Made by a program: the position numbers and the translations under genes
The notes under the pieces: generated by a model
Databases searched by the model: none
Seen by the model: the letters and a program-made list of their open reading frames with translations, nothing else
Told to the model about the DNA's origin: nothing
From: Paucidesulfovibrio gracilis DSM 16080
GTDB taxonomy: Bacteria > Desulfobacterota > Desulfovibrionia > Desulfovibrionales > Desulfovibrionaceae
Assembly: GCF_900167125.1 (NCBI RefSeq)
Contig: NZ_FUYC01000018.1
Location: 1 to 41,833 of the forward strand
DNA length: 41,833 bases
Reading direction: 5' to 3'
Part shown: one piece after another, positions 1-41,833 of the stretch
Layout: each line of letters begins with the position of its first letter
How positions within the stretch are numbered: position 1 is the stretch's first letter

Positions 1-158
1 CGATTTCCGGTTCATCCCCACGGGCGTGGGGAACACTGATCCGCGAGCAAACGCACGCGCTCGGTCTGCGGTTCATCCCCACGGGCGTGGGGAACACTCC
101 AGCGAGCTGGAGGCCGACTGGTTCGGCGGCGGTTCATCCCCACGGGCGTGGGGAACAC
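1..158 (-). CRISPR. Type I-E CRISPR array, leader-proximal end (runs off the window)
   Basis: Three identical 29-nt repeats are at 8-36, 69-97 and 130-158, with 32-nt spacers at 37-68 and 98-129. A partial third spacer is at 1-7. The repeat period is exactly 61 bp. Each repeat has the CCCCACG...CGTGGGG inverted arms of type I-E repeats. Read on the minus strand a repeat begins GTGTTCCCC and ends GGATGAACCG, the usual I-E crRNA orientation. The array is therefore transcribed leftward, away from cas2, and the repeat at 130-158 is the first after the leader. All three repeats are identical, as expected at the young, leader-side end. The total number of repeats cannot be seen. Confidence 0.97.
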
Positions 159-246
159 TCTAACCAGAACCACTTATATTTCTTAGCACAAAAACGCCAC
201 AACAAAAAAACCAAAATTTTACCCATAGTCAGGCATTATCATTGCA
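159..246 (-). promoter_or_regulatory. CRISPR leader
   Basis: This is an 88-bp A/T-rich stretch between the cas2 stop codon and the first repeat, with runs of A/T on both strands, clearly different from the G+C-rich cas genes. Its position and composition fit the leader that drives array transcription and marks the site of new spacer insertion. I could not find a convincing IHF consensus site or a clear -35/-10 pair, so only its role as leader is claimed. Confidence 0.75.
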
Positions 247-1431
<1,185 letters not shown>

Positions 1432-1432
<1 letters not shown>

Positions 1433-2088
1433 CACGCCCGCCTTACCAGCAACAGCCCGAAACCAAAGCCCTTGGCAGCGCCCACCCCCTGGAAAAGGGC
1501 TTTTTTCAGTAGCGCGGCATCGGAAACCGTGGCAAACCCGCACACATCAATACGCGAAAGCACCACATCCTTGCTGCCGCCCCTGTACCCGAAACGGCTC
1601 TGGTCATAGGCCTCCGCCATGACAGTTTCCTTTTCCAGTGCCAGGCCCAGAGTCTGCTCTCGTTTTTCAAGCCACTGTTCGGCAACACCTTGGGCTATTT
1701 CCGAACGCGGCGGCATTTCAAGCCCCTTGCGCATAAAGCGCTTTCGTTCGTCCTGCACCATGTCCACCCGGACCTGACGCCCGCGCCTGCCGTTGGACGA
1801 AGGTTCACGCCGCTTGATCACGGGATTGAAACGTAGGGAAAACAATACCCTGTCGCCGTTCGTCAGCTTCGGTTCATATTCCTTCACTTCTATCCTGCGC
1901 ACAAAAGGCAAATCCTCGGGCCGCCGCTTCGAAACGGTCAGAAACGAGGAGTCGTCCAGATGGCGATACAGAAAGTCCCGCCGCCGGTCAGGGGAATCCG
2001 AAAAGAGCTTCCAGAGCGCCTGATGTGCCTCGTACACGCCCAGATGCGAGGACCGGGCCATGTCCAGCCGAATCTTACTCATGAACAT
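1432..2088 (-). CDS. cas6e: CRISPR pre-crRNA endoribonuclease Cas6e (CasE)
   Basis: Cas6e cuts the repeat hairpin and stays bound to the crRNA 3' end within Cascade. The 218-residue protein has the family N-terminus MFMSKIRLDMARSSHLGVYE followed by AHQALWKLF. The latter matches the HQGLWHLF block of E. coli CasE with its conserved histidine. The C-terminal glycine-rich loop is GVGAAKGFGFGLL. The first ATG (2088) is preceded by GGAGG with 6-nt spacing, which favours it over the ATG at 2082. The gene overlaps the cas5e end by 14 nt and the cas1 start by 1 nt. Confidence 0.95.
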
Positions 2089-2839
2089 GTTCCACCTCCG
2101 GTTTCCGACGCAGGGTGAAATGGTGCTCCTGCCGCATGGCGAACTGTCGTCGGGCCGAGTTGGTCAACACGTCGCGCACGGAATACACCGTGGAATATTT
2201 TTCCACTTCGGGGACGCCGTGCCCGGCGTCGGACCACACCTGCGAACCCGTGAACAGGGATCCCGCATTACGGCAGTGTTCACCGCATATTTCGTCATAG
2301 CGTTCAAACGCCTCGGCAACGTTGTCTGCGGACAGGATTTCCGGCAGCAGGGGAAAACCCGGCGGGCAGGATTTCCTGCCGAGGTAGAGCGCCAGCCGTG
2401 GCCGGGCCAGCGCGTCCCGCATGTCATCCACGCCGTATCCGGCATCTTTCTCCAGCCACACGCACACCGTGAACGCGGCCCCGGCAAGGTACTCGCGTCG
2501 GGAAAGGATGGTGGTAAGCTGCTCCTTGCAGACCTTGTTCACCAGCTCGTCGCGCCGCGTATGGTACGTCACCTTGCGCACGGAAGGAGGCGTCTGCACC
2601 GTGTGGTAGTCAATCATCCGTTCGCCCGAGGCGTCGGCACGTACGGCAATGCGCGCCGCGCCATGCAGGGTTTCAAGGGCATCCGGAGCGTCGCGCCGGA
2701 TGCCCAGCGCGGCCGCCACCAACCCCATCACCCCGGAACGCCCGGGCCGCCCGGCCGTGGCGCGAACCTCGCCCACGGCCGAGACCGTGCCCCAGCTCTG
2801 CATGGGACCCCGGAGGGTAAAGACAAGATATTCCCTCAT
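2075..2839 (-). CDS. cas5e: Cascade subunit Cas5e (CasD)
   Basis: Cas5e caps the 5' handle of the crRNA in Cascade. The 254-residue protein starts MREYLVFTLRGPMQSWGTVS and continues GRPGRSGVMGLVAAALGI. These are the RAMP-type N-terminal motif and the glycine-rich block of the I-E Cas5 family. Its Shine-Dalgarno sequence (CGGAG, 8 nt before the ATG) lies within the last codons of cas7e, 5 nt upstream. The length is slightly above the E. coli protein (224 residues). Assignment is secure from motif and operon position. Confidence 0.94.
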   Translation of the reverse strand: MREYLVFTLRGPMQSWGTVSAVGEVRATAGRPGRSGVMGLVAAALGIRRDAPDALETLHGAARIAVRADASGERMIDYHTVQTPPSVRKVTYHTRRDELVNKVCKEQLTTILSRREYLAGAAFTVCVWLEKDAGYGVDDMRDALARPRLALYLGRKSCPPGFPLLPEILSADNVAEAFERYDEICGEHCRNAGSLFTGSQVWSDAGHGVPEVEKYSTVYSVRDVLTNSARRQFAMRQEHHFTLRRKPEVEHVHE

Positions 2840-2844
2840 GGTCT

Positions 2845-3960
2845 TTACTCCGCGATGAAGTCACAAAGGTCTTTCAAAGTTTGCCGGCCATGGCCGCAAA
2901 CTATGGATTCGGCCTCCTCGCCCAGTATGGCGTTGAAGCTCTCGCGTTTGGTTTCGAGCGCGGCAAGGGCGTCCGCAAGCATATCCTCGCCGTTCACGGG
3001 CTTGAGAAACGCCTCGGCAAGGGTGCGCGCATGGGCGTCGCCCTTTTCCGCCACGCAATAGGAAGCCACGGCGCGGGAGGCAAAGCTGTTCTGCTTGCCC
3101 GAGGGACTCACCGTGTACACGGCCCGCGCCAACGCTCCAAGAGTGCGGTTGCAAAGGTTCTCATCGCCACCGAGGTTTTCCAGCAGCAGGTCGCGGTCCA
3201 CGCACACATACAGGTAAAAGAGGCCCGCGCCGAACTCAGCCACGCCCATGTGCCCGGCCCCGGGGTCGTCGCGGTTCAGATCGTCCACGGCGGTGAAGAA
3301 ATCGTCCTCCACAACGGCCTTGTGAACGGTCATGGCGTGCGCCACCTGCACAGCGGCCTCCACGTTGTATTCCGGACGGCTGGCCAGCATTCGGCCGAAC
3401 ATGGCCACATCCACGGCATTGGCTTCACCGCGCAAAAGATCCAACGCATCTTTTTCCGGTTCCTTGCCTGTCTCGCGGCAGGTCTCCACCAGCTCGCCTA
3501 CGGCCGCCAGTTCCACGGGGTTCAGGTGGGCCATCTGCTCGGTTTCGAGGGATTCAAGGAAATCCTTTTTCACAAACTTGTCCGCCTTGGCCTTGTATTC
3601 CGCCTTGTTCTTGGCAAACACGCCCGCCACAGCGCGCGCGATCTTGGCGGCGGCCGCCTGCTTCAGGGTTGGCAGATCGCCCGTTGCCTCAATGTCCTCC
3701 ATGCTTTCCGCAAAGGTCACACCGTTTGTCAGGGCAAAATACGCGTATTTGCCGACTTCCTTGGTACGCTTGCCGAAATGATCACACAGCGCGCCCGAGA
3801 TGTGCTCCGAGGTGCGCCATGCGCGTTTCAAGCTCTGGGAGGAAACACGCAACCGCTGGCACCCGCCCATCTTCACGGTCTTGGGGCGTCCGAGGTCGTC
3901 GCGGTTCAGGTTGCTGGCCGGATACGTGGTCAAAACGTGCAGTTGAATGAAACGGGACAT
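2845..3960 (-). CDS. cas7e: Cascade backbone subunit Cas7e (CasC)
   Basis: Cas7e forms the six-copy helical backbone that coats the crRNA spacer. The 371-residue protein begins MSRFIQLHVLTTYPASNLNR, followed by DDLGRPKTVKMGG and QRLRVSSQSLKRAWR. These are diagnostic for the I-E Cas7 family. A strong ribosome site (AAGGAG) precedes the ATG. The gene follows cse2 by 12 nt. The gene is intact and of normal length. Confidence 0.96.
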   Translation of the reverse strand: MSRFIQLHVLTTYPASNLNRDDLGRPKTVKMGGCQRLRVSSQSLKRAWRTSEHISGALCDHFGKRTKEVGKYAYFALTNGVTFAESMEDIEATGDLPTLKQAAAAKIARAVAGVFAKNKAEYKAKADKFVKKDFLESLETEQMAHLNPVELAAVGELVETCRETGKEPEKDALDLLRGEANAVDVAMFGRMLASRPEYNVEAAVQVAHAMTVHKAVVEDDFFTAVDDLNRDDPGAGHMGVAEFGAGLFYLYVCVDRDLLLENLGGDENLCNRTLGALARAVYTVSPSGKQNSFASRAVASYCVAEKGDAHARTLAEAFLKPVNGEDMLADALAALETKRESFNAILGEEAESIVCGHGRQTLKDLCDFIAE

Positions 3961-3972
3961 AATATGATCTCC

Positions 3973-4476
3973 TTATGCTTTGCTTCGGTTGGGGTAGTAT
4001 TCCCTGGCCCAGTTCATCCGGGCCTGATCGTTCCAGTACATGGTATGCCGGATCAACCCGCCGAGGCTGGCCACGCCGCCGCACATACCCACGAACCGCA
4101 CCAACATGCGGTACAATTCATCGTATTCACCGTCCTCCACGGCCAGCAGCTTACGGAAACGTACGTCGCGCATGTCCGGAGAGCCCTTGCCCTCCCGAGC
4201 GAAAACAGCGGCGAAATGCCCCTTGTGCAAGTGCCGGGCATTGGCCAACACACCGGCCGCAAGAGCCAACCGTTCCAGATCAGGCTCGCCCAGTTCAAAC
4301 GAAGCTAATTCCTCCACCAGTCCGTTGCGATAGGCCGGGGACACATACACCTCGGTGCGACTTTTGGCCCGGCGCAGACCGGCCCGCTGACCACGGTCTT
4401 TCTCCAGACCATGCCACCACGATTCCACGGCCTTCCAGAAGCCGTTGTCGTTGAATGCCTGATCCAATTTCATCAT
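3973..4476 (-). CDS. cse2: Cascade small subunit Cse2 (CasB)
   Basis: Cse2 dimerises along the Cascade belly and stabilises the R-loop. The 167-residue protein starts MMKLDQAFNDNGFWKAVESW. It contains the arginine-rich region and the C-terminal MCGGVASLGGLIRHTMYWND block expected of CasB proteins, and it ends near NWAREYYP. Its ATG overlaps the cse1 stop in ATGA (4473-4476), which implies coupled translation. The sequence is poorly conserved in this family generally, so the call rests on length, the small motifs and the position between cse1 and cas7e. Confidence 0.9.
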   Translation of the reverse strand: MMKLDQAFNDNGFWKAVESWWHGLEKDRGQRAGLRRAKSRTEVYVSPAYRNGLVEELASFELGEPDLERLALAAGVLANARHLHKGHFAAVFAREGKGSPDMRDVRFRKLLAVEDGEYDELYRMLVRFVGMCGGVASLGGLIRHTMYWNDQARMNWAREYYPNRSKA

Positions 4477-6041
4477 GCCTCCCTAGGCGGATACATTTCC
4501 ATGCCGCGCAAATACTTGATATTGTAATTCCTCATGCGCTTGTGCGCTTCCACGCAGCGCTCCATGCGCTCTGGCGGTATGCCGAACCGTTCGGCGTTTT
4601 CCTCGAACAACTTTGAAGACTCGACCAAGAGCACCCTGCCCCACACAAGACGCAGCTCGTCCCGTTCGGACAGGCTCGCGTCGCGATCTGGCAAGGCAGC
4701 AAGCTGGGCCGCGTTTTCATAAAAAGCCGCTTCGGTGCGGCCCCAGAACATGTTGTTGGCGTTCTCGAAAAGACTCATGTCGGTCTTGGCCTGATTCTTT
4801 CCAGCATCATGCACCAGCGCGTCCTTAAGCGCGCCCAGCAGGTTGCGCCGCACCTGATCCGCAGCGGCCACCATGCCGCGCACTTCCGCGACGAAGGTCA
4901 CTTCGTCCCCGAGCAGGACAAAGGATGGGAAGACATGCTCGCACCATTGCCGAGCTTTTGCATTGTCCATGTCATACCCGGCCACGCCGATCCGGCTGCC
5001 GCGCCTCCCGGCATTGCGTACGCACTGGGCCGCGTGCATGTGCCGCTTGGCGTCCGGCTCGCCATAGACAACGCCCAGCCAGTTGCTGTAGGCGTCTATG
5101 TTGCTGCGCCCTTTGATGGACAGGGGCGGTTTGCCCTGTTCCATGGTGTAGGGCGTGAGCGGATGCACCCATTCCGGGCCGTAGTTGTAGCCGTTGGGAC
5201 GGGAAAGGAACTCGCGCACGGCCAGACCATGTTCCCTGCCGCAGACATGGCAGGGTCCTTGGGCCTCTTCCTCACGCAGCACAATGCGCCGGGGCATGCC
5301 CCAGAACACGTGCAGGGGATGCATATCCTGCGGATGCACCTGTTCATTCTTGTCGCTGGTGCGGGTGGGCGCGGCCCATGCATACACGCGAGAAGCGAGC
5401 ACCCCCCTGTCCGAAGTGGGTTCGATGCTCCCCCGGCCCTTGACCGGAGCCACGTTCAGCCACAGGCTTTGCCACAGGGTGTCTCCCGCGCACAGGGTCG
5501 AAAGCGGACCGCCCCCGCGCATGGACGTGCGATTGCCGCGTCCGCCGGCCGGGGCAAAGGCCTGCAAGGTGAACAGGGCGGCCGCGGCGCAGGCCGGACA
5601 CATGGCCTCCACCTGCCCGCGTTTGATAAAAAAGTCCTTATTTTCACGCAGGGTGATGCCGCCGGGCTGCTCAATGAGCAATGCCCCGATCCCGTTGCTC
5701 ACGGGCTTGTCCATTTCATTCATGGTCAGGTCTTGCATGAACCGGGGGCGCTCGCCAAAAAGGTTGAAGAACTCCCGGTGGGCCGCAAAGGCCTCGCGTA
5801 GTTTCTTTTGGCTCGGCGGGGAACCGAGCATTCGGTCCCGGGTGCGCATGTCCGCAGGCGCAAACGCGGTCTGTAACAGGCCCACAAGGAATTCCATGAG
5901 CGCGGCCCGGAAATCCGCCCGTTGCGGATTTAAGCCTACGGGCGGATTGTCGCCCACGATTTCCCATGGCCGTATCCATTCGGTCCGCCCGTCCCCAAAA
6001 AGTGCGGGCAGCCACGGCTCATCCAATAAATTGTAGTTCAT
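4473..6041 (-). CDS. cse1: Cascade large subunit Cse1/Cas8e (CasA)
   Basis: Cse1 recognises the PAM and recruits Cas3. The 522-residue protein begins MNYNLLDEPWLPALF, the standard Cse1 N-terminus. Two cysteine pairs, CPAC and CHVC, fit the zinc-binding part of the family. A glycine-rich GRGNRTSMRGGGPLSTL loop follows the first pair. Start 6041 was chosen over an in-frame ATG four codons upstream (6053) because GGAG lies 8 nt before it. A gap of about 145 bp separates it from cas3 and is rich in A/T. It probably holds the Cascade operon promoter, though I could not define one with confidence. Confidence 0.94.
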   Translation of the reverse strand: MNYNLLDEPWLPALFGDGRTEWIRPWEIVGDNPPVGLNPQRADFRAALMEFLVGLLQTAFAPADMRTRDRMLGSPPSQKKLREAFAAHREFFNLFGERPRFMQDLTMNEMDKPVSNGIGALLIEQPGGITLRENKDFFIKRGQVEAMCPACAAAALFTLQAFAPAGGRGNRTSMRGGGPLSTLCAGDTLWQSLWLNVAPVKGRGSIEPTSDRGVLASRVYAWAAPTRTSDKNEQVHPQDMHPLHVFWGMPRRIVLREEEAQGPCHVCGREHGLAVREFLSRPNGYNYGPEWVHPLTPYTMEQGKPPLSIKGRSNIDAYSNWLGVVYGEPDAKRHMHAAQCVRNAGRRGSRIGVAGYDMDNAKARQWCEHVFPSFVLLGDEVTFVAEVRGMVAAADQVRRNLLGALKDALVHDAGKNQAKTDMSLFENANNMFWGRTEAAFYENAAQLAALPDRDASLSERDELRLVWGRVLLVESSKLFEENAERFGIPPERMERCVEAHKRMRNYNIKYLRGMEMYPPREA

Positions 6042-6186
6042 GGTTTTCTCCATATATATTTGGAATACGATACCATATACAAAAAAAAGCCCCCTAACCA
6101 CCCTCATATAAAGTGGATCAGCGGACTCGACAATAACGAAGAACTAATACAATTATCGAAAAAAACACCAACTGCAGGGGATTTAA

Positions 6187-8808
6187 TCAGTCAACAACCA
6201 GACCGCACCGCTGATCATAGCGGACGGTTCTGGTCACGCCCCTGGCGTCCTTGCCAGAACCAGACCACACGCCGGGCGAAATTTCGCACAGGGGCAGGCA
6301 GACGCACCACTCGCCCTTGTCCGGCATGGACTCCATGAGCGAGGACACGTCGCTAGCGCAGGATTGCGGAGCATGGGCGGACGAAAGAAGGCGCACGGGT
6401 ACGCGCACCTCGGAACGCACGCAGTTGTCCATGCTCGCGCCCCTGCCGTCGTCAGACCACAGGCGCACCCCGTCATCCTCCACGCGCAACAGCCGCAGAC
6501 CATGGCTCGGCTCGCCCAACCGCGTGGGAGCGGCTACGTCGTCGCCCCACGGCGAATCCTCCAGCGAATAACCCCCGGAAAAATCGAGGGAACCGAAACA
6601 GGCCACGGCCTTGTCCGCGCATTGCTTGCCAAAGGCGTCCATTTCCCGCCCGTCCATGCTATGCGGGGCGCACAGAACACCGTCCCCATAGCAGCCCTCT
6701 ACCAATTCCCGTGCGTCGCGAGGCAACACGACGGCCCCCTTGGAGCACAAAATCCGGGCCGTACGCCACAAAACGGCCGGACGCGGGTACACATACTGCC
6801 CCTTTTCGAACATGGTCCCATACCAGTCTCCGGGCGCATCGTCCGCAGGTTCGGGCATGAGCACCCGCATCACTGCGGTTTCATAGCCGACCGGACGGGA
6901 ACGCTCGTGCCTGTGGCACCGTCCGGCCCGCTGGATCATCAACTCCATGGGCGCTAGATCGCTCAGCAAAACATCAAAATCCAAATCAAGGGACTGCTCG
7001 ACCACCTGCGAGGCAATCAGGATTTTCTCGGCCCGGTCGGACGCTACACTTTCCTTGCCGAACACGCGCAACACTTCCCGTTCGATATCGGCCCTGTCGG
7101 CGCCAGTGAACCGGGAATGAAACACCAGCACCCTGTCAGCGGGCAGGCCGTGTTCCTCAACCAGCAGCCGCGCCGCTTCCAGCACGTCCACCACAGTATT
7201 TCGAATCCAGCAGGCGCAGGCACCGGCCTTAAAAGCCCGGCGCAATGCGTCGAACATGCCGGATTCGTCATATACCGACTCCACGGCCACGTTCAGCGTG
7301 CGGCGCGTGGCAACGGGAATGGATTCTCCCTTCTCATCCGTCAGCCTTGTCATGAGCGGAAAGGACACGGAAAACGGGTCCGCATCCTGTTCGGGTTCGG
7401 GCACGTTTTTCCCGGCAAGGGCGCGGCCATTGCGCCACGCCTCGGCCAGAGTCCGGCGCAGCTCACTCGTCATGGTGGCCGAGAGCAGCACGGCGCTACC
7501 GCCCATGGCGGCATGAAACCGCAGCAGATTTGCTAGCAGTTCACCGGTGTAAACGTCATAGGAATGCACCTCGTCCACCACCAGCACGGAACGGCACAAA
7601 CCCAGCAACCGCAGGGACTGATGTTTGGCCCCAAGCACGCCCAGCAGAGCCTGATCGATGGTACCCACACCGCACGCAGCCAGCAGAGCCTTTTTGCGAC
7701 TATCCGCCAGCCAGTGGGCGCTAACCGCGCCCCCTTCGTCGTTGTCTGCTCCCTGCCGCGCGCAAAGGCCGGACATGTATGTTTCATTGAGAAAGGTGCC
7801 GCCGTGCGCGAGGGCGAGAAAAATATCCTGATCGAACAAGGCCCGGTATCCTTGGGCGAGGCGTTCATACATGGCGTTTGCCGTGGCCATGGTGGGCAGC
7901 CCCACGTACAGGCCCGATGCAAGGCCAAAGCGCATGGAACGGTGCGCAGCCAGCAGGGCCGCCTCGGTCTTGCCCCCGCCGGTCAGATCCTCAATGATGA
8001 ACATTTCCGGCCCGATGGGTTCCGGCAGATCGAGAACGGCCTGCTGCATATGGCTTGGCGCGCATCCCTTCAAATGGGGCAGCAGGTCCGCAAACTCACA
8101 GCTATCCGTGGCGTGCGCCCCGACCAGCCCGAGTGCGTCCACGGCATCGGCCGCCCGCCCCTGCGCAACCGGCCAATAGGCTTCAAAACAATCCCACTTG
8201 GAAACGGGCTTGAACCAATGCTCGTTGGAGCCGATCCAATCCGCAAGGATGATCAGCCCGGCCGTGAACCACGACAATGGCTCAAGCTCCACCTCTCGGA
8301 ACTGTTCATATGATTCGCAAAGAAAGCGCGCCGCCACCTCGCGCACGAACGCTTCGGCATCAGCCTCCACGGAAAACGCGGAATGCCCCAAATCGCAGGT
8401 ATCGCAGGGTGATCCGTGATGGCAGAATGCGGCCGTCAACAACGGTTTCAGGGAGTATTCATCCGGCAGGTCAAGATAGTCCCATGGCCATATTTTTTCC
8501 CAGAGAGCAAGCCCGTATTCCGTGTGATGGTGCGCATACCCGCCGCGACGGTGTCCGAGCTTTTCCCCCAACGAGGTCAAACGCTGAAAGCCGGGATGGA
8601 ACTTGCCCAGATCGTGACACGCGGCAAGAAAAAGAACCAAGGAACGCACATGGCCGGTCGGCATGGGGGCAAGATCAGCCATGCGAGCCGCCCACACGGG
8701 GTTCGCGTCCAGCAACCGTTCGGCCACGGCCGCGACGTCCAGACAATGATGCCCCAGATGATGCCAGTCCCCATCCAAAAACGTCTTTCCCCAATAATCG
8801 TAACGCAC
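6187..8808 (-). CDS. cas3: CRISPR effector nuclease-helicase Cas3 (HD + SF2)
   Basis: Cas3 is recruited by Cascade to nick and degrade invading DNA. The 873-residue protein is one chain with an N-terminal HD nuclease (HHLGHHCLD near residue 16; CHDLGKFHPGFQ near 64). A superfamily 2 helicase follows, with Walker A GGGKTE (277-282), DEVH (412-415), SATMTSE (443-449) and an arginine finger block QRAGRCHRH. Nothing is truncated and all catalytic motifs are present. It starts with GTG, preceded by GGGAGG at 7-nt spacing. Being separated from cse1 by a gap, cas3 may have its own promoter in the region right of 8808. Confidence 0.96.
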   Translation of the reverse strand: MRYDYWGKTFLDGDWHHLGHHCLDVAAVAERLLDANPVWAARMADLAPMPTGHVRSLVLFLAACHDLGKFHPGFQRLTSLGEKLGHRRGGYAHHHTEYGLALWEKIWPWDYLDLPDEYSLKPLLTAAFCHHGSPCDTCDLGHSAFSVEADAEAFVREVAARFLCESYEQFREVELEPLSWFTAGLIILADWIGSNEHWFKPVSKWDCFEAYWPVAQGRAADAVDALGLVGAHATDSCEFADLLPHLKGCAPSHMQQAVLDLPEPIGPEMFIIEDLTGGGKTEAALLAAHRSMRFGLASGLYVGLPTMATANAMYERLAQGYRALFDQDIFLALAHGGTFLNETYMSGLCARQGADNDEGGAVSAHWLADSRKKALLAACGVGTIDQALLGVLGAKHQSLRLLGLCRSVLVVDEVHSYDVYTGELLANLLRFHAAMGGSAVLLSATMTSELRRTLAEAWRNGRALAGKNVPEPEQDADPFSVSFPLMTRLTDEKGESIPVATRRTLNVAVESVYDESGMFDALRRAFKAGACACWIRNTVVDVLEAARLLVEEHGLPADRVLVFHSRFTGADRADIEREVLRVFGKESVASDRAEKILIASQVVEQSLDLDFDVLLSDLAPMELMIQRAGRCHRHERSRPVGYETAVMRVLMPEPADDAPGDWYGTMFEKGQYVYPRPAVLWRTARILCSKGAVVLPRDARELVEGCYGDGVLCAPHSMDGREMDAFGKQCADKAVACFGSLDFSGGYSLEDSPWGDDVAAPTRLGEPSHGLRLLRVEDDGVRLWSDDGRGASMDNCVRSEVRVPVRLLSSAHAPQSCASDVSSLMESMPDKGEWCVCLPLCEISPGVWSGSGKDARGVTRTVRYDQRCGLVVD

Positions 8809-9230
8809 TCAAGTCCTCCCGACCGGGACAAAACGCAACTTAAATATTTAACTGTAGATAAAACAACTCGAAACGTCAGGTTTTCCAACATGGAACAAAT
8901 GGCAACAACCTCTGATAAGCCCTACTTCTCAGCCCTCGACAAACTGGGAAAGGATTACCCTGTATACACCGTATTTGCAGGCTAATTTGCAAAATCTGTT
9001 GTAAAACTTCAGTGAAATAGTTCCTCTGCAAAGTAGTGACTTCTGGCCAAGTTGTGCTCAGTATTTTCATATGGCAAACTAAGACGTAACAAGCATTGCT
9101 AGGACCGATCAACATGGCATTGATCAGAAATTCACCAACGAGATAAGCCGATGCAAAACTCGTATATTGAACGCTTTAACAGGTCTTGTCGAAAAAGAAT
9201 TTAGGCGTATCTACCTTTGACAGTTTGACA
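8809..9230. other. Gene-poor stretch beyond cas3 with decayed mobile DNA
   Basis: No full gene is visible. The base composition is more A/T-rich than cas3. A 31-residue open frame on the plus strand (8890-8985) has no good ribosome site and is not called. The right part contains the transposase remnant listed separately. The cas3 promoter probably lies at the left end. Confidence 0.5.
9124..9220 (+). pseudogene. Remnant of an IS3-family-type transposase (C-terminal part)
   Basis: Translating from about 9124 gives RDKPMQNSYIERFNRSCRK, which matches the conserved GKPxQNxxIERFNR block near the DDE catalytic glutamate of IS3-family OrfB transposases. The frame then hits a stop. Shifting by one base in a run of five A gives EFRRIYL before another stop. 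Only about 30 residues survive, and the catalytic aspartates are absent. It is a dead fragment next to the CRISPR locus. Confidence 0.6.
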
Positions 9231-9263
9231 AAAGACCCCGACAATCCGGGGTCTTTCTTTTTT
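9231..9263 (+). terminator. Rho-independent terminator
   Basis: A perfect 10-bp stem AAAGACCCCG/CGGGGTCTTT with a 6-nt loop is followed by CTTTTTT on the plus strand. The T-tract is better on the plus strand, but it could also end the minus-strand operon that stops at 9440. Confidence 0.8.
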
Positions 9264-9439
9264 CCTCATGGGGGCGGGGGAGATTTGCGGTGCTCAACGT
9301 TGTAGCCAAAGAAAAATTCAAGACATGGAAAAATGCACAAACGGCGGAGCGAGTATCAGAATTCACCTTTTTGCCATCACAAAATTGCCTGAACAACCGG
9401 AACGACTTTCAGAGTCTATCCGTGTGCTACGCCGCCCGA

Positions 9440-10303
9440 TTATTGTAGCTCCTTCAAAGCTCTTTCAAGCGCGGCAGGAATGTGCGTAATCAACTCACCG
9501 ATCTGCGAGGCCGGATTAAGGTCCGCCAACTCCCCAGCATGACGATTGGCTTGAGCCGCAACCCACGCTGCACGAGATACGTCAAAACCGGACTCGATCA
9601 AAGCGCAAGCCATGCCGGTTACGGTGTCACCCGTTCCTCCCATCGCTTCCATTGCTTCAATCGACGGGCTTGATACCCTTGCCAGCACGCCTTCTTTATT
9701 GGCAATGTGATCCGTGCTCCCCTTGACCAACAGACACTGGGCCGCGTTTTGGTGTGCATAAGCTCGGACGACAAGCTCCTGTATTTTCTCGTCATCCTGC
9801 AAAATAAAACCACGTGTGTAAAATGGATGCGGCGCCATCTCATCCGCCAGAAACGCCAGCTCACCAACATCTGGTGTAAAAAGGGTATATGCACCTGCAT
9901 TCCCGCTCATTTTTGCTGCGTACATAAAGCCAGCATCGGCCACGAGCGTGGGAAACGTTGTCAACGATTGGATACTCAGCAAAATCCGATCATGCCAATC
10001 CACGTCGGGCTGTAAGTAATGAAAAGCAAGAGTGGAAAACGTTTGCTGTGGCAAAATACGAGTCAAATATTCATAGATATTCCGACTCCCCTTCCCCAAC
10101 CCTTCATCTCCTACTAAAAAGGCGTACGGTGGCTGCAATTGCAGACAACGACACGTCACAGCCGAAGCAGCCAACAGGGCGGGAGTCCCGCGGTCAGGGG
10201 AAAATTCCCTGCCATCCACGGCAAGGCGTCCATTTTGGAAATCAATTGTTCCTTCCAACACCGGAATGGTCGGATCAGGGATGGTCCCCACTACTGCGAG
10301 CAC
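9440..10303 (-). CDS. Sugar kinase-like protein of the NAD(P)H-hydrate dehydratase (CARKD) type
   Basis: This 287-residue protein has the ribokinase-like fold signatures of the CARKD/YjeF C-terminal family: TPDVGELAFLADEM, then LLVKGSTDHI, and the anion-hole motif GGTGDTVTG near the C-terminal third. It lacks the YjeF epimerase domain. The GTG at 10303 was chosen because GAGGAGGTGA lies just upstream. This gives a 13-nt overlap with the preceding gene and implies coupling. It is the last gene of the yedE-yedF-DUF3343 operon. The family repairs hydrated NAD(P)H, but this operon position suggests a specialised role in selenium or sulfur metabolism. The true substrate is unknown. Confidence 0.7.
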   Translation of the reverse strand: MLAVVGTIPDPTIPVLEGTIDFQNGRLAVDGREFSPDRGTPALLAASAVTCRCLQLQPPYAFLVGDEGLGKGSRNIYEYLTRILPQQTFSTLAFHYLQPDVDWHDRILLSIQSLTTFPTLVADAGFMYAAKMSGNAGAYTLFTPDVGELAFLADEMAPHPFYTRGFILQDDEKIQELVVRAYAHQNAAQCLLVKGSTDHIANKEGVLARVSSPSIEAMEAMGGTGDTVTGMACALIESGFDVSRAAWVAAQANRHAGELADLNPASQIGELITHIPAALERALKELQ

Positions 10304-10842
10304 TGGCGCTTCACCTCCTCGTAGGCGAGCTGCAAAGCATAACCGCACAGAGTATGTCCTACTTCGCGCGGTTCAGGAGCATCCTCCAACGTGCGTCCAA
10401 TAAGTTGAGCCGCGATGTACGGAACATCTGGACAACCACCGCCGGACACGTTCACGATAGTCCCCCCGCTCTTTTCCACGGTAATTTTCATGTTCGCGGC
10501 GCGCACCATCAGGTACCGTCCGAAATCCTTTATCTGAAACAAATCCACGGGAGAAAGCAACGGCCCGGTTACCGGCACGACATCCAATGGAACCGTTCCA
10601 GCCTTCTCTAAGGTGCGCAGGATATCAAGTCCCTCAATAAGAGGATACTCTACCACAAGATCACAACCCTTCTGAATCTCTGGAGGCGGTCCCATCACCT
10701 TGATCGCATAGCCCGCACGCTTGAGTTCCTGTTCGGCCCGAATGACCTCACTGGTATGTTCAAAAATAAGAAGTCCCCGGTCCGCCCGGACAGTGCCCTG
10801 CGAACCGGGAACAATCTTTCGGAGTAGCTTCCGAAGGCCCAT
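10291..10842 (-). CDS. DUF3343-containing protein with a long C-terminal extension
   Basis: The 183-residue protein has an N-terminal part (GLLIFEHTSEVIRAEQELKR, then AGYAIKVMGPPPEI) that resembles DUF3343. That small domain is regularly encoded with YedE/YedF and handles a thiol or selenium donor in current models. Typical DUF3343 proteins are about half this length. The extra C-terminal part contains KGCDLVVEYPLIEG and a GGGCPDVPYIA motif with cysteines that could bind metal or persulfide. The gene starts 2 nt after the yedF stop. The domain call comes from N-terminal similarity and context. The extension is not recognised. Confidence 0.65.
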   Translation of the reverse strand: MGLRKLLRKIVPGSQGTVRADRGLLIFEHTSEVIRAEQELKRAGYAIKVMGPPPEIQKGCDLVVEYPLIEGLDILRTLEKAGTVPLDVVPVTGPLLSPVDLFQIKDFGRYLMVRAANMKITVEKSGGTIVNVSGGGCPDVPYIAAQLIGRTLEDAPEPREVGHTLCGYALQLAYEEVKRQCSQ

Positions 10843-10844
10843 AT

Positions 10845-11063
10845 TTAGTCCCCGGCAAGCATCAAACGATATTCACCGTTATCCTCTTCAACGGATTCCA
10901 CACGCCATCCTTTGGATTGCGCGGCACGAGCCACATTTTCCTTGGAGGCCTCGGTGTCCAACAAGACTTCTATTTTCCCCGATCCCATTGCCACGATCTT
11001 TGCCAGGGTATCCAGTACCGGCTGAGGGCAGGACAGCCCCCGCGCATCGACAGTCTCAATCAT
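10845..11063 (-). CDS. yedF: TusA/YedF-family sulfurtransferase-like protein
   Basis: A 72-residue SirA/TusA-fold protein. It has the family's DARGLSCPQPVLDTL motif with the conserved cysteine that carries a persulfide or selenide in relatives. Located directly after yedE (12-nt gap), it is better named YedF than TusA. AGGGAG precedes the ATG. It is cytosolic and is expected to hand sulfur or selenium to the downstream DUF3343 protein or to selenophosphate synthesis. That role is inferred from gene neighbourhood, not shown here. Confidence 0.88.
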   Translation of the reverse strand: MIETVDARGLSCPQPVLDTLAKIVAMGSGKIEVLLDTEASKENVARAAQSKGWRVESVEEDNGEYRLMLAGD

Positions 11064-11075
11064 GTCGTATTCTCC

Positions 11076-12161
11076 CTAGGCTGATTTTTTTCGCATGGTA
11101 AATCCAATAAACAAACACACAGCCAATCCAATGAAGACCGCCGCTATACCGTGCGGCCCCACGCCCTTAGGCGAACTGGCCAAGCCAAAGTTATGCGCAA
11201 AACCGGCGCCAACGATCATGCCGAACACAAAGACGGCGGCATCGCCATCTCCCTCGCCCGCCATGAACAGCTGCCGTCCAGGACAACCACCAGCCAAAGC
11301 AAAGCAAAGACCGGCAAGGACCATGCCCATAAAGTTCCACAAACCCTGGGTGTGAGCCACGGGCTGTCCGGCAAACCCAGGATTAAACTGTCCAAGGATT
11401 AAGTTCACGGCAAAGGCTGCGGCAAGTAAGGCCAGAACACCGGAAAAAAGGTGAACCTGCCGGAACAAAATCAAATCACGAAAAGCCCCCATGGTACAAA
11501 ACCGGCTCCGTTGGGCAATGGCTCCCACCAACAACCCCACACCCAGAGAGATGAACAATGGCGCATGCATCGCTCCCGGTCCCTTGAGGCTGTAAAAAAG
11601 CACACCTGATTCAGCTTTGCCGGAAACCTGCGGATACAGAAACATCAAAATCAAAAAACCGACCATGACCAAAGGCATAATCAGTCCCACCGACGAGTAT
11701 GTCTTTTGACTACGACCGAGGTTATACCCTTTCTTGAAGAAAAGTGTGCCGACCCAAATTCCGGCGATGAGACCGGCCAGACCGAAGAGGGAATTGAGAT
11801 CTCCGCCAGCCAGCCTCAACAGCGCACGCCATGGGCACCCTAAAAAAACCAGGGCGCCTATCATGGCAAACACACCGAGGATGAATCGGACGATGGGCGC
11901 GGATCCGGCCCTGGGCCGAAAATCTTTGCCGACCAGTGCGGCACCCAGCGCACCAAGAACAAAGCCGAAGATTTCAGGACGCATATACTGGACAACGCCC
12001 GCACGGTGCAGCCCGACAGCACCGGCGATATCCCGCTCAAAGCAAGCAACACAGATGCCCATGTTCCCAGGGTTGCCCAGATACTGGAGCAAAGCTGCCA
12101 AGCACCCGATCACAAGCCCGACGAAAATGATTCCTTTTCGCGAGGCAAAAAAATTGACCAT
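11076..12161 (-). CDS. yedE: YedE-family membrane transporter (putative selenium/sulfur-compound importer)
   Basis: This 361-residue polytopic inner-membrane protein has about ten hydrophobic segments. The two halves carry the YeeE/YedE signature cysteines: GNMGICVACFERD and LGCPWRALLR in the first half, and RSRFCTMGAFRD and GGCPGRQLFMAGEGDGD in the second. These match the thiosulfate-channel-like fold of YeeE with a conserved cysteine line through the pore. A strong ribosome site (AAAGGAGG) precedes the ATG. It is the first gene of the four-gene operon. YedE is associated with selenium utilisation. Transport of thiosulfate cannot be excluded. Confidence 0.9.
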   Translation of the reverse strand: MVNFFASRKGIIFVGLVIGCLAALLQYLGNPGNMGICVACFERDIAGAVGLHRAGVVQYMRPEIFGFVLGALGAALVGKDFRPRAGSAPIVRFILGVFAMIGALVFLGCPWRALLRLAGGDLNSLFGLAGLIAGIWVGTLFFKKGYNLGRSQKTYSSVGLIMPLVMVGFLILMFLYPQVSGKAESGVLFYSLKGPGAMHAPLFISLGVGLLVGAIAQRSRFCTMGAFRDLILFRQVHLFSGVLALLAAAFAVNLILGQFNPGFAGQPVAHTQGLWNFMGMVLAGLCFALAGGCPGRQLFMAGEGDGDAAVFVFGMIVGAGFAHNFGLASSPKGVGPHGIAAVFIGLAVCLFIGFTMRKKSA

Positions 12162-12612
12162 ACGTCCTCCTTTCTTAGCAAAACGAACGAAACCTACCCC
12201 TCAGTCAAGACGGAAGTTATCGAAGAAGCGTTGGGCAGACCAATTGTTTATAAGCAAACAAACAGTATGGAGATATAGAGAATTTCTATTTGAAAAAGCG
12301 AAGAAATAATGGCCAACCAGTTGAGTAAAACTCACAAGATTTAAGGAGAAACAACAAACATTCCATCCTTAGAGTATTGGGAAGGAAATGCTTTCACTGC
12401 TTGCCCGCTTGGGGAGGCGTGTGTTCATAAGTAGCCGGTTCTTAAAAACTAATATTGATATATAAACATATAACAACAATAAAAGACAGTTAGAGATCGT
12501 TTTAACTGGACACACTGCAAGGGATATCCTAAAGACAATTTCCACGCATGATGGGACGCCGTCCGCACGAAGGGACGGCTCACAGTCAATCATAACCCAA
12601 AGAGCTTACCTC
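12162..12612. other. Divergent promoter region between yedE and the nhaC-type gene
   Basis: A 451-bp non-coding stretch, A/T-rich in the middle. It must hold the promoter of the yedE operon (minus) and of the antiporter (plus). I could not define -35/-10 boxes. The only clear structure is the hairpin at 12558-12579. Confidence 0.5.
12558..12579 (+). promoter_or_regulatory. Hairpin in the leader of the antiporter gene
   Basis: Perfect 7-bp arms GCCGTCC/GGACGGC enclose an 8-nt loop (GCACGAAG), 34 bp before the antiporter ATG. There is no T-tract, so it is not a standard terminator. It may be an RNA leader element or an operator. No known riboswitch class is recognised. Confidence 0.35.
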
Positions 12613-13956
12613 ATGAACCAGCAATCCATTCCACCGCGTGGAAGCGCTCTGCTTCCCCTTCTCCTCTTTCTCGCTCTATTCATCGGCACGGGAACAGTGC
12701 TCACCATTCAAGGCAAGAGCATGGCGTTCTATCAATTGTCCGCTGCGGTCGCCATTTTACCAGCCATTGCTCTGGCCTTACTCATGGGCAAGGAAAAGTT
12801 GGACAAAAAAATTTCCATCTTCCTGCATGGCGTCGGTGACATCAACATTGTGACCATGTGCGTGATCTACCTTTTAGCGGGCGGCTTTGCCTCGGTTGCC
12901 AAAGCCATCGGCGGAGTAGACGCCACAGTGAACCTGGGCTTGGCATTCATCCCCGCCGAACTCGTCCTTCCGGGGCTTTTCACCATTGCCGCGTTTGTCG
13001 CCACGTCCATGGGAACCTCCATGGGGACCATCGCAGCCATTGCTCCCATTGCCGCCGGGGTGGGACATCAAACCGATATTTCCATCGCCATGCTCATGGG
13101 GACCGTTGTTGGTGGTGCCATGTTCGGAGACAACCTCTCTATGATCTCGGACACAACCATTGCAGCAACACGCACACAGAACTGCGCCATGAGCGACAAG
13201 TTCAAGATGAACTTTCGAATAGTCACCCCCGCAGCTCTTGGCACCCTTCTTCTGCTCGGGTTTCTCGGTACGTCGGGAACGGTCACGAACATTGGGGACT
13301 GGGAGTTCATCCGTGTTGTACCGTACCTTGTCATTCTTGGTCTGGCCGTGGCCGGTGTGAATGTTTTCGTTGTGCTTGCCACGGGCATCGTCCTTGCGGG
13401 CGGTGTAGGCCTGACCGTCATACCGGACTATTCATTGCTCCAGTTTGCCCAGGACATTTATTCCGGTTTTGCAAGCATGCATGAAATCCTGGTCCTCTCC
13501 ATGCTGGTCGGCGGCTTGGGAGAGTTGATCCGGTTCAACGGCGGCCTGCAATGGCTATTGGAACGTGTCAACTCGCTTGCTCGCCGGGCTGGCCGTGGAA
13601 ACACCAGGCGTTCCGGCGAATTTGGCATTGCGTCCCTGGTGGCCCTGGCAGACGCATGCACAGCCAACAACACCGTAGCCATCATCCTTACTGGTCGACT
13701 TGCCAAGGAAATCGCAGCGGATACGGGTGTGGATCCTCGCCGAAGCGCCAGTCTTCTGGATATCTTTTCATGCATTGTGCAGGGGATGACCCCCTATGCT
13801 GCCCAAGTACTCCTTGCCGGATCCATTGCAGGAATATCTCCGGTGGCCGTGGTCGCCAACAATTGGTATTGTATGGTGCTTGCAGTGATCTCCATCGGCG
13901 CCATTACCACGGGGCTTCCTAAAATCAAAAAACAGGCGGCCGAATCGCTCGCCTGA
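12613..13956 (+). CDS. NhaC-family Na+/H+ antiporter
   Basis: A 447-residue membrane protein with about ten to twelve hydrophobic helices, in the inner membrane. The motif GGAMFGDNLSMISDTTIAATRTQ is split by length here, but its core MFGDNLSMISDTTIA is the signature of the NhaC/Na+:H+ antiporter clade. A second conserved block, DACTANNTVAI, lies in the C-terminal half. Such proteins exchange Na+ for H+, and some relatives exchange organic acids such as malate for lactate, so the substrate is not certain. The ribosome site is weak. It is a single-gene unit with a strong terminator and no regulator beside it. Confidence 0.85.
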   Translation: MNQQSIPPRGSALLPLLLFLALFIGTGTVLTIQGKSMAFYQLSAAVAILPAIALALLMGKEKLDKKISIFLHGVGDINIVTMCVIYLLAGGFASVAKAIGGVDATVNLGLAFIPAELVLPGLFTIAAFVATSMGTSMGTIAAIAPIAAGVGHQTDISIAMLMGTVVGGAMFGDNLSMISDTTIAATRTQNCAMSDKFKMNFRIVTPAALGTLLLLGFLGTSGTVTNIGDWEFIRVVPYLVILGLAVAGVNVFVVLATGIVLAGGVGLTVIPDYSLLQFAQDIYSGFASMHEILVLSMLVGGLGELIRFNGGLQWLLERVNSLARRAGRGNTRRSGEFGIASLVALADACTANNTVAIILTGRLAKEIAADTGVDPRRSASLLDIFSCIVQGMTPYAAQVLLAGSIAGISPVAVVANNWYCMVLAVISIGAITTGLPKIKKQAAESLA

Positions 13957-13961
13957 TGCAT

Positions 13962-14021
13962 TTCTCCCCAAAAAAACGCCTCCTGCCCGAATCGGTAAGG
14001 AGGCGTTCTTTTTGGGGAGAA
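13962..14021. terminator. Bidirectional rho-independent terminator
   Basis: The core stem AACGCCTCCT/AGGAGGCGTT is extended by TTCTCCCC...GGGGAGAA outside it, with A and T runs between the two stem parts. T-tracts on both strands let it stop the antiporter gene (plus) and the small membrane gene at 14059-14178 (minus). Confidence 0.9.
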
Positions 14022-14058
14022 GCAAAATGAATTTTGCCTCAACACAAAGACGAAGGTG

Positions 14059-14178
14059 CTATTTTTTTCGCAATGCCATCTTAACTACGACCTCCACGGC
14101 GACAATCGCCGCCGGAACCGCCAGGCCACCACAGATAAAGCCCCTCCAAAACTCCGAAAGAGAATTCCACCAACTCAT
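14059..14178 (-). CDS. 39-residue single-helix membrane protein
   Basis: This small reading frame begins MSWWNSLSEFWRGF, continues with a hydrophobic stretch (CGGLAVPAAIVAVEVVVKMA) and ends LRKK. A good ribosome site (GGAG, 7-nt spacing) precedes the ATG, and the bidirectional terminator at 13962-14021 lies just downstream. The amphipathic, tryptophan-rich start, one membrane-spanning helix and a basic C-terminus fit a real bacterial small membrane protein. Function is unknown. The evidence is the start signal, composition and terminator, not homology. Confidence 0.6.
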   Translation of the reverse strand: MSWWNSLSEFWRGFICGGLAVPAAIVAVEVVVKMALRKK

Positions 14179-14386
14179 TTTCCCACTCCATTAGTTCAGA
14201 TCAGCCGCATGAATACATTCTCCGTTCAAGATTCCATACACCTATCATGATCATCAGGGGAGACTCAAGATACGGATTATATATGATATTGCAGAACAAG
14301 CCGCTGTAGCGCCTTATTTTCTTTTCTCGCATAATATGCTTTTATACTACTCCTCCATCAATCAGACTGAGACCAGGGCGGAAAGC

Positions 14387-15127
14387 ATGCGAGATGATGC
14401 GCTGCAAAAAATTTTACAATTAACCACGGCTGTTGCCAAGGGAGACCGCCAAAGTGTGCAGGACTTGCTGCAACTCACGGCAACTCCGGGTATCCCCGCT
14501 GTGGTGGCAGAACTGGCGGAACAAATTTCCAGTATTGTGGTCCAAAAGGAAGCCAGGGAATTTCGGTTGGAGATGATGATTGAGGATTTGCTTCAAGCAA
14601 AAGATCAAATCGAAGAGGCTCATCGCGACTGTTTGACCGGTCTTCCGACTCGAGCGACTTTTTTTAAAACGCTGGATACAATCTGTGCGGAAACCGAAGC
14701 AAAGCAAACGTGCTTAGGGCTGCTTTTTATCGACCTGGACCGATTCAAACAAGTCAACGACACCATGGGGCATGATGCCGGAGACGCACTTCTCAAAAAT
14801 GTGGCGCGGCGAATCTGCGCGACACTCGGAGAGACCGACACGGCCGCCAGATTGGGAGGCGACGAATTTACCGTAATCCTCCCGAACCTCAACTCACCGC
14901 AACAGGCCAAAGATCTTGCCGACACCATCCTGGCGGAACTCAAACGCCCCTTTTCTCTGCCCCAAGGCCAGGCCAAAATTGGCGCTTCCATCGGTATCAG
15001 CCTGTACCCTGCGGAGGCGGACCGACCTGTTACCCTGGTAAAAAATGCAGATATCGCCATGTACCGGGCCAAAGAACTGGGGCGCAACTGTTGCCAGCTA
15101 TATGCCGACCTTGGCACCCTTCTCTAA
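14387..15127 (+). CDS. GGDEF-domain diguanylate cyclase
   Basis: The 246-residue protein would make cyclic di-GMP from GTP. A helical N-terminal region of about 85 residues leads into the GGDEF domain (DCLTGLPTRATF at its start; DLDRFKQVNDTMGHDAGD; RLGGDEFTVILP). The active-site GGDEF is intact, so catalysis is likely. The product-inhibition site (RxxD, five residues before GGDEF) reads GETD, so the arginine is lost. No transmembrane segment or recognised sensor domain is seen. Start 14387 follows AGGGCGG. An ATG at 14336 lies upstream without a ribosome site. A c-di-GMP-binding PilZ protein lies at 23889-24167. Confidence 0.9.
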   Translation: MRDDALQKILQLTTAVAKGDRQSVQDLLQLTATPGIPAVVAELAEQISSIVVQKEAREFRLEMMIEDLLQAKDQIEEAHRDCLTGLPTRATFFKTLDTICAETEAKQTCLGLLFIDLDRFKQVNDTMGHDAGDALLKNVARRICATLGETDTAARLGGDEFTVILPNLNSPQQAKDLADTILAELKRPFSLPQGQAKIGASIGISLYPAEADRPVTLVKNADIAMYRAKELGRNCCQLYADLGTLL

Positions 15128-15129
15128 AG

Positions 15130-15163
15130 GACAGCAGACCCGCCCATTGGAAGATCTGCTGTC
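15130..15163. terminator. Intergenic hairpin between convergent genes
   Basis: Perfect 9-bp arms GACAGCAGA/TCTGCTGTC lie between the ends of the GGDEF gene and ribB. There is no good T-tract on either strand, so termination is likely but not certain. Confidence 0.55.
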
Positions 15164-15179
15164 GCGTCCACTGAACATT

Positions 15180-15827
15180 TTACTGCTGAGCGACCTGCTC
15201 ACGATAATAGGCTAGGTCTTCCACGGTGAGCACGGGAAAATCATGTCGCTCGCCAAACGATGCAACCTCCGGCAAGCGGGCCATGGTGCCGTCCGGATTC
15301 GTAAGCTCACACAACACACCGCAAGGTTCCAGACCGGCCAAGCGCATCATATCCACAGTAGCTTCCGTATGCCCTCGACGCTCCAGTACGCCGTTGGGTT
15401 TTGCACAAAGCGGAAACACATGTCCGGGGCGATGCAAGTCACCCGGAGTGGCTGAAGAGGCTATGGCAGCTTGCACGGTTCGCAAACGATCCGCTGCGGA
15501 AACACCCGTCGTCACGCCCTCGGCAGCTTCAATGGAGACTGTAAACGCGGTTTGATATCGGCTGGAATTATCACGAACCATAGGCGGCAGCTCAAGAGCG
15601 CGCACCTTTTCATCCGTAAGGCAAAGACAGACAATCCCGCTGCACTCACGGATGAGCATGGCCATTTGATCCACACGCAATGTCTGAGCGGGAAAAATCA
15701 AATCGCCTTCATTCTCACGATCCGCATCATCCGTAACCAAAACCCCCCTGCCTTGGCGAAGGGCTTCAATTCCGGCGCGCACACGTTCCACCTGATCACC
15801 AAAACGGGAAAGCAACGACTGATCCAT
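15180..15827 (-). CDS. ribB: 3,4-dihydroxy-2-butanone 4-phosphate synthase
   Basis: RibB converts ribulose 5-phosphate to dihydroxybutanone phosphate and formate in riboflavin synthesis. The 215-residue protein has the family motifs [15 protein letters not shown] (acidic loop, about residues 33-47), [21 protein letters not shown] and [16 protein letters not shown]. It is the stand-alone E. coli-type form, without the GTP cyclohydrolase II (RibA) domain. AAGGAG precedes the ATG. An FMN riboswitch is upstream, so the gene should be repressed by FMN. No other rib gene is in the window. Confidence 0.96.
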
Positions 15828-15905
15828 GGTAATACTCCTTCACAGAATCAGGGTACCAGAATCAGGGCATAGAAAAGACAGCCGCTCACATGACGCGAAC
15901 AGCCA

Positions 15906-15927
15906 GCAAGGGTGGAAAGACCCTCGC
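15906..15927 (-). promoter_or_regulatory. Hairpin in the riboswitch expression platform
   Basis: On the minus strand GCGAGGGT pairs with ACCCTTGC around a 6-nt loop, between the FMN aptamer and the ribB start. No T-tract follows, so it is more likely part of a translational or anti-anti-structure switch than a plain terminator. The mechanism is inferred only. Confidence 0.4.
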
Positions 15928-15940
15928 GTGGGGAGACTGC

Positions 15941-16086
15941 CTTATCCTCTTCCATCCGGACTGTTACCGTCGGTTCCGGAATCACACCGGATCTGCTGAC
16001 CTCTTGAACAACCAAGAGCGCTCGCGGACTTTTCGGCAAAGCCGAATCACCGCCGGTGGGGAATTCCACCCCGCCCTGAGAATAAG
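15941..16086 (-). promoter_or_regulatory. FMN riboswitch (RFN element)
   Basis: On the minus strand the conserved RFN blocks appear in order: AGGGCGGGGTG, CCCCACCGGCGGT, AGTCCGCGAGC, GATCCGGTGTGATTCCGGA, CCGACGGT and AGTCCGGATG. The ends (CTTATTCTC and GAGGATAAG) pair as P1. It lies in the leader of ribB and would reduce ribB expression when FMN is high. Confidence 0.96.
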
Positions 16087-16264
16087 TGCGAAGAAGCAAA
16101 CGCCTTTCCGTCCTTGTTGTCAACCCTTCCGCCCAGACCCCAAGCTCAAAAATATGAATTCAAAACCACAAAAAATCATACGCCCCTCTTTACACATTAT
16201 CGCTATTCATCTAATGTAAAAGTAGGAATGATTTTCATATCGCATACCGAACCAGGAGGACATT

Positions 16265-16645
16265 ATGGCGAACATGGATTATCCCGGCCCCTGCCCCAGT
16301 TGTGGCGGCATTGACGGATGCAGTGCTGGTACTTCCAAAGAAGAAGCCGTTGCTCACTACTGCAAGGGACTGGAAATGGAACTCAACGCGTGGAAGGCGC
16401 GTTTGTACGACGTACTGGTGGAAGTCGGCGCTATGAATGCCGCGGACCAAGAAAAGGTTGCGGACACGCTCACGCTGATCAAATCAACAGTGAAGGAAAT
16501 TGAGGCGGTTCGTGACCAGATGCTGGAAATCTGCCCTACCAACCTCTCGGATAAGGAGTCGGAGCTGGGCGGCAAACTGGAGGCTTTACGCACCAACTAT
16601 ACTAAGGCCTTACAGGTCATCAGCCCTGGCTGGTTCGGCGGCTGA
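16265..16645 (+). CDS. Small cysteine-motif protein of unknown function
   Basis: A 126-residue cytosolic protein with no signal peptide. It begins MANMDYPGPCPSCGGIDGC, a CxxC-x5-C pattern that could bind zinc or an iron-sulfur cluster, followed by a lone cysteine in HYCKGLEMEL. The rest is mostly helical and charged and ends PGWFGG. A strong ribosome site (AGGAGG) and a good terminator bracket it as a single-gene unit. I do not recognise the family. Confidence 0.8.
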   Translation: MANMDYPGPCPSCGGIDGCSAGTSKEEAVAHYCKGLEMELNAWKARLYDVLVEVGAMNAADQEKVADTLTLIKSTVKEIEAVRDQMLEICPTNLSDKESELGGKLEALRTNYTKALQVISPGWFGG

Positions 16646-16680
16646 GATCAAAAAAACAAAACACGCAAACCCACAACACA

Positions 16681-16716
16681 CGGCAGGAACGCTTTTTACA
16701 GGTTCCTGCCGTTTTT
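16681..16716 (+). terminator. Rho-independent terminator
   Basis: The stem CGGCAGGAAC/GTTCCTGCCG with an 11-nt loop is followed by TTTTT. It ends the 16265-16645 gene right at the convergent kinase stop codon. Confidence 0.9.
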
Positions 16717-19097
16717 CATTCTTCCTCAGCCTGCGAAGCACCATTCATTGGCAGAACAAACACAAACGCGGCACCGGTCCCCTCCCCTGCGGATTCCGCC
16801 CAGATTTTGCCGCCGTGATTTTCCACGATACGTCGCACCAAAGCGAGTCCGAGTCCTGTTCCCTGTTCCTGACTGTCCAGTTGATGAAACAGTCCAAACA
16901 CGGTTTCCAAATATTCGGCCTTGATGCCGCGTCCATTGTCCTGCACACGCACCAACAGTTCGTCCTGCTGCGGGCGAACTTCGCTAGAAACAACGATACG
17001 GAGAGGCGCATCCACACGGCGGAACTTGGCGGCATTGGAAAACAAATTAAGAAAAACCTGAACCATTCTTGGTCGGTCACATAAAATCTCCGGCAAACTG
17101 TCCAACCCTTCAACCGTTCCTTGACCTTCTTCCAATTGCCCCTGCGATAGCTCTTTCGCTTCTTCAGCCACTTCTCCCAACGAGACCCTGACCAAGGGAT
17201 TGTCCATCCGTCCGACGCGGGAAAGTTCCAGCAATTCCCGCAATAATTTCTCCATACGATCGGTGGCATTGTTGATGCGGGCCAAATCAGCGGCCACCCG
17301 GTCCGGATCACCCAATTCCAAATCCCGTTCCAACAGTCCAAGGAATCCCTTGATCGTAATAATCGGACTTTTGAGGTCATGTGAAACAGTGTATGTAAAC
17401 CGTTCCAACTCATCATTTTTGGCTTCAAGCCGCTCCACCAGTCGCTGCAATTCACGCTCATGCCGGCGACGTTCGCTCACGTCCCGCACCACGCCCTCTA
17501 CAGCAATAGGCTGACCTTTCCCGTCAAGCACAAGCCGGGAACTTGTTTCCACGGGAACGGCTTGCCCGTTTTTATGGCGAAGCAAACTACTGAATGACTG
17601 CAATACTCCCTGCTGCATAAGCTGCTCCAAGAGTGCACGCCGATCCTCGGGACGATAGTAAAAAGTCGAAGCGACATCCTTCCCTTCCACTTCAGAAAAC
17701 TTTTCATACCCAAGCAGTTCATACATCCGTCTGTTAGACATAACCAACCGGCCGGACAGATCCGCCCGATAGTAACCGTCCATCATGTTTTCCAGGATCT
17801 CCCGTAGCGTTTCTTCACTCCGGCGAAGATCCTCCTCCATTTCCCGGCGATGTGTGACATCGGAATGCACCCCAGCCATGCGCCGGATAGTCCCGGACGC
17901 ATCCCGAAGGCACGTCCCACGCCCAAGAATCCATCGCCAGGAACCGTCCCGGTGTAACATTCGATATTCCACCGCAAAAGAATCGGTGTTTCGATCAAAC
18001 AGCGCCTGATTGGCTTCCATCACCCGGTCGTAGTCCTCCGGATGAATACGAGATTTCCATTCATCCAGATCATTGGCCAATTCATGGTCGCCATATCCGA
18101 TGATTTCCTTCCAGCGTGGAGAAAAATAAACCTGATCCGTTTCCCGGTCCCAATCCCAAATCCCGTCGTTGGCACCAAGCACTGCAAGCTGGTAACGCTC
18201 CTCGCTTCTGGTCAACGACTCCTTCGCAAAGCCGACACGTTGCAGCAATTCCCTGTTACGCAATCCCAAAAACAACATGGCCAAAAGCAAGACGGCTGCA
18301 AGTGTGGCGATCCATTCCCATGGCAACCGCTTAAGGGCATTTTGTCCGATCCAACGTTGTACAATGGACTCAAGTCTCGCTCGGGGCACTGCATCCGCAT
18401 GTTGCTGCAACAGGGACAGCGTGGCCCCATCCCCTTTGCGTACGGCGGGATGACAGCCTTCGGAATACAGTGGATCCGGAGAATAGCGAAAGGCATCGCC
18501 GGAAGCATGGCGGGAAAGGAAAAAGGTGATGACGGGTTGGTCGCCGACCATGACACGGATATCTTTGCTTATGGCGGCCCGCACCATGGCTTCGTGATTG
18601 GAAAACAAGGCAAGACGCAGATACGGAGCCTTTTCACGTAAGAATGTGCTGGCATAATCGCCCTGCACGACTCCCACACGGAAACCTCGCAAATCTGCAA
18701 GAGAACGGACTCCAAGCACGCTTTCATGAAAAAAAACAGCACCACGAATTGAATAGTACGGCTGTCCGTAATCAAAAAACTGCTCGCGAGCCGATGTACG
18801 AAACAGACCCGAAAGGACATCTGCTTCGCCCGCCTTAACCATCCGCAAAGCTTCAAGCCAAGGCTCAAGCCGATATTCTATGGGGATACCGGTTTGTTTT
18901 GACCATTCCTTCCAGTAATCCACGAAGATTCCCCGCGGCGTACCGTTATCCCCTACATATTCAAACGGTGGGTAGTTCTCATCCCCCACGATGATCAGCG
19001 GCCCTGCCTCGCCCTGCCCCCCTGCCATGGCCGATGGAAGAAAGCAGAGTCCCCCCAAAAGGAGCAACATGCTCATGACGCTGCGAATATATGTCAT
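16716..19097 (-). CDS. Periplasmic-binding, PAS-containing sensor histidine kinase
   Basis: A 793-residue membrane sensor. An N-terminal signal segment (MSMLLLLGGLCFLPSAMA) precedes a periplasmic solute-binding domain of the SBP_bac_3 type (NYPPFEYVGDNGTPRG; EPWLEALRMVKAGEADVLSG). One transmembrane helix follows (IATLAAVLLLAMLFLG). Then come two PAS/PAC units, a HisKA helix (TVSHDLKSPIITIKGF, phospho-acceptor His) and an HATPase domain (NLFSNAAKF, DNGRGI, GTGLGLALV). Start 19097 is preceded by GAGGGGA. It should sense an amino acid or similar ligand, or use the domain as a modified receptor. No response regulator is adjacent. It is divergent from the exported protein gene at 19350. Confidence 0.9.
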   Translation of the reverse strand: MTYIRSVMSMLLLLGGLCFLPSAMAGGQGEAGPLIIVGDENYPPFEYVGDNGTPRGIFVDYWKEWSKQTGIPIEYRLEPWLEALRMVKAGEADVLSGLFRTSAREQFFDYGQPYYSIRGAVFFHESVLGVRSLADLRGFRVGVVQGDYASTFLREKAPYLRLALFSNHEAMVRAAISKDIRVMVGDQPVITFFLSRHASGDAFRYSPDPLYSEGCHPAVRKGDGATLSLLQQHADAVPRARLESIVQRWIGQNALKRLPWEWIATLAAVLLLAMLFLGLRNRELLQRVGFAKESLTRSEERYQLAVLGANDGIWDWDRETDQVYFSPRWKEIIGYGDHELANDLDEWKSRIHPEDYDRVMEANQALFDRNTDSFAVEYRMLHRDGSWRWILGRGTCLRDASGTIRRMAGVHSDVTHRREMEEDLRRSEETLREILENMMDGYYRADLSGRLVMSNRRMYELLGYEKFSEVEGKDVASTFYYRPEDRRALLEQLMQQGVLQSFSSLLRHKNGQAVPVETSSRLVLDGKGQPIAVEGVVRDVSERRRHERELQRLVERLEAKNDELERFTYTVSHDLKSPIITIKGFLGLLERDLELGDPDRVAADLARINNATDRMEKLLRELLELSRVGRMDNPLVRVSLGEVAEEAKELSQGQLEEGQGTVEGLDSLPEILCDRPRMVQVFLNLFSNAAKFRRVDAPLRIVVSSEVRPQQDELLVRVQDNGRGIKAEYLETVFGLFHQLDSQEQGTGLGLALVRRIVENHGGKIWAESAGEGTGAAFVFVLPMNGASQAEEE

Positions 19098-19153
19098 TGA
19101 AAATCCCCTCATCTCCATATCTACACCACGCCATGGGAAAAAGCGCAACCATC

Positions 19154-19177
19154 CTTTTTACCCCACCGGGTAAAAAG
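19154..19177. promoter_or_regulatory. Perfect inverted repeat between divergent genes (possible operator)
   Basis: The arms CTTTTTACCC and GGGTAAAAAG are perfect 10-bp reverse complements separated by 4 bp. They lie 56 bp before the kinase start and 8 bp before the sigma-54 -24 element. The symmetry fits a dimeric regulator site. The regulator is unknown. Confidence 0.55.
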
Positions 19178-19185
19178 CTGTTTTC

Positions 19186-19200
19186 TGGCACTGTCGTTGC
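19186..19200 (+). promoter_or_regulatory. Sigma-54 (-24/-12) promoter
   Basis: TGGCAC, 5 nt, then TTGC followed by TTT matches the consensus TGGCAC-N5-TTGCW exactly at every conserved base, with the GG/GC spacing required by RpoN. Transcription would start near 19212 and run into the gene at 19350, leaving a leader of about 138 nt. It implies activation by an enhancer-binding ATPase. Confidence 0.8.
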
Positions 19201-19235
19201 TTTAGAGCCATAGGGAAAAAACTTCCTCCCATACC

Positions 19236-19270
19236 GAAGTATGAAAAAAACGACGCTAAATTCATACTTC
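19236..19270 (+). promoter_or_regulatory. Long inverted repeat in the 5' leader
   Basis: The arms GAAGTATGAA and TTCATACTTC are perfect 10-bp complements around a 15-nt A-rich spacer. They fall inside the predicted leader RNA of the gene at 19350, so they could form an RNA stem-loop or act as a DNA operator. There is no T-tract. Confidence 0.5.
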
Positions 19271-19349
19271 TGGCCGATTGTGACCAACGCTTTCATGCAC
19301 ATAAGATGGTGGAAAGAATAAAAACAGGCGTCAAAATTTAGGGGGAACC

Positions 19350-20039
19350 ATGATTCGCAAATTCACAGCATTTATCCTTTTGGCCATGTTATCCTTGGCC
19401 GCCCTGCCTGCACAGGCCGAGCTGTGGACCTTTGAAGACCAGTACACTCACTGGAACGGGTGGGGTACACACCACGAAAACAAAAAAGACGTCATTGGCA
19501 TTCCGGACTTTACCGACGGAACCGCCACCGTGGTCAACAACACGCTGCAATCCGTTCGCTTCTTCTTTTCCGCCGGAAGCTCGGAAAGCCTTTACAACCA
19601 ACTTGGCAGCGGCGACTTGTTCGTCAACACGGACAACGACAGTTCCTGGAATTATCTGGTCCGCCTCAACAATGACCTCACCGCCGACGTTTACAACTTC
19701 AACACATCCTACACGGATCGCGGCGCATATTATCTGGGCCATGCCGACGGCGACTACCGTGACTACCACCCCGCCTGGGGCAAAGTCTGGGGTGATGCGC
19801 TCTACAGTGGAACGTGGTCCGGAAAGCCCGAATTTCCCGGCGAAGGGAATGTGGGAGTCATTTCCATCGCAGGTTTGAACATCGACTTTGACAAGCTCTC
19901 CCTGAGCTATACGGTGAGCTGCGCCAATGACATCATGGGTGCGGACACATTTTCCAAGACGCCGATCCCCGGAGCCGTGTGGCTGCTCGGTTCCGGTCTC
20001 CTGGGACTCATCGGACTGCGCCGTCGCCAGAAAGGATAA
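19350..20039 (+). CDS. Exported protein with a PEP-CTERM-like sorting tail
   Basis: A 229-residue secreted protein. The signal peptide is MIRKFTAFILLAMLSLAALP with likely cleavage after AQA (residue 23). The middle is polar, aromatic and rich in Asp, Asn and Tyr. The C-terminus has PGAVWLLGSGLLGL, more hydrophobic residues and a basic RRRQKG end. This is the tripartite pattern (short motif, membrane helix, basic tail) recognised by exosortase-type systems. The ribosome site is AGGGGG. The gene is driven by a sigma-54 promoter and ended by a terminator. No exosortase is in the window. The function of the mature domain is unknown. Confidence 0.8.
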   Translation: MIRKFTAFILLAMLSLAALPAQAELWTFEDQYTHWNGWGTHHENKKDVIGIPDFTDGTATVVNNTLQSVRFFFSAGSSESLYNQLGSGDLFVNTDNDSSWNYLVRLNNDLTADVYNFNTSYTDRGAYYLGHADGDYRDYHPAWGKVWGDALYSGTWSGKPEFPGEGNVGVISIAGLNIDFDKLSLSYTVSCANDIMGADTFSKTPIPGAVWLLGSGLLGLIGLRRRQKG

Positions 20040-20076
20040 TCCTCCCTCTCCCCACCAATCGCGCCAGTAAATAAAG

Positions 20077-20102
20077 AAGGCAGGGAACTCCCTGCCTTTT
20101 TT
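20077..20102 (+). terminator. Rho-independent terminator
   Basis: The stem AAGGCAGGG/CCCTGCCTT with a 4-nt loop is followed by TTTT. It ends the exported protein gene. Confidence 0.9.
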
Positions 20103-20217
20103 ATTTGTATGGTCTCCCCATAGGGATCAATTCGTCCTGAACAACGCTCCATCCCAGGAAACTGTCGTTCGGATGGGGTTCCAAAGTATTCGCCGATATC
20201 CAATGCGGCCGTTACGG

Positions 20218-23200
20218 TTAAATCCCAGCCCCTATGCCGTCATTTTTTCCCTCTCCGATCATCCGGGACCGGGGATCAGGTCGGTCCAGATCGACCGCGT
20301 GGGGAAGACCGCGGACCATGCGATCCAAATGGCGCAGATACCATTTGTAACGCAAAAGATAGAACGACAGCCCCTTGGAAAAACGCCGCCCCACAATTCC
20401 ATCGACGAAGAGCTTGCTCACTTCCCGTTCATTGAGGAGAATACGTTGCGATTCTAGGAAAACCGCCCGTTCCTCACCAGTCATGGCCGCGACCTTCACG
20501 CGGAGTGCGCTGGCGGCGCGGGGTTGGTACATATACATATACAACAAATCCAAAGCGTTCACGATCATAACCTTGTCCAAAGAACTCCGGGCCGTGCGGA
20601 CTTCACTGAAGAAATAGTCCGGTCGCTGCAACATTTCCAAGACATCACGTCGAGGGAAAAGTATCTCCAATGAAGAATACGTTTGAAAGACTTGATGAAG
20701 CTTTGCAGTATAATCCCAAAGCCGCATGGAAATATTGTTTTTCCGGTCGGCCAGTCCCTCGATAAAGCCAGCCACACAGTCGGAAGCCAGCTTGGAGATG
20801 ACCGCAGCCCAGCGTTGCAACACACCGTTCACATCGGGTGTTCCAAGAAAGCCCAAAGCCAACCCCACAACGGAGTTGAACAACACCGCAATGGGGATGG
20901 ACAGCACACTACGGAAAAAATTACCAAATGCGGCGCTTCGCGGAAGTCCCCGGAACAAATTGTGGCTCGTGATATATATTCCATTGGTCAGCGCCATGAT
21001 GGTATATAGCAACAATGGGCTGGTTGTGGTGTTGACCCCGAACATCCCATCCAAAACAACGCTCTTGGTCAGCCAATCCAGCAACGGCACGGAAAAGCCA
21101 GTAAAAAGCAGCGAATCGGAAATTCGGCTCCAGCTTACATAGTCATTCCAACGCAACAACGGGGACCGACGGAATCCGCCCCCTCCGAGCACGGACTGGA
21201 TCACATTGCGAAAACCGGTGATTCCAAACCAAATAAACGCTCCAAGGTAGGCCAGCACCCACCAGTCCTTTGTCAGCGCAAATGTCAAAAAAGCAGGAAT
21301 AAACCCCACCAAGACCTTAAGCGAATTCATCCAACGGCTATTCAGGTGCCGCCAATTCGGCGACTGGTTTTGGTGCTCTTTTTCACAAGGAGGTACGATT
21401 TCAAAATCCGTTTCCCTGCGTGGCCCTCCCAACGTTGCAACGTTCCCCTGCTCCTCCATGGATACGGTCCATCGAACCGGCTTCCAGTCCTCCTTACGCA
21501 GAAACGTCAAAGCAGAGAGCAACGGAACCCCACGGACCAATTGAAACCATCGCCGCCCCATAGGGCTGACCGCCTCGCTCGGGATGCATGTAATCCGTCG
21601 CCACGATTCCACAGTAACCGGCAGAAATTCACGCTTATCGGCCCGCACGAGCAAATTCCGTTGCGCACGACGGGGTAAAGTTGCTGAAACAACCAATCCC
21701 ATGCCGCGCGTAAGCACGGAACGTCCTGTGGACCGACTCCCCATGCTCGCCTTTAACGGTGCGTGGCGATAGAGCGTTCGAAACGCGTTAATATTGCCAA
21801 GTATTTTGTTCAACTTATCCAGCAGAACATTCCCATCAATCCCCCCCTGCTCCAAGCTCCGGATGCGATCCAACAAAATGCGCTTCAAGGCCATGGGTCC
21901 GGGGTCATTGATGGCGAGCCGCAACTTGTTCAAAGCCACACTCTGCGCGGAGCGACTGTCCACATCCCCCTTGAGATTGAAAATCTCCATATGCGTGACA
22001 TCGCCACGACAATCGTACAGCAGTTCAAGAACCTGCTCCACGCCAAGGCCGTCCGGAACCAAAGTTACCCGGTTCAAGGAATGCAAACTCCTGATGCGTT
22101 GCATCAGAGCGCGGGGCGTCAGGGCGATCAACTCCGGTAAATCTTCCGCTTCCGGGTCGCCCGGATCGGATAATTCTGGGTTACGCTCAGGGATGAGATA
22201 CTCTTCAACTATCTCCTCAGCACAAAGGCTTTCGAGCCGCTCCTGCATTGCGCGGACCTTTTCCATGTCTGGACAATTGGGATCGCACAAGCACTGTGCC
22301 AACGTTGCGTGATGTTCCCGCAGGAAAGGAATCAACCCTTCCAGAATAAAGGTTCCCAAGTGCAACAGTGAAGGTTGGCCCATGCCCACAAAGCTGCAAA
22401 AATCAACCTCATCCAATTCCGGCGCGGCGATGCCCAGACTTTCGCCGAGATCAAAACGATGCCGTTGGTTGTAGGCCCGAAGAGCTTCAAAAACATAAGC
22501 GTGCTGGTAATTGGAAACTTTGCGGCCGTCGGACAAGAACTGTTGCATGTCCGGACGACGGAGAAAGGCAAGAAAATCCTGCGCATCGCCAAACCCTCGA
22601 GGCTCCCAGACAAAACGTGCGAACCGGTCCCGGTAACGGGCCGAAAGATCCACGCCGATATGGACAGAAATATCCATAATCTTAGCGGCCTGTAGCAATT
22701 CATCCGCCACACGTGGATCAACGTAATTATAATAAATGACACTCAGACGCCGGATACCCTTGATCCAGGCATCCATGATCAGATGGGTGGGGGATTTACG
22801 CCCTTTGGTGTTCGCGTCATGCACATGGTCATCAAAACTGATCTGATTCCATTCTTCCGGCATTTCAACCAGATGATACTTGCGCAGCTGGCGCAAGACC
22901 ATACGTGGTTTACCTGTGGTAACAGTTCGAAACTCGTGGGCCAGGGTCAATTGCTTAGCGGTATCACCCTTGGCCCGGACCAACTCCTTCATAATCTGCA
23001 AAAGAACCCTGGCCGCATTGATCCGCAACGGTCCCTTGGCCGTGGTCAAGACCTCGTCTCGAGCGGCGCGCAGCGCTTCCAAGCGTTCCGTAGCCTTGCC
23101 CTGCTCCAGTGAACCCAACAAATGGATCACCGCGTATGCCACGCGCAATCCTCGGGAAGCTGCCATCTCCTTAATGCCGTGCGGGTGCAGATAGGGAGCC

Positions 23201-23349
23201 AGCAATTTTTTCAAATCCCAATGCGGCTTATCCCGATCCAACACATCGTTTACAATGGCAAGAAGAACCTCGTCTCTACGATCAAAAAACAAGGAGGAAG
23301 TCCGCTCCGCAGCAACAACCGGGAGGTGTTCCGAAGTCGTTTCCGGCAT
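20218..23349 (-). CDS. Large unknown protein: PHP-like N-terminal region and membrane C-terminal region
   Basis: A 1043-residue protein from the ATG at 23349 (GGAG upstream). An ATG at 23364 lacks a ribosome site. Around residues 173-236 the pattern DDHVH, KSPTHLIMDAWIKG and VHIGVDLSARYRDR recalls a PHP metal-hydrolase domain (DxHxH start and GVE-S strand). The TDH motif is missing, so activity is doubtful. A later REHHATLAQC holds another histidine pair. Roughly residues 680-860 contain four or more hydrophobic segments (for example GFIPAFLTFAL, SIPIAVLFNSVVGLALGFLG) with a glycine-rich SVLGGGGF loop. The C-terminal 180 residues are charged and helical. It is transcribed alone. The family is not recognised and the PHP link is an inference. 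Confidence 0.75.
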   Translation of the reverse strand: MPETTSEHLPVVAAERTSSLFFDRRDEVLLAIVNDVLDRDKPHWDLKKLLAPYLHPHGIKEMAASRGLRVAYAVIHLLGSLEQGKATERLEALRAARDEVLTTAKGPLRINAARVLLQIMKELVRAKGDTAKQLTLAHEFRTVTTGKPRMVLRQLRKYHLVEMPEEWNQISFDDHVHDANTKGRKSPTHLIMDAWIKGIRRLSVIYYNYVDPRVADELLQAAKIMDISVHIGVDLSARYRDRFARFVWEPRGFGDAQDFLAFLRRPDMQQFLSDGRKVSNYQHAYVFEALRAYNQRHRFDLGESLGIAAPELDEVDFCSFVGMGQPSLLHLGTFILEGLIPFLREHHATLAQCLCDPNCPDMEKVRAMQERLESLCAEEIVEEYLIPERNPELSDPGDPEAEDLPELIALTPRALMQRIRSLHSLNRVTLVPDGLGVEQVLELLYDCRGDVTHMEIFNLKGDVDSRSAQSVALNKLRLAINDPGPMALKRILLDRIRSLEQGGIDGNVLLDKLNKILGNINAFRTLYRHAPLKASMGSRSTGRSVLTRGMGLVVSATLPRRAQRNLLVRADKREFLPVTVESWRRITCIPSEAVSPMGRRWFQLVRGVPLLSALTFLRKEDWKPVRWTVSMEEQGNVATLGGPRRETDFEIVPPCEKEHQNQSPNWRHLNSRWMNSLKVLVGFIPAFLTFALTKDWWVLAYLGAFIWFGITGFRNVIQSVLGGGGFRRSPLLRWNDYVSWSRISDSLLFTGFSVPLLDWLTKSVVLDGMFGVNTTTSPLLLYTIMALTNGIYITSHNLFRGLPRSAAFGNFFRSVLSIPIAVLFNSVVGLALGFLGTPDVNGVLQRWAAVISKLASDCVAGFIEGLADRKNNISMRLWDYTAKLHQVFQTYSSLEILFPRRDVLEMLQRPDYFFSEVRTARSSLDKVMIVNALDLLYMYMYQPRAASALRVKVAAMTGEERAVFLESQRILLNEREVSKLFVDGIVGRRFSKGLSFYLLRYKWYLRHLDRMVRGLPHAVDLDRPDPRSRMIGEGKNDGIGAGI

Positions 23350-23888
23350 TTTGCTATACTCCATATGGCGGCGTTAAGAAGAGTGGCTTTCAATGACCAT
23401 CCTTGGACTGCAACGCAGGGTGGGCCTTCAAAAAAAGCACTGATACGAAATGACGCCGCCAAACGCATTTCACCAAAACAGATCATTATTCCGAAAGATT
23501 ATTCACTACGAACAGAACGCCGCCGTTTTGAACGACACATCATGTTACGAATGTGTTACAAAAATCCCATGCCATGGCCCGATTTGCCGCACAAGGAAAA
23601 TCATGTCCAACCGACGGTGTAGGAATAGGCTAACAGATAGCGATAAAAAGGAAAGCACTCCACAAGCGACCCTTCCCAATCCAGGGTGCTTCGTTGAAGC
23701 GCTTATTGAAGAACAACACACGTAAGTCTTTTCAAATCATGTCAGACAACGCGCCCCCGGCACACTACAAAACCAATAGGGAAGCGTTCTCCCGAGGGCA
23801 AAGGCAAAGTGGAACGACAGATATCGAATTGAACCGGATCGTCTGGCCTTCCTTCGCAGGCGAAAGCGGCCACACACGCAACAATTCC
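23350..23888. other. Gene-free stretch
   Basis: About 540 bp without a credible gene. Short open frames have no ribosome site and unlikely composition. It should hold the promoter of the large minus-strand gene ending at 20218. I see no clear promoter, repeat or RNA gene. Confidence 0.5.
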
Positions 23889-24167
23889 CTACTCAGCTTC
23901 AGGATCAGGTCCAAACTCAAAACCGTAGCTGGTAAGAGGCGCCTCCTTGGAAGCCCAGACCAACTCCGCGACTTGTTCACTGAACCCCCCGTCATCGTCG
24001 TAAATCCGCATTCGAATACGGATGGGGTGCTGTGTGGTCATGCGTATCCCGGTACTGGATAAATCAACGGATTCCGCCTGAATAATGTCCGCATCCACAA
24101 AAAATTCCACCGGTTTTTTCACGGTCTTTCGTTCCGCAGTCCGCTTGTTGTCATCCCCCGCCATCAT
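23889..24167 (-). CDS. PilZ-domain protein
   Basis: A 92-residue single-domain protein. It has the two c-di-GMP-binding signatures of PilZ: an arginine/lysine-rich start (RTAERKTVKKPV, RxxxR-like) and DLSSTGIRM (D/NxSxxG). A beta-rich remainder follows. The first arginine motif is degenerate, so binding affinity is uncertain. Start 24167 follows GGGAGG. 24164 is an alternative and an upstream GTG at 24179 is unlikely. It could respond to c-di-GMP made by the GGDEF enzyme at 14387-15127. It is divergent from rubredoxin. Confidence 0.85.
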   Translation of the reverse strand: MMAGDDNKRTAERKTVKKPVEFFVDADIIQAESVDLSSTGIRMTTQHPIRIRMRIYDDDGGFSEQVAELVWASKEAPLTSYGFEFGPDPEAE

Positions 24168-24254
24168 GACACCTCCCACGTAAGAGTAAAGATACAGCCA
24201 CCGGCACCGGTCACCCGCATCTTACTATCCGTTTCGTGAATATCTTAATGATCC

Positions 24255-24283
24255 TTGACTCAACGTATGGCCTGCAATATTCT
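24255..24283 (+). promoter_or_regulatory. Sigma-70-type promoter of rubredoxin
   Basis: TTGACT, 17 bp, then TATTCT. The start point would be near 24290, 34 nt before the rubredoxin ATG. Confidence 0.65.
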
Positions 24284-24323
24284 TATACTATCATCCCCCA
24301 AAAGAATTACGGAGGAATAATTT

Positions 24324-24479
24324 ATGGAAAAATGGGAATGTCCGTGCGGTTACGTGTATGACCCGGAACTTGGTGACCCCGACAACGGCGTCGAGCCGGG
24401 AACACCTTGGGACCAGGTTCCTGAAACCTGGGTTTGTCCCAAGTGTGGCGCGGAAAAAGAATACTTTGAGAAACTTTGA
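24324..24479 (+). CDS. Rubredoxin (with a C-x-C first knuckle)
   Basis: A 51-residue one-iron electron carrier. The C-terminal knuckle is the normal VCPKCGA and the middle [15 protein letters not shown] is standard. The N-terminal knuckle reads [10 protein letters not shown]. Its cysteines are spaced C-x-C-G rather than the usual C-x2-C-G. The bases are unambiguous (TGT CCG TGC GGT). The ATG has CGGAGG upstream. A single-gene unit with its own promoter and terminator, it probably serves oxygen or peroxide reduction or another electron transfer in the cytosol. Confidence 0.93.
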
Positions 24480-24487
24480 TCAAAACC

Positions 24488-24517
24488 AAGGGCGGACAAA
24501 GCACCGCCCTTTCTTTT
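24488..24517 (+). terminator. Rho-independent terminator of rubredoxin
   Basis: The stem AAGGGCGG/CCGCCCTT is followed by a CTTTT tract. Confidence 0.88.
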
Positions 24518-24555
24518 CCGCCTGCTCCCTTTGCTGGGACAAACACGGCCCATCA

Positions 24556-25404
24556 TCAACCTTCATACAACCCTTGAAAGAGATCCTCCACCTTCTCTAA
24601 AACTTCAGCCATTGTTTTATCAATAATATCGCTCGTCAATCCCAACCGTTTCGCCACCTGCTCAGAGGGGCGGTAATTCAATCCATCCACCCCCACGCCG
24701 ATACCGGACATCTTTGCCAAGGAATCAGCCACATGAACCAGGTCCAAGGCCAAATCACGCTGCGGAATGCCCAACGGATCATATTTCCAGCGGACAACTC
24801 GAACGATATTTTCCGGAAGTTCCCAGAAATCCAGCAACAAAGCCCCAACTTCCGCATGATTGATACCGAGAATCTCCTCCTCGGCCGCCTCGAATGTCAT
24901 CCCTTGATCATGGGCTAGACGAAGGATTGGCTCGGCATCCACGGCCAAAAACGTACCAAGCACCACCTTGCCGATATCCGAAAGAAGGCCCGAAGTGAAC
25001 GTGTGCTCCGGGGGATGCACGGATAGTTGCCTAGCCAACTCTTCGGCACTGACAGCAACGGTGATGGAGTGTTTCAACAGTGTTCCCGGCGGCAGGCCAT
25101 AGCCCTTGATCTCGCGGTTGGCCACGGGAGCCAGCCCCGCAGTGGTAAGTATTTTCTTCAGATTGGACGCTCCGAGACGCACAATGGCCTCACGAACAGT
25201 GGAAATGCTCCGTTTGGCTCCGAATACAGCGGAATTAGCCAGACGCAAAAGATTACTGGTCAAACCCGGATCATGCTCAATGGCTTTGGCCAGCTCTCCC
25301 ACATCCACATCGGGATCACCCAAAAGCACCACAGCCTTCTGCACGGAGGATGGCATACGTTCCACATTTTGGATTGCCGAAATGATCTCCTCGCGCCGAC
25401 TCAT
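24556..25404 (-). CDS. HDOD-domain signalling protein
   Basis: A 282-residue cytosolic protein. HDOD features: IEHDPGLTSNLLRLANSAVF, VREAIVRLG, SGLLSDIGKVVLG and a GINHAEVGALLLDFW block. Catalytic HD pairs are absent, as usual for HDOD, so it probably acts as a protein-protein scaffold in stress or chemotaxis signalling. Its ATG overlaps the cheD stop in ATGA (25401-25404), so it is translationally coupled to cheD. Confidence 0.92.
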   Translation of the reverse strand: MSRREEIISAIQNVERMPSSVQKAVVLLGDPDVDVGELAKAIEHDPGLTSNLLRLANSAVFGAKRSISTVREAIVRLGASNLKKILTTAGLAPVANREIKGYGLPPGTLLKHSITVAVSAEELARQLSVHPPEHTFTSGLLSDIGKVVLGTFLAVDAEPILRLAHDQGMTFEAAEEEILGINHAEVGALLLDFWELPENIVRVVRWKYDPLGIPQRDLALDLVHVADSLAKMSGIGVGVDGLNYRPSEQVAKRLGLTSDIIDKTMAEVLEKVEDLFQGLYEG

Positions 25405-25895
25405 ATATTCCTCCGCTTTCCAAACGTTTTGATCACCACCTCGCCGCTGTCCAGATGCAAAAACATGGTGCGGGGAATTGTTCCTCCTACCTCCTGGGCG
25501 GTAAGTCGCAGGCGTTCCTCCTGGAGCACCTGATGCAAAGCCGCAGTGTTCCGTTCTCCGGTCCGAAACACGTTGTCCCCGCGCATATCGCTTCCTCCAG
25601 CCGCTTTGATGACCAACCGGCGGCGAACTGCCCCCAAATTTTCCAAACGTGCCACCATAGCCCGAAACCCCACAGTGACAAACATATAGGGCGTCCTGGC
25701 TGCTTTCTCAGGAGAGGCGTTGGCGTTGGGCAGCAGCGCATGCATCATGGCACCAATTCGCTTTCCTGGATCATAAGCGGTTATCCCCAGACACGACCCA
25801 AGGGAATACGTCACAATCATCTCTTCAGGACGAACCGAGTATTTCATATCCGAAATGCTGACAACGAGCTGTCGAGGCTCCGGTTTGAGCACCAC
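25401..25895 (-). CDS. cheD: Chemoreceptor glutamine deamidase CheD
   Basis: CheD deamidates chemoreceptor glutamines. The 164-residue protein has the catalytic cysteine in YSLGSCLGITAYD, the histidine in MMHALLP, and the conserved KAAGGSDM and NVFRTGERN. Three GTG codons lie at the start. GGGGAG is 7 nt before the one at 25895, which is therefore preferred over 25901. No cheA, cheB or cheC is nearby. It forms a two-gene unit with the downstream HDOD gene. Confidence 0.92.
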   Translation of the reverse strand: MVLKPEPRQLVVSISDMKYSVRPEEMIVTYSLGSCLGITAYDPGKRIGAMMHALLPNANASPEKAARTPYMFVTVGFRAMVARLENLGAVRRRLVIKAAGGSDMRGDNVFRTGERNTAALHQVLQEERLRLTAQEVGGTIPRTMFLHLDSGEVVIKTFGKRRNI

Positions 25896-26021
25896 AGGCA
25901 CACTCCCCAGTTTGTTTCATGGTACCTTATTCCCTGCATTTGGCAAGGCATACTGTACAAGCCATTCCCCCTCTTGCAAGAAAATGGCCCATGACGTATT
26001 CTGAGTGAAAGGAGGCAACCA

Positions 26022-26285
26022 ATGGCTTTTGATCCTGTTGACAGCAACGCCGTAATGGAAACGGCCAATGCCATTCGAGGCTTCGATATGGACATGGCGG
26101 AAACGGCACGCTTTGACGATCAAACCTACAGCTCCAACACCATTGTGGAATCAGTGGACTACCAACTCACCAGCGGTACCAACGCTCTGGATTTCGCCAA
26201 TACCGGAACCAACTGGGATCCGAATAAAAATATTCTCGCGGCCTATTTTGACGGCACAGGCGCCATCATCAACGGCTTATATTGA
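26022..26285 (+). CDS. 87-residue protein of unknown function
   Basis: It begins MAFDPVDSNAVMETANAIRG and contains DYQLTSGTNALDFANTG and a tail FDGTGAIINGLY. No signal peptide, membrane helix or cysteine is present. It is acidic and rich in Asn, Thr and Asp, like a small secreted or structural protein, though it has no export signal. AAAGGAGG precedes the ATG, a very strong start. It is likely a real gene. The family is not recognised. Confidence 0.75.
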   Translation: MAFDPVDSNAVMETANAIRGFDMDMAETARFDDQTYSSNTIVESVDYQLTSGTNALDFANTGTNWDPNKNILAAYFDGTGAIINGLY

Positions 26286-26428
26286 AACGGCTTTTACTGC
26301 CCCTCCGCCCCCCTTCCTGCCTTCAAAGGCAGGTAAAGAACATCCGCAGGCAATCTCATTGCTTCAGCGGACTCATGGTGATAGTATCTATTTTTCAATA
26401 ACCTACAGTTTAAAATGTGGAGAACCAA

Positions 26429-27049
26429 GTGAGCAACATCCTCTACGTCAAGGCCTCCCCACGCGTGGGACGCTCCCACTCCATCGCCCTGGCCGACGCT
26501 TTTCTCACAGCGTACCTTGCCCGCAATCAAAATGACACCGTCGCAGAAATGGATCTTTTTCAAATGGATTTACCGGATCTTGATCCGGTCACTGTCCAGG
26601 GAAAGTACAATATCATGCACCAGCTTGAGAGCAGCGAGGGAGAGCGGCAGGCCTGGAAGCGCGTTGAGCAGTTGATAGAGGAATTCAAATCCGCGGACAA
26701 ATACGTATTCGCCGTCCCCATGTGGAACTTTTCTATTCCCTACCGTTTGAAACATTTCATCGATGTCGTCACCCAGCCGGGATATACCTTTACCGTGGGA
26801 AGCAACGGTTACGAAGGATTGCTGCAAAATCGCAAGGCACTGGTTGCCTATGCCAGCGGCGGCGACTATGCGCCGGGAAGCCCCACCGAGTCATTCAACT
26901 TCCAGTCACCCTATATGGACCTTTGGCTAGGCTTCATTGGCATTACCGAAGTGGTGAGTGCGGCGGCGGCAGGCATGCTCGGCCCCAACAAAGAAGCATC
27001 AAAAGCCAAAGCCATCAAACGTGTCCAAGAAATCGCCGAAGATTTTTAA
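26429..27049 (+). CDS. azoR: FMN-dependent NADH:quinone/azo oxidoreductase (AzoR type)
   Basis: A flavodoxin-like fold protein of 206 residues. It begins SNILYVKASPRVGRSHS (nucleotide-binding start), continues VPMWNFSIPYRLKHFIDVV (the family's PMWNFSIP motif contacting FMN) and has an ASGG loop. Relatives reduce quinones by two electrons and azo dyes incidentally. The GTG at 26429 is preferred because TGGAGAA precedes it by a proper distance. An upstream in-frame GTG at 26417 has none. It is cytosolic, a single gene, with a convergent terminator. Confidence 0.9.
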   Translation: MSNILYVKASPRVGRSHSIALADAFLTAYLARNQNDTVAEMDLFQMDLPDLDPVTVQGKYNIMHQLESSEGERQAWKRVEQLIEEFKSADKYVFAVPMWNFSIPYRLKHFIDVVTQPGYTFTVGSNGYEGLLQNRKALVAYASGGDYAPGSPTESFNFQSPYMDLWLGFIGITEVVSAAAAGMLGPNKEASKAKAIKRVQEIAEDF

Positions 27050-27069
27050 CCATCTAGCCATCGATAAAA

Positions 27070-27112
27070 CACATGGGGAGGAAAGCGAACGACTTTCCTC
27101 CCCATGTGCTTT
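27070..27112. terminator. Bidirectional terminator
   Basis: The perfect stem CACATGGGGAGGAAAG/CTTTCCTCCCCATGTG with a 7-nt loop sits between the convergent azoR and DsbA-like genes. A and T runs flank both sides. Confidence 0.88.
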
Positions 27113-27131
27113 CAAATGAGACGCGTTCAAC

Positions 27132-27920
27132 CTATTCGGAACCGCATTCAATACATGTCGCCGCTCCGTCACGATCCTTTAAAACCAGGTCCAACACTTC
27201 CTCAAACTCCTGCAAGGGAGCTGCTCCACGAATCGCAACGCCACCAATCAGATAGGTAGGGGTTCCACGAAAGCCAAATGTCCTGGCCTCCTGGACGTCC
27301 GCCGCGATGCGCTCCTGAACCGAGGCTGACCGGGCAGCAACATAGGCCTGTTTGATGTCAACACCCAAGTCTTCCAATATATCCCGAAGAGTTGGACCAG
27401 ATGGTCCCTCTTCCTGAATGGTGGCCCGTGCGGCAAAAACCCGCCGCTTGAATTCCCAGGCCGCATCCTCGTTCTGGAGGGCTACCCCTTCAAAAAGTCC
27501 CGCCAAAAGCTGCGATCCCTCATGCAATGGAAAATGCTTAAACACTACCTTGATGACTTCGGGGTGCAGCTCTTGCAACTCATGTAATGTCCGGCTGCCC
27601 CGATCACAATATGGGCAGAAAAAATCAGAATACTCCACAACGGTCACCGGAGCGATAACACTTCCGCGTATAGGACGGTCGCCTTCAATGACCGGCTTAA
27701 ACGGTTCCGCCAACTCCAAAAGCCACTGCTGTCGCCGAGCCATGGCTTCCTTATCCGTTACTGCTTCCTGCATAATCTGCAACAATTCCAAACGATGCTC
27801 CCGCAAAACGTCCATAACGATCTCGGGATTCTCACGCACGGCTCGACGCACGGCTTCCTTTCCGGCGCAACCCGCCAAAATCGTACTCAGCAACAGGATG
27901 AAAACAACAACTCGACGCAT
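27132..27920 (-). CDS. DsbA-family thiol-disulfide oxidoreductase lipoprotein
   Basis: A 262-residue exported lipoprotein. The signal peptide carries a lipobox (STILAGC, Cys 18), so it is anchored to a membrane. After a long helical region, the thioredoxin-fold domain has the active site FFCPYCDRGS and the cis-proline loop GTPTYLIGG. This is the DsbA/BdbD/ScsC group with an inserted helical domain. It likely oxidises or isomerises disulfides in the periplasm. A C-terminal CIECGSE adds an extra cysteine pair. GAGGAG precedes the ATG. It follows pyruvate carboxylase with a hairpin between, so co-transcription is doubtful. No DsbB-like partner is seen. Confidence 0.9.
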   Translation of the reverse strand: MRRVVVFILLLSTILAGCAGKEAVRRAVRENPEIVMDVLREHRLELLQIMQEAVTDKEAMARRQQWLLELAEPFKPVIEGDRPIRGSVIAPVTVVEYSDFFCPYCDRGSRTLHELQELHPEVIKVVFKHFPLHEGSQLLAGLFEGVALQNEDAAWEFKRRVFAARATIQEEGPSGPTLRDILEDLGVDIKQAYVAARSASVQERIAADVQEARTFGFRGTPTYLIGGVAIRGAAPLQEFEEVLDLVLKDRDGAATCIECGSE

Positions 27921-27940
27921 TTTCCTCTCCTCAAAGCAAA

Positions 27941-27965
27941 TACGGCGGCCCAGGGGACCGCCGTA
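27941..27965 (-). terminator. Hairpin after pyruvate carboxylase
   Basis: The arms TACGGCGG/CCGCCGTA enclose a 9-nt spacer that adds further pairing. On the minus strand it is followed by ATTTGCTTT, a weak T-tract. It probably attenuates or ends pyc transcription before the DsbA-like gene. Confidence 0.65.
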
Positions 27966-27989
27966 CCTATTTCGTTACCAACTTCGGAA

Positions 27990-30900
27990 TTATCGCTTCG
28001 CTCCGCAATTCGGGCAGAACTTGCACTCTTCCAAGGCGATGGTTTCACCGCACTTCTCACAAGAACGTGGAGATGGACCAAGCTCTACCAACAGCTCACC
28101 ACCCTTGACCGGTACCATCTTCTTGTCTTCCTCGAAATTGGCGGTCTTGAGAACGCGGCGAACGATCCCCTCCACCGGCGCAAGCACGGCCTTTTCCTGT
28201 TTCATGATGGAGATGTTGAAAATCTCCTCACCTTTTTTGACCAGATCGCCGGGACGCACATGCATGACCCACAAGTCACCGGTGGAAGGCGAAGCAACCT
28301 GCATGATATCATCAGGATCGGCCATTTCCACGGCACCAGGTCCGGACTTGCTGGCCTCCTGTACCTTAACCTGATGACTAAGGTTTTCAGAATCATAGAT
28401 ATAGCGCACATCGCAAACGCCCTCATCATCAGGATCAGGAAGGTCCATAAGCTTAAACTTATGCGGCTTTCCGGAATTCCCGATGAAATAGACCTCCTCA
28501 CCTTTTTCCACGCCCTCAAACCAGACGTGAAGCGGAAGGTTGTTCGGATTCCCGTACTTGGACTTTTGCTCAATGGTCTTCAGCGCATCGCCCGGATGGT
28601 TCAGGTACATGACGAATTCTTCATCAGAAGGTTCACGTCCCAAGGCTTCGTCAAGCGCAGCACGCTCCGCCACAAGATCGACATCAGGCAGAGAGTCCAG
28701 CGGAGAGTCTTCCGTACGCTCGGCAACAGCCTTTTCCCACTCCAGACCAAAAGCGGATTCATAAACCCAATTCGGCGGCCAGCCCAAAGGTAACTTGCCA
28801 AATTTGCCTTTCAGCAAATCCCGGAAGGCATCGTTGCAATCGCGGTAAATGGTCAGCCGCGCCTTACGCTCCTGGTCAGAGAGTTTTTCCTCCGGCACGG
28901 AGTTGACGACTTCCATAATATTCAGCAGACGGCGAACCTCTTTTTCCCCACCACGCTTATGCGCGCCGGTAACGTTCAGGAAGGCCGTGTTCCAGGTGAT
29001 CTGGGAGCCGGGAGTCACGTCATGATAACGGACGATCTTCCGTGTTTCGGCCAGATACTTCAGCATATACGGAAGCAGGCGGATATACCCCTGTTTCATG
29101 GCGCCTTCCTGGGAAGAGGACGTGGCCCCGCCGGGCATCCCGTGCCGGACAACGTCGTGGTCAATACCCTGGAAGTACGGTGAGGTGTAGCGATCATAGT
29201 AGGGCATGATCTGCTTGAGGGCAAAGTTCGTCGAGCGGATCATTTCCTTGTCGAGATTGGTCTTCAATCCCAACTCCCCTTCCATATAGGAAGCAGTGGA
29301 CAGGACTTCTCCCTGTCCGTACCAGCGGACCGAAGAGCCGATGGCAACGTCAAGAATATGCGCACCGGCCTTGGCTGCGGCACCGCACGAAGGTACGAAA
29401 AGACCGTCAGTGTAATGACGATGGTAATGCAGGACCAGATTCGGATACTTGGCCCGCAATGCCCCCACCAGCTCACGCATGAACCATGGCGGACACACAC
29501 CGGCCATGTCCTTAAGTCCGAGGATGACCATATCCTGAACCTTGGTGGTGTTCACCCCGGCCACATCCGCGCACATGCGCAGAATCTCCTCGGTAACGCC
29601 GAGATAGTGCTCCACATCAAAACCGGCAGCCCAGGACATGGACAAAGCAGGTTGGAAGATGTTGGTCTTGCTGGACAGGGCAACCTCAGCAAACGGCCGC
29701 ATATTTTCAATATGGTTGAGGAAGTCGAAGCACCGGATCACGTCGAAGTGTTCGGCTATCATCTCCCCGGTCAGCCGCATGACGTTTCGGGGCTGCGGCT
29801 TATAGCCGAGCACATTGGTGGAGCGCACCAAAATCTGTTTCAACGTTTTGGGCGCAAATTGGTTCCATTCCTTGGCCTCGGTAAAGGGATAGGTCATGTT
29901 GGCAAGCATGGCCACGTGGAAATGGGCGCCGCCGCCGCTCTCCAACGAGAAAAATCCGCATTTGTCGAGGTAGGGACCAACCAAACGATCTTCGGCCAGA
30001 CGGAACCGGTTGCCGGAGTTGGACTGAGTAATGTCTCGGGTAGTGGTGTCGGTCAGGTGAACCACACCCTTTTCCCTGTCTTCACGCAATCCATTAATGA
30101 TGTCCGTGCGGTCCATTCCACGCTTAAAACGAGGCTGGAATCCGGTGTCAATCGCCGGAGGTCGGACGAACTCGAACTTTCCTACGCGTTTGTCCGCAAT
30201 GCTACGATATTCGCCGAGCTGGACATAGGGGTTATACCCCTTGGCGGAAATCTCGGCGATAAGCCGACACAACCTGAACGAATCCTTGGCCTCATCCGAA
30301 TAGGCCAGAAGTTCGTTTTTATGCATATCCACGAACTTCGTGTTGTAATTGGCGTAAAAGAAATCCGGATGCTTGAGCACCTGCCGATGAAAGGGAATCG
30401 TGGTTTTCACGCCGCCGATAACGTATTCACGCAAAGCACGGCGCATAAGCAGCACGGTTTTTTCCCAGGAACGACCGTAGGTGATGAGCAACGCCGCGGC
30501 CGAATCGTATTGGGATGGGAAGGTATACCCTTCACCGATGCAGCTATCCAAACGCACCCCCTGACCGCCGGGAGCAAAGTACCGTTCGATACGGGCAGCG
30601 TTGGGGGAAAAGCTGTTCTGCGGATCCTCAAAATTGATTCGGACCTGCAACGCATGCTGGAAAGGTTTGCAATTCTCTTCCGTAAAGCGAAGCTTGGAAC
30701 CGAAAGCAATGGCAACCTGTTCTTCCACCAGGTCGATGCCATACCGGCATTCCGTAATGCCGTGCTCCACCTGGAGCCGGGTATTGACCTCGATCAAATA
30801 GGGAGTGCCGTCCTCTTCCACAAGGAACTCCACCGTACAGACGGAGTAGTACCCGACAGCCTTCACCAGATTGCGGGAATATTCCTTGAGCTGTTCGCGC

Positions 30901-31691
30901 AACTCCGGAGTCATCTGGGGCCAGGGGGACGGCGTGATCTCGATGAGCTTCTGGTGGTTGCGCTGAACGGAGCAATCACGCTCGTCAAAAGCGAAGACAT
31001 TGCCATGCTGGTCGGCAATGACCTGAATTTCGATATGTCGGACCGACGTCAGCAGCTTTTCGATGTACAGCCGCGGGTTGCCAAAGCTGGCCTGCGCCAA
31101 GGCGGACGCTTTGTGGAAAGCCTTTTCCAGCTGGTCTTCGGAGTAGACTTCGTAAATCCCGCGTCCACCGCCGCCGCCCTCAGCCTTGAGCATGATGGGC
31201 AGCCCGATCTGCTTGGCGATCTCGCGGGCTTTGGGGATGTCTACGGCTTCTTCGGATCCGGGAACAACAGGTACGCCGATCTCCTGGGCCAGCCGACGCA
31301 CCGCAACCTTGTTGCCGAGCGTACGCATGGCATCGGTCGGCGGGCCGATGAAAATGATCCCAGCTTCCTTGCACTTTTCTGGAAAGGATTCATCTTCCGC
31401 CGCGAACCCCCAGCCGGGATGGATGGCGATAACGCCGCGATCCTTGGCTCGTTGAATGATGGTGTCGATGTCCAGATAGGCTCGGGGATCGTCTCCCAGC
31501 AACATCAACTCATTGGCGCCGGAGGTGGCAGGAGACGTTTTGTCCACGTCTGTGGCGGTCATGACGCTGATGGCTTCCGACATTTCCGAAATAGTTCGGC
31601 AAATGCGTCTGGCCGGGATGCCCCGGTTCGCCACCAGAATGGGCTTGTCACTCATCAAATCCAGAATTTCATTGAACGATTTGGGCTTCAT
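27990..31691 (-). CDS. pyc: Pyruvate carboxylase (single chain) with C-terminal zinc ribbon
   Basis: It converts pyruvate, bicarbonate and ATP to oxaloacetate. The 1233-residue chain has an N-terminal biotin carboxylase (ILVANRGIPARRI, IMLKAEGGGGGRGIYEV, VEVNTRLQVEHGITE-like region), a central carboxyltransferase (LTDTTTRDITQ, HYHRHYTDG, GMPGGATSSSQEG) and a C-terminal biotin carrier domain. The biotinylated lysine (about 1164) sits in SIMKQEK instead of the usual AMKM. After it, residues 1211-1229 form CxxC...CxxCxxC (SCEKCGET, CKFCPNCG), a zinc-ribbon-like tail. GGAAGG precedes the ATG. It lies just downstream of birA, which should biotinylate it. Confidence 0.94.
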   Translation of the reverse strand: MKPKSFNEILDLMSDKPILVANRGIPARRICRTISEMSEAISVMTATDVDKTSPATSGANELMLLGDDPRAYLDIDTIIQRAKDRGVIAIHPGWGFAAEDESFPEKCKEAGIIFIGPPTDAMRTLGNKVAVRRLAQEIGVPVVPGSEEAVDIPKAREIAKQIGLPIMLKAEGGGGGRGIYEVYSEDQLEKAFHKASALAQASFGNPRLYIEKLLTSVRHIEIQVIADQHGNVFAFDERDCSVQRNHQKLIEITPSPWPQMTPELREQLKEYSRNLVKAVGYYSVCTVEFLVEEDGTPYLIEVNTRLQVEHGITECRYGIDLVEEQVAIAFGSKLRFTEENCKPFQHALQVRINFEDPQNSFSPNAARIERYFAPGGQGVRLDSCIGEGYTFPSQYDSAAALLITYGRSWEKTVLLMRRALREYVIGGVKTTIPFHRQVLKHPDFFYANYNTKFVDMHKNELLAYSDEAKDSFRLCRLIAEISAKGYNPYVQLGEYRSIADKRVGKFEFVRPPAIDTGFQPRFKRGMDRTDIINGLREDREKGVVHLTDTTTRDITQSNSGNRFRLAEDRLVGPYLDKCGFFSLESGGGAHFHVAMLANMTYPFTEAKEWNQFAPKTLKQILVRSTNVLGYKPQPRNVMRLTGEMIAEHFDVIRCFDFLNHIENMRPFAEVALSSKTNIFQPALSMSWAAGFDVEHYLGVTEEILRMCADVAGVNTTKVQDMVILGLKDMAGVCPPWFMRELVGALRAKYPNLVLHYHRHYTDGLFVPSCGAAAKAGAHILDVAIGSSVRWYGQGEVLSTASYMEGELGLKTNLDKEMIRSTNFALKQIMPYYDRYTSPYFQGIDHDVVRHGMPGGATSSSQEGAMKQGYIRLLPYMLKYLAETRKIVRYHDVTPGSQITWNTAFLNVTGAHKRGGEKEVRRLLNIMEVVNSVPEEKLSDQERKARLTIYRDCNDAFRDLLKGKFGKLPLGWPPNWVYESAFGLEWEKAVAERTEDSPLDSLPDVDLVAERAALDEALGREPSDEEFVMYLNHPGDALKTIEQKSKYGNPNNLPLHVWFEGVEKGEEVYFIGNSGKPHKFKLMDLPDPDDEGVCDVRYIYDSENLSHQVKVQEASKSGPGAVEMADPDDIMQVASPSTGDLWVMHVRPGDLVKKGEEIFNISIMKQEKAVLAPVEGIVRRVLKTANFEEDKKMVPVKGGELLVELGPSPRSCEKCGETIALEECKFCPNCGAKR

Positions 31692-31757
31692 ACGTCCTTC
31701 CGATTAGTTGCAGACGCCGAATCGACGGGGGTGTCCGGTCGCCGCTTTTGAATGGTG

Positions 31758-32693
31758 TTAGGGCTGCTCGAACAAGATACTTCCCGAATAGACAACGGAC
31801 TTGTTTCCATTTTTGTCTAGAATCAAGCCGCCGTCCTGATGAAGACCGACAAGTCTGGCCCGTTCCCAATGCGTTCCCTGTCGATGGTAAATCATATGAC
31901 CAAGCCAGAGAAGGCGTTCGGAAACGAGTGACAGAAATGTTGAGGGTGATGTATGTTTCAAGATTTCCTTGTACGCATTTTTCGACCGGTTTACAAGCTC
32001 CAGCCAGACCCCCAAAGGACTCCTACCGTGGGGTCGCAATTGTAAAATGTCAGCTCGGGCCGCTGCTTCAGAACGCATTTTGTGATCGCCCGGCGCTTGC
32101 GCCAAATTCAACCCCATGCCGATCACAACATCCTGGCCACGCTGTTCCACCAGGATGCCTCCGACCTTACGGCCGTGCTGATACAAATCGTTAGGCCATT
32201 TGATGCGGACGCTCTCCCCCAATTCCGTCAAGGCCTGAGAGAAAATATACCCGGCCACCAGGGAAAGCAGGCTGTCCCAGGGAGCTGGAGGAACCTCCAG
32301 CGCAAAGGAAACATGGAGATTGCCGGGTACAGAGACCCAGGGACGACGCAACTGACCGCGCCCCCCCTTCTGTTCCACGGCCACAACCGATCCCCAAGAC
32401 GGCAGCGCCCCCGCACGAATCAGCGCCCAGGCAACTTCCATGCTGGTTTCACACCGGCCCCCAACCCAAACGGGTCCGACCCCCTGGACGCGAAAACGCC
32501 GAACCAAGACATCGCCCCACGGAGGTAAAGAGATACCATCGTACTCACCAACCGCATCCAAACGAGGCTCACCGGCCCACCCCGGACTCTGAAAGGCCAA
32601 CTCCTTGAAGTCCACGGGATCAAATAGTTCCCCCAACCCATTATCCAGCAGCAACACTTCACAATTCATTGATAAATCCAATTTTTCAGCCAT
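31758..32693 (-). CDS. birA: Biotin-protein ligase (no DNA-binding domain)
   Basis: Attaches biotin to the carrier domain of the adjacent pyruvate carboxylase. The catalytic motif GGRGQLRRPWVS (for GRGRxGRxW) and the downstream IRIKWPNDLY-like KWPNDLYQHGRKVGGILVE are clear. The end includes the C-terminal SH3-like strand region (LDKNGNKSVVYSGS). The N-terminal 100 residues have no helix-turn-helix and do not match the repressor-type BirA. They are of unknown fold (NCEVLLLDNGLGELFDPV). So it is not expected to regulate transcription. Start is uncertain: 32693 is given, and 32669 and 32711 are alternatives, as no ribosome site is good. It is divergent from cca. Confidence 0.88.
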   Translation of the reverse strand: MAEKLDLSMNCEVLLLDNGLGELFDPVDFKELAFQSPGWAGEPRLDAVGEYDGISLPPWGDVLVRRFRVQGVGPVWVGGRCETSMEVAWALIRAGALPSWGSVVAVEQKGGRGQLRRPWVSVPGNLHVSFALEVPPAPWDSLLSLVAGYIFSQALTELGESVRIKWPNDLYQHGRKVGGILVEQRGQDVVIGMGLNLAQAPGDHKMRSEAAARADILQLRPHGRSPLGVWLELVNRSKNAYKEILKHTSPSTFLSLVSERLLWLGHMIYHRQGTHWERARLVGLHQDGGLILDKNGNKSVVYSGSILFEQP

Positions 32694-32727
32694 GACAAGC
32701 ACCCACGGCATGTGCTAATGCCACGAC

Positions 32728-33906
32728 ATGCGAATTTTATTGGTAGGCGGCGCGGTTCGCAATTTGTTACTTGGCCTCCCTCCGACCGACAAGGACTTTC
32801 TTGTCCTGGATACGGACAGGGAGACGTTTCTTCGGCGTTTTCCAATGGCCCGGGAGGTGGGCAAAAACTTCCCGGTTTTTCTTATCAACGGCCAAGAATA
32901 CGCCTTTCCCCGCCCCCCTTCCTCGGCCACTGCCCCACCAATTACTGAAGAAGAAAAACTTCAAGCGGATCTTGAAGAACGGGATCTAACGATCAACGCC
33001 ATGGCACTGGATGAATCCGGGGAACTGTTTTGCCATCCCTTGGCGTTGGAGGATCTGCACGCCCGGTTATTACGCCCCAGCCACAAGCACACCCTGGAAA
33101 CCGACCCGGCCCGCGCTCTTCGTGCCGCCCGTTTCCTGGCGCAATACCCCATTTTCAGACCTCATTCGATTTTGGAGCAAGCCATGGGCGGCATCGCGTC
33201 GTCAAATCGACTTCACGGCATCGCCCCGGAACGGGTTGGTCATGAATTGCTCAAAGCCCTGAGTGCTCCAGCCCCAGAACGCTATTTTCGTTTTTTGGCA
33301 AAATGCCGATGTCTTAATCCATGGCTTACGGAATTGGAAGCCTTGCAAGCTGTTCCCGCCGGTCCAAAACAATTCCACGGCGAACGTGACGCATTCGGGC
33401 ATACCCTGCACCTCCTCCAAACCATGCCCGCCCAATTTCCAGACCATACCCCGGAACAACGATGCGTACTCGGCTGGATGCTCCTCTGCCACGACCTGGG
33501 AAAAGCTCACACACCACCAAACGAATGGCCACGACATATCGGACACGAACAAAAAGGGGGCGCACCGGCTCAAAGGATGGGAACCCGCTTGGCCCTTGCC
33601 AACCGATATTTGGAGGCAGGCTCGGTGGCCGCGCAATGGCACATGCAGGCTGCGCGGTATCCCACCCTCCGCCCCGGCACCCGCGTGGACTTGCTTATGC
33701 GACTCTACTCTAAACGATTGCTGCGCCCACTCTTTGAACTCGTTTGCTTGGATCAAGGAGAAGATTACCGGCAACGGGCTGAACGCGACCTGCAAAGAAT
33801 CCTCGCTGTTCGACTCCCGAAAACGCTCCAAAATATGGGACGGGAATCCGGTCAACGATTACGAGAACTTCGGGCAAACGCTCTGACGAACGCGAGGCCG
33901 GATTGA
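32728..33906 (+). CDS. cca: CCA tRNA nucleotidyltransferase, multifunctional type (HD)
   Basis: Adds or repairs the tRNA 3' CCA. The 392-residue class II enzyme has the start LLVGGAVRNLLLGLPPTDKDF (nucleotidyltransferase GG...DxD pattern) and ERDLTINAMALDESG. RALRAARFLAQYP follows. A C-terminal HD-type region has HTLHLLQTM and LLCHDLGKAHTP, as in the E. coli enzyme with phosphohydrolase activity. The ribosome site is weak, and the gene starts very close to the divergent birA. The length is normal for this type. Confidence 0.9.
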   Translation: MRILLVGGAVRNLLLGLPPTDKDFLVLDTDRETFLRRFPMAREVGKNFPVFLINGQEYAFPRPPSSATAPPITEEEKLQADLEERDLTINAMALDESGELFCHPLALEDLHARLLRPSHKHTLETDPARALRAARFLAQYPIFRPHSILEQAMGGIASSNRLHGIAPERVGHELLKALSAPAPERYFRFLAKCRCLNPWLTELEALQAVPAGPKQFHGERDAFGHTLHLLQTMPAQFPDHTPEQRCVLGWMLLCHDLGKAHTPPNEWPRHIGHEQKGGAPAQRMGTRLALANRYLEAGSVAAQWHMQAARYPTLRPGTRVDLLMRLYSKRLLRPLFELVCLDQGEDYRQRAERDLQRILAVRLPKTLQNMGRESGQRLRELRANALTNARPD

Positions 33907-33989
33907 CCCATCTCCGGCCATTGCGTACTAACAAAAGTGCAAACAGCAGTACCCTATTATTGCAACCTTCTTCCACGGAGTAATGCCGC

Positions 33990-34907
33990 ATGCGATTGGT
34001 AACCCGTTCCGACTTTGATGGACTGGCCTGCGCCGTGTTGCTCAAAGAGCAAGGCCTTGTGGACGACTATCTTTTTGCCCACCCCAAAGATCTTCAGGAC
34101 GGCAAAATCCCTGTCAATGCCAACGATATCCTTGCCAACGTTCCTTACGTTCCGGGAGCGGGACTCTGGTTTGACCACCACACCAGTGAAAAGGAACGGC
34201 TGGACCAAAACCTTCGATTTGAAGGCGCCAGTCGCCCCCTTCCAAGCTGTGCCAGGGTCATCTGGGACTACTATGGAGGAGAAGAAGTCTTCGGTAGTCA
34301 TTTGCTTCCCATGATGCAGGCCGTGGACAAGGTGGACAGCGCCAACCTCACAGCGGATGACATCACCAATCCCCAAGGGTGGATTCTGTTGGGCTATGTC
34401 ATGGATCCGAGAACCGGCTTGGGCCGATTCCACGATTACCGAATCTCCAACTACCAGCTCATGCTGGACATGATTGAATACTGCCGCCACAAAACCGCGG
34501 ATGAAATCCTTGAAATCGAAGATGTTCGGGAACGAACCCGGCGATACTTCGAGCAGACCGATCTTTTCGTGGACATGCTCAAACACACGACCACGGTTCA
34601 TGGAAATCTGCTGGTTACGGACCTGCGGGAACAGGAGACCATCTTCGCAGGCAACCGGTTTGCCGTCTACGCCCTCTTCCCCGACGCCAACATCAGCATG
34701 CAAATCATGTGGGGTTTTAAGCGCCAGAATATTGTATTCACGGTGGGACACAGCATCCTTAACCGCACCAGTAAGACCGATGTGGGCAAACTCATGCTGG
34801 AATATGGTGGGGGCGGCCATCCTGGCGTGGGTACCTGCCAGATCCCGGTTGAACAGGCGAAAACGGTTCGAGAGGAACTTATCCGCAAAATCAATGCACA
34901 GGGCTGA
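33990..34907 (+). CDS. DHH-family phosphoesterase (exopolyphosphatase/oligonucleotidase-like)
   Basis: A 305-residue cytosolic protein. The metal-site motifs of the DHH superfamily are present: TRSDFDGLACAVLL (N-terminal Asp pair), FDHHTSEKER (DHH motif) and a C-terminal DHHA1-type GGGGHPGVGTC. Relatives include RecJ, nanoRNases and inorganic pyrophosphatase/exopolyphosphatases, so the substrate is open. GGAG lies 9 nt before the ATG. It follows cca on the same strand with 83 bp between and may be co-transcribed. Confidence 0.85.
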   Translation: MRLVTRSDFDGLACAVLLKEQGLVDDYLFAHPKDLQDGKIPVNANDILANVPYVPGAGLWFDHHTSEKERLDQNLRFEGASRPLPSCARVIWDYYGGEEVFGSHLLPMMQAVDKVDSANLTADDITNPQGWILLGYVMDPRTGLGRFHDYRISNYQLMLDMIEYCRHKTADEILEIEDVRERTRRYFEQTDLFVDMLKHTTTVHGNLLVTDLREQETIFAGNRFAVYALFPDANISMQIMWGFKRQNIVFTVGHSILNRTSKTDVGKLMLEYGGGGHPGVGTCQIPVEQAKTVREELIRKINAQG

Positions 34908-34959
34908 GCTTCAGGTCGCCCTCCTCCGCTCTCTCCTCCATCCAAACCATTTCAAGCGT

Positions 34960-34993
34960 CGGGGCGGACCAAGTAACTTCTTGGTCCGCCCCG
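34960..34993. terminator. Bidirectional hairpin/terminator
   Basis: A perfect 14-bp stem CGGGGCGGACCAAG/CTTGGTCCGCCCCG with a 6-nt loop lies between convergent genes. There is no strong T-tract on either strand, but the stem is very stable. Confidence 0.7.
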
Positions 34994-35037
34994 CATTGCG
35001 CATTCATCTCTAAAAAATCAAGTATTTTAACGGTCAG

Positions 35038-35829
35038 TTACCCAGCTTCATCCGGATCAACCCTGCGTACCTGCTTCACCAACGCCCAAACCTGCTTGGC
35101 ATGCTTTCTGTAAACCGAACCAGCAAAAGCGCGAAGCTCAGAACGAATCTCCGACAAAGGCGGGAAATCTGGAAACGGAGTCAGGCCCGTTGCATCCAGA
35201 TCCACAGCCTCATAGCGGAATGCCTCATCAAGGGAACGCATATCATCGGCTGGCGCACCTGCGATATTTTCGCGCTCCAAACCGGCGGGGTCCAACCCCC
35301 GGACATACTGCAACGTCCCGGAGACGGAAGTCTGACCATTCATTTTTTCCAATGTGGCGTTGATTTGCCGTTCCAAATGCTTCAACCCCACATAATGCAC
35401 GGTCAATAATTTCCGACGAGGTTCTTCCGGATCTGCGTACTCTTTGCCATACATATATTCGAGCACAGCACGTCCCATGGCGGAATACGTTGCTTCCACC
35501 AGGGAAAGGTATTTCCTCCGCCGCGTTAACGCCCATGGCACCCGTTCCAAAACAGGAACGCGTTCTTCCTCCATGGACACGGGAACATCGTCCCACCCCA
35601 CCCCCACCAGGGTATAAAACTCTTTTCGCGTCTCAATATTCGGGAAAAGGAAATGCAGCATTTCAACACGTTCCGCCGCATAACGAAAAGCAGGCTGCAG
35701 CTCTCCGGTCAAAACCTGAAAGTGCTCCATATGTCGGTCCATGCGCCGCCGAGAGCCGAAGAAATTATCGGCCATCTCACTGAGAACCTCTTCCGCCAGT
35801 CCTTCGGCATACGATTCGAAATCACTCAT
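35038..35829 (-). CDS. Unknown cytosolic protein
   Basis: A 263-residue protein with no signal peptide, membrane helix or cysteine pattern. The N-terminus MSDFESYAEGLAEEVLSEM is acidic and helical. The rest is mostly charged helix with GVGWDDVPVSMEEE and VLEYMYGKEYADPEEPRR. GGAGGCG lies upstream of the ATG at 35829. An in-frame ATG at 35877 is less likely. No family recognised. It is a single gene, convergent to the DHH gene. Confidence 0.8.
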   Translation of the reverse strand: MSDFESYAEGLAEEVLSEMADNFFGSRRRMDRHMEHFQVLTGELQPAFRYAAERVEMLHFLFPNIETRKEFYTLVGVGWDDVPVSMEEERVPVLERVPWALTRRRKYLSLVEATYSAMGRAVLEYMYGKEYADPEEPRRKLLTVHYVGLKHLERQINATLEKMNGQTSVSGTLQYVRGLDPAGLERENIAGAPADDMRSLDEAFRYEAVDLDATGLTPFPDFPPLSEIRSELRAFAGSVYRKHAKQVWALVKQVRRVDPDEAG

Positions 35830-36225
35830 AAAAATACGCCTCCAGCACTTTTTATTCTGGTACGGCATTTCCAACAACCCATCAAGATGGGGAGAAACAA
35901 AAAGCGCATTCCTGCATGTCCTGATTAGACGTTGAAAAAAAAACTCAAACCACCTAAACTTTGCAAATATCCGTTACAGTGCATCCTTGTTCTCCTGTCC
36001 GCCAAAAGGAATTGCCAGGCAACCTTCGCAAATGTTGTACCCTGCGTCCGGTATGCCCTCCATACGGCATCATGACTCCATACCGGGCGGATCATGAGAC
36101 ACAAACATTCCAGGACACAAGCGGACGAATGGCCAAACCGCCGGTGAAGCCGACCTCGGCATCACGAACCGCCCCCCGGCGCAACGGAACATGATTGAGA
36201 ACGGAACACAGCTCAAGGAGAACGC
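35830..36225. other. Gene-free stretch
   Basis: About 396 bp with no credible gene. It should hold divergent promoters for the genes at 35829 (minus) and 36226 (plus). I see no clear promoter box, repeat or RNA structure. Confidence 0.5.
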
Positions 36226-36693
36226 ATGAGAACCAATCGCCTTTCTGCCGTGATCAGCCATCTGGCTTTACTTTTGATGCTCCTGTGTGTGGCGCTGCCC
36301 GCCTCTGCCTTCACACTCAAGGAGCAAATGCTCATCGACAGCTATGAAAAAGCAATCAAGACGGCGGCAGAGCACGCCCTCACCGAGATGCGGCCCAGCG
36401 CCGAATATCTCGGATCCAAAATACAGCGCATTCGTGAATCCGAGGCGTTGGACGGCGGCACCATCAAGGCCAGGGTCGCCACCGCGTGGAAATTTCCCCT
36501 GCTGGACGACCGTTACCAGACCGTCATCGACATATGGATCACGCCGGACGACAAAGCCATCTATCTGACGCGCTACAAGCTTCACTCCGACAACAACCGC
36601 GTTCCCATTTTGCTGTCCACGGATGAGCGTGTTCAAGTTTTGCTTCAAACCTTGGGCATGATGGAAGTGGAGTCCTCGCAAGACGACTTCTAA
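36226..36693 (+). CDS. Small periplasmic protein of unknown function
   Basis: A 155-residue protein with a signal peptide (MRTNRLSAVISHLALLLMLL, then CVALPASA, cleavage near residue 28). The mature part is about 127 residues, helical then beta-rich, with no cysteine. It ends EVESSQDDF. The ribosome site AAGGAG is good. A terminator follows, right before the glycosyltransferase. The family is not recognised. Confidence 0.8.
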   Translation: MRTNRLSAVISHLALLLMLLCVALPASAFTLKEQMLIDSYEKAIKTAAEHALTEMRPSAEYLGSKIQRIRESEALDGGTIKARVATAWKFPLLDDRYQTVIDIWITPDDKAIYLTRYKLHSDNNRVPILLSTDERVQVLLQTLGMMEVESSQDDF

Positions 36694-36734
36694 CGCTCCA
36701 TAGCACAAGCCCGTTTCACCCAACCTTTCAGCCC

Positions 36735-36770
36735 AGGCTCCCTGTCCCCTTCAGGTTCCGGGAGCCTTTC
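36735..36770 (+). terminator. Rho-independent terminator ending 5 bp before the next start codon
   Basis: The stem AGGCTCCC/GGGAGCCT has an inner short pairing and is followed by TTCATT. The only Shine-Dalgarno-like GGGAG before the glycosyltransferase start (36776) lies in its 3' arm. Confidence 0.75.
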
Positions 36771-36775
36771 ATTCC

Positions 36776-37864
36776 ATGACGCGCACCATCTGTTTTTTCA
36801 ACACCAACCGCCCCTGGGGCGGCGGCGAAAAATTTAATCATGACTTTGCCCTGCTCTGTCGGGATGCCGGGTGGAACGTCCATGTAGCGGCCCATCGGGA
36901 CGGGGAACTGGCCGAAAGGATTCGGCGGACCCGGGGCATTACCCTGCATGAGCTGCACATCGGCAATCTCAGTTTTCTCAATCCGATCAAAATGACGCAA
37001 CTGTATCAGCTGTTCCGATCCCATAAAATCGATACACTGATCATGGCCCTGCCAGCTGACCTGAAAGCCGCGGCACCTGCAGCACGTCTGGCAGGAGTCC
37101 GACGCGTGGTTTACCGTCGGGGGATTGCGGTTCCGGTGCGCAACTCCCTGTTGAACCGCTGGCTGTATGGCCGGGTGCTGCACCGCCTTCTCGTGAACTC
37201 AAAAGAAACCAAGCGCTGCGTTCTCACACACAACCCAACGCTGATCCCCGAAGAACGCATTCGACTGGTTTACAACGGATTCGACGTTCAGACCTTTGAC
37301 AGTCTCGATGCCACTCCGATCGTACCACGCAAAGGACCGGAAATCGTTATCGGTAATGCCGCCCGCCTTACACCGCAAAAAGGGCAACGCCACTTGCTTC
37401 GGGCTGCCCGTATGCTGAAAGACCGCGGGCTGCGCTTTCGCCTGCTGCTGGCCGGCGTAGGAGAAGACGAAGCCGCATTGCGCGAGGAGTGTTCCCGCCT
37501 CGGGCTTGACGATCGAACAGAATTCGTTGGATTTTTTAAAGAAATAAAACGCTTCTACGCTTCTGTGGACATTTTTGCCTTGCCTTCGCTATGGGAAGGT
37601 TTTGGCTATGCGCTCGTAGAAGCCATGGCTATGGAACTCCCTGTGGCCGCTTTCAGCGTATCCTCCAATCCGGAAGTCGTAGCGGACGGGGTAACCGGGT
37701 TGCTGACTCCGCCCAAGGACGAAACAGCTTTGGCGGACTCTCTGGAGCGATTACTTCAAAACGCGGAGCTACGCCGGAGCATGGGACAAGCAGGGCGCGC
37801 CCGGGTATTGGAACGTTTCGACACCCGCCATGCCCTGCAACGGTTTTTGGATGCCGTGGAATAA
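36776..37864 (+). CDS. GT4-family glycosyltransferase
   Basis: A 362-residue GT-B fold enzyme that transfers a sugar from a nucleotide donor, probably to lipopolysaccharide core or a related glycan. Features: N-terminal FFNTNRPWGGGEKFNHDF (acceptor-side loop), GNAARLTPQKGQRHLLRA (start of donor domain) and the EX7E-type block LPSLWEGFGYALVEAMAM. A VADGVTGLLTPPKDE loop follows. It is cytosolic or membrane-associated. No nearby sugar genes identify the product. The start codon lies 5 bp after the previous gene's terminator. Confidence 0.9.
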   Translation: MTRTICFFNTNRPWGGGEKFNHDFALLCRDAGWNVHVAAHRDGELAERIRRTRGITLHELHIGNLSFLNPIKMTQLYQLFRSHKIDTLIMALPADLKAAAPAARLAGVRRVVYRRGIAVPVRNSLLNRWLYGRVLHRLLVNSKETKRCVLTHNPTLIPEERIRLVYNGFDVQTFDSLDATPIVPRKGPEIVIGNAARLTPQKGQRHLLRAARMLKDRGLRFRLLLAGVGEDEAALREECSRLGLDDRTEFVGFFKEIKRFYASVDIFALPSLWEGFGYALVEAMAMELPVAAFSVSSNPEVVADGVTGLLTPPKDETALADSLERLLQNAELRRSMGQAGRARVLERFDTRHALQRFLDAVE

Positions 37865-37900
37865 CATAACGGAAGCCGGTCCGAAAAAGGAAAACATTGA

Positions 37901-38353
37901 TTAAAATAGCGTCCGGTCCAACAAAAGATGAGAGAAATACCCCAAAACAAAGGCAAGATAAAAAGGCAAACTCTGTTCCCAGGGCGTATCCATAAAGAGC
38001 AGGGGTACACCCAGGATGGGGGAAGGCAAAACCAGCATAGCCCACCAGGAATGCACCCAGCCCCTATGCCGCCCTGCCACGGGGATCAACGCCAACAGTC
38101 CCACCCAGGCCGCATAAATATACATTTCCCGGTAAATAAGCCATCCGTCCAGGAGTAGCAGCAAGCTGTAGAACAACGTCTGCCCTTTGGAATTGGTATC
38201 GATATCCGGAAACAGCGCTCCCAAAAGCACCAAAGCAAAAAGTGCAGCCAGCATGGGGTACTCCCCGGAGTACAGCCCCACTCCGGCGATCACCACCAGC
38301 ATGGTCCCGCCGACAAACGCGCCGCCTAGCAGATGTCCTTTGTATCCCGGCAT
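37901..38353 (-). CDS. YdjM-like (DUF457) inner-membrane metal-dependent hydrolase homologue
   Basis: A 150-residue membrane protein of four to five helices. The start MPGYKGHLLGGAFVG and the motifs GALFPDIDTNSKGQ, GRHRGWVHSWWAM and GYFSHLLLDRTLF are those of the DUF457/YdjM family (conserved His/Asp suggesting a metal site). Relatives include E. coli YdjM, which is SOS-induced, but I see no LexA box. GAGGAAA precedes the ATG at 38353. It follows sufBD with a terminator between, so it is probably separate. Confidence 0.85.
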   Translation of the reverse strand: MPGYKGHLLGGAFVGGTMLVVIAGVGLYSGEYPMLAALFALVLLGALFPDIDTNSKGQTLFYSLLLLLDGWLIYREMYIYAAWVGLLALIPVAGRHRGWVHSWWAMLVLPSPILGVPLLFMDTPWEQSLPFYLAFVLGYFSHLLLDRTLF

Positions 38354-38417
38354 ATTTCTTTTCCTCAAATCAGTATATGGCGACCCTTCCAGCAAGGCAA
38401 CAACCGGCCTGGCCACC

Positions 38418-38458
38418 GGAAAAAAAGGGAGCGCCCCTCCCGAAGGAAGACCGCTCCC
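38418..38458 (-). terminator. Terminator after sufBD
   Basis: Reading the minus strand, GGGAGCG...CGCTCCC encloses a long loop with TTCCTTCGGGA and is followed by TTTTTTT. This is a standard rho-independent terminator ending the suf operon. Confidence 0.9.
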
Positions 38459-38491
38459 TATCCCATTGCCCGGCCGGACAATGCAATGCGC

Positions 38492-39658
38492 CTACATGGC
38501 GCCGCTGGCCTGCAATTCCTCAATCTGCTTATCAATGGCCTTGGTAAGCACATCGGGCAGCCCCATAATATCAGTATTCAGGAACCCACGAACAATGGTA
38601 GAGGTGGCTTCGTCCTCATCCAGTCCACGAGCCATGAGGTATTCAATCTCTTCCTGGGCAATTTTGCCTACGGACGCTTCGTGGGAAAGTTCCACCCCTT
38701 CCAGGGAGCCGTCCAATTCCGGAATAGCGTGAATACGCCCATTTCCAAGAATAAGCCCCTGGCACTCCAGATGCCCCTTGGCCGGAACGGCATGGGCTCC
38801 GATATGCCCACGGTTGATGATGGTACCACCTGTGGAAATGGTCCGGGCGATAATCTCGCATCGAGTATTGGGCGCTTCCATAATCACGCGGTTGCCCATA
38901 TCAAGGTAGGAATCTTCCGGAGCCACGATCACGGAATTAAACCGGGCCACGGAATCCTCGCCCACCATGCGAATGGACGGGTACATCTGGAGATCGCGAA
39001 CGGGCTTGAGCAGCACGTAGTTGGAAAGGAATTTCCCCCCTTCCTTGACAATGCCCGCGGAACGAGGCCGGACTGCGACGTTATCACTCCAGTTGTGGAC
39101 CATGGTAAAAGTCAGGGAAGCGTTCTTTTCCACAAAAAACTCGGAGATTCCGAGGTGCGCACCCCCCTGGGTGCCGTGGGCCACGGAACAACCCGTGATG
39201 ATATGCGCTTCGGCACCTTCCTCAATGATCACAATATTATGAACATTTTGGCCAACTTGCTCGGACTTGAGCATCAGACAGGACTGAATGGGCTGTTCGA
39301 CCTTTGCCCCGGCCTTGACCCGGATAAAGTATCCGCCATGCAGATTTTCCGCTGCGGAACGGGTGTAGTCGTCCTTATCCTTATCAACCAAGGTCCAAAA
39401 ATAATCCTTGAGTCCGTCGTACTTCTTCAAGGCGTCCTTGATGTCCATGATTTCCACGGCATCATTATGCGAACGGCAATGCACTGCGGAATGGTCCATC
39501 TGGAGATATGAGGCACTCCTGTTGCTCTCATCGGAAACCACACCGGCCATGAGCAGCTGTTCCTGATCAGCCTTGTCCAGGGTATCAAGTCCTGTGATGG
39601 CTTCGTGTTCCCGGCCCTTAAATTCGAATTGCTTAAGATCGACATCACGCATAGACAT
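38492..39658 (-). CDS. SufB/SufD-family Fe-S cluster scaffold protein
   Basis: A 388-residue SufBD-type beta-helix scaffold, shorter than SufB (about 480). The C-terminal hallmark GVELSHEASVGKIAQEEIEY, followed by LMARGLDEDEATSTIVRGF, is present. The chosen ATG at 39658 follows GAGGAG. An upstream GTG at 39670 and an ATG at 39652 are alternatives. It is encoded right after SufC with a 27-bp gap. Together they resemble the minimal two-gene Suf-like module found in many anaerobes, without SufS, SufE/U or a separate SufB and SufD. Cys residues near 60 and 125 could take part in cluster binding. Confidence 0.9.
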   Translation of the reverse strand: MSMRDVDLKQFEFKGREHEAITGLDTLDKADQEQLLMAGVVSDESNRSASYLQMDHSAVHCRSHNDAVEIMDIKDALKKYDGLKDYFWTLVDKDKDDYTRSAAENLHGGYFIRVKAGAKVEQPIQSCLMLKSEQVGQNVHNIVIIEEGAEAHIITGCSVAHGTQGGAHLGISEFFVEKNASLTFTMVHNWSDNVAVRPRSAGIVKEGGKFLSNYVLLKPVRDLQMYPSIRMVGEDSVARFNSVIVAPEDSYLDMGNRVIMEAPNTRCEIIARTISTGGTIINRGHIGAHAVPAKGHLECQGLILGNGRIHAIPELDGSLEGVELSHEASVGKIAQEEIEYLMARGLDEDEATSTIVRGFLNTDIMGLPDVLTKAIDKQIEELQASGAM

Positions 39659-39685
39659 ATATCTCCTCACCCGAATCGAGCGGGG

Positions 39686-40447
39686 TTAGTTCAGGCACTT
39701 CACGCATTCCTGGTAACCATATTCCTGAATATGCTCCAGGATGTCCCGGGGACGAGCTTCGCAGCAAAGATGTCCGTTGTAGAGCACCTGGCCGCGATCA
39801 GCATTCACGTAATCCAAAATGTATCCGGTATGCGTAATGATCAACCCGGAAGTCCTACGCTTTTGCATCTTCTGTTCCTTCATGCTCAAATCCGCCCGGG
39901 GCTGCACATCCCCATCCAAGATGGAGCGGGCCACCTTGCCCACCAGTTGCATATTTTCCAAGTCTACACCGGATTCCGGCTCGTCGAAAAGTACCAGCCG
40001 AGGATTTTGGGCCATGAGTTGGAGCAATTCGGAACGCTTGATCTCTCCACCGGAAAATCCCGCATTGATATCGCGCTCCAAAAAATGATCAAAGTTCACT
40101 TTGCGGGCCATTTCATCCACATCCACTTCATGCCCGCGGGCACACATCTGCACCAGATGGCGGGTGCGCAGGCCATGGATGGTAGGCGGACGCTGGAAGG
40201 ACATCCCAATCCCCAGCCGCGCACGTTCATACGTCGGCGCGTAGGTCACGTCCTCACCGTTAAAGAATATGCGTCCCTTGGTCACCTCATATCCTGAAAA
40301 CCCCATCAGGGTCATAAGCAACGACGTTTTGCCGGAACCGTTGGGCCCGAAGAGAATGAAGGTCTCTCCTTCGTTGATCTCCAGGTCGATGCCCTTGAGC
40401 ACCTCCCGCCCGTCGATTTCAACATGCAGATTTTCGATCTTGAGCAT
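39686..40447 (-). CDS. sufC: SufC Fe-S assembly ATPase
   Basis: A 253-residue soluble ABC ATPase that powers the scaffold. Walker A is GPNGSGKTSLLMTLMG, the signature FSGGEIKRSELLQL and Walker B RLVLFDEPESGVDL. The H-loop region is LIITHTGYILDYV. The start at 40447 is preferred over the GTG at 40459 because GAGGAAT precedes it. First gene of the sufC-sufBD operon. No IscR/SufR-type regulator is nearby. Confidence 0.93.
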   Translation of the reverse strand: MLKIENLHVEIDGREVLKGIDLEINEGETFILFGPNGSGKTSLLMTLMGFSGYEVTKGRIFFNGEDVTYAPTYERARLGIGMSFQRPPTIHGLRTRHLVQMCARGHEVDVDEMARKVNFDHFLERDINAGFSGGEIKRSELLQLMAQNPRLVLFDEPESGVDLENMQLVGKVARSILDGDVQPRADLSMKEQKMQKRRTSGLIITHTGYILDYVNADRGQVLYNGHLCCEARPRDILEHIQEYGYQECVKCLN

Positions 40448-40629
40448 CGGATTCCTCACTTATATTGACATTCAACGAGCCGGGTTTATTACTTGACACA
40501 GCTCGGCAAGTCCAGCCGCAAACGCGGCGCTTCATTTTCCAACATGTCCACGCATTGCCGAAAGTCAAGGCCGTGCACAGAAGATATTGCACCCCGCGGG
40601 CCAAGCGGGGCAAAACCAAGGAAAAGGTC

Positions 40630-41391
40630 ATGGCCAAAAAAAAGCTGAACTCCCTTGATGCTCTTCAATCCGTTAGCTTTGGAGAAAAGAAAAAGAAACG
40701 TCCCAAACATGAACGCGTCGTAGAGAAGGTGCGTGAACGCCTAGGCCTTGTGGATGAAGAAAAAGAGCCCTCATCCGCGAAGGATAATACCCCCCGGGCC
40801 GAGCCGGATGATGAGCACATGTTTTTCAGCGCCATGCAAGGCGTGGCACCCCTGGATGAAAGTCAAGGAAGGCAAATAGCCCCGGAAAGCGCGCCTCCGG
40901 CTCCTGCACCTTCCTCCATTGATGAAGATGCTAAGGAGTACCTCGACAAATTCGTACGGGGTGAAGTGGATTTTGAGTTGGAGTTCACGGAAGAATACAT
41001 GCACGGGTACGTCAAAGGGCTGGATGCCAAGACATTCAACCAACTCAAAGCGGGAACCCTAAGCCATGAGGGGCATCTCGACTTGCACGGCATGAATGCG
41101 GAACAAGCCTATGACGCCATGGTCTTTTTCCTTAAAGAATCATATCTGCAGGGACGGCGATGCGTTCTTCTCGTCACAGGACGCGGCATTAACTCCCCTG
41201 GAGGACAAGGCATTCTCCGTCGCTCCGTACAAAACTGGCTGACCAGAGAACCTCTCAAACGCGTCGTGTTGGCCTTCTGCACGGCCCGCGCCGCGGACGG
41301 CGGTGCCGGAGCACTCTACGTACTGCTGCGAAAACAACGTAAATCCCAGGGCAAAATCCACTGGGACCGTTCGGCATTCTTTTCCGATTAA
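40630..41391 (+). CDS. Smr-domain protein
   Basis: A 253-residue cytosolic protein. The C-terminal Smr domain (LDLHGMNAEQAYDAMV, LLVTGRGINSPGGQGIL) matches the small MutS-related endonuclease domain of the stand-alone YdaL/Smr group. The first 130 residues are charged and disordered-looking, with many lysines at the start (KKKLNSLDALQ) and a proline/alanine-rich linker. It likely acts as a DNA or RNA nuclease. GGAAAAGG precedes the ATG at 40630. Upstream in-frame starts lie in the divergent promoter region and are not favoured. Confidence 0.88.
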   Translation: MAKKKLNSLDALQSVSFGEKKKKRPKHERVVEKVRERLGLVDEEKEPSSAKDNTPRAEPDDEHMFFSAMQGVAPLDESQGRQIAPESAPPAPAPSSIDEDAKEYLDKFVRGEVDFELEFTEEYMHGYVKGLDAKTFNQLKAGTLSHEGHLDLHGMNAEQAYDAMVFFLKESYLQGRRCVLLVTGRGINSPGGQGILRRSVQNWLTREPLKRVVLAFCTARAADGGAGALYVLLRKQRKSQGKIHWDRSAFFSD

Positions 41392-41558
41392 CACGTCTGA
41401 CGGGCATGGTTGACCACTATCTCATGCTCCCTTTTCATCTTCCTGTAACATTCCGAGATTAAAAAGAATATTTGTCAAAAAGGAACATTTAGTCTTCTTC
41501 TCCGCAAACTACGAAACAACGATTCTTAAGAAAAATTGAAAAAAATGCTCAAAGATCG

Positions 41559-41587
41559 TTGACAAGCAGTCGGCCCAGAGGTAGTAA
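41559..41587 (+). promoter_or_regulatory. Sigma-70 promoter of tRNA-Pro
   Basis: TTGACA, 17 bp, then TAGTAA. The start point would be near 41594, 8 nt before the mature tRNA. Confidence 0.8.
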
Positions 41588-41601
41588 CTCCCTCGCTTCG
41601 T

Positions 41602-41678
41602 CGGGATGTAGCGCAGTCTGGGAGCGCACCTGAATGGGGTTCAGGGGGCCGGAGGTTCAAATCCTCTCATCCCGACCA
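41602..41678 (+). tRNA. tRNA-Pro (anticodon GGG)
   Basis: A complete 77-nt cloverleaf. The acceptor arms are CGGGATG and CATCCCG. The anticodon stem CCTGA/TCAGG encloses the loop ATGGGGT (anticodon GGG). The T-arm is GGAGG-TTCAAAT-CCTCT. The 3' CCA is encoded. Confidence 0.97.
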
Positions 41679-41689
41679 CGACGAGAGCC

Positions 41690-41723
41690 AAGGGGTTTCG
41701 GATAGTATCCGAAACCCCTTTTT
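41690..41723 (+). terminator. Terminator of tRNA-Pro
   Basis: A perfect 14-bp stem AAGGGGTTTCGGAT/ATCCGAAACCCCTT with a 3-nt loop is followed by TTT. It closely follows the tRNA. Confidence 0.9.
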
Positions 41724-41739
41724 CGTGGTGACTCAAATG

Positions 41740-41833
41740 GGGTCTACACCAAAAACGGGGGCAGTCACGAAAGCGAACTGTTCCGGGCATGTCCACTTAC
41801 CCGGGTCTACACCAAAAACGGGGGCAGTCACGA
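41740..41833. repeat. Two 31-bp direct repeats (63-bp period), possible mobile-element end
   Basis: The same 31-bp sequence (starting GGGTCTACACC, then AAAAACGGGGGCAGTCACGA) is at 41740-41770 and again at 41803-41833, where the window stops. The first copy ends with AGTCAC at 41763-41768, and GTGACT at 41728-41733 is its inverted partner. Multiple spaced terminal repeats are known in IS21-type elements, which is the best guess. No transposase is visible. Confidence 0.75.

Follow-up and report, generated by a model that had tools for sequence, protein, structure and literature searches.

We analysed a window of 41,833 nucleotides from Paucidesulfovibrio gracilis DSM 16080 (NZ_FUYC01000018.1), in which a long open reading frame on the minus strand encodes the protein described here. 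A preliminary description of this DNA had reported the frame as 1043 residues without naming its strand. Its features are collected in Table 1. In the ORF listing, the ATG at 23349 is codon 6 of a 1048-aa frame, 20218..23364. Because a GGAG precedes this ATG and the alignment with the nearest homolog, from the same genus, begins at residue 6, it is probably the true start. Residue numbers throughout are counted from the ATG at 23364, that is, in the 1048-aa version.

Table 1. Position and supporting evidence for the gene and its encoded domains and motifs.
Feature	Residues	Position	Strand	Basis or observation
Whole gene		20218..23349	−	ATG at 23349, 1043 aa; alternative in-frame ATG at 23364, 1048 aa
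GGAG, possible ribosome-binding site		23359..23362	−	9 nt upstream of ATG 23349, read directly
N-terminal helical domain	27-165	22870..23286	−	Model secondary structure
PHP-fold domain, helical insert ~261-430	174-632	21469..22845	−	Foldseek, VIA, hhalign
HVHD (PHP motif I, HxH)	180-183	22816..22827	−	H180 73/78, V181 78/78, H182 77/78, D183 78/78
KGRK	187-190	22795..22806	−	K187 75/78, G188 78/78, R189 77/78, K190 78/78
YYNY, at TDH place	211-214	22723..22734	−	Y212 77/78, N213 74/78
GVD	237-239	22648..22656	−	D239 at RNase AM Glu72 place
QPSLLH, in insert	330-335	22360..22377	−	Adjoins GRPH motif of RNase AM-like proteins, profile alignment
GSRST, taken as GSDFH counterpart	542-546	21727..21741	−	Strand order and motif likeness, not profile
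Membrane domain, six model helices	676-874	20743..21339	−	Models, hydropathy, positive-inside charges, conserved polar residues
C-terminal helical domain	905-1019	20308..20652	−	Models

A conserved gene of Desulfobacterota

Differences from the same-genus homolog occur at codon positions 1, 2 and 3 at rates of 0.21, 0.13 and 0.56, and the NG86 estimates are a dN of 0.18 against a dS of 4.6, which is saturated. The frame is therefore a real gene rather than a chance reading. The gene is present in 46 of 59 close genomes, its own included, and a species-wide scan matched 483 coding stretches, the best 80 of which were listed. In a phylum sample, 32 of 297 genomes carry the protein; there were 33 matches, and G120 was set aside as an ordinary PHP protein. 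The weakest match of the phylum search (E 9.6e-4) is itself a Pfam PHP protein aligned at the HxH region, residues 177-248, which speaks for kinship with PHP proteins.

Within this sample dsrA lies above the cut-off in 27 of the 32 carriers and 116 of the 265 non-carriers (Fisher p 1e-5, with kinship ignored). We nevertheless rejected the protein as an exact marker of sulfate reducers, given those 116 non-carriers and the five carriers under the cut-off. Four of the five belong to a single family (f38), and the other, G292, has partial dsrA matches over 216 of 402 positions. The gene encodes a large, conserved but unnamed membrane protein found in sulfate-reducing bacteria and related organisms.

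Searches with the single protein returned little. At E values up to 10, Pfam gave two weak matches, both under the cut-off (DUF6622, E 0.022; ABC_tran_CTD, 0.19), and PF02811 (PHP) was not among them; NCBIfam gave PRK13661 (E 0.0038), also under the cut-off. With 79 domain sequences as queries, 11 families were matched at E of 0.1 or less, and Pfam PHP was again absent. The best PDB matches had E 1.2 by sequence and 0.42 by profile. PADLOC gave zero matches and the plasmid and phage collections none at E 1e-5, so a role as defence, plasmid or phage cargo is unsupported. Among the papers listed by searches of the open-licence PMC literature, we found no description of such a PHP–membrane fusion or of such a gene.

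The PHP-fold domain and its altered metal site

The AlphaFold model is confident (pLDDT 87, pTM 0.87), and in it residues 174-632 are a PHP fold, a distorted beta/alpha barrel, of the RNase AM/CV1693 branch. Foldseek matched the domain at E 3e-5, and by VIA the nearest structures were RNase AM, CV1693 and BAD_1165, with Z 18.9 to 3e0f/3o0f (rmsd 2.6 over 253 aligned for 3e0f) and 17.7 to both RNase AM 9etk and 2yb1. The first row outside PHP-type proteins, among which we count PsfC (Z 10.4) by assumption, stood at Z 6.6. Common descent with this group is supported by profile similarity, since hhalign against an RNase AM-like PHP alignment (A4, so labelled by length and motifs) gave P 6.9e-7 over 136 columns. 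P was 1.7e-10 for the first halves alone and no better than 0.015 when halves were mismatched; the second, C-terminal halves could not be aligned with the RNase AM-like proteins (0.049). For its C-terminal half, our register therefore follows the order of the strands and the likeness of motifs. The PHP kinship that the preliminary description had guessed from two short motifs was thus right; of the contrary outcomes it had named, neither a clear hit in a family unrelated to PHP nor a fold of another kind was found.

The two motifs themselves were also read correctly. The DxHxH-type start is D178-D-H180-V-H182-D183, and the GV(D/E)LS strand is residues 237-241, with position 239 occupied by E in 71, S in five and D in two of the 78 homologs, D being the residue in the P. 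gracilis protein. As had been observed, PHP motif II (TDH) is missing: its place reads YYN[Y/H/F] in the 78 homologs, residue 214 being Y in 40, H in 19 and F in 17, and in the hhalign alignment N213-Y214, preceded by a 2-residue gap, pair with the D-H of TDH.

The RNase AM study (PMC9410882) gives the metal ligands of that enzyme as H13/E72/D255 for the alpha metal, E72/H83/H198 for beta and D20/H45/H257 for gamma, and reports that activity is disrupted by changes at D20, E72 or D255/H257. The places of the alpha set are kept in 63 of the 78 homologs. In the hhalign register K187 occupies the place of Asp20. His is found in at most 7 of 78 homologs in any column near the H83 and H198 places, and in 19 of 78 at residue 214, the likely place of H45. 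The H257 place, in a C-terminal register set by strand order and motif likeness, is T, S or A in all 78 (T546 in P. gracilis). The three-metal set of the RNase AM/CV1693 group was not found; the beta and gamma ligands are lost. Q330 and H335 of the insert are invariant.

Residue 544 is D in 68 of the 78 homologs and R in the P. gracilis protein, which is one of the 15 that lack the alpha set and retain the rest of the protein. Seven of the ten rows lacking D544 differ at another alpha position too; in each of the five rows with H180R residue 544 is G, and in the two with R544 residue 239 is D. Covariation of the alpha positions is not strict, because the other three of those ten (L004, L095 and L106) retain H180 and E239, and the five rows with S239 retain D544.

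Since the metal ligands known from the nearest solved relative have mostly been exchanged here, we lean toward a binding role. Our preferred reading, to which we give somewhat less than an even chance, is that a phosphorylated ligand binds to the cytosolic PHP domain, where there would be one metal at most, and that this binding serves or controls the membrane domain. The putative pocket appears to have lost most of the three-metal ligands and to have kept HVHD, GRK, YYN, Q..S..H, S-T-G and GMG strongly conserved. A nucleotide, a glycerophosphodiester or a lipid head group is the candidate ligand, and three-metal catalysis would be little or none. Fold, kinship, conservation, the trend in topology and the fusion are results of computation; ligand binding, its coupling to the membrane part and any phosphate or phospholipid role are inferred.

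An active membrane-anchored phosphoesterase is on balance rather unlikely. Here H180, H182, E239 and D544 would form an alpha site, K187 would replace the gamma metal, and the membrane part would present a membrane-bound or soluble substrate at the inner leaflet. The frequent retention of the alpha set, the near-universal HxH and the fact that the closest folds are phosphoesterases are consistent with this, and a separate RNase AM-like gene in the same genome (L133, labelled by length and motifs) would leave this protein free to act on a new substrate. Against it stand the loss of the beta and gamma ligands, the fact that nearly all 78 homologs are altered at the D20 and H257 places, which are among those whose change is reported to disrupt RNase AM activity, and the 15 proteins, that of P. 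gracilis included, which dispense with the alpha set yet are otherwise retained. The preliminary description had offered a phosphatase-like sensor or an inactive binding domain; ligand loss favours the second, and the candidate alpha site in most homologs speaks against settling on it.

Membrane and C-terminal domains

The preliminary count of four or more membrane helices was fair, because a hydropathy scan with a threshold of 1.2 on the 19-residue mean picks up five of the six helices in the model, helices 3 and 6 barely; helix 4 (783-805) falls below the threshold with a mean of 0.73. Both ends of the membrane part are probably cytoplasmic. Of the 20 polar residues conserved at at least 95%, 18 sit in the cytoplasmic helix halves (Fisher p 1.7e-4). 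The supposed charged tail did not stand as such: in the model residues 905-1019 are an ordered helical domain, which leaves a low-confidence end.

These parts have no convincing relatives among known structures. Residues 664-1022 weakly matched 14 Pfam families, none of them in more than 7 of the 79 members, the best being a pneumovirus nucleocapsid model (E 1.2e-4); we took Pneumo_ncap and Sigma70_r4_2 (7/79 each) as chance matches on helical stretches. The best Foldseek E values for the membrane and C-terminal part were 0.81 in the PDB and 0.53 in the viral library. By VIA, the fold matches to ATR-ATRIP (top row, Z 6.0), UCP1 (5.2), XPR1 (4.5-4.8) and glutamate/aspartate transporters (4.1-5.4) were set aside as too weak: they reflect general helix-bundle likeness only, under the tool's own meaningful level. 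The lipocone superfamily (PMC12419801) is a lipid head-group helical fold with motifs of its own.

The membrane profile was never found without the PHP part in the 297-genome phylum sample and matched the same 32 genomes as the whole-protein search; the two are fused in every genome seen. Invariant columns are most numerous in the membrane part (30 in residues 664-902), and residues 25-165 of the N-terminal region hold 17. The mean top-residue fraction is highest in residues 174-260 (0.77); it is 0.71 in the membrane part, and the values for residues 261-428, 429-570 and 571-660 are 0.53, 0.59 and 0.40.

These values bear on the view that only the membrane domain functions, in transport, lipid handling or signalling, with the PHP domain left as an inert structural scaffold. 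The E. coli DNA polymerase III PHP domain (PMC3666897) offers a precedent, and the wealth of invariant columns in the membrane part, its conserved polar residues toward the cytoplasmic side and the weaker conservation of the later PHP parts all fit. The first PHP part, with HVHD, GRK, YYN and GxE, is nevertheless better conserved than the membrane part, and therefore more than a mere scaffold would need, so we consider this view improbable.

Under the ligand-binding reading, the protein would probably lie in the inner membrane, with its PHP fold in the cytosol, a helical domain towards each end and about six helices in the membrane domain. Binding would serve or control that membrane domain, whose invariant polar residues are predicted to lie near the cytoplasmic face. 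A bolder proposal, which we hold to be doubtful, is that, with lysine and other side chains standing in for the catalytic metals, the PHP fold has become a receptor for phospho-ligands, permanently fused to an unclassified helical membrane domain that has a conserved polar site at the cytoplasmic leaflet, and drives or gates a reaction in the membrane. Across sulfate reducers and syntrophs, that reaction could be flipping, transport or chemistry on phospholipid head groups.

Gene neighbourhood and comparison with known systems

We saw no conserved operon, the neighbours varying between genomes. GDPD adjoins on the same strand at L032, L034, L041, L048 and L113; PiT shares the gene's strand at L013, L065 (with PhoU_div), L072 and L097, and is 2 kb away at L092. 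GDPD or phosphate-transporter genes are thus nearby in ten loci, most loci being without a phosphate-related neighbour, and the families searched were picked after the neighbourhoods had been inspected. Other recurring neighbours are CNNM (adjacent in L086, L094 and L186) and glutaredoxin (L063, L078). The GDPD and phosphate-transporter genes hint at a phosphate or phospholipid role, and they would also suit phosphoester turnover by an active phosphoesterase.

Same-strand neighbours within 350 bp include, as raw counts, PAS in 6, response regulators in 4 and GGDEF in 3 of 76, and the window itself holds nearby histidine kinase, GGDEF, PilZ, HDOD and CheD genes. These would accord with a sensor of a two-component or c-di-GMP pathway that relays its ligand state to neighbouring kinases or response regulators. 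Such genes are, however, common in these genomes and vary from one to another, and the Pfam and NCBIfam searches recognised no output domain in the protein; we regard such a sensor as very improbable.

The closest known systems are RNase AM (YciV), CV1693 and BAD_1165, which, like residues 174-632, combine a PHP barrel and a helical insert (Z 17.7-18.9). Both also have HxH, GxE and a GSD-like motif; by eye, Q..S..H lies near the GRPH of their insert and GMG corresponds to their GRG run. In contrast to them, the family described here has most of the three-metal ligands replaced, exceeds them more than threefold in length, has two further helical domains plus a membrane domain, and has no member detected by Pfam PHP. 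It is a well-conserved protein of about 1000 residues, common in Desulfobacterota and without a Pfam or NCBIfam match, whose membrane domain shows an evident conserved site and resembles no solved structure convincingly. In E. coli DNA polymerase III alpha (Z 13.4-14.0) the PHP fold has likewise lost residues that coordinate metal (PMC3666897). There the fold is part of a replicative polymerase, whereas here it is fused to a membrane domain and carries a different conserved set of replacements. The protein offers a testable case, inside a membrane protein, of an enzyme fold in which most metal ligands are lost and much of the pocket is still conserved.

A PHP fold related to RNase AM

The preliminary description placed the gene at 20218..23349, and these are probably its true ends, because alignment with the nearest homolog begins at residue 6 (counted from the upstream ATG) and a GGAG lies 9 nt 5' of the second ATG (23349). 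Substitutions relative to the same-genus homolog fall mostly at third codon positions. The window is the complete contig C18 of a genome totalling 3.18 Mb.

Features of the PHP-membrane gene, its product and its surroundings (residues count from the ATG at 23364)
Feature	Position	Strand	Details
PHP-membrane gene	20218..23349	-	1043 aa; 1048 aa if upstream in-frame ATG at 23364 used
Sensor histidine kinase	16716..19148	-	SBP_bac_3 + PAS + HisKA/HATPase
229-aa protein	19350..20039	+	VPLPA/PEP-CTERM-like sorting tail at end; TIGR03370 E 0.0016, under cut-off; adjoins PHP-membrane gene, convergent
Stand-alone PilZ	23889..24179	-	96 aa; Pfam E 8e-6
Rubredoxin	24324..24476	+	51 aa; Pfam E 1.6e-20; between PilZ and HDOD genes
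Adjacent ORFs	33957..34820; 35038..35877	-; -	287 aa; 279 aa; no Pfam/NCBIfam match at limits used
Helical domain	27-165		AlphaFold model
PHP barrel with helical insert	174-632		AlphaFold model
Long helices	676-902		AlphaFold model
Helical domain	905-1019		AlphaFold model
C-terminal counterparts			PHP-membrane vs RNase AM-like: GSDST vs GSDFH; GMG vs GRG run; EIFN vs IEAYY
Conserved polar, cytoplasmic halves	T716, R719, N720, Q723, R747, S751, T755, S758, N794, Y797, H801, N802, R805, R818, S861, D862, E869, D873
Conserved polar, remaining two	S857, K858		adjoining middle of TM6

An AlphaFold model built from the alignment of 78 homologs reached a mean pLDDT of 87.3 and a pTM of 0.87. The top four Foldseek matches in the PDB were PHP hydrolases (E <0.001 for three). 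VIA returned Z scores of 18.9 to 3e0f and 3o0f, 17.7 to RNase AM (9etk) and to 2yb1, 15.1 to the RNase AM PHP domain 7ug9, and 11.6-14.0 to DNA polymerase PHP domains, with three further rows at 10.4-10.8; the best row outside PHP-type proteins, in which class we presume PsfC to belong, had a Z of only 6.6. Since these best matches are PHP proteins, the short motifs from which PHP kinship had first been proposed (a DxHxH-type start and a GV(D/E)LS strand) indicated the right fold. Pfam PHP was absent from the families matched by 79 domain sequences of the family. The PHP fold itself is already known; the membrane family is unnamed in both Pfam and NCBIfam, and searches of open-licence PMC papers listed no description of it.

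Within this fold the kinship is of the RNase AM type. Comparison of the family profile with that of ten RNase AM-like PHP proteins (from 11 same-family genomes, labelled by length and motifs) plus the PHP protein L112 gave P 6.9e-7; the first halves alone gave 1.7e-10, against 0.015 or worse for mismatched halves. The C-terminal PHP half gave no usable alignment in this comparison, so its counterparts rest on strand order and likeness.

According to an excerpt of PMC9410882, RNase AM holds its alpha metal through His13, Glu72 and Asp255, beta through Glu72, His83 and His198, and gamma through Asp20, His45 and His257. Most of these ligands are replaced in nearly all homologs, and much of the pocket is conserved. 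The two histidines of HxH are retained in 73/78 and 77/78 homologs; the Glu72 place holds E in 71/78, S in 5/78 and D in 2/78, and the Asp255 place (544) D in 68/78, G in 8/78 and R in 2/78, the R544 carriers being the window's protein and its same-genus homolog. At the Asp20 place (187) 75/78 have K, and TDH is replaced by YYN[Y/H/F], its D-H aligning by hhalign to N213-Y214 (214 is H in 19/78). Near the places of His83 and His198 no column has histidine in more than 7/78, and at that of His257 it occurs in 0/78. An active one-metal phosphoesterase would draw on the complete alpha set (D accepted for E) of 63/78 homologs and would have to do without it in the window's own protein; we regard this as possible but rather unlikely.

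The alpha positions change jointly in part, not strictly: H180R proteins have G544 in 5/5 and R544 proteins D239 in 2/2; three further G544 proteins retain H180 and E239, and five S239 proteins retain D544. Five distant proteins, as read from the alignment, retain HVHD, GRK, the third-strand E, Q-S-H and GMG, with E (four) or A (one) at the K187 place and A in all five at that of D544.

The membrane part

Six helices are present in the models. The hydropathy scan marks five, with helix 4 (783-805) below threshold and helices 3 and 6 barely above it. Mean K+R per homolog is 3.5 before TM1, then 0.8, 2.8, 0.03, 0.9 and 0.01, and 4.0 after TM6, where mean D+E is likewise 4.0. This alternation is as expected for six helices whose two ends are both inside; under that predicted topology the PHP domain should be cytosolic. 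Conserved polar residues cluster toward the cytoplasmic side: 18/20 of those conserved at ≥95% in these helices lie in cytoplasmic halves (Fisher p 1.7e-4), compared with 30 vs 17 for polar residues of whatever conservation, helix ends and topology being predictions and TM6 ended at 874 by choice. The distant subfamily retains many of them.

Residues 664-1022, modelled on their own (pLDDT 88.6, pTM 0.78), had no convincing relative among PDB and viral structures. The membrane profile matched 32/297 genomes, the identical set to the whole-protein search. PHP domain and membrane part are fused in every genome seen; no stand-alone membrane domain appeared in the 297 genomes, since the matches listed all belong to frames 954-1234 aa long, apart from that in G332, where the gene is divided between contigs.

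Distribution and gene surroundings

The gene is present in 46/59 near genomes and 32/297 sampled across the phylum (33 matches minus one plain PHP protein), own genome counted in both. A species-wide scan found 483 matching coding stretches; titles of the best 80 were Desulfobacterota/deltaproteobacterial or Syntrophales/Syntrophobacter-type, bar five titled just 'Proteobacteria' and one 'Alphaproteobacteria'. Plasmid and phage collections gave no match. Two full-length copies occur in each of three genomes of the phylum sample, and G247 has two plus a third detected with the membrane profile; near genomes G010, G017 and G027 carry two each. In one genome record (L049) copies at 279-3386 (+) and 3416-6538 (-) have facing 3' ends. 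A distant subfamily (G218, G527, G499, G463, G465 and a fragment in G380) shows 23-34% identity to the window's protein, depending on stretch; the G527, G499, G463 and G465 proteins are 60-65% identical to that of G218.

Neighbours differ between loci. The commonest of 76 close same-strand neighbours (raw counts) were PAS (6), GDPD (4), response regulator (4) and GGDEF (3). In the window, PilZ lies ~520 bp upstream on the same strand, and an opposite-strand gene sits between the PHP-membrane gene and the downstream histidine kinase. A regulator-linked sensor would suit such company; among neighbours so varied, we give it very little credence.

A few families picked after the neighbour survey were then sought in 161 loci, some of them repeated and many of them short-flanked. 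GDPD adjoins the gene downstream on the same strand at four loci (L032, L034, L041, L048), and lies 5 kb off on the opposite strand at L106. At L113 (4425-8060; L164 is the same place) it is directly upstream on the same strand, the GDPD gene's end directly preceding a distant family member, a closeness that suggests one transcript. A PiT phosphate transporter is on the same strand at L013, L065 (separated by PhoU_div), L072 and L097; that of L092 is 2 kb away. These neighbours hint at a phosphate theme, one of several, because CNNM-type genes (directly downstream, same strand, at L086, L094 and L186; 3.4 kb away at L057) and glutaredoxin (L063, L078) recur too.

Ligand binding or scaffold

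We tentatively favour ligand binding over an active phosphoesterase, a scaffold or a regulator-linked sensor: the PHP pocket would bind a phosphorylated ligand, binding may be coupled to the membrane part, and the process could concern phosphate or phospholipid. A PHP domain serving purely as scaffold, which we consider improbable, would have a precedent in E. coli polymerase III, which, according to the abstract of PMC3666897, shows that a PHP domain can lose metals yet remain structurally important. In the family, conservation in the insert and in the later parts of the PHP domain (mean top-residue fractions 0.53, 0.59 and 0.40) is below that of the membrane part (0.71). The HVHD-to-GxE stretch (0.77) outranks the membrane part in conservation.
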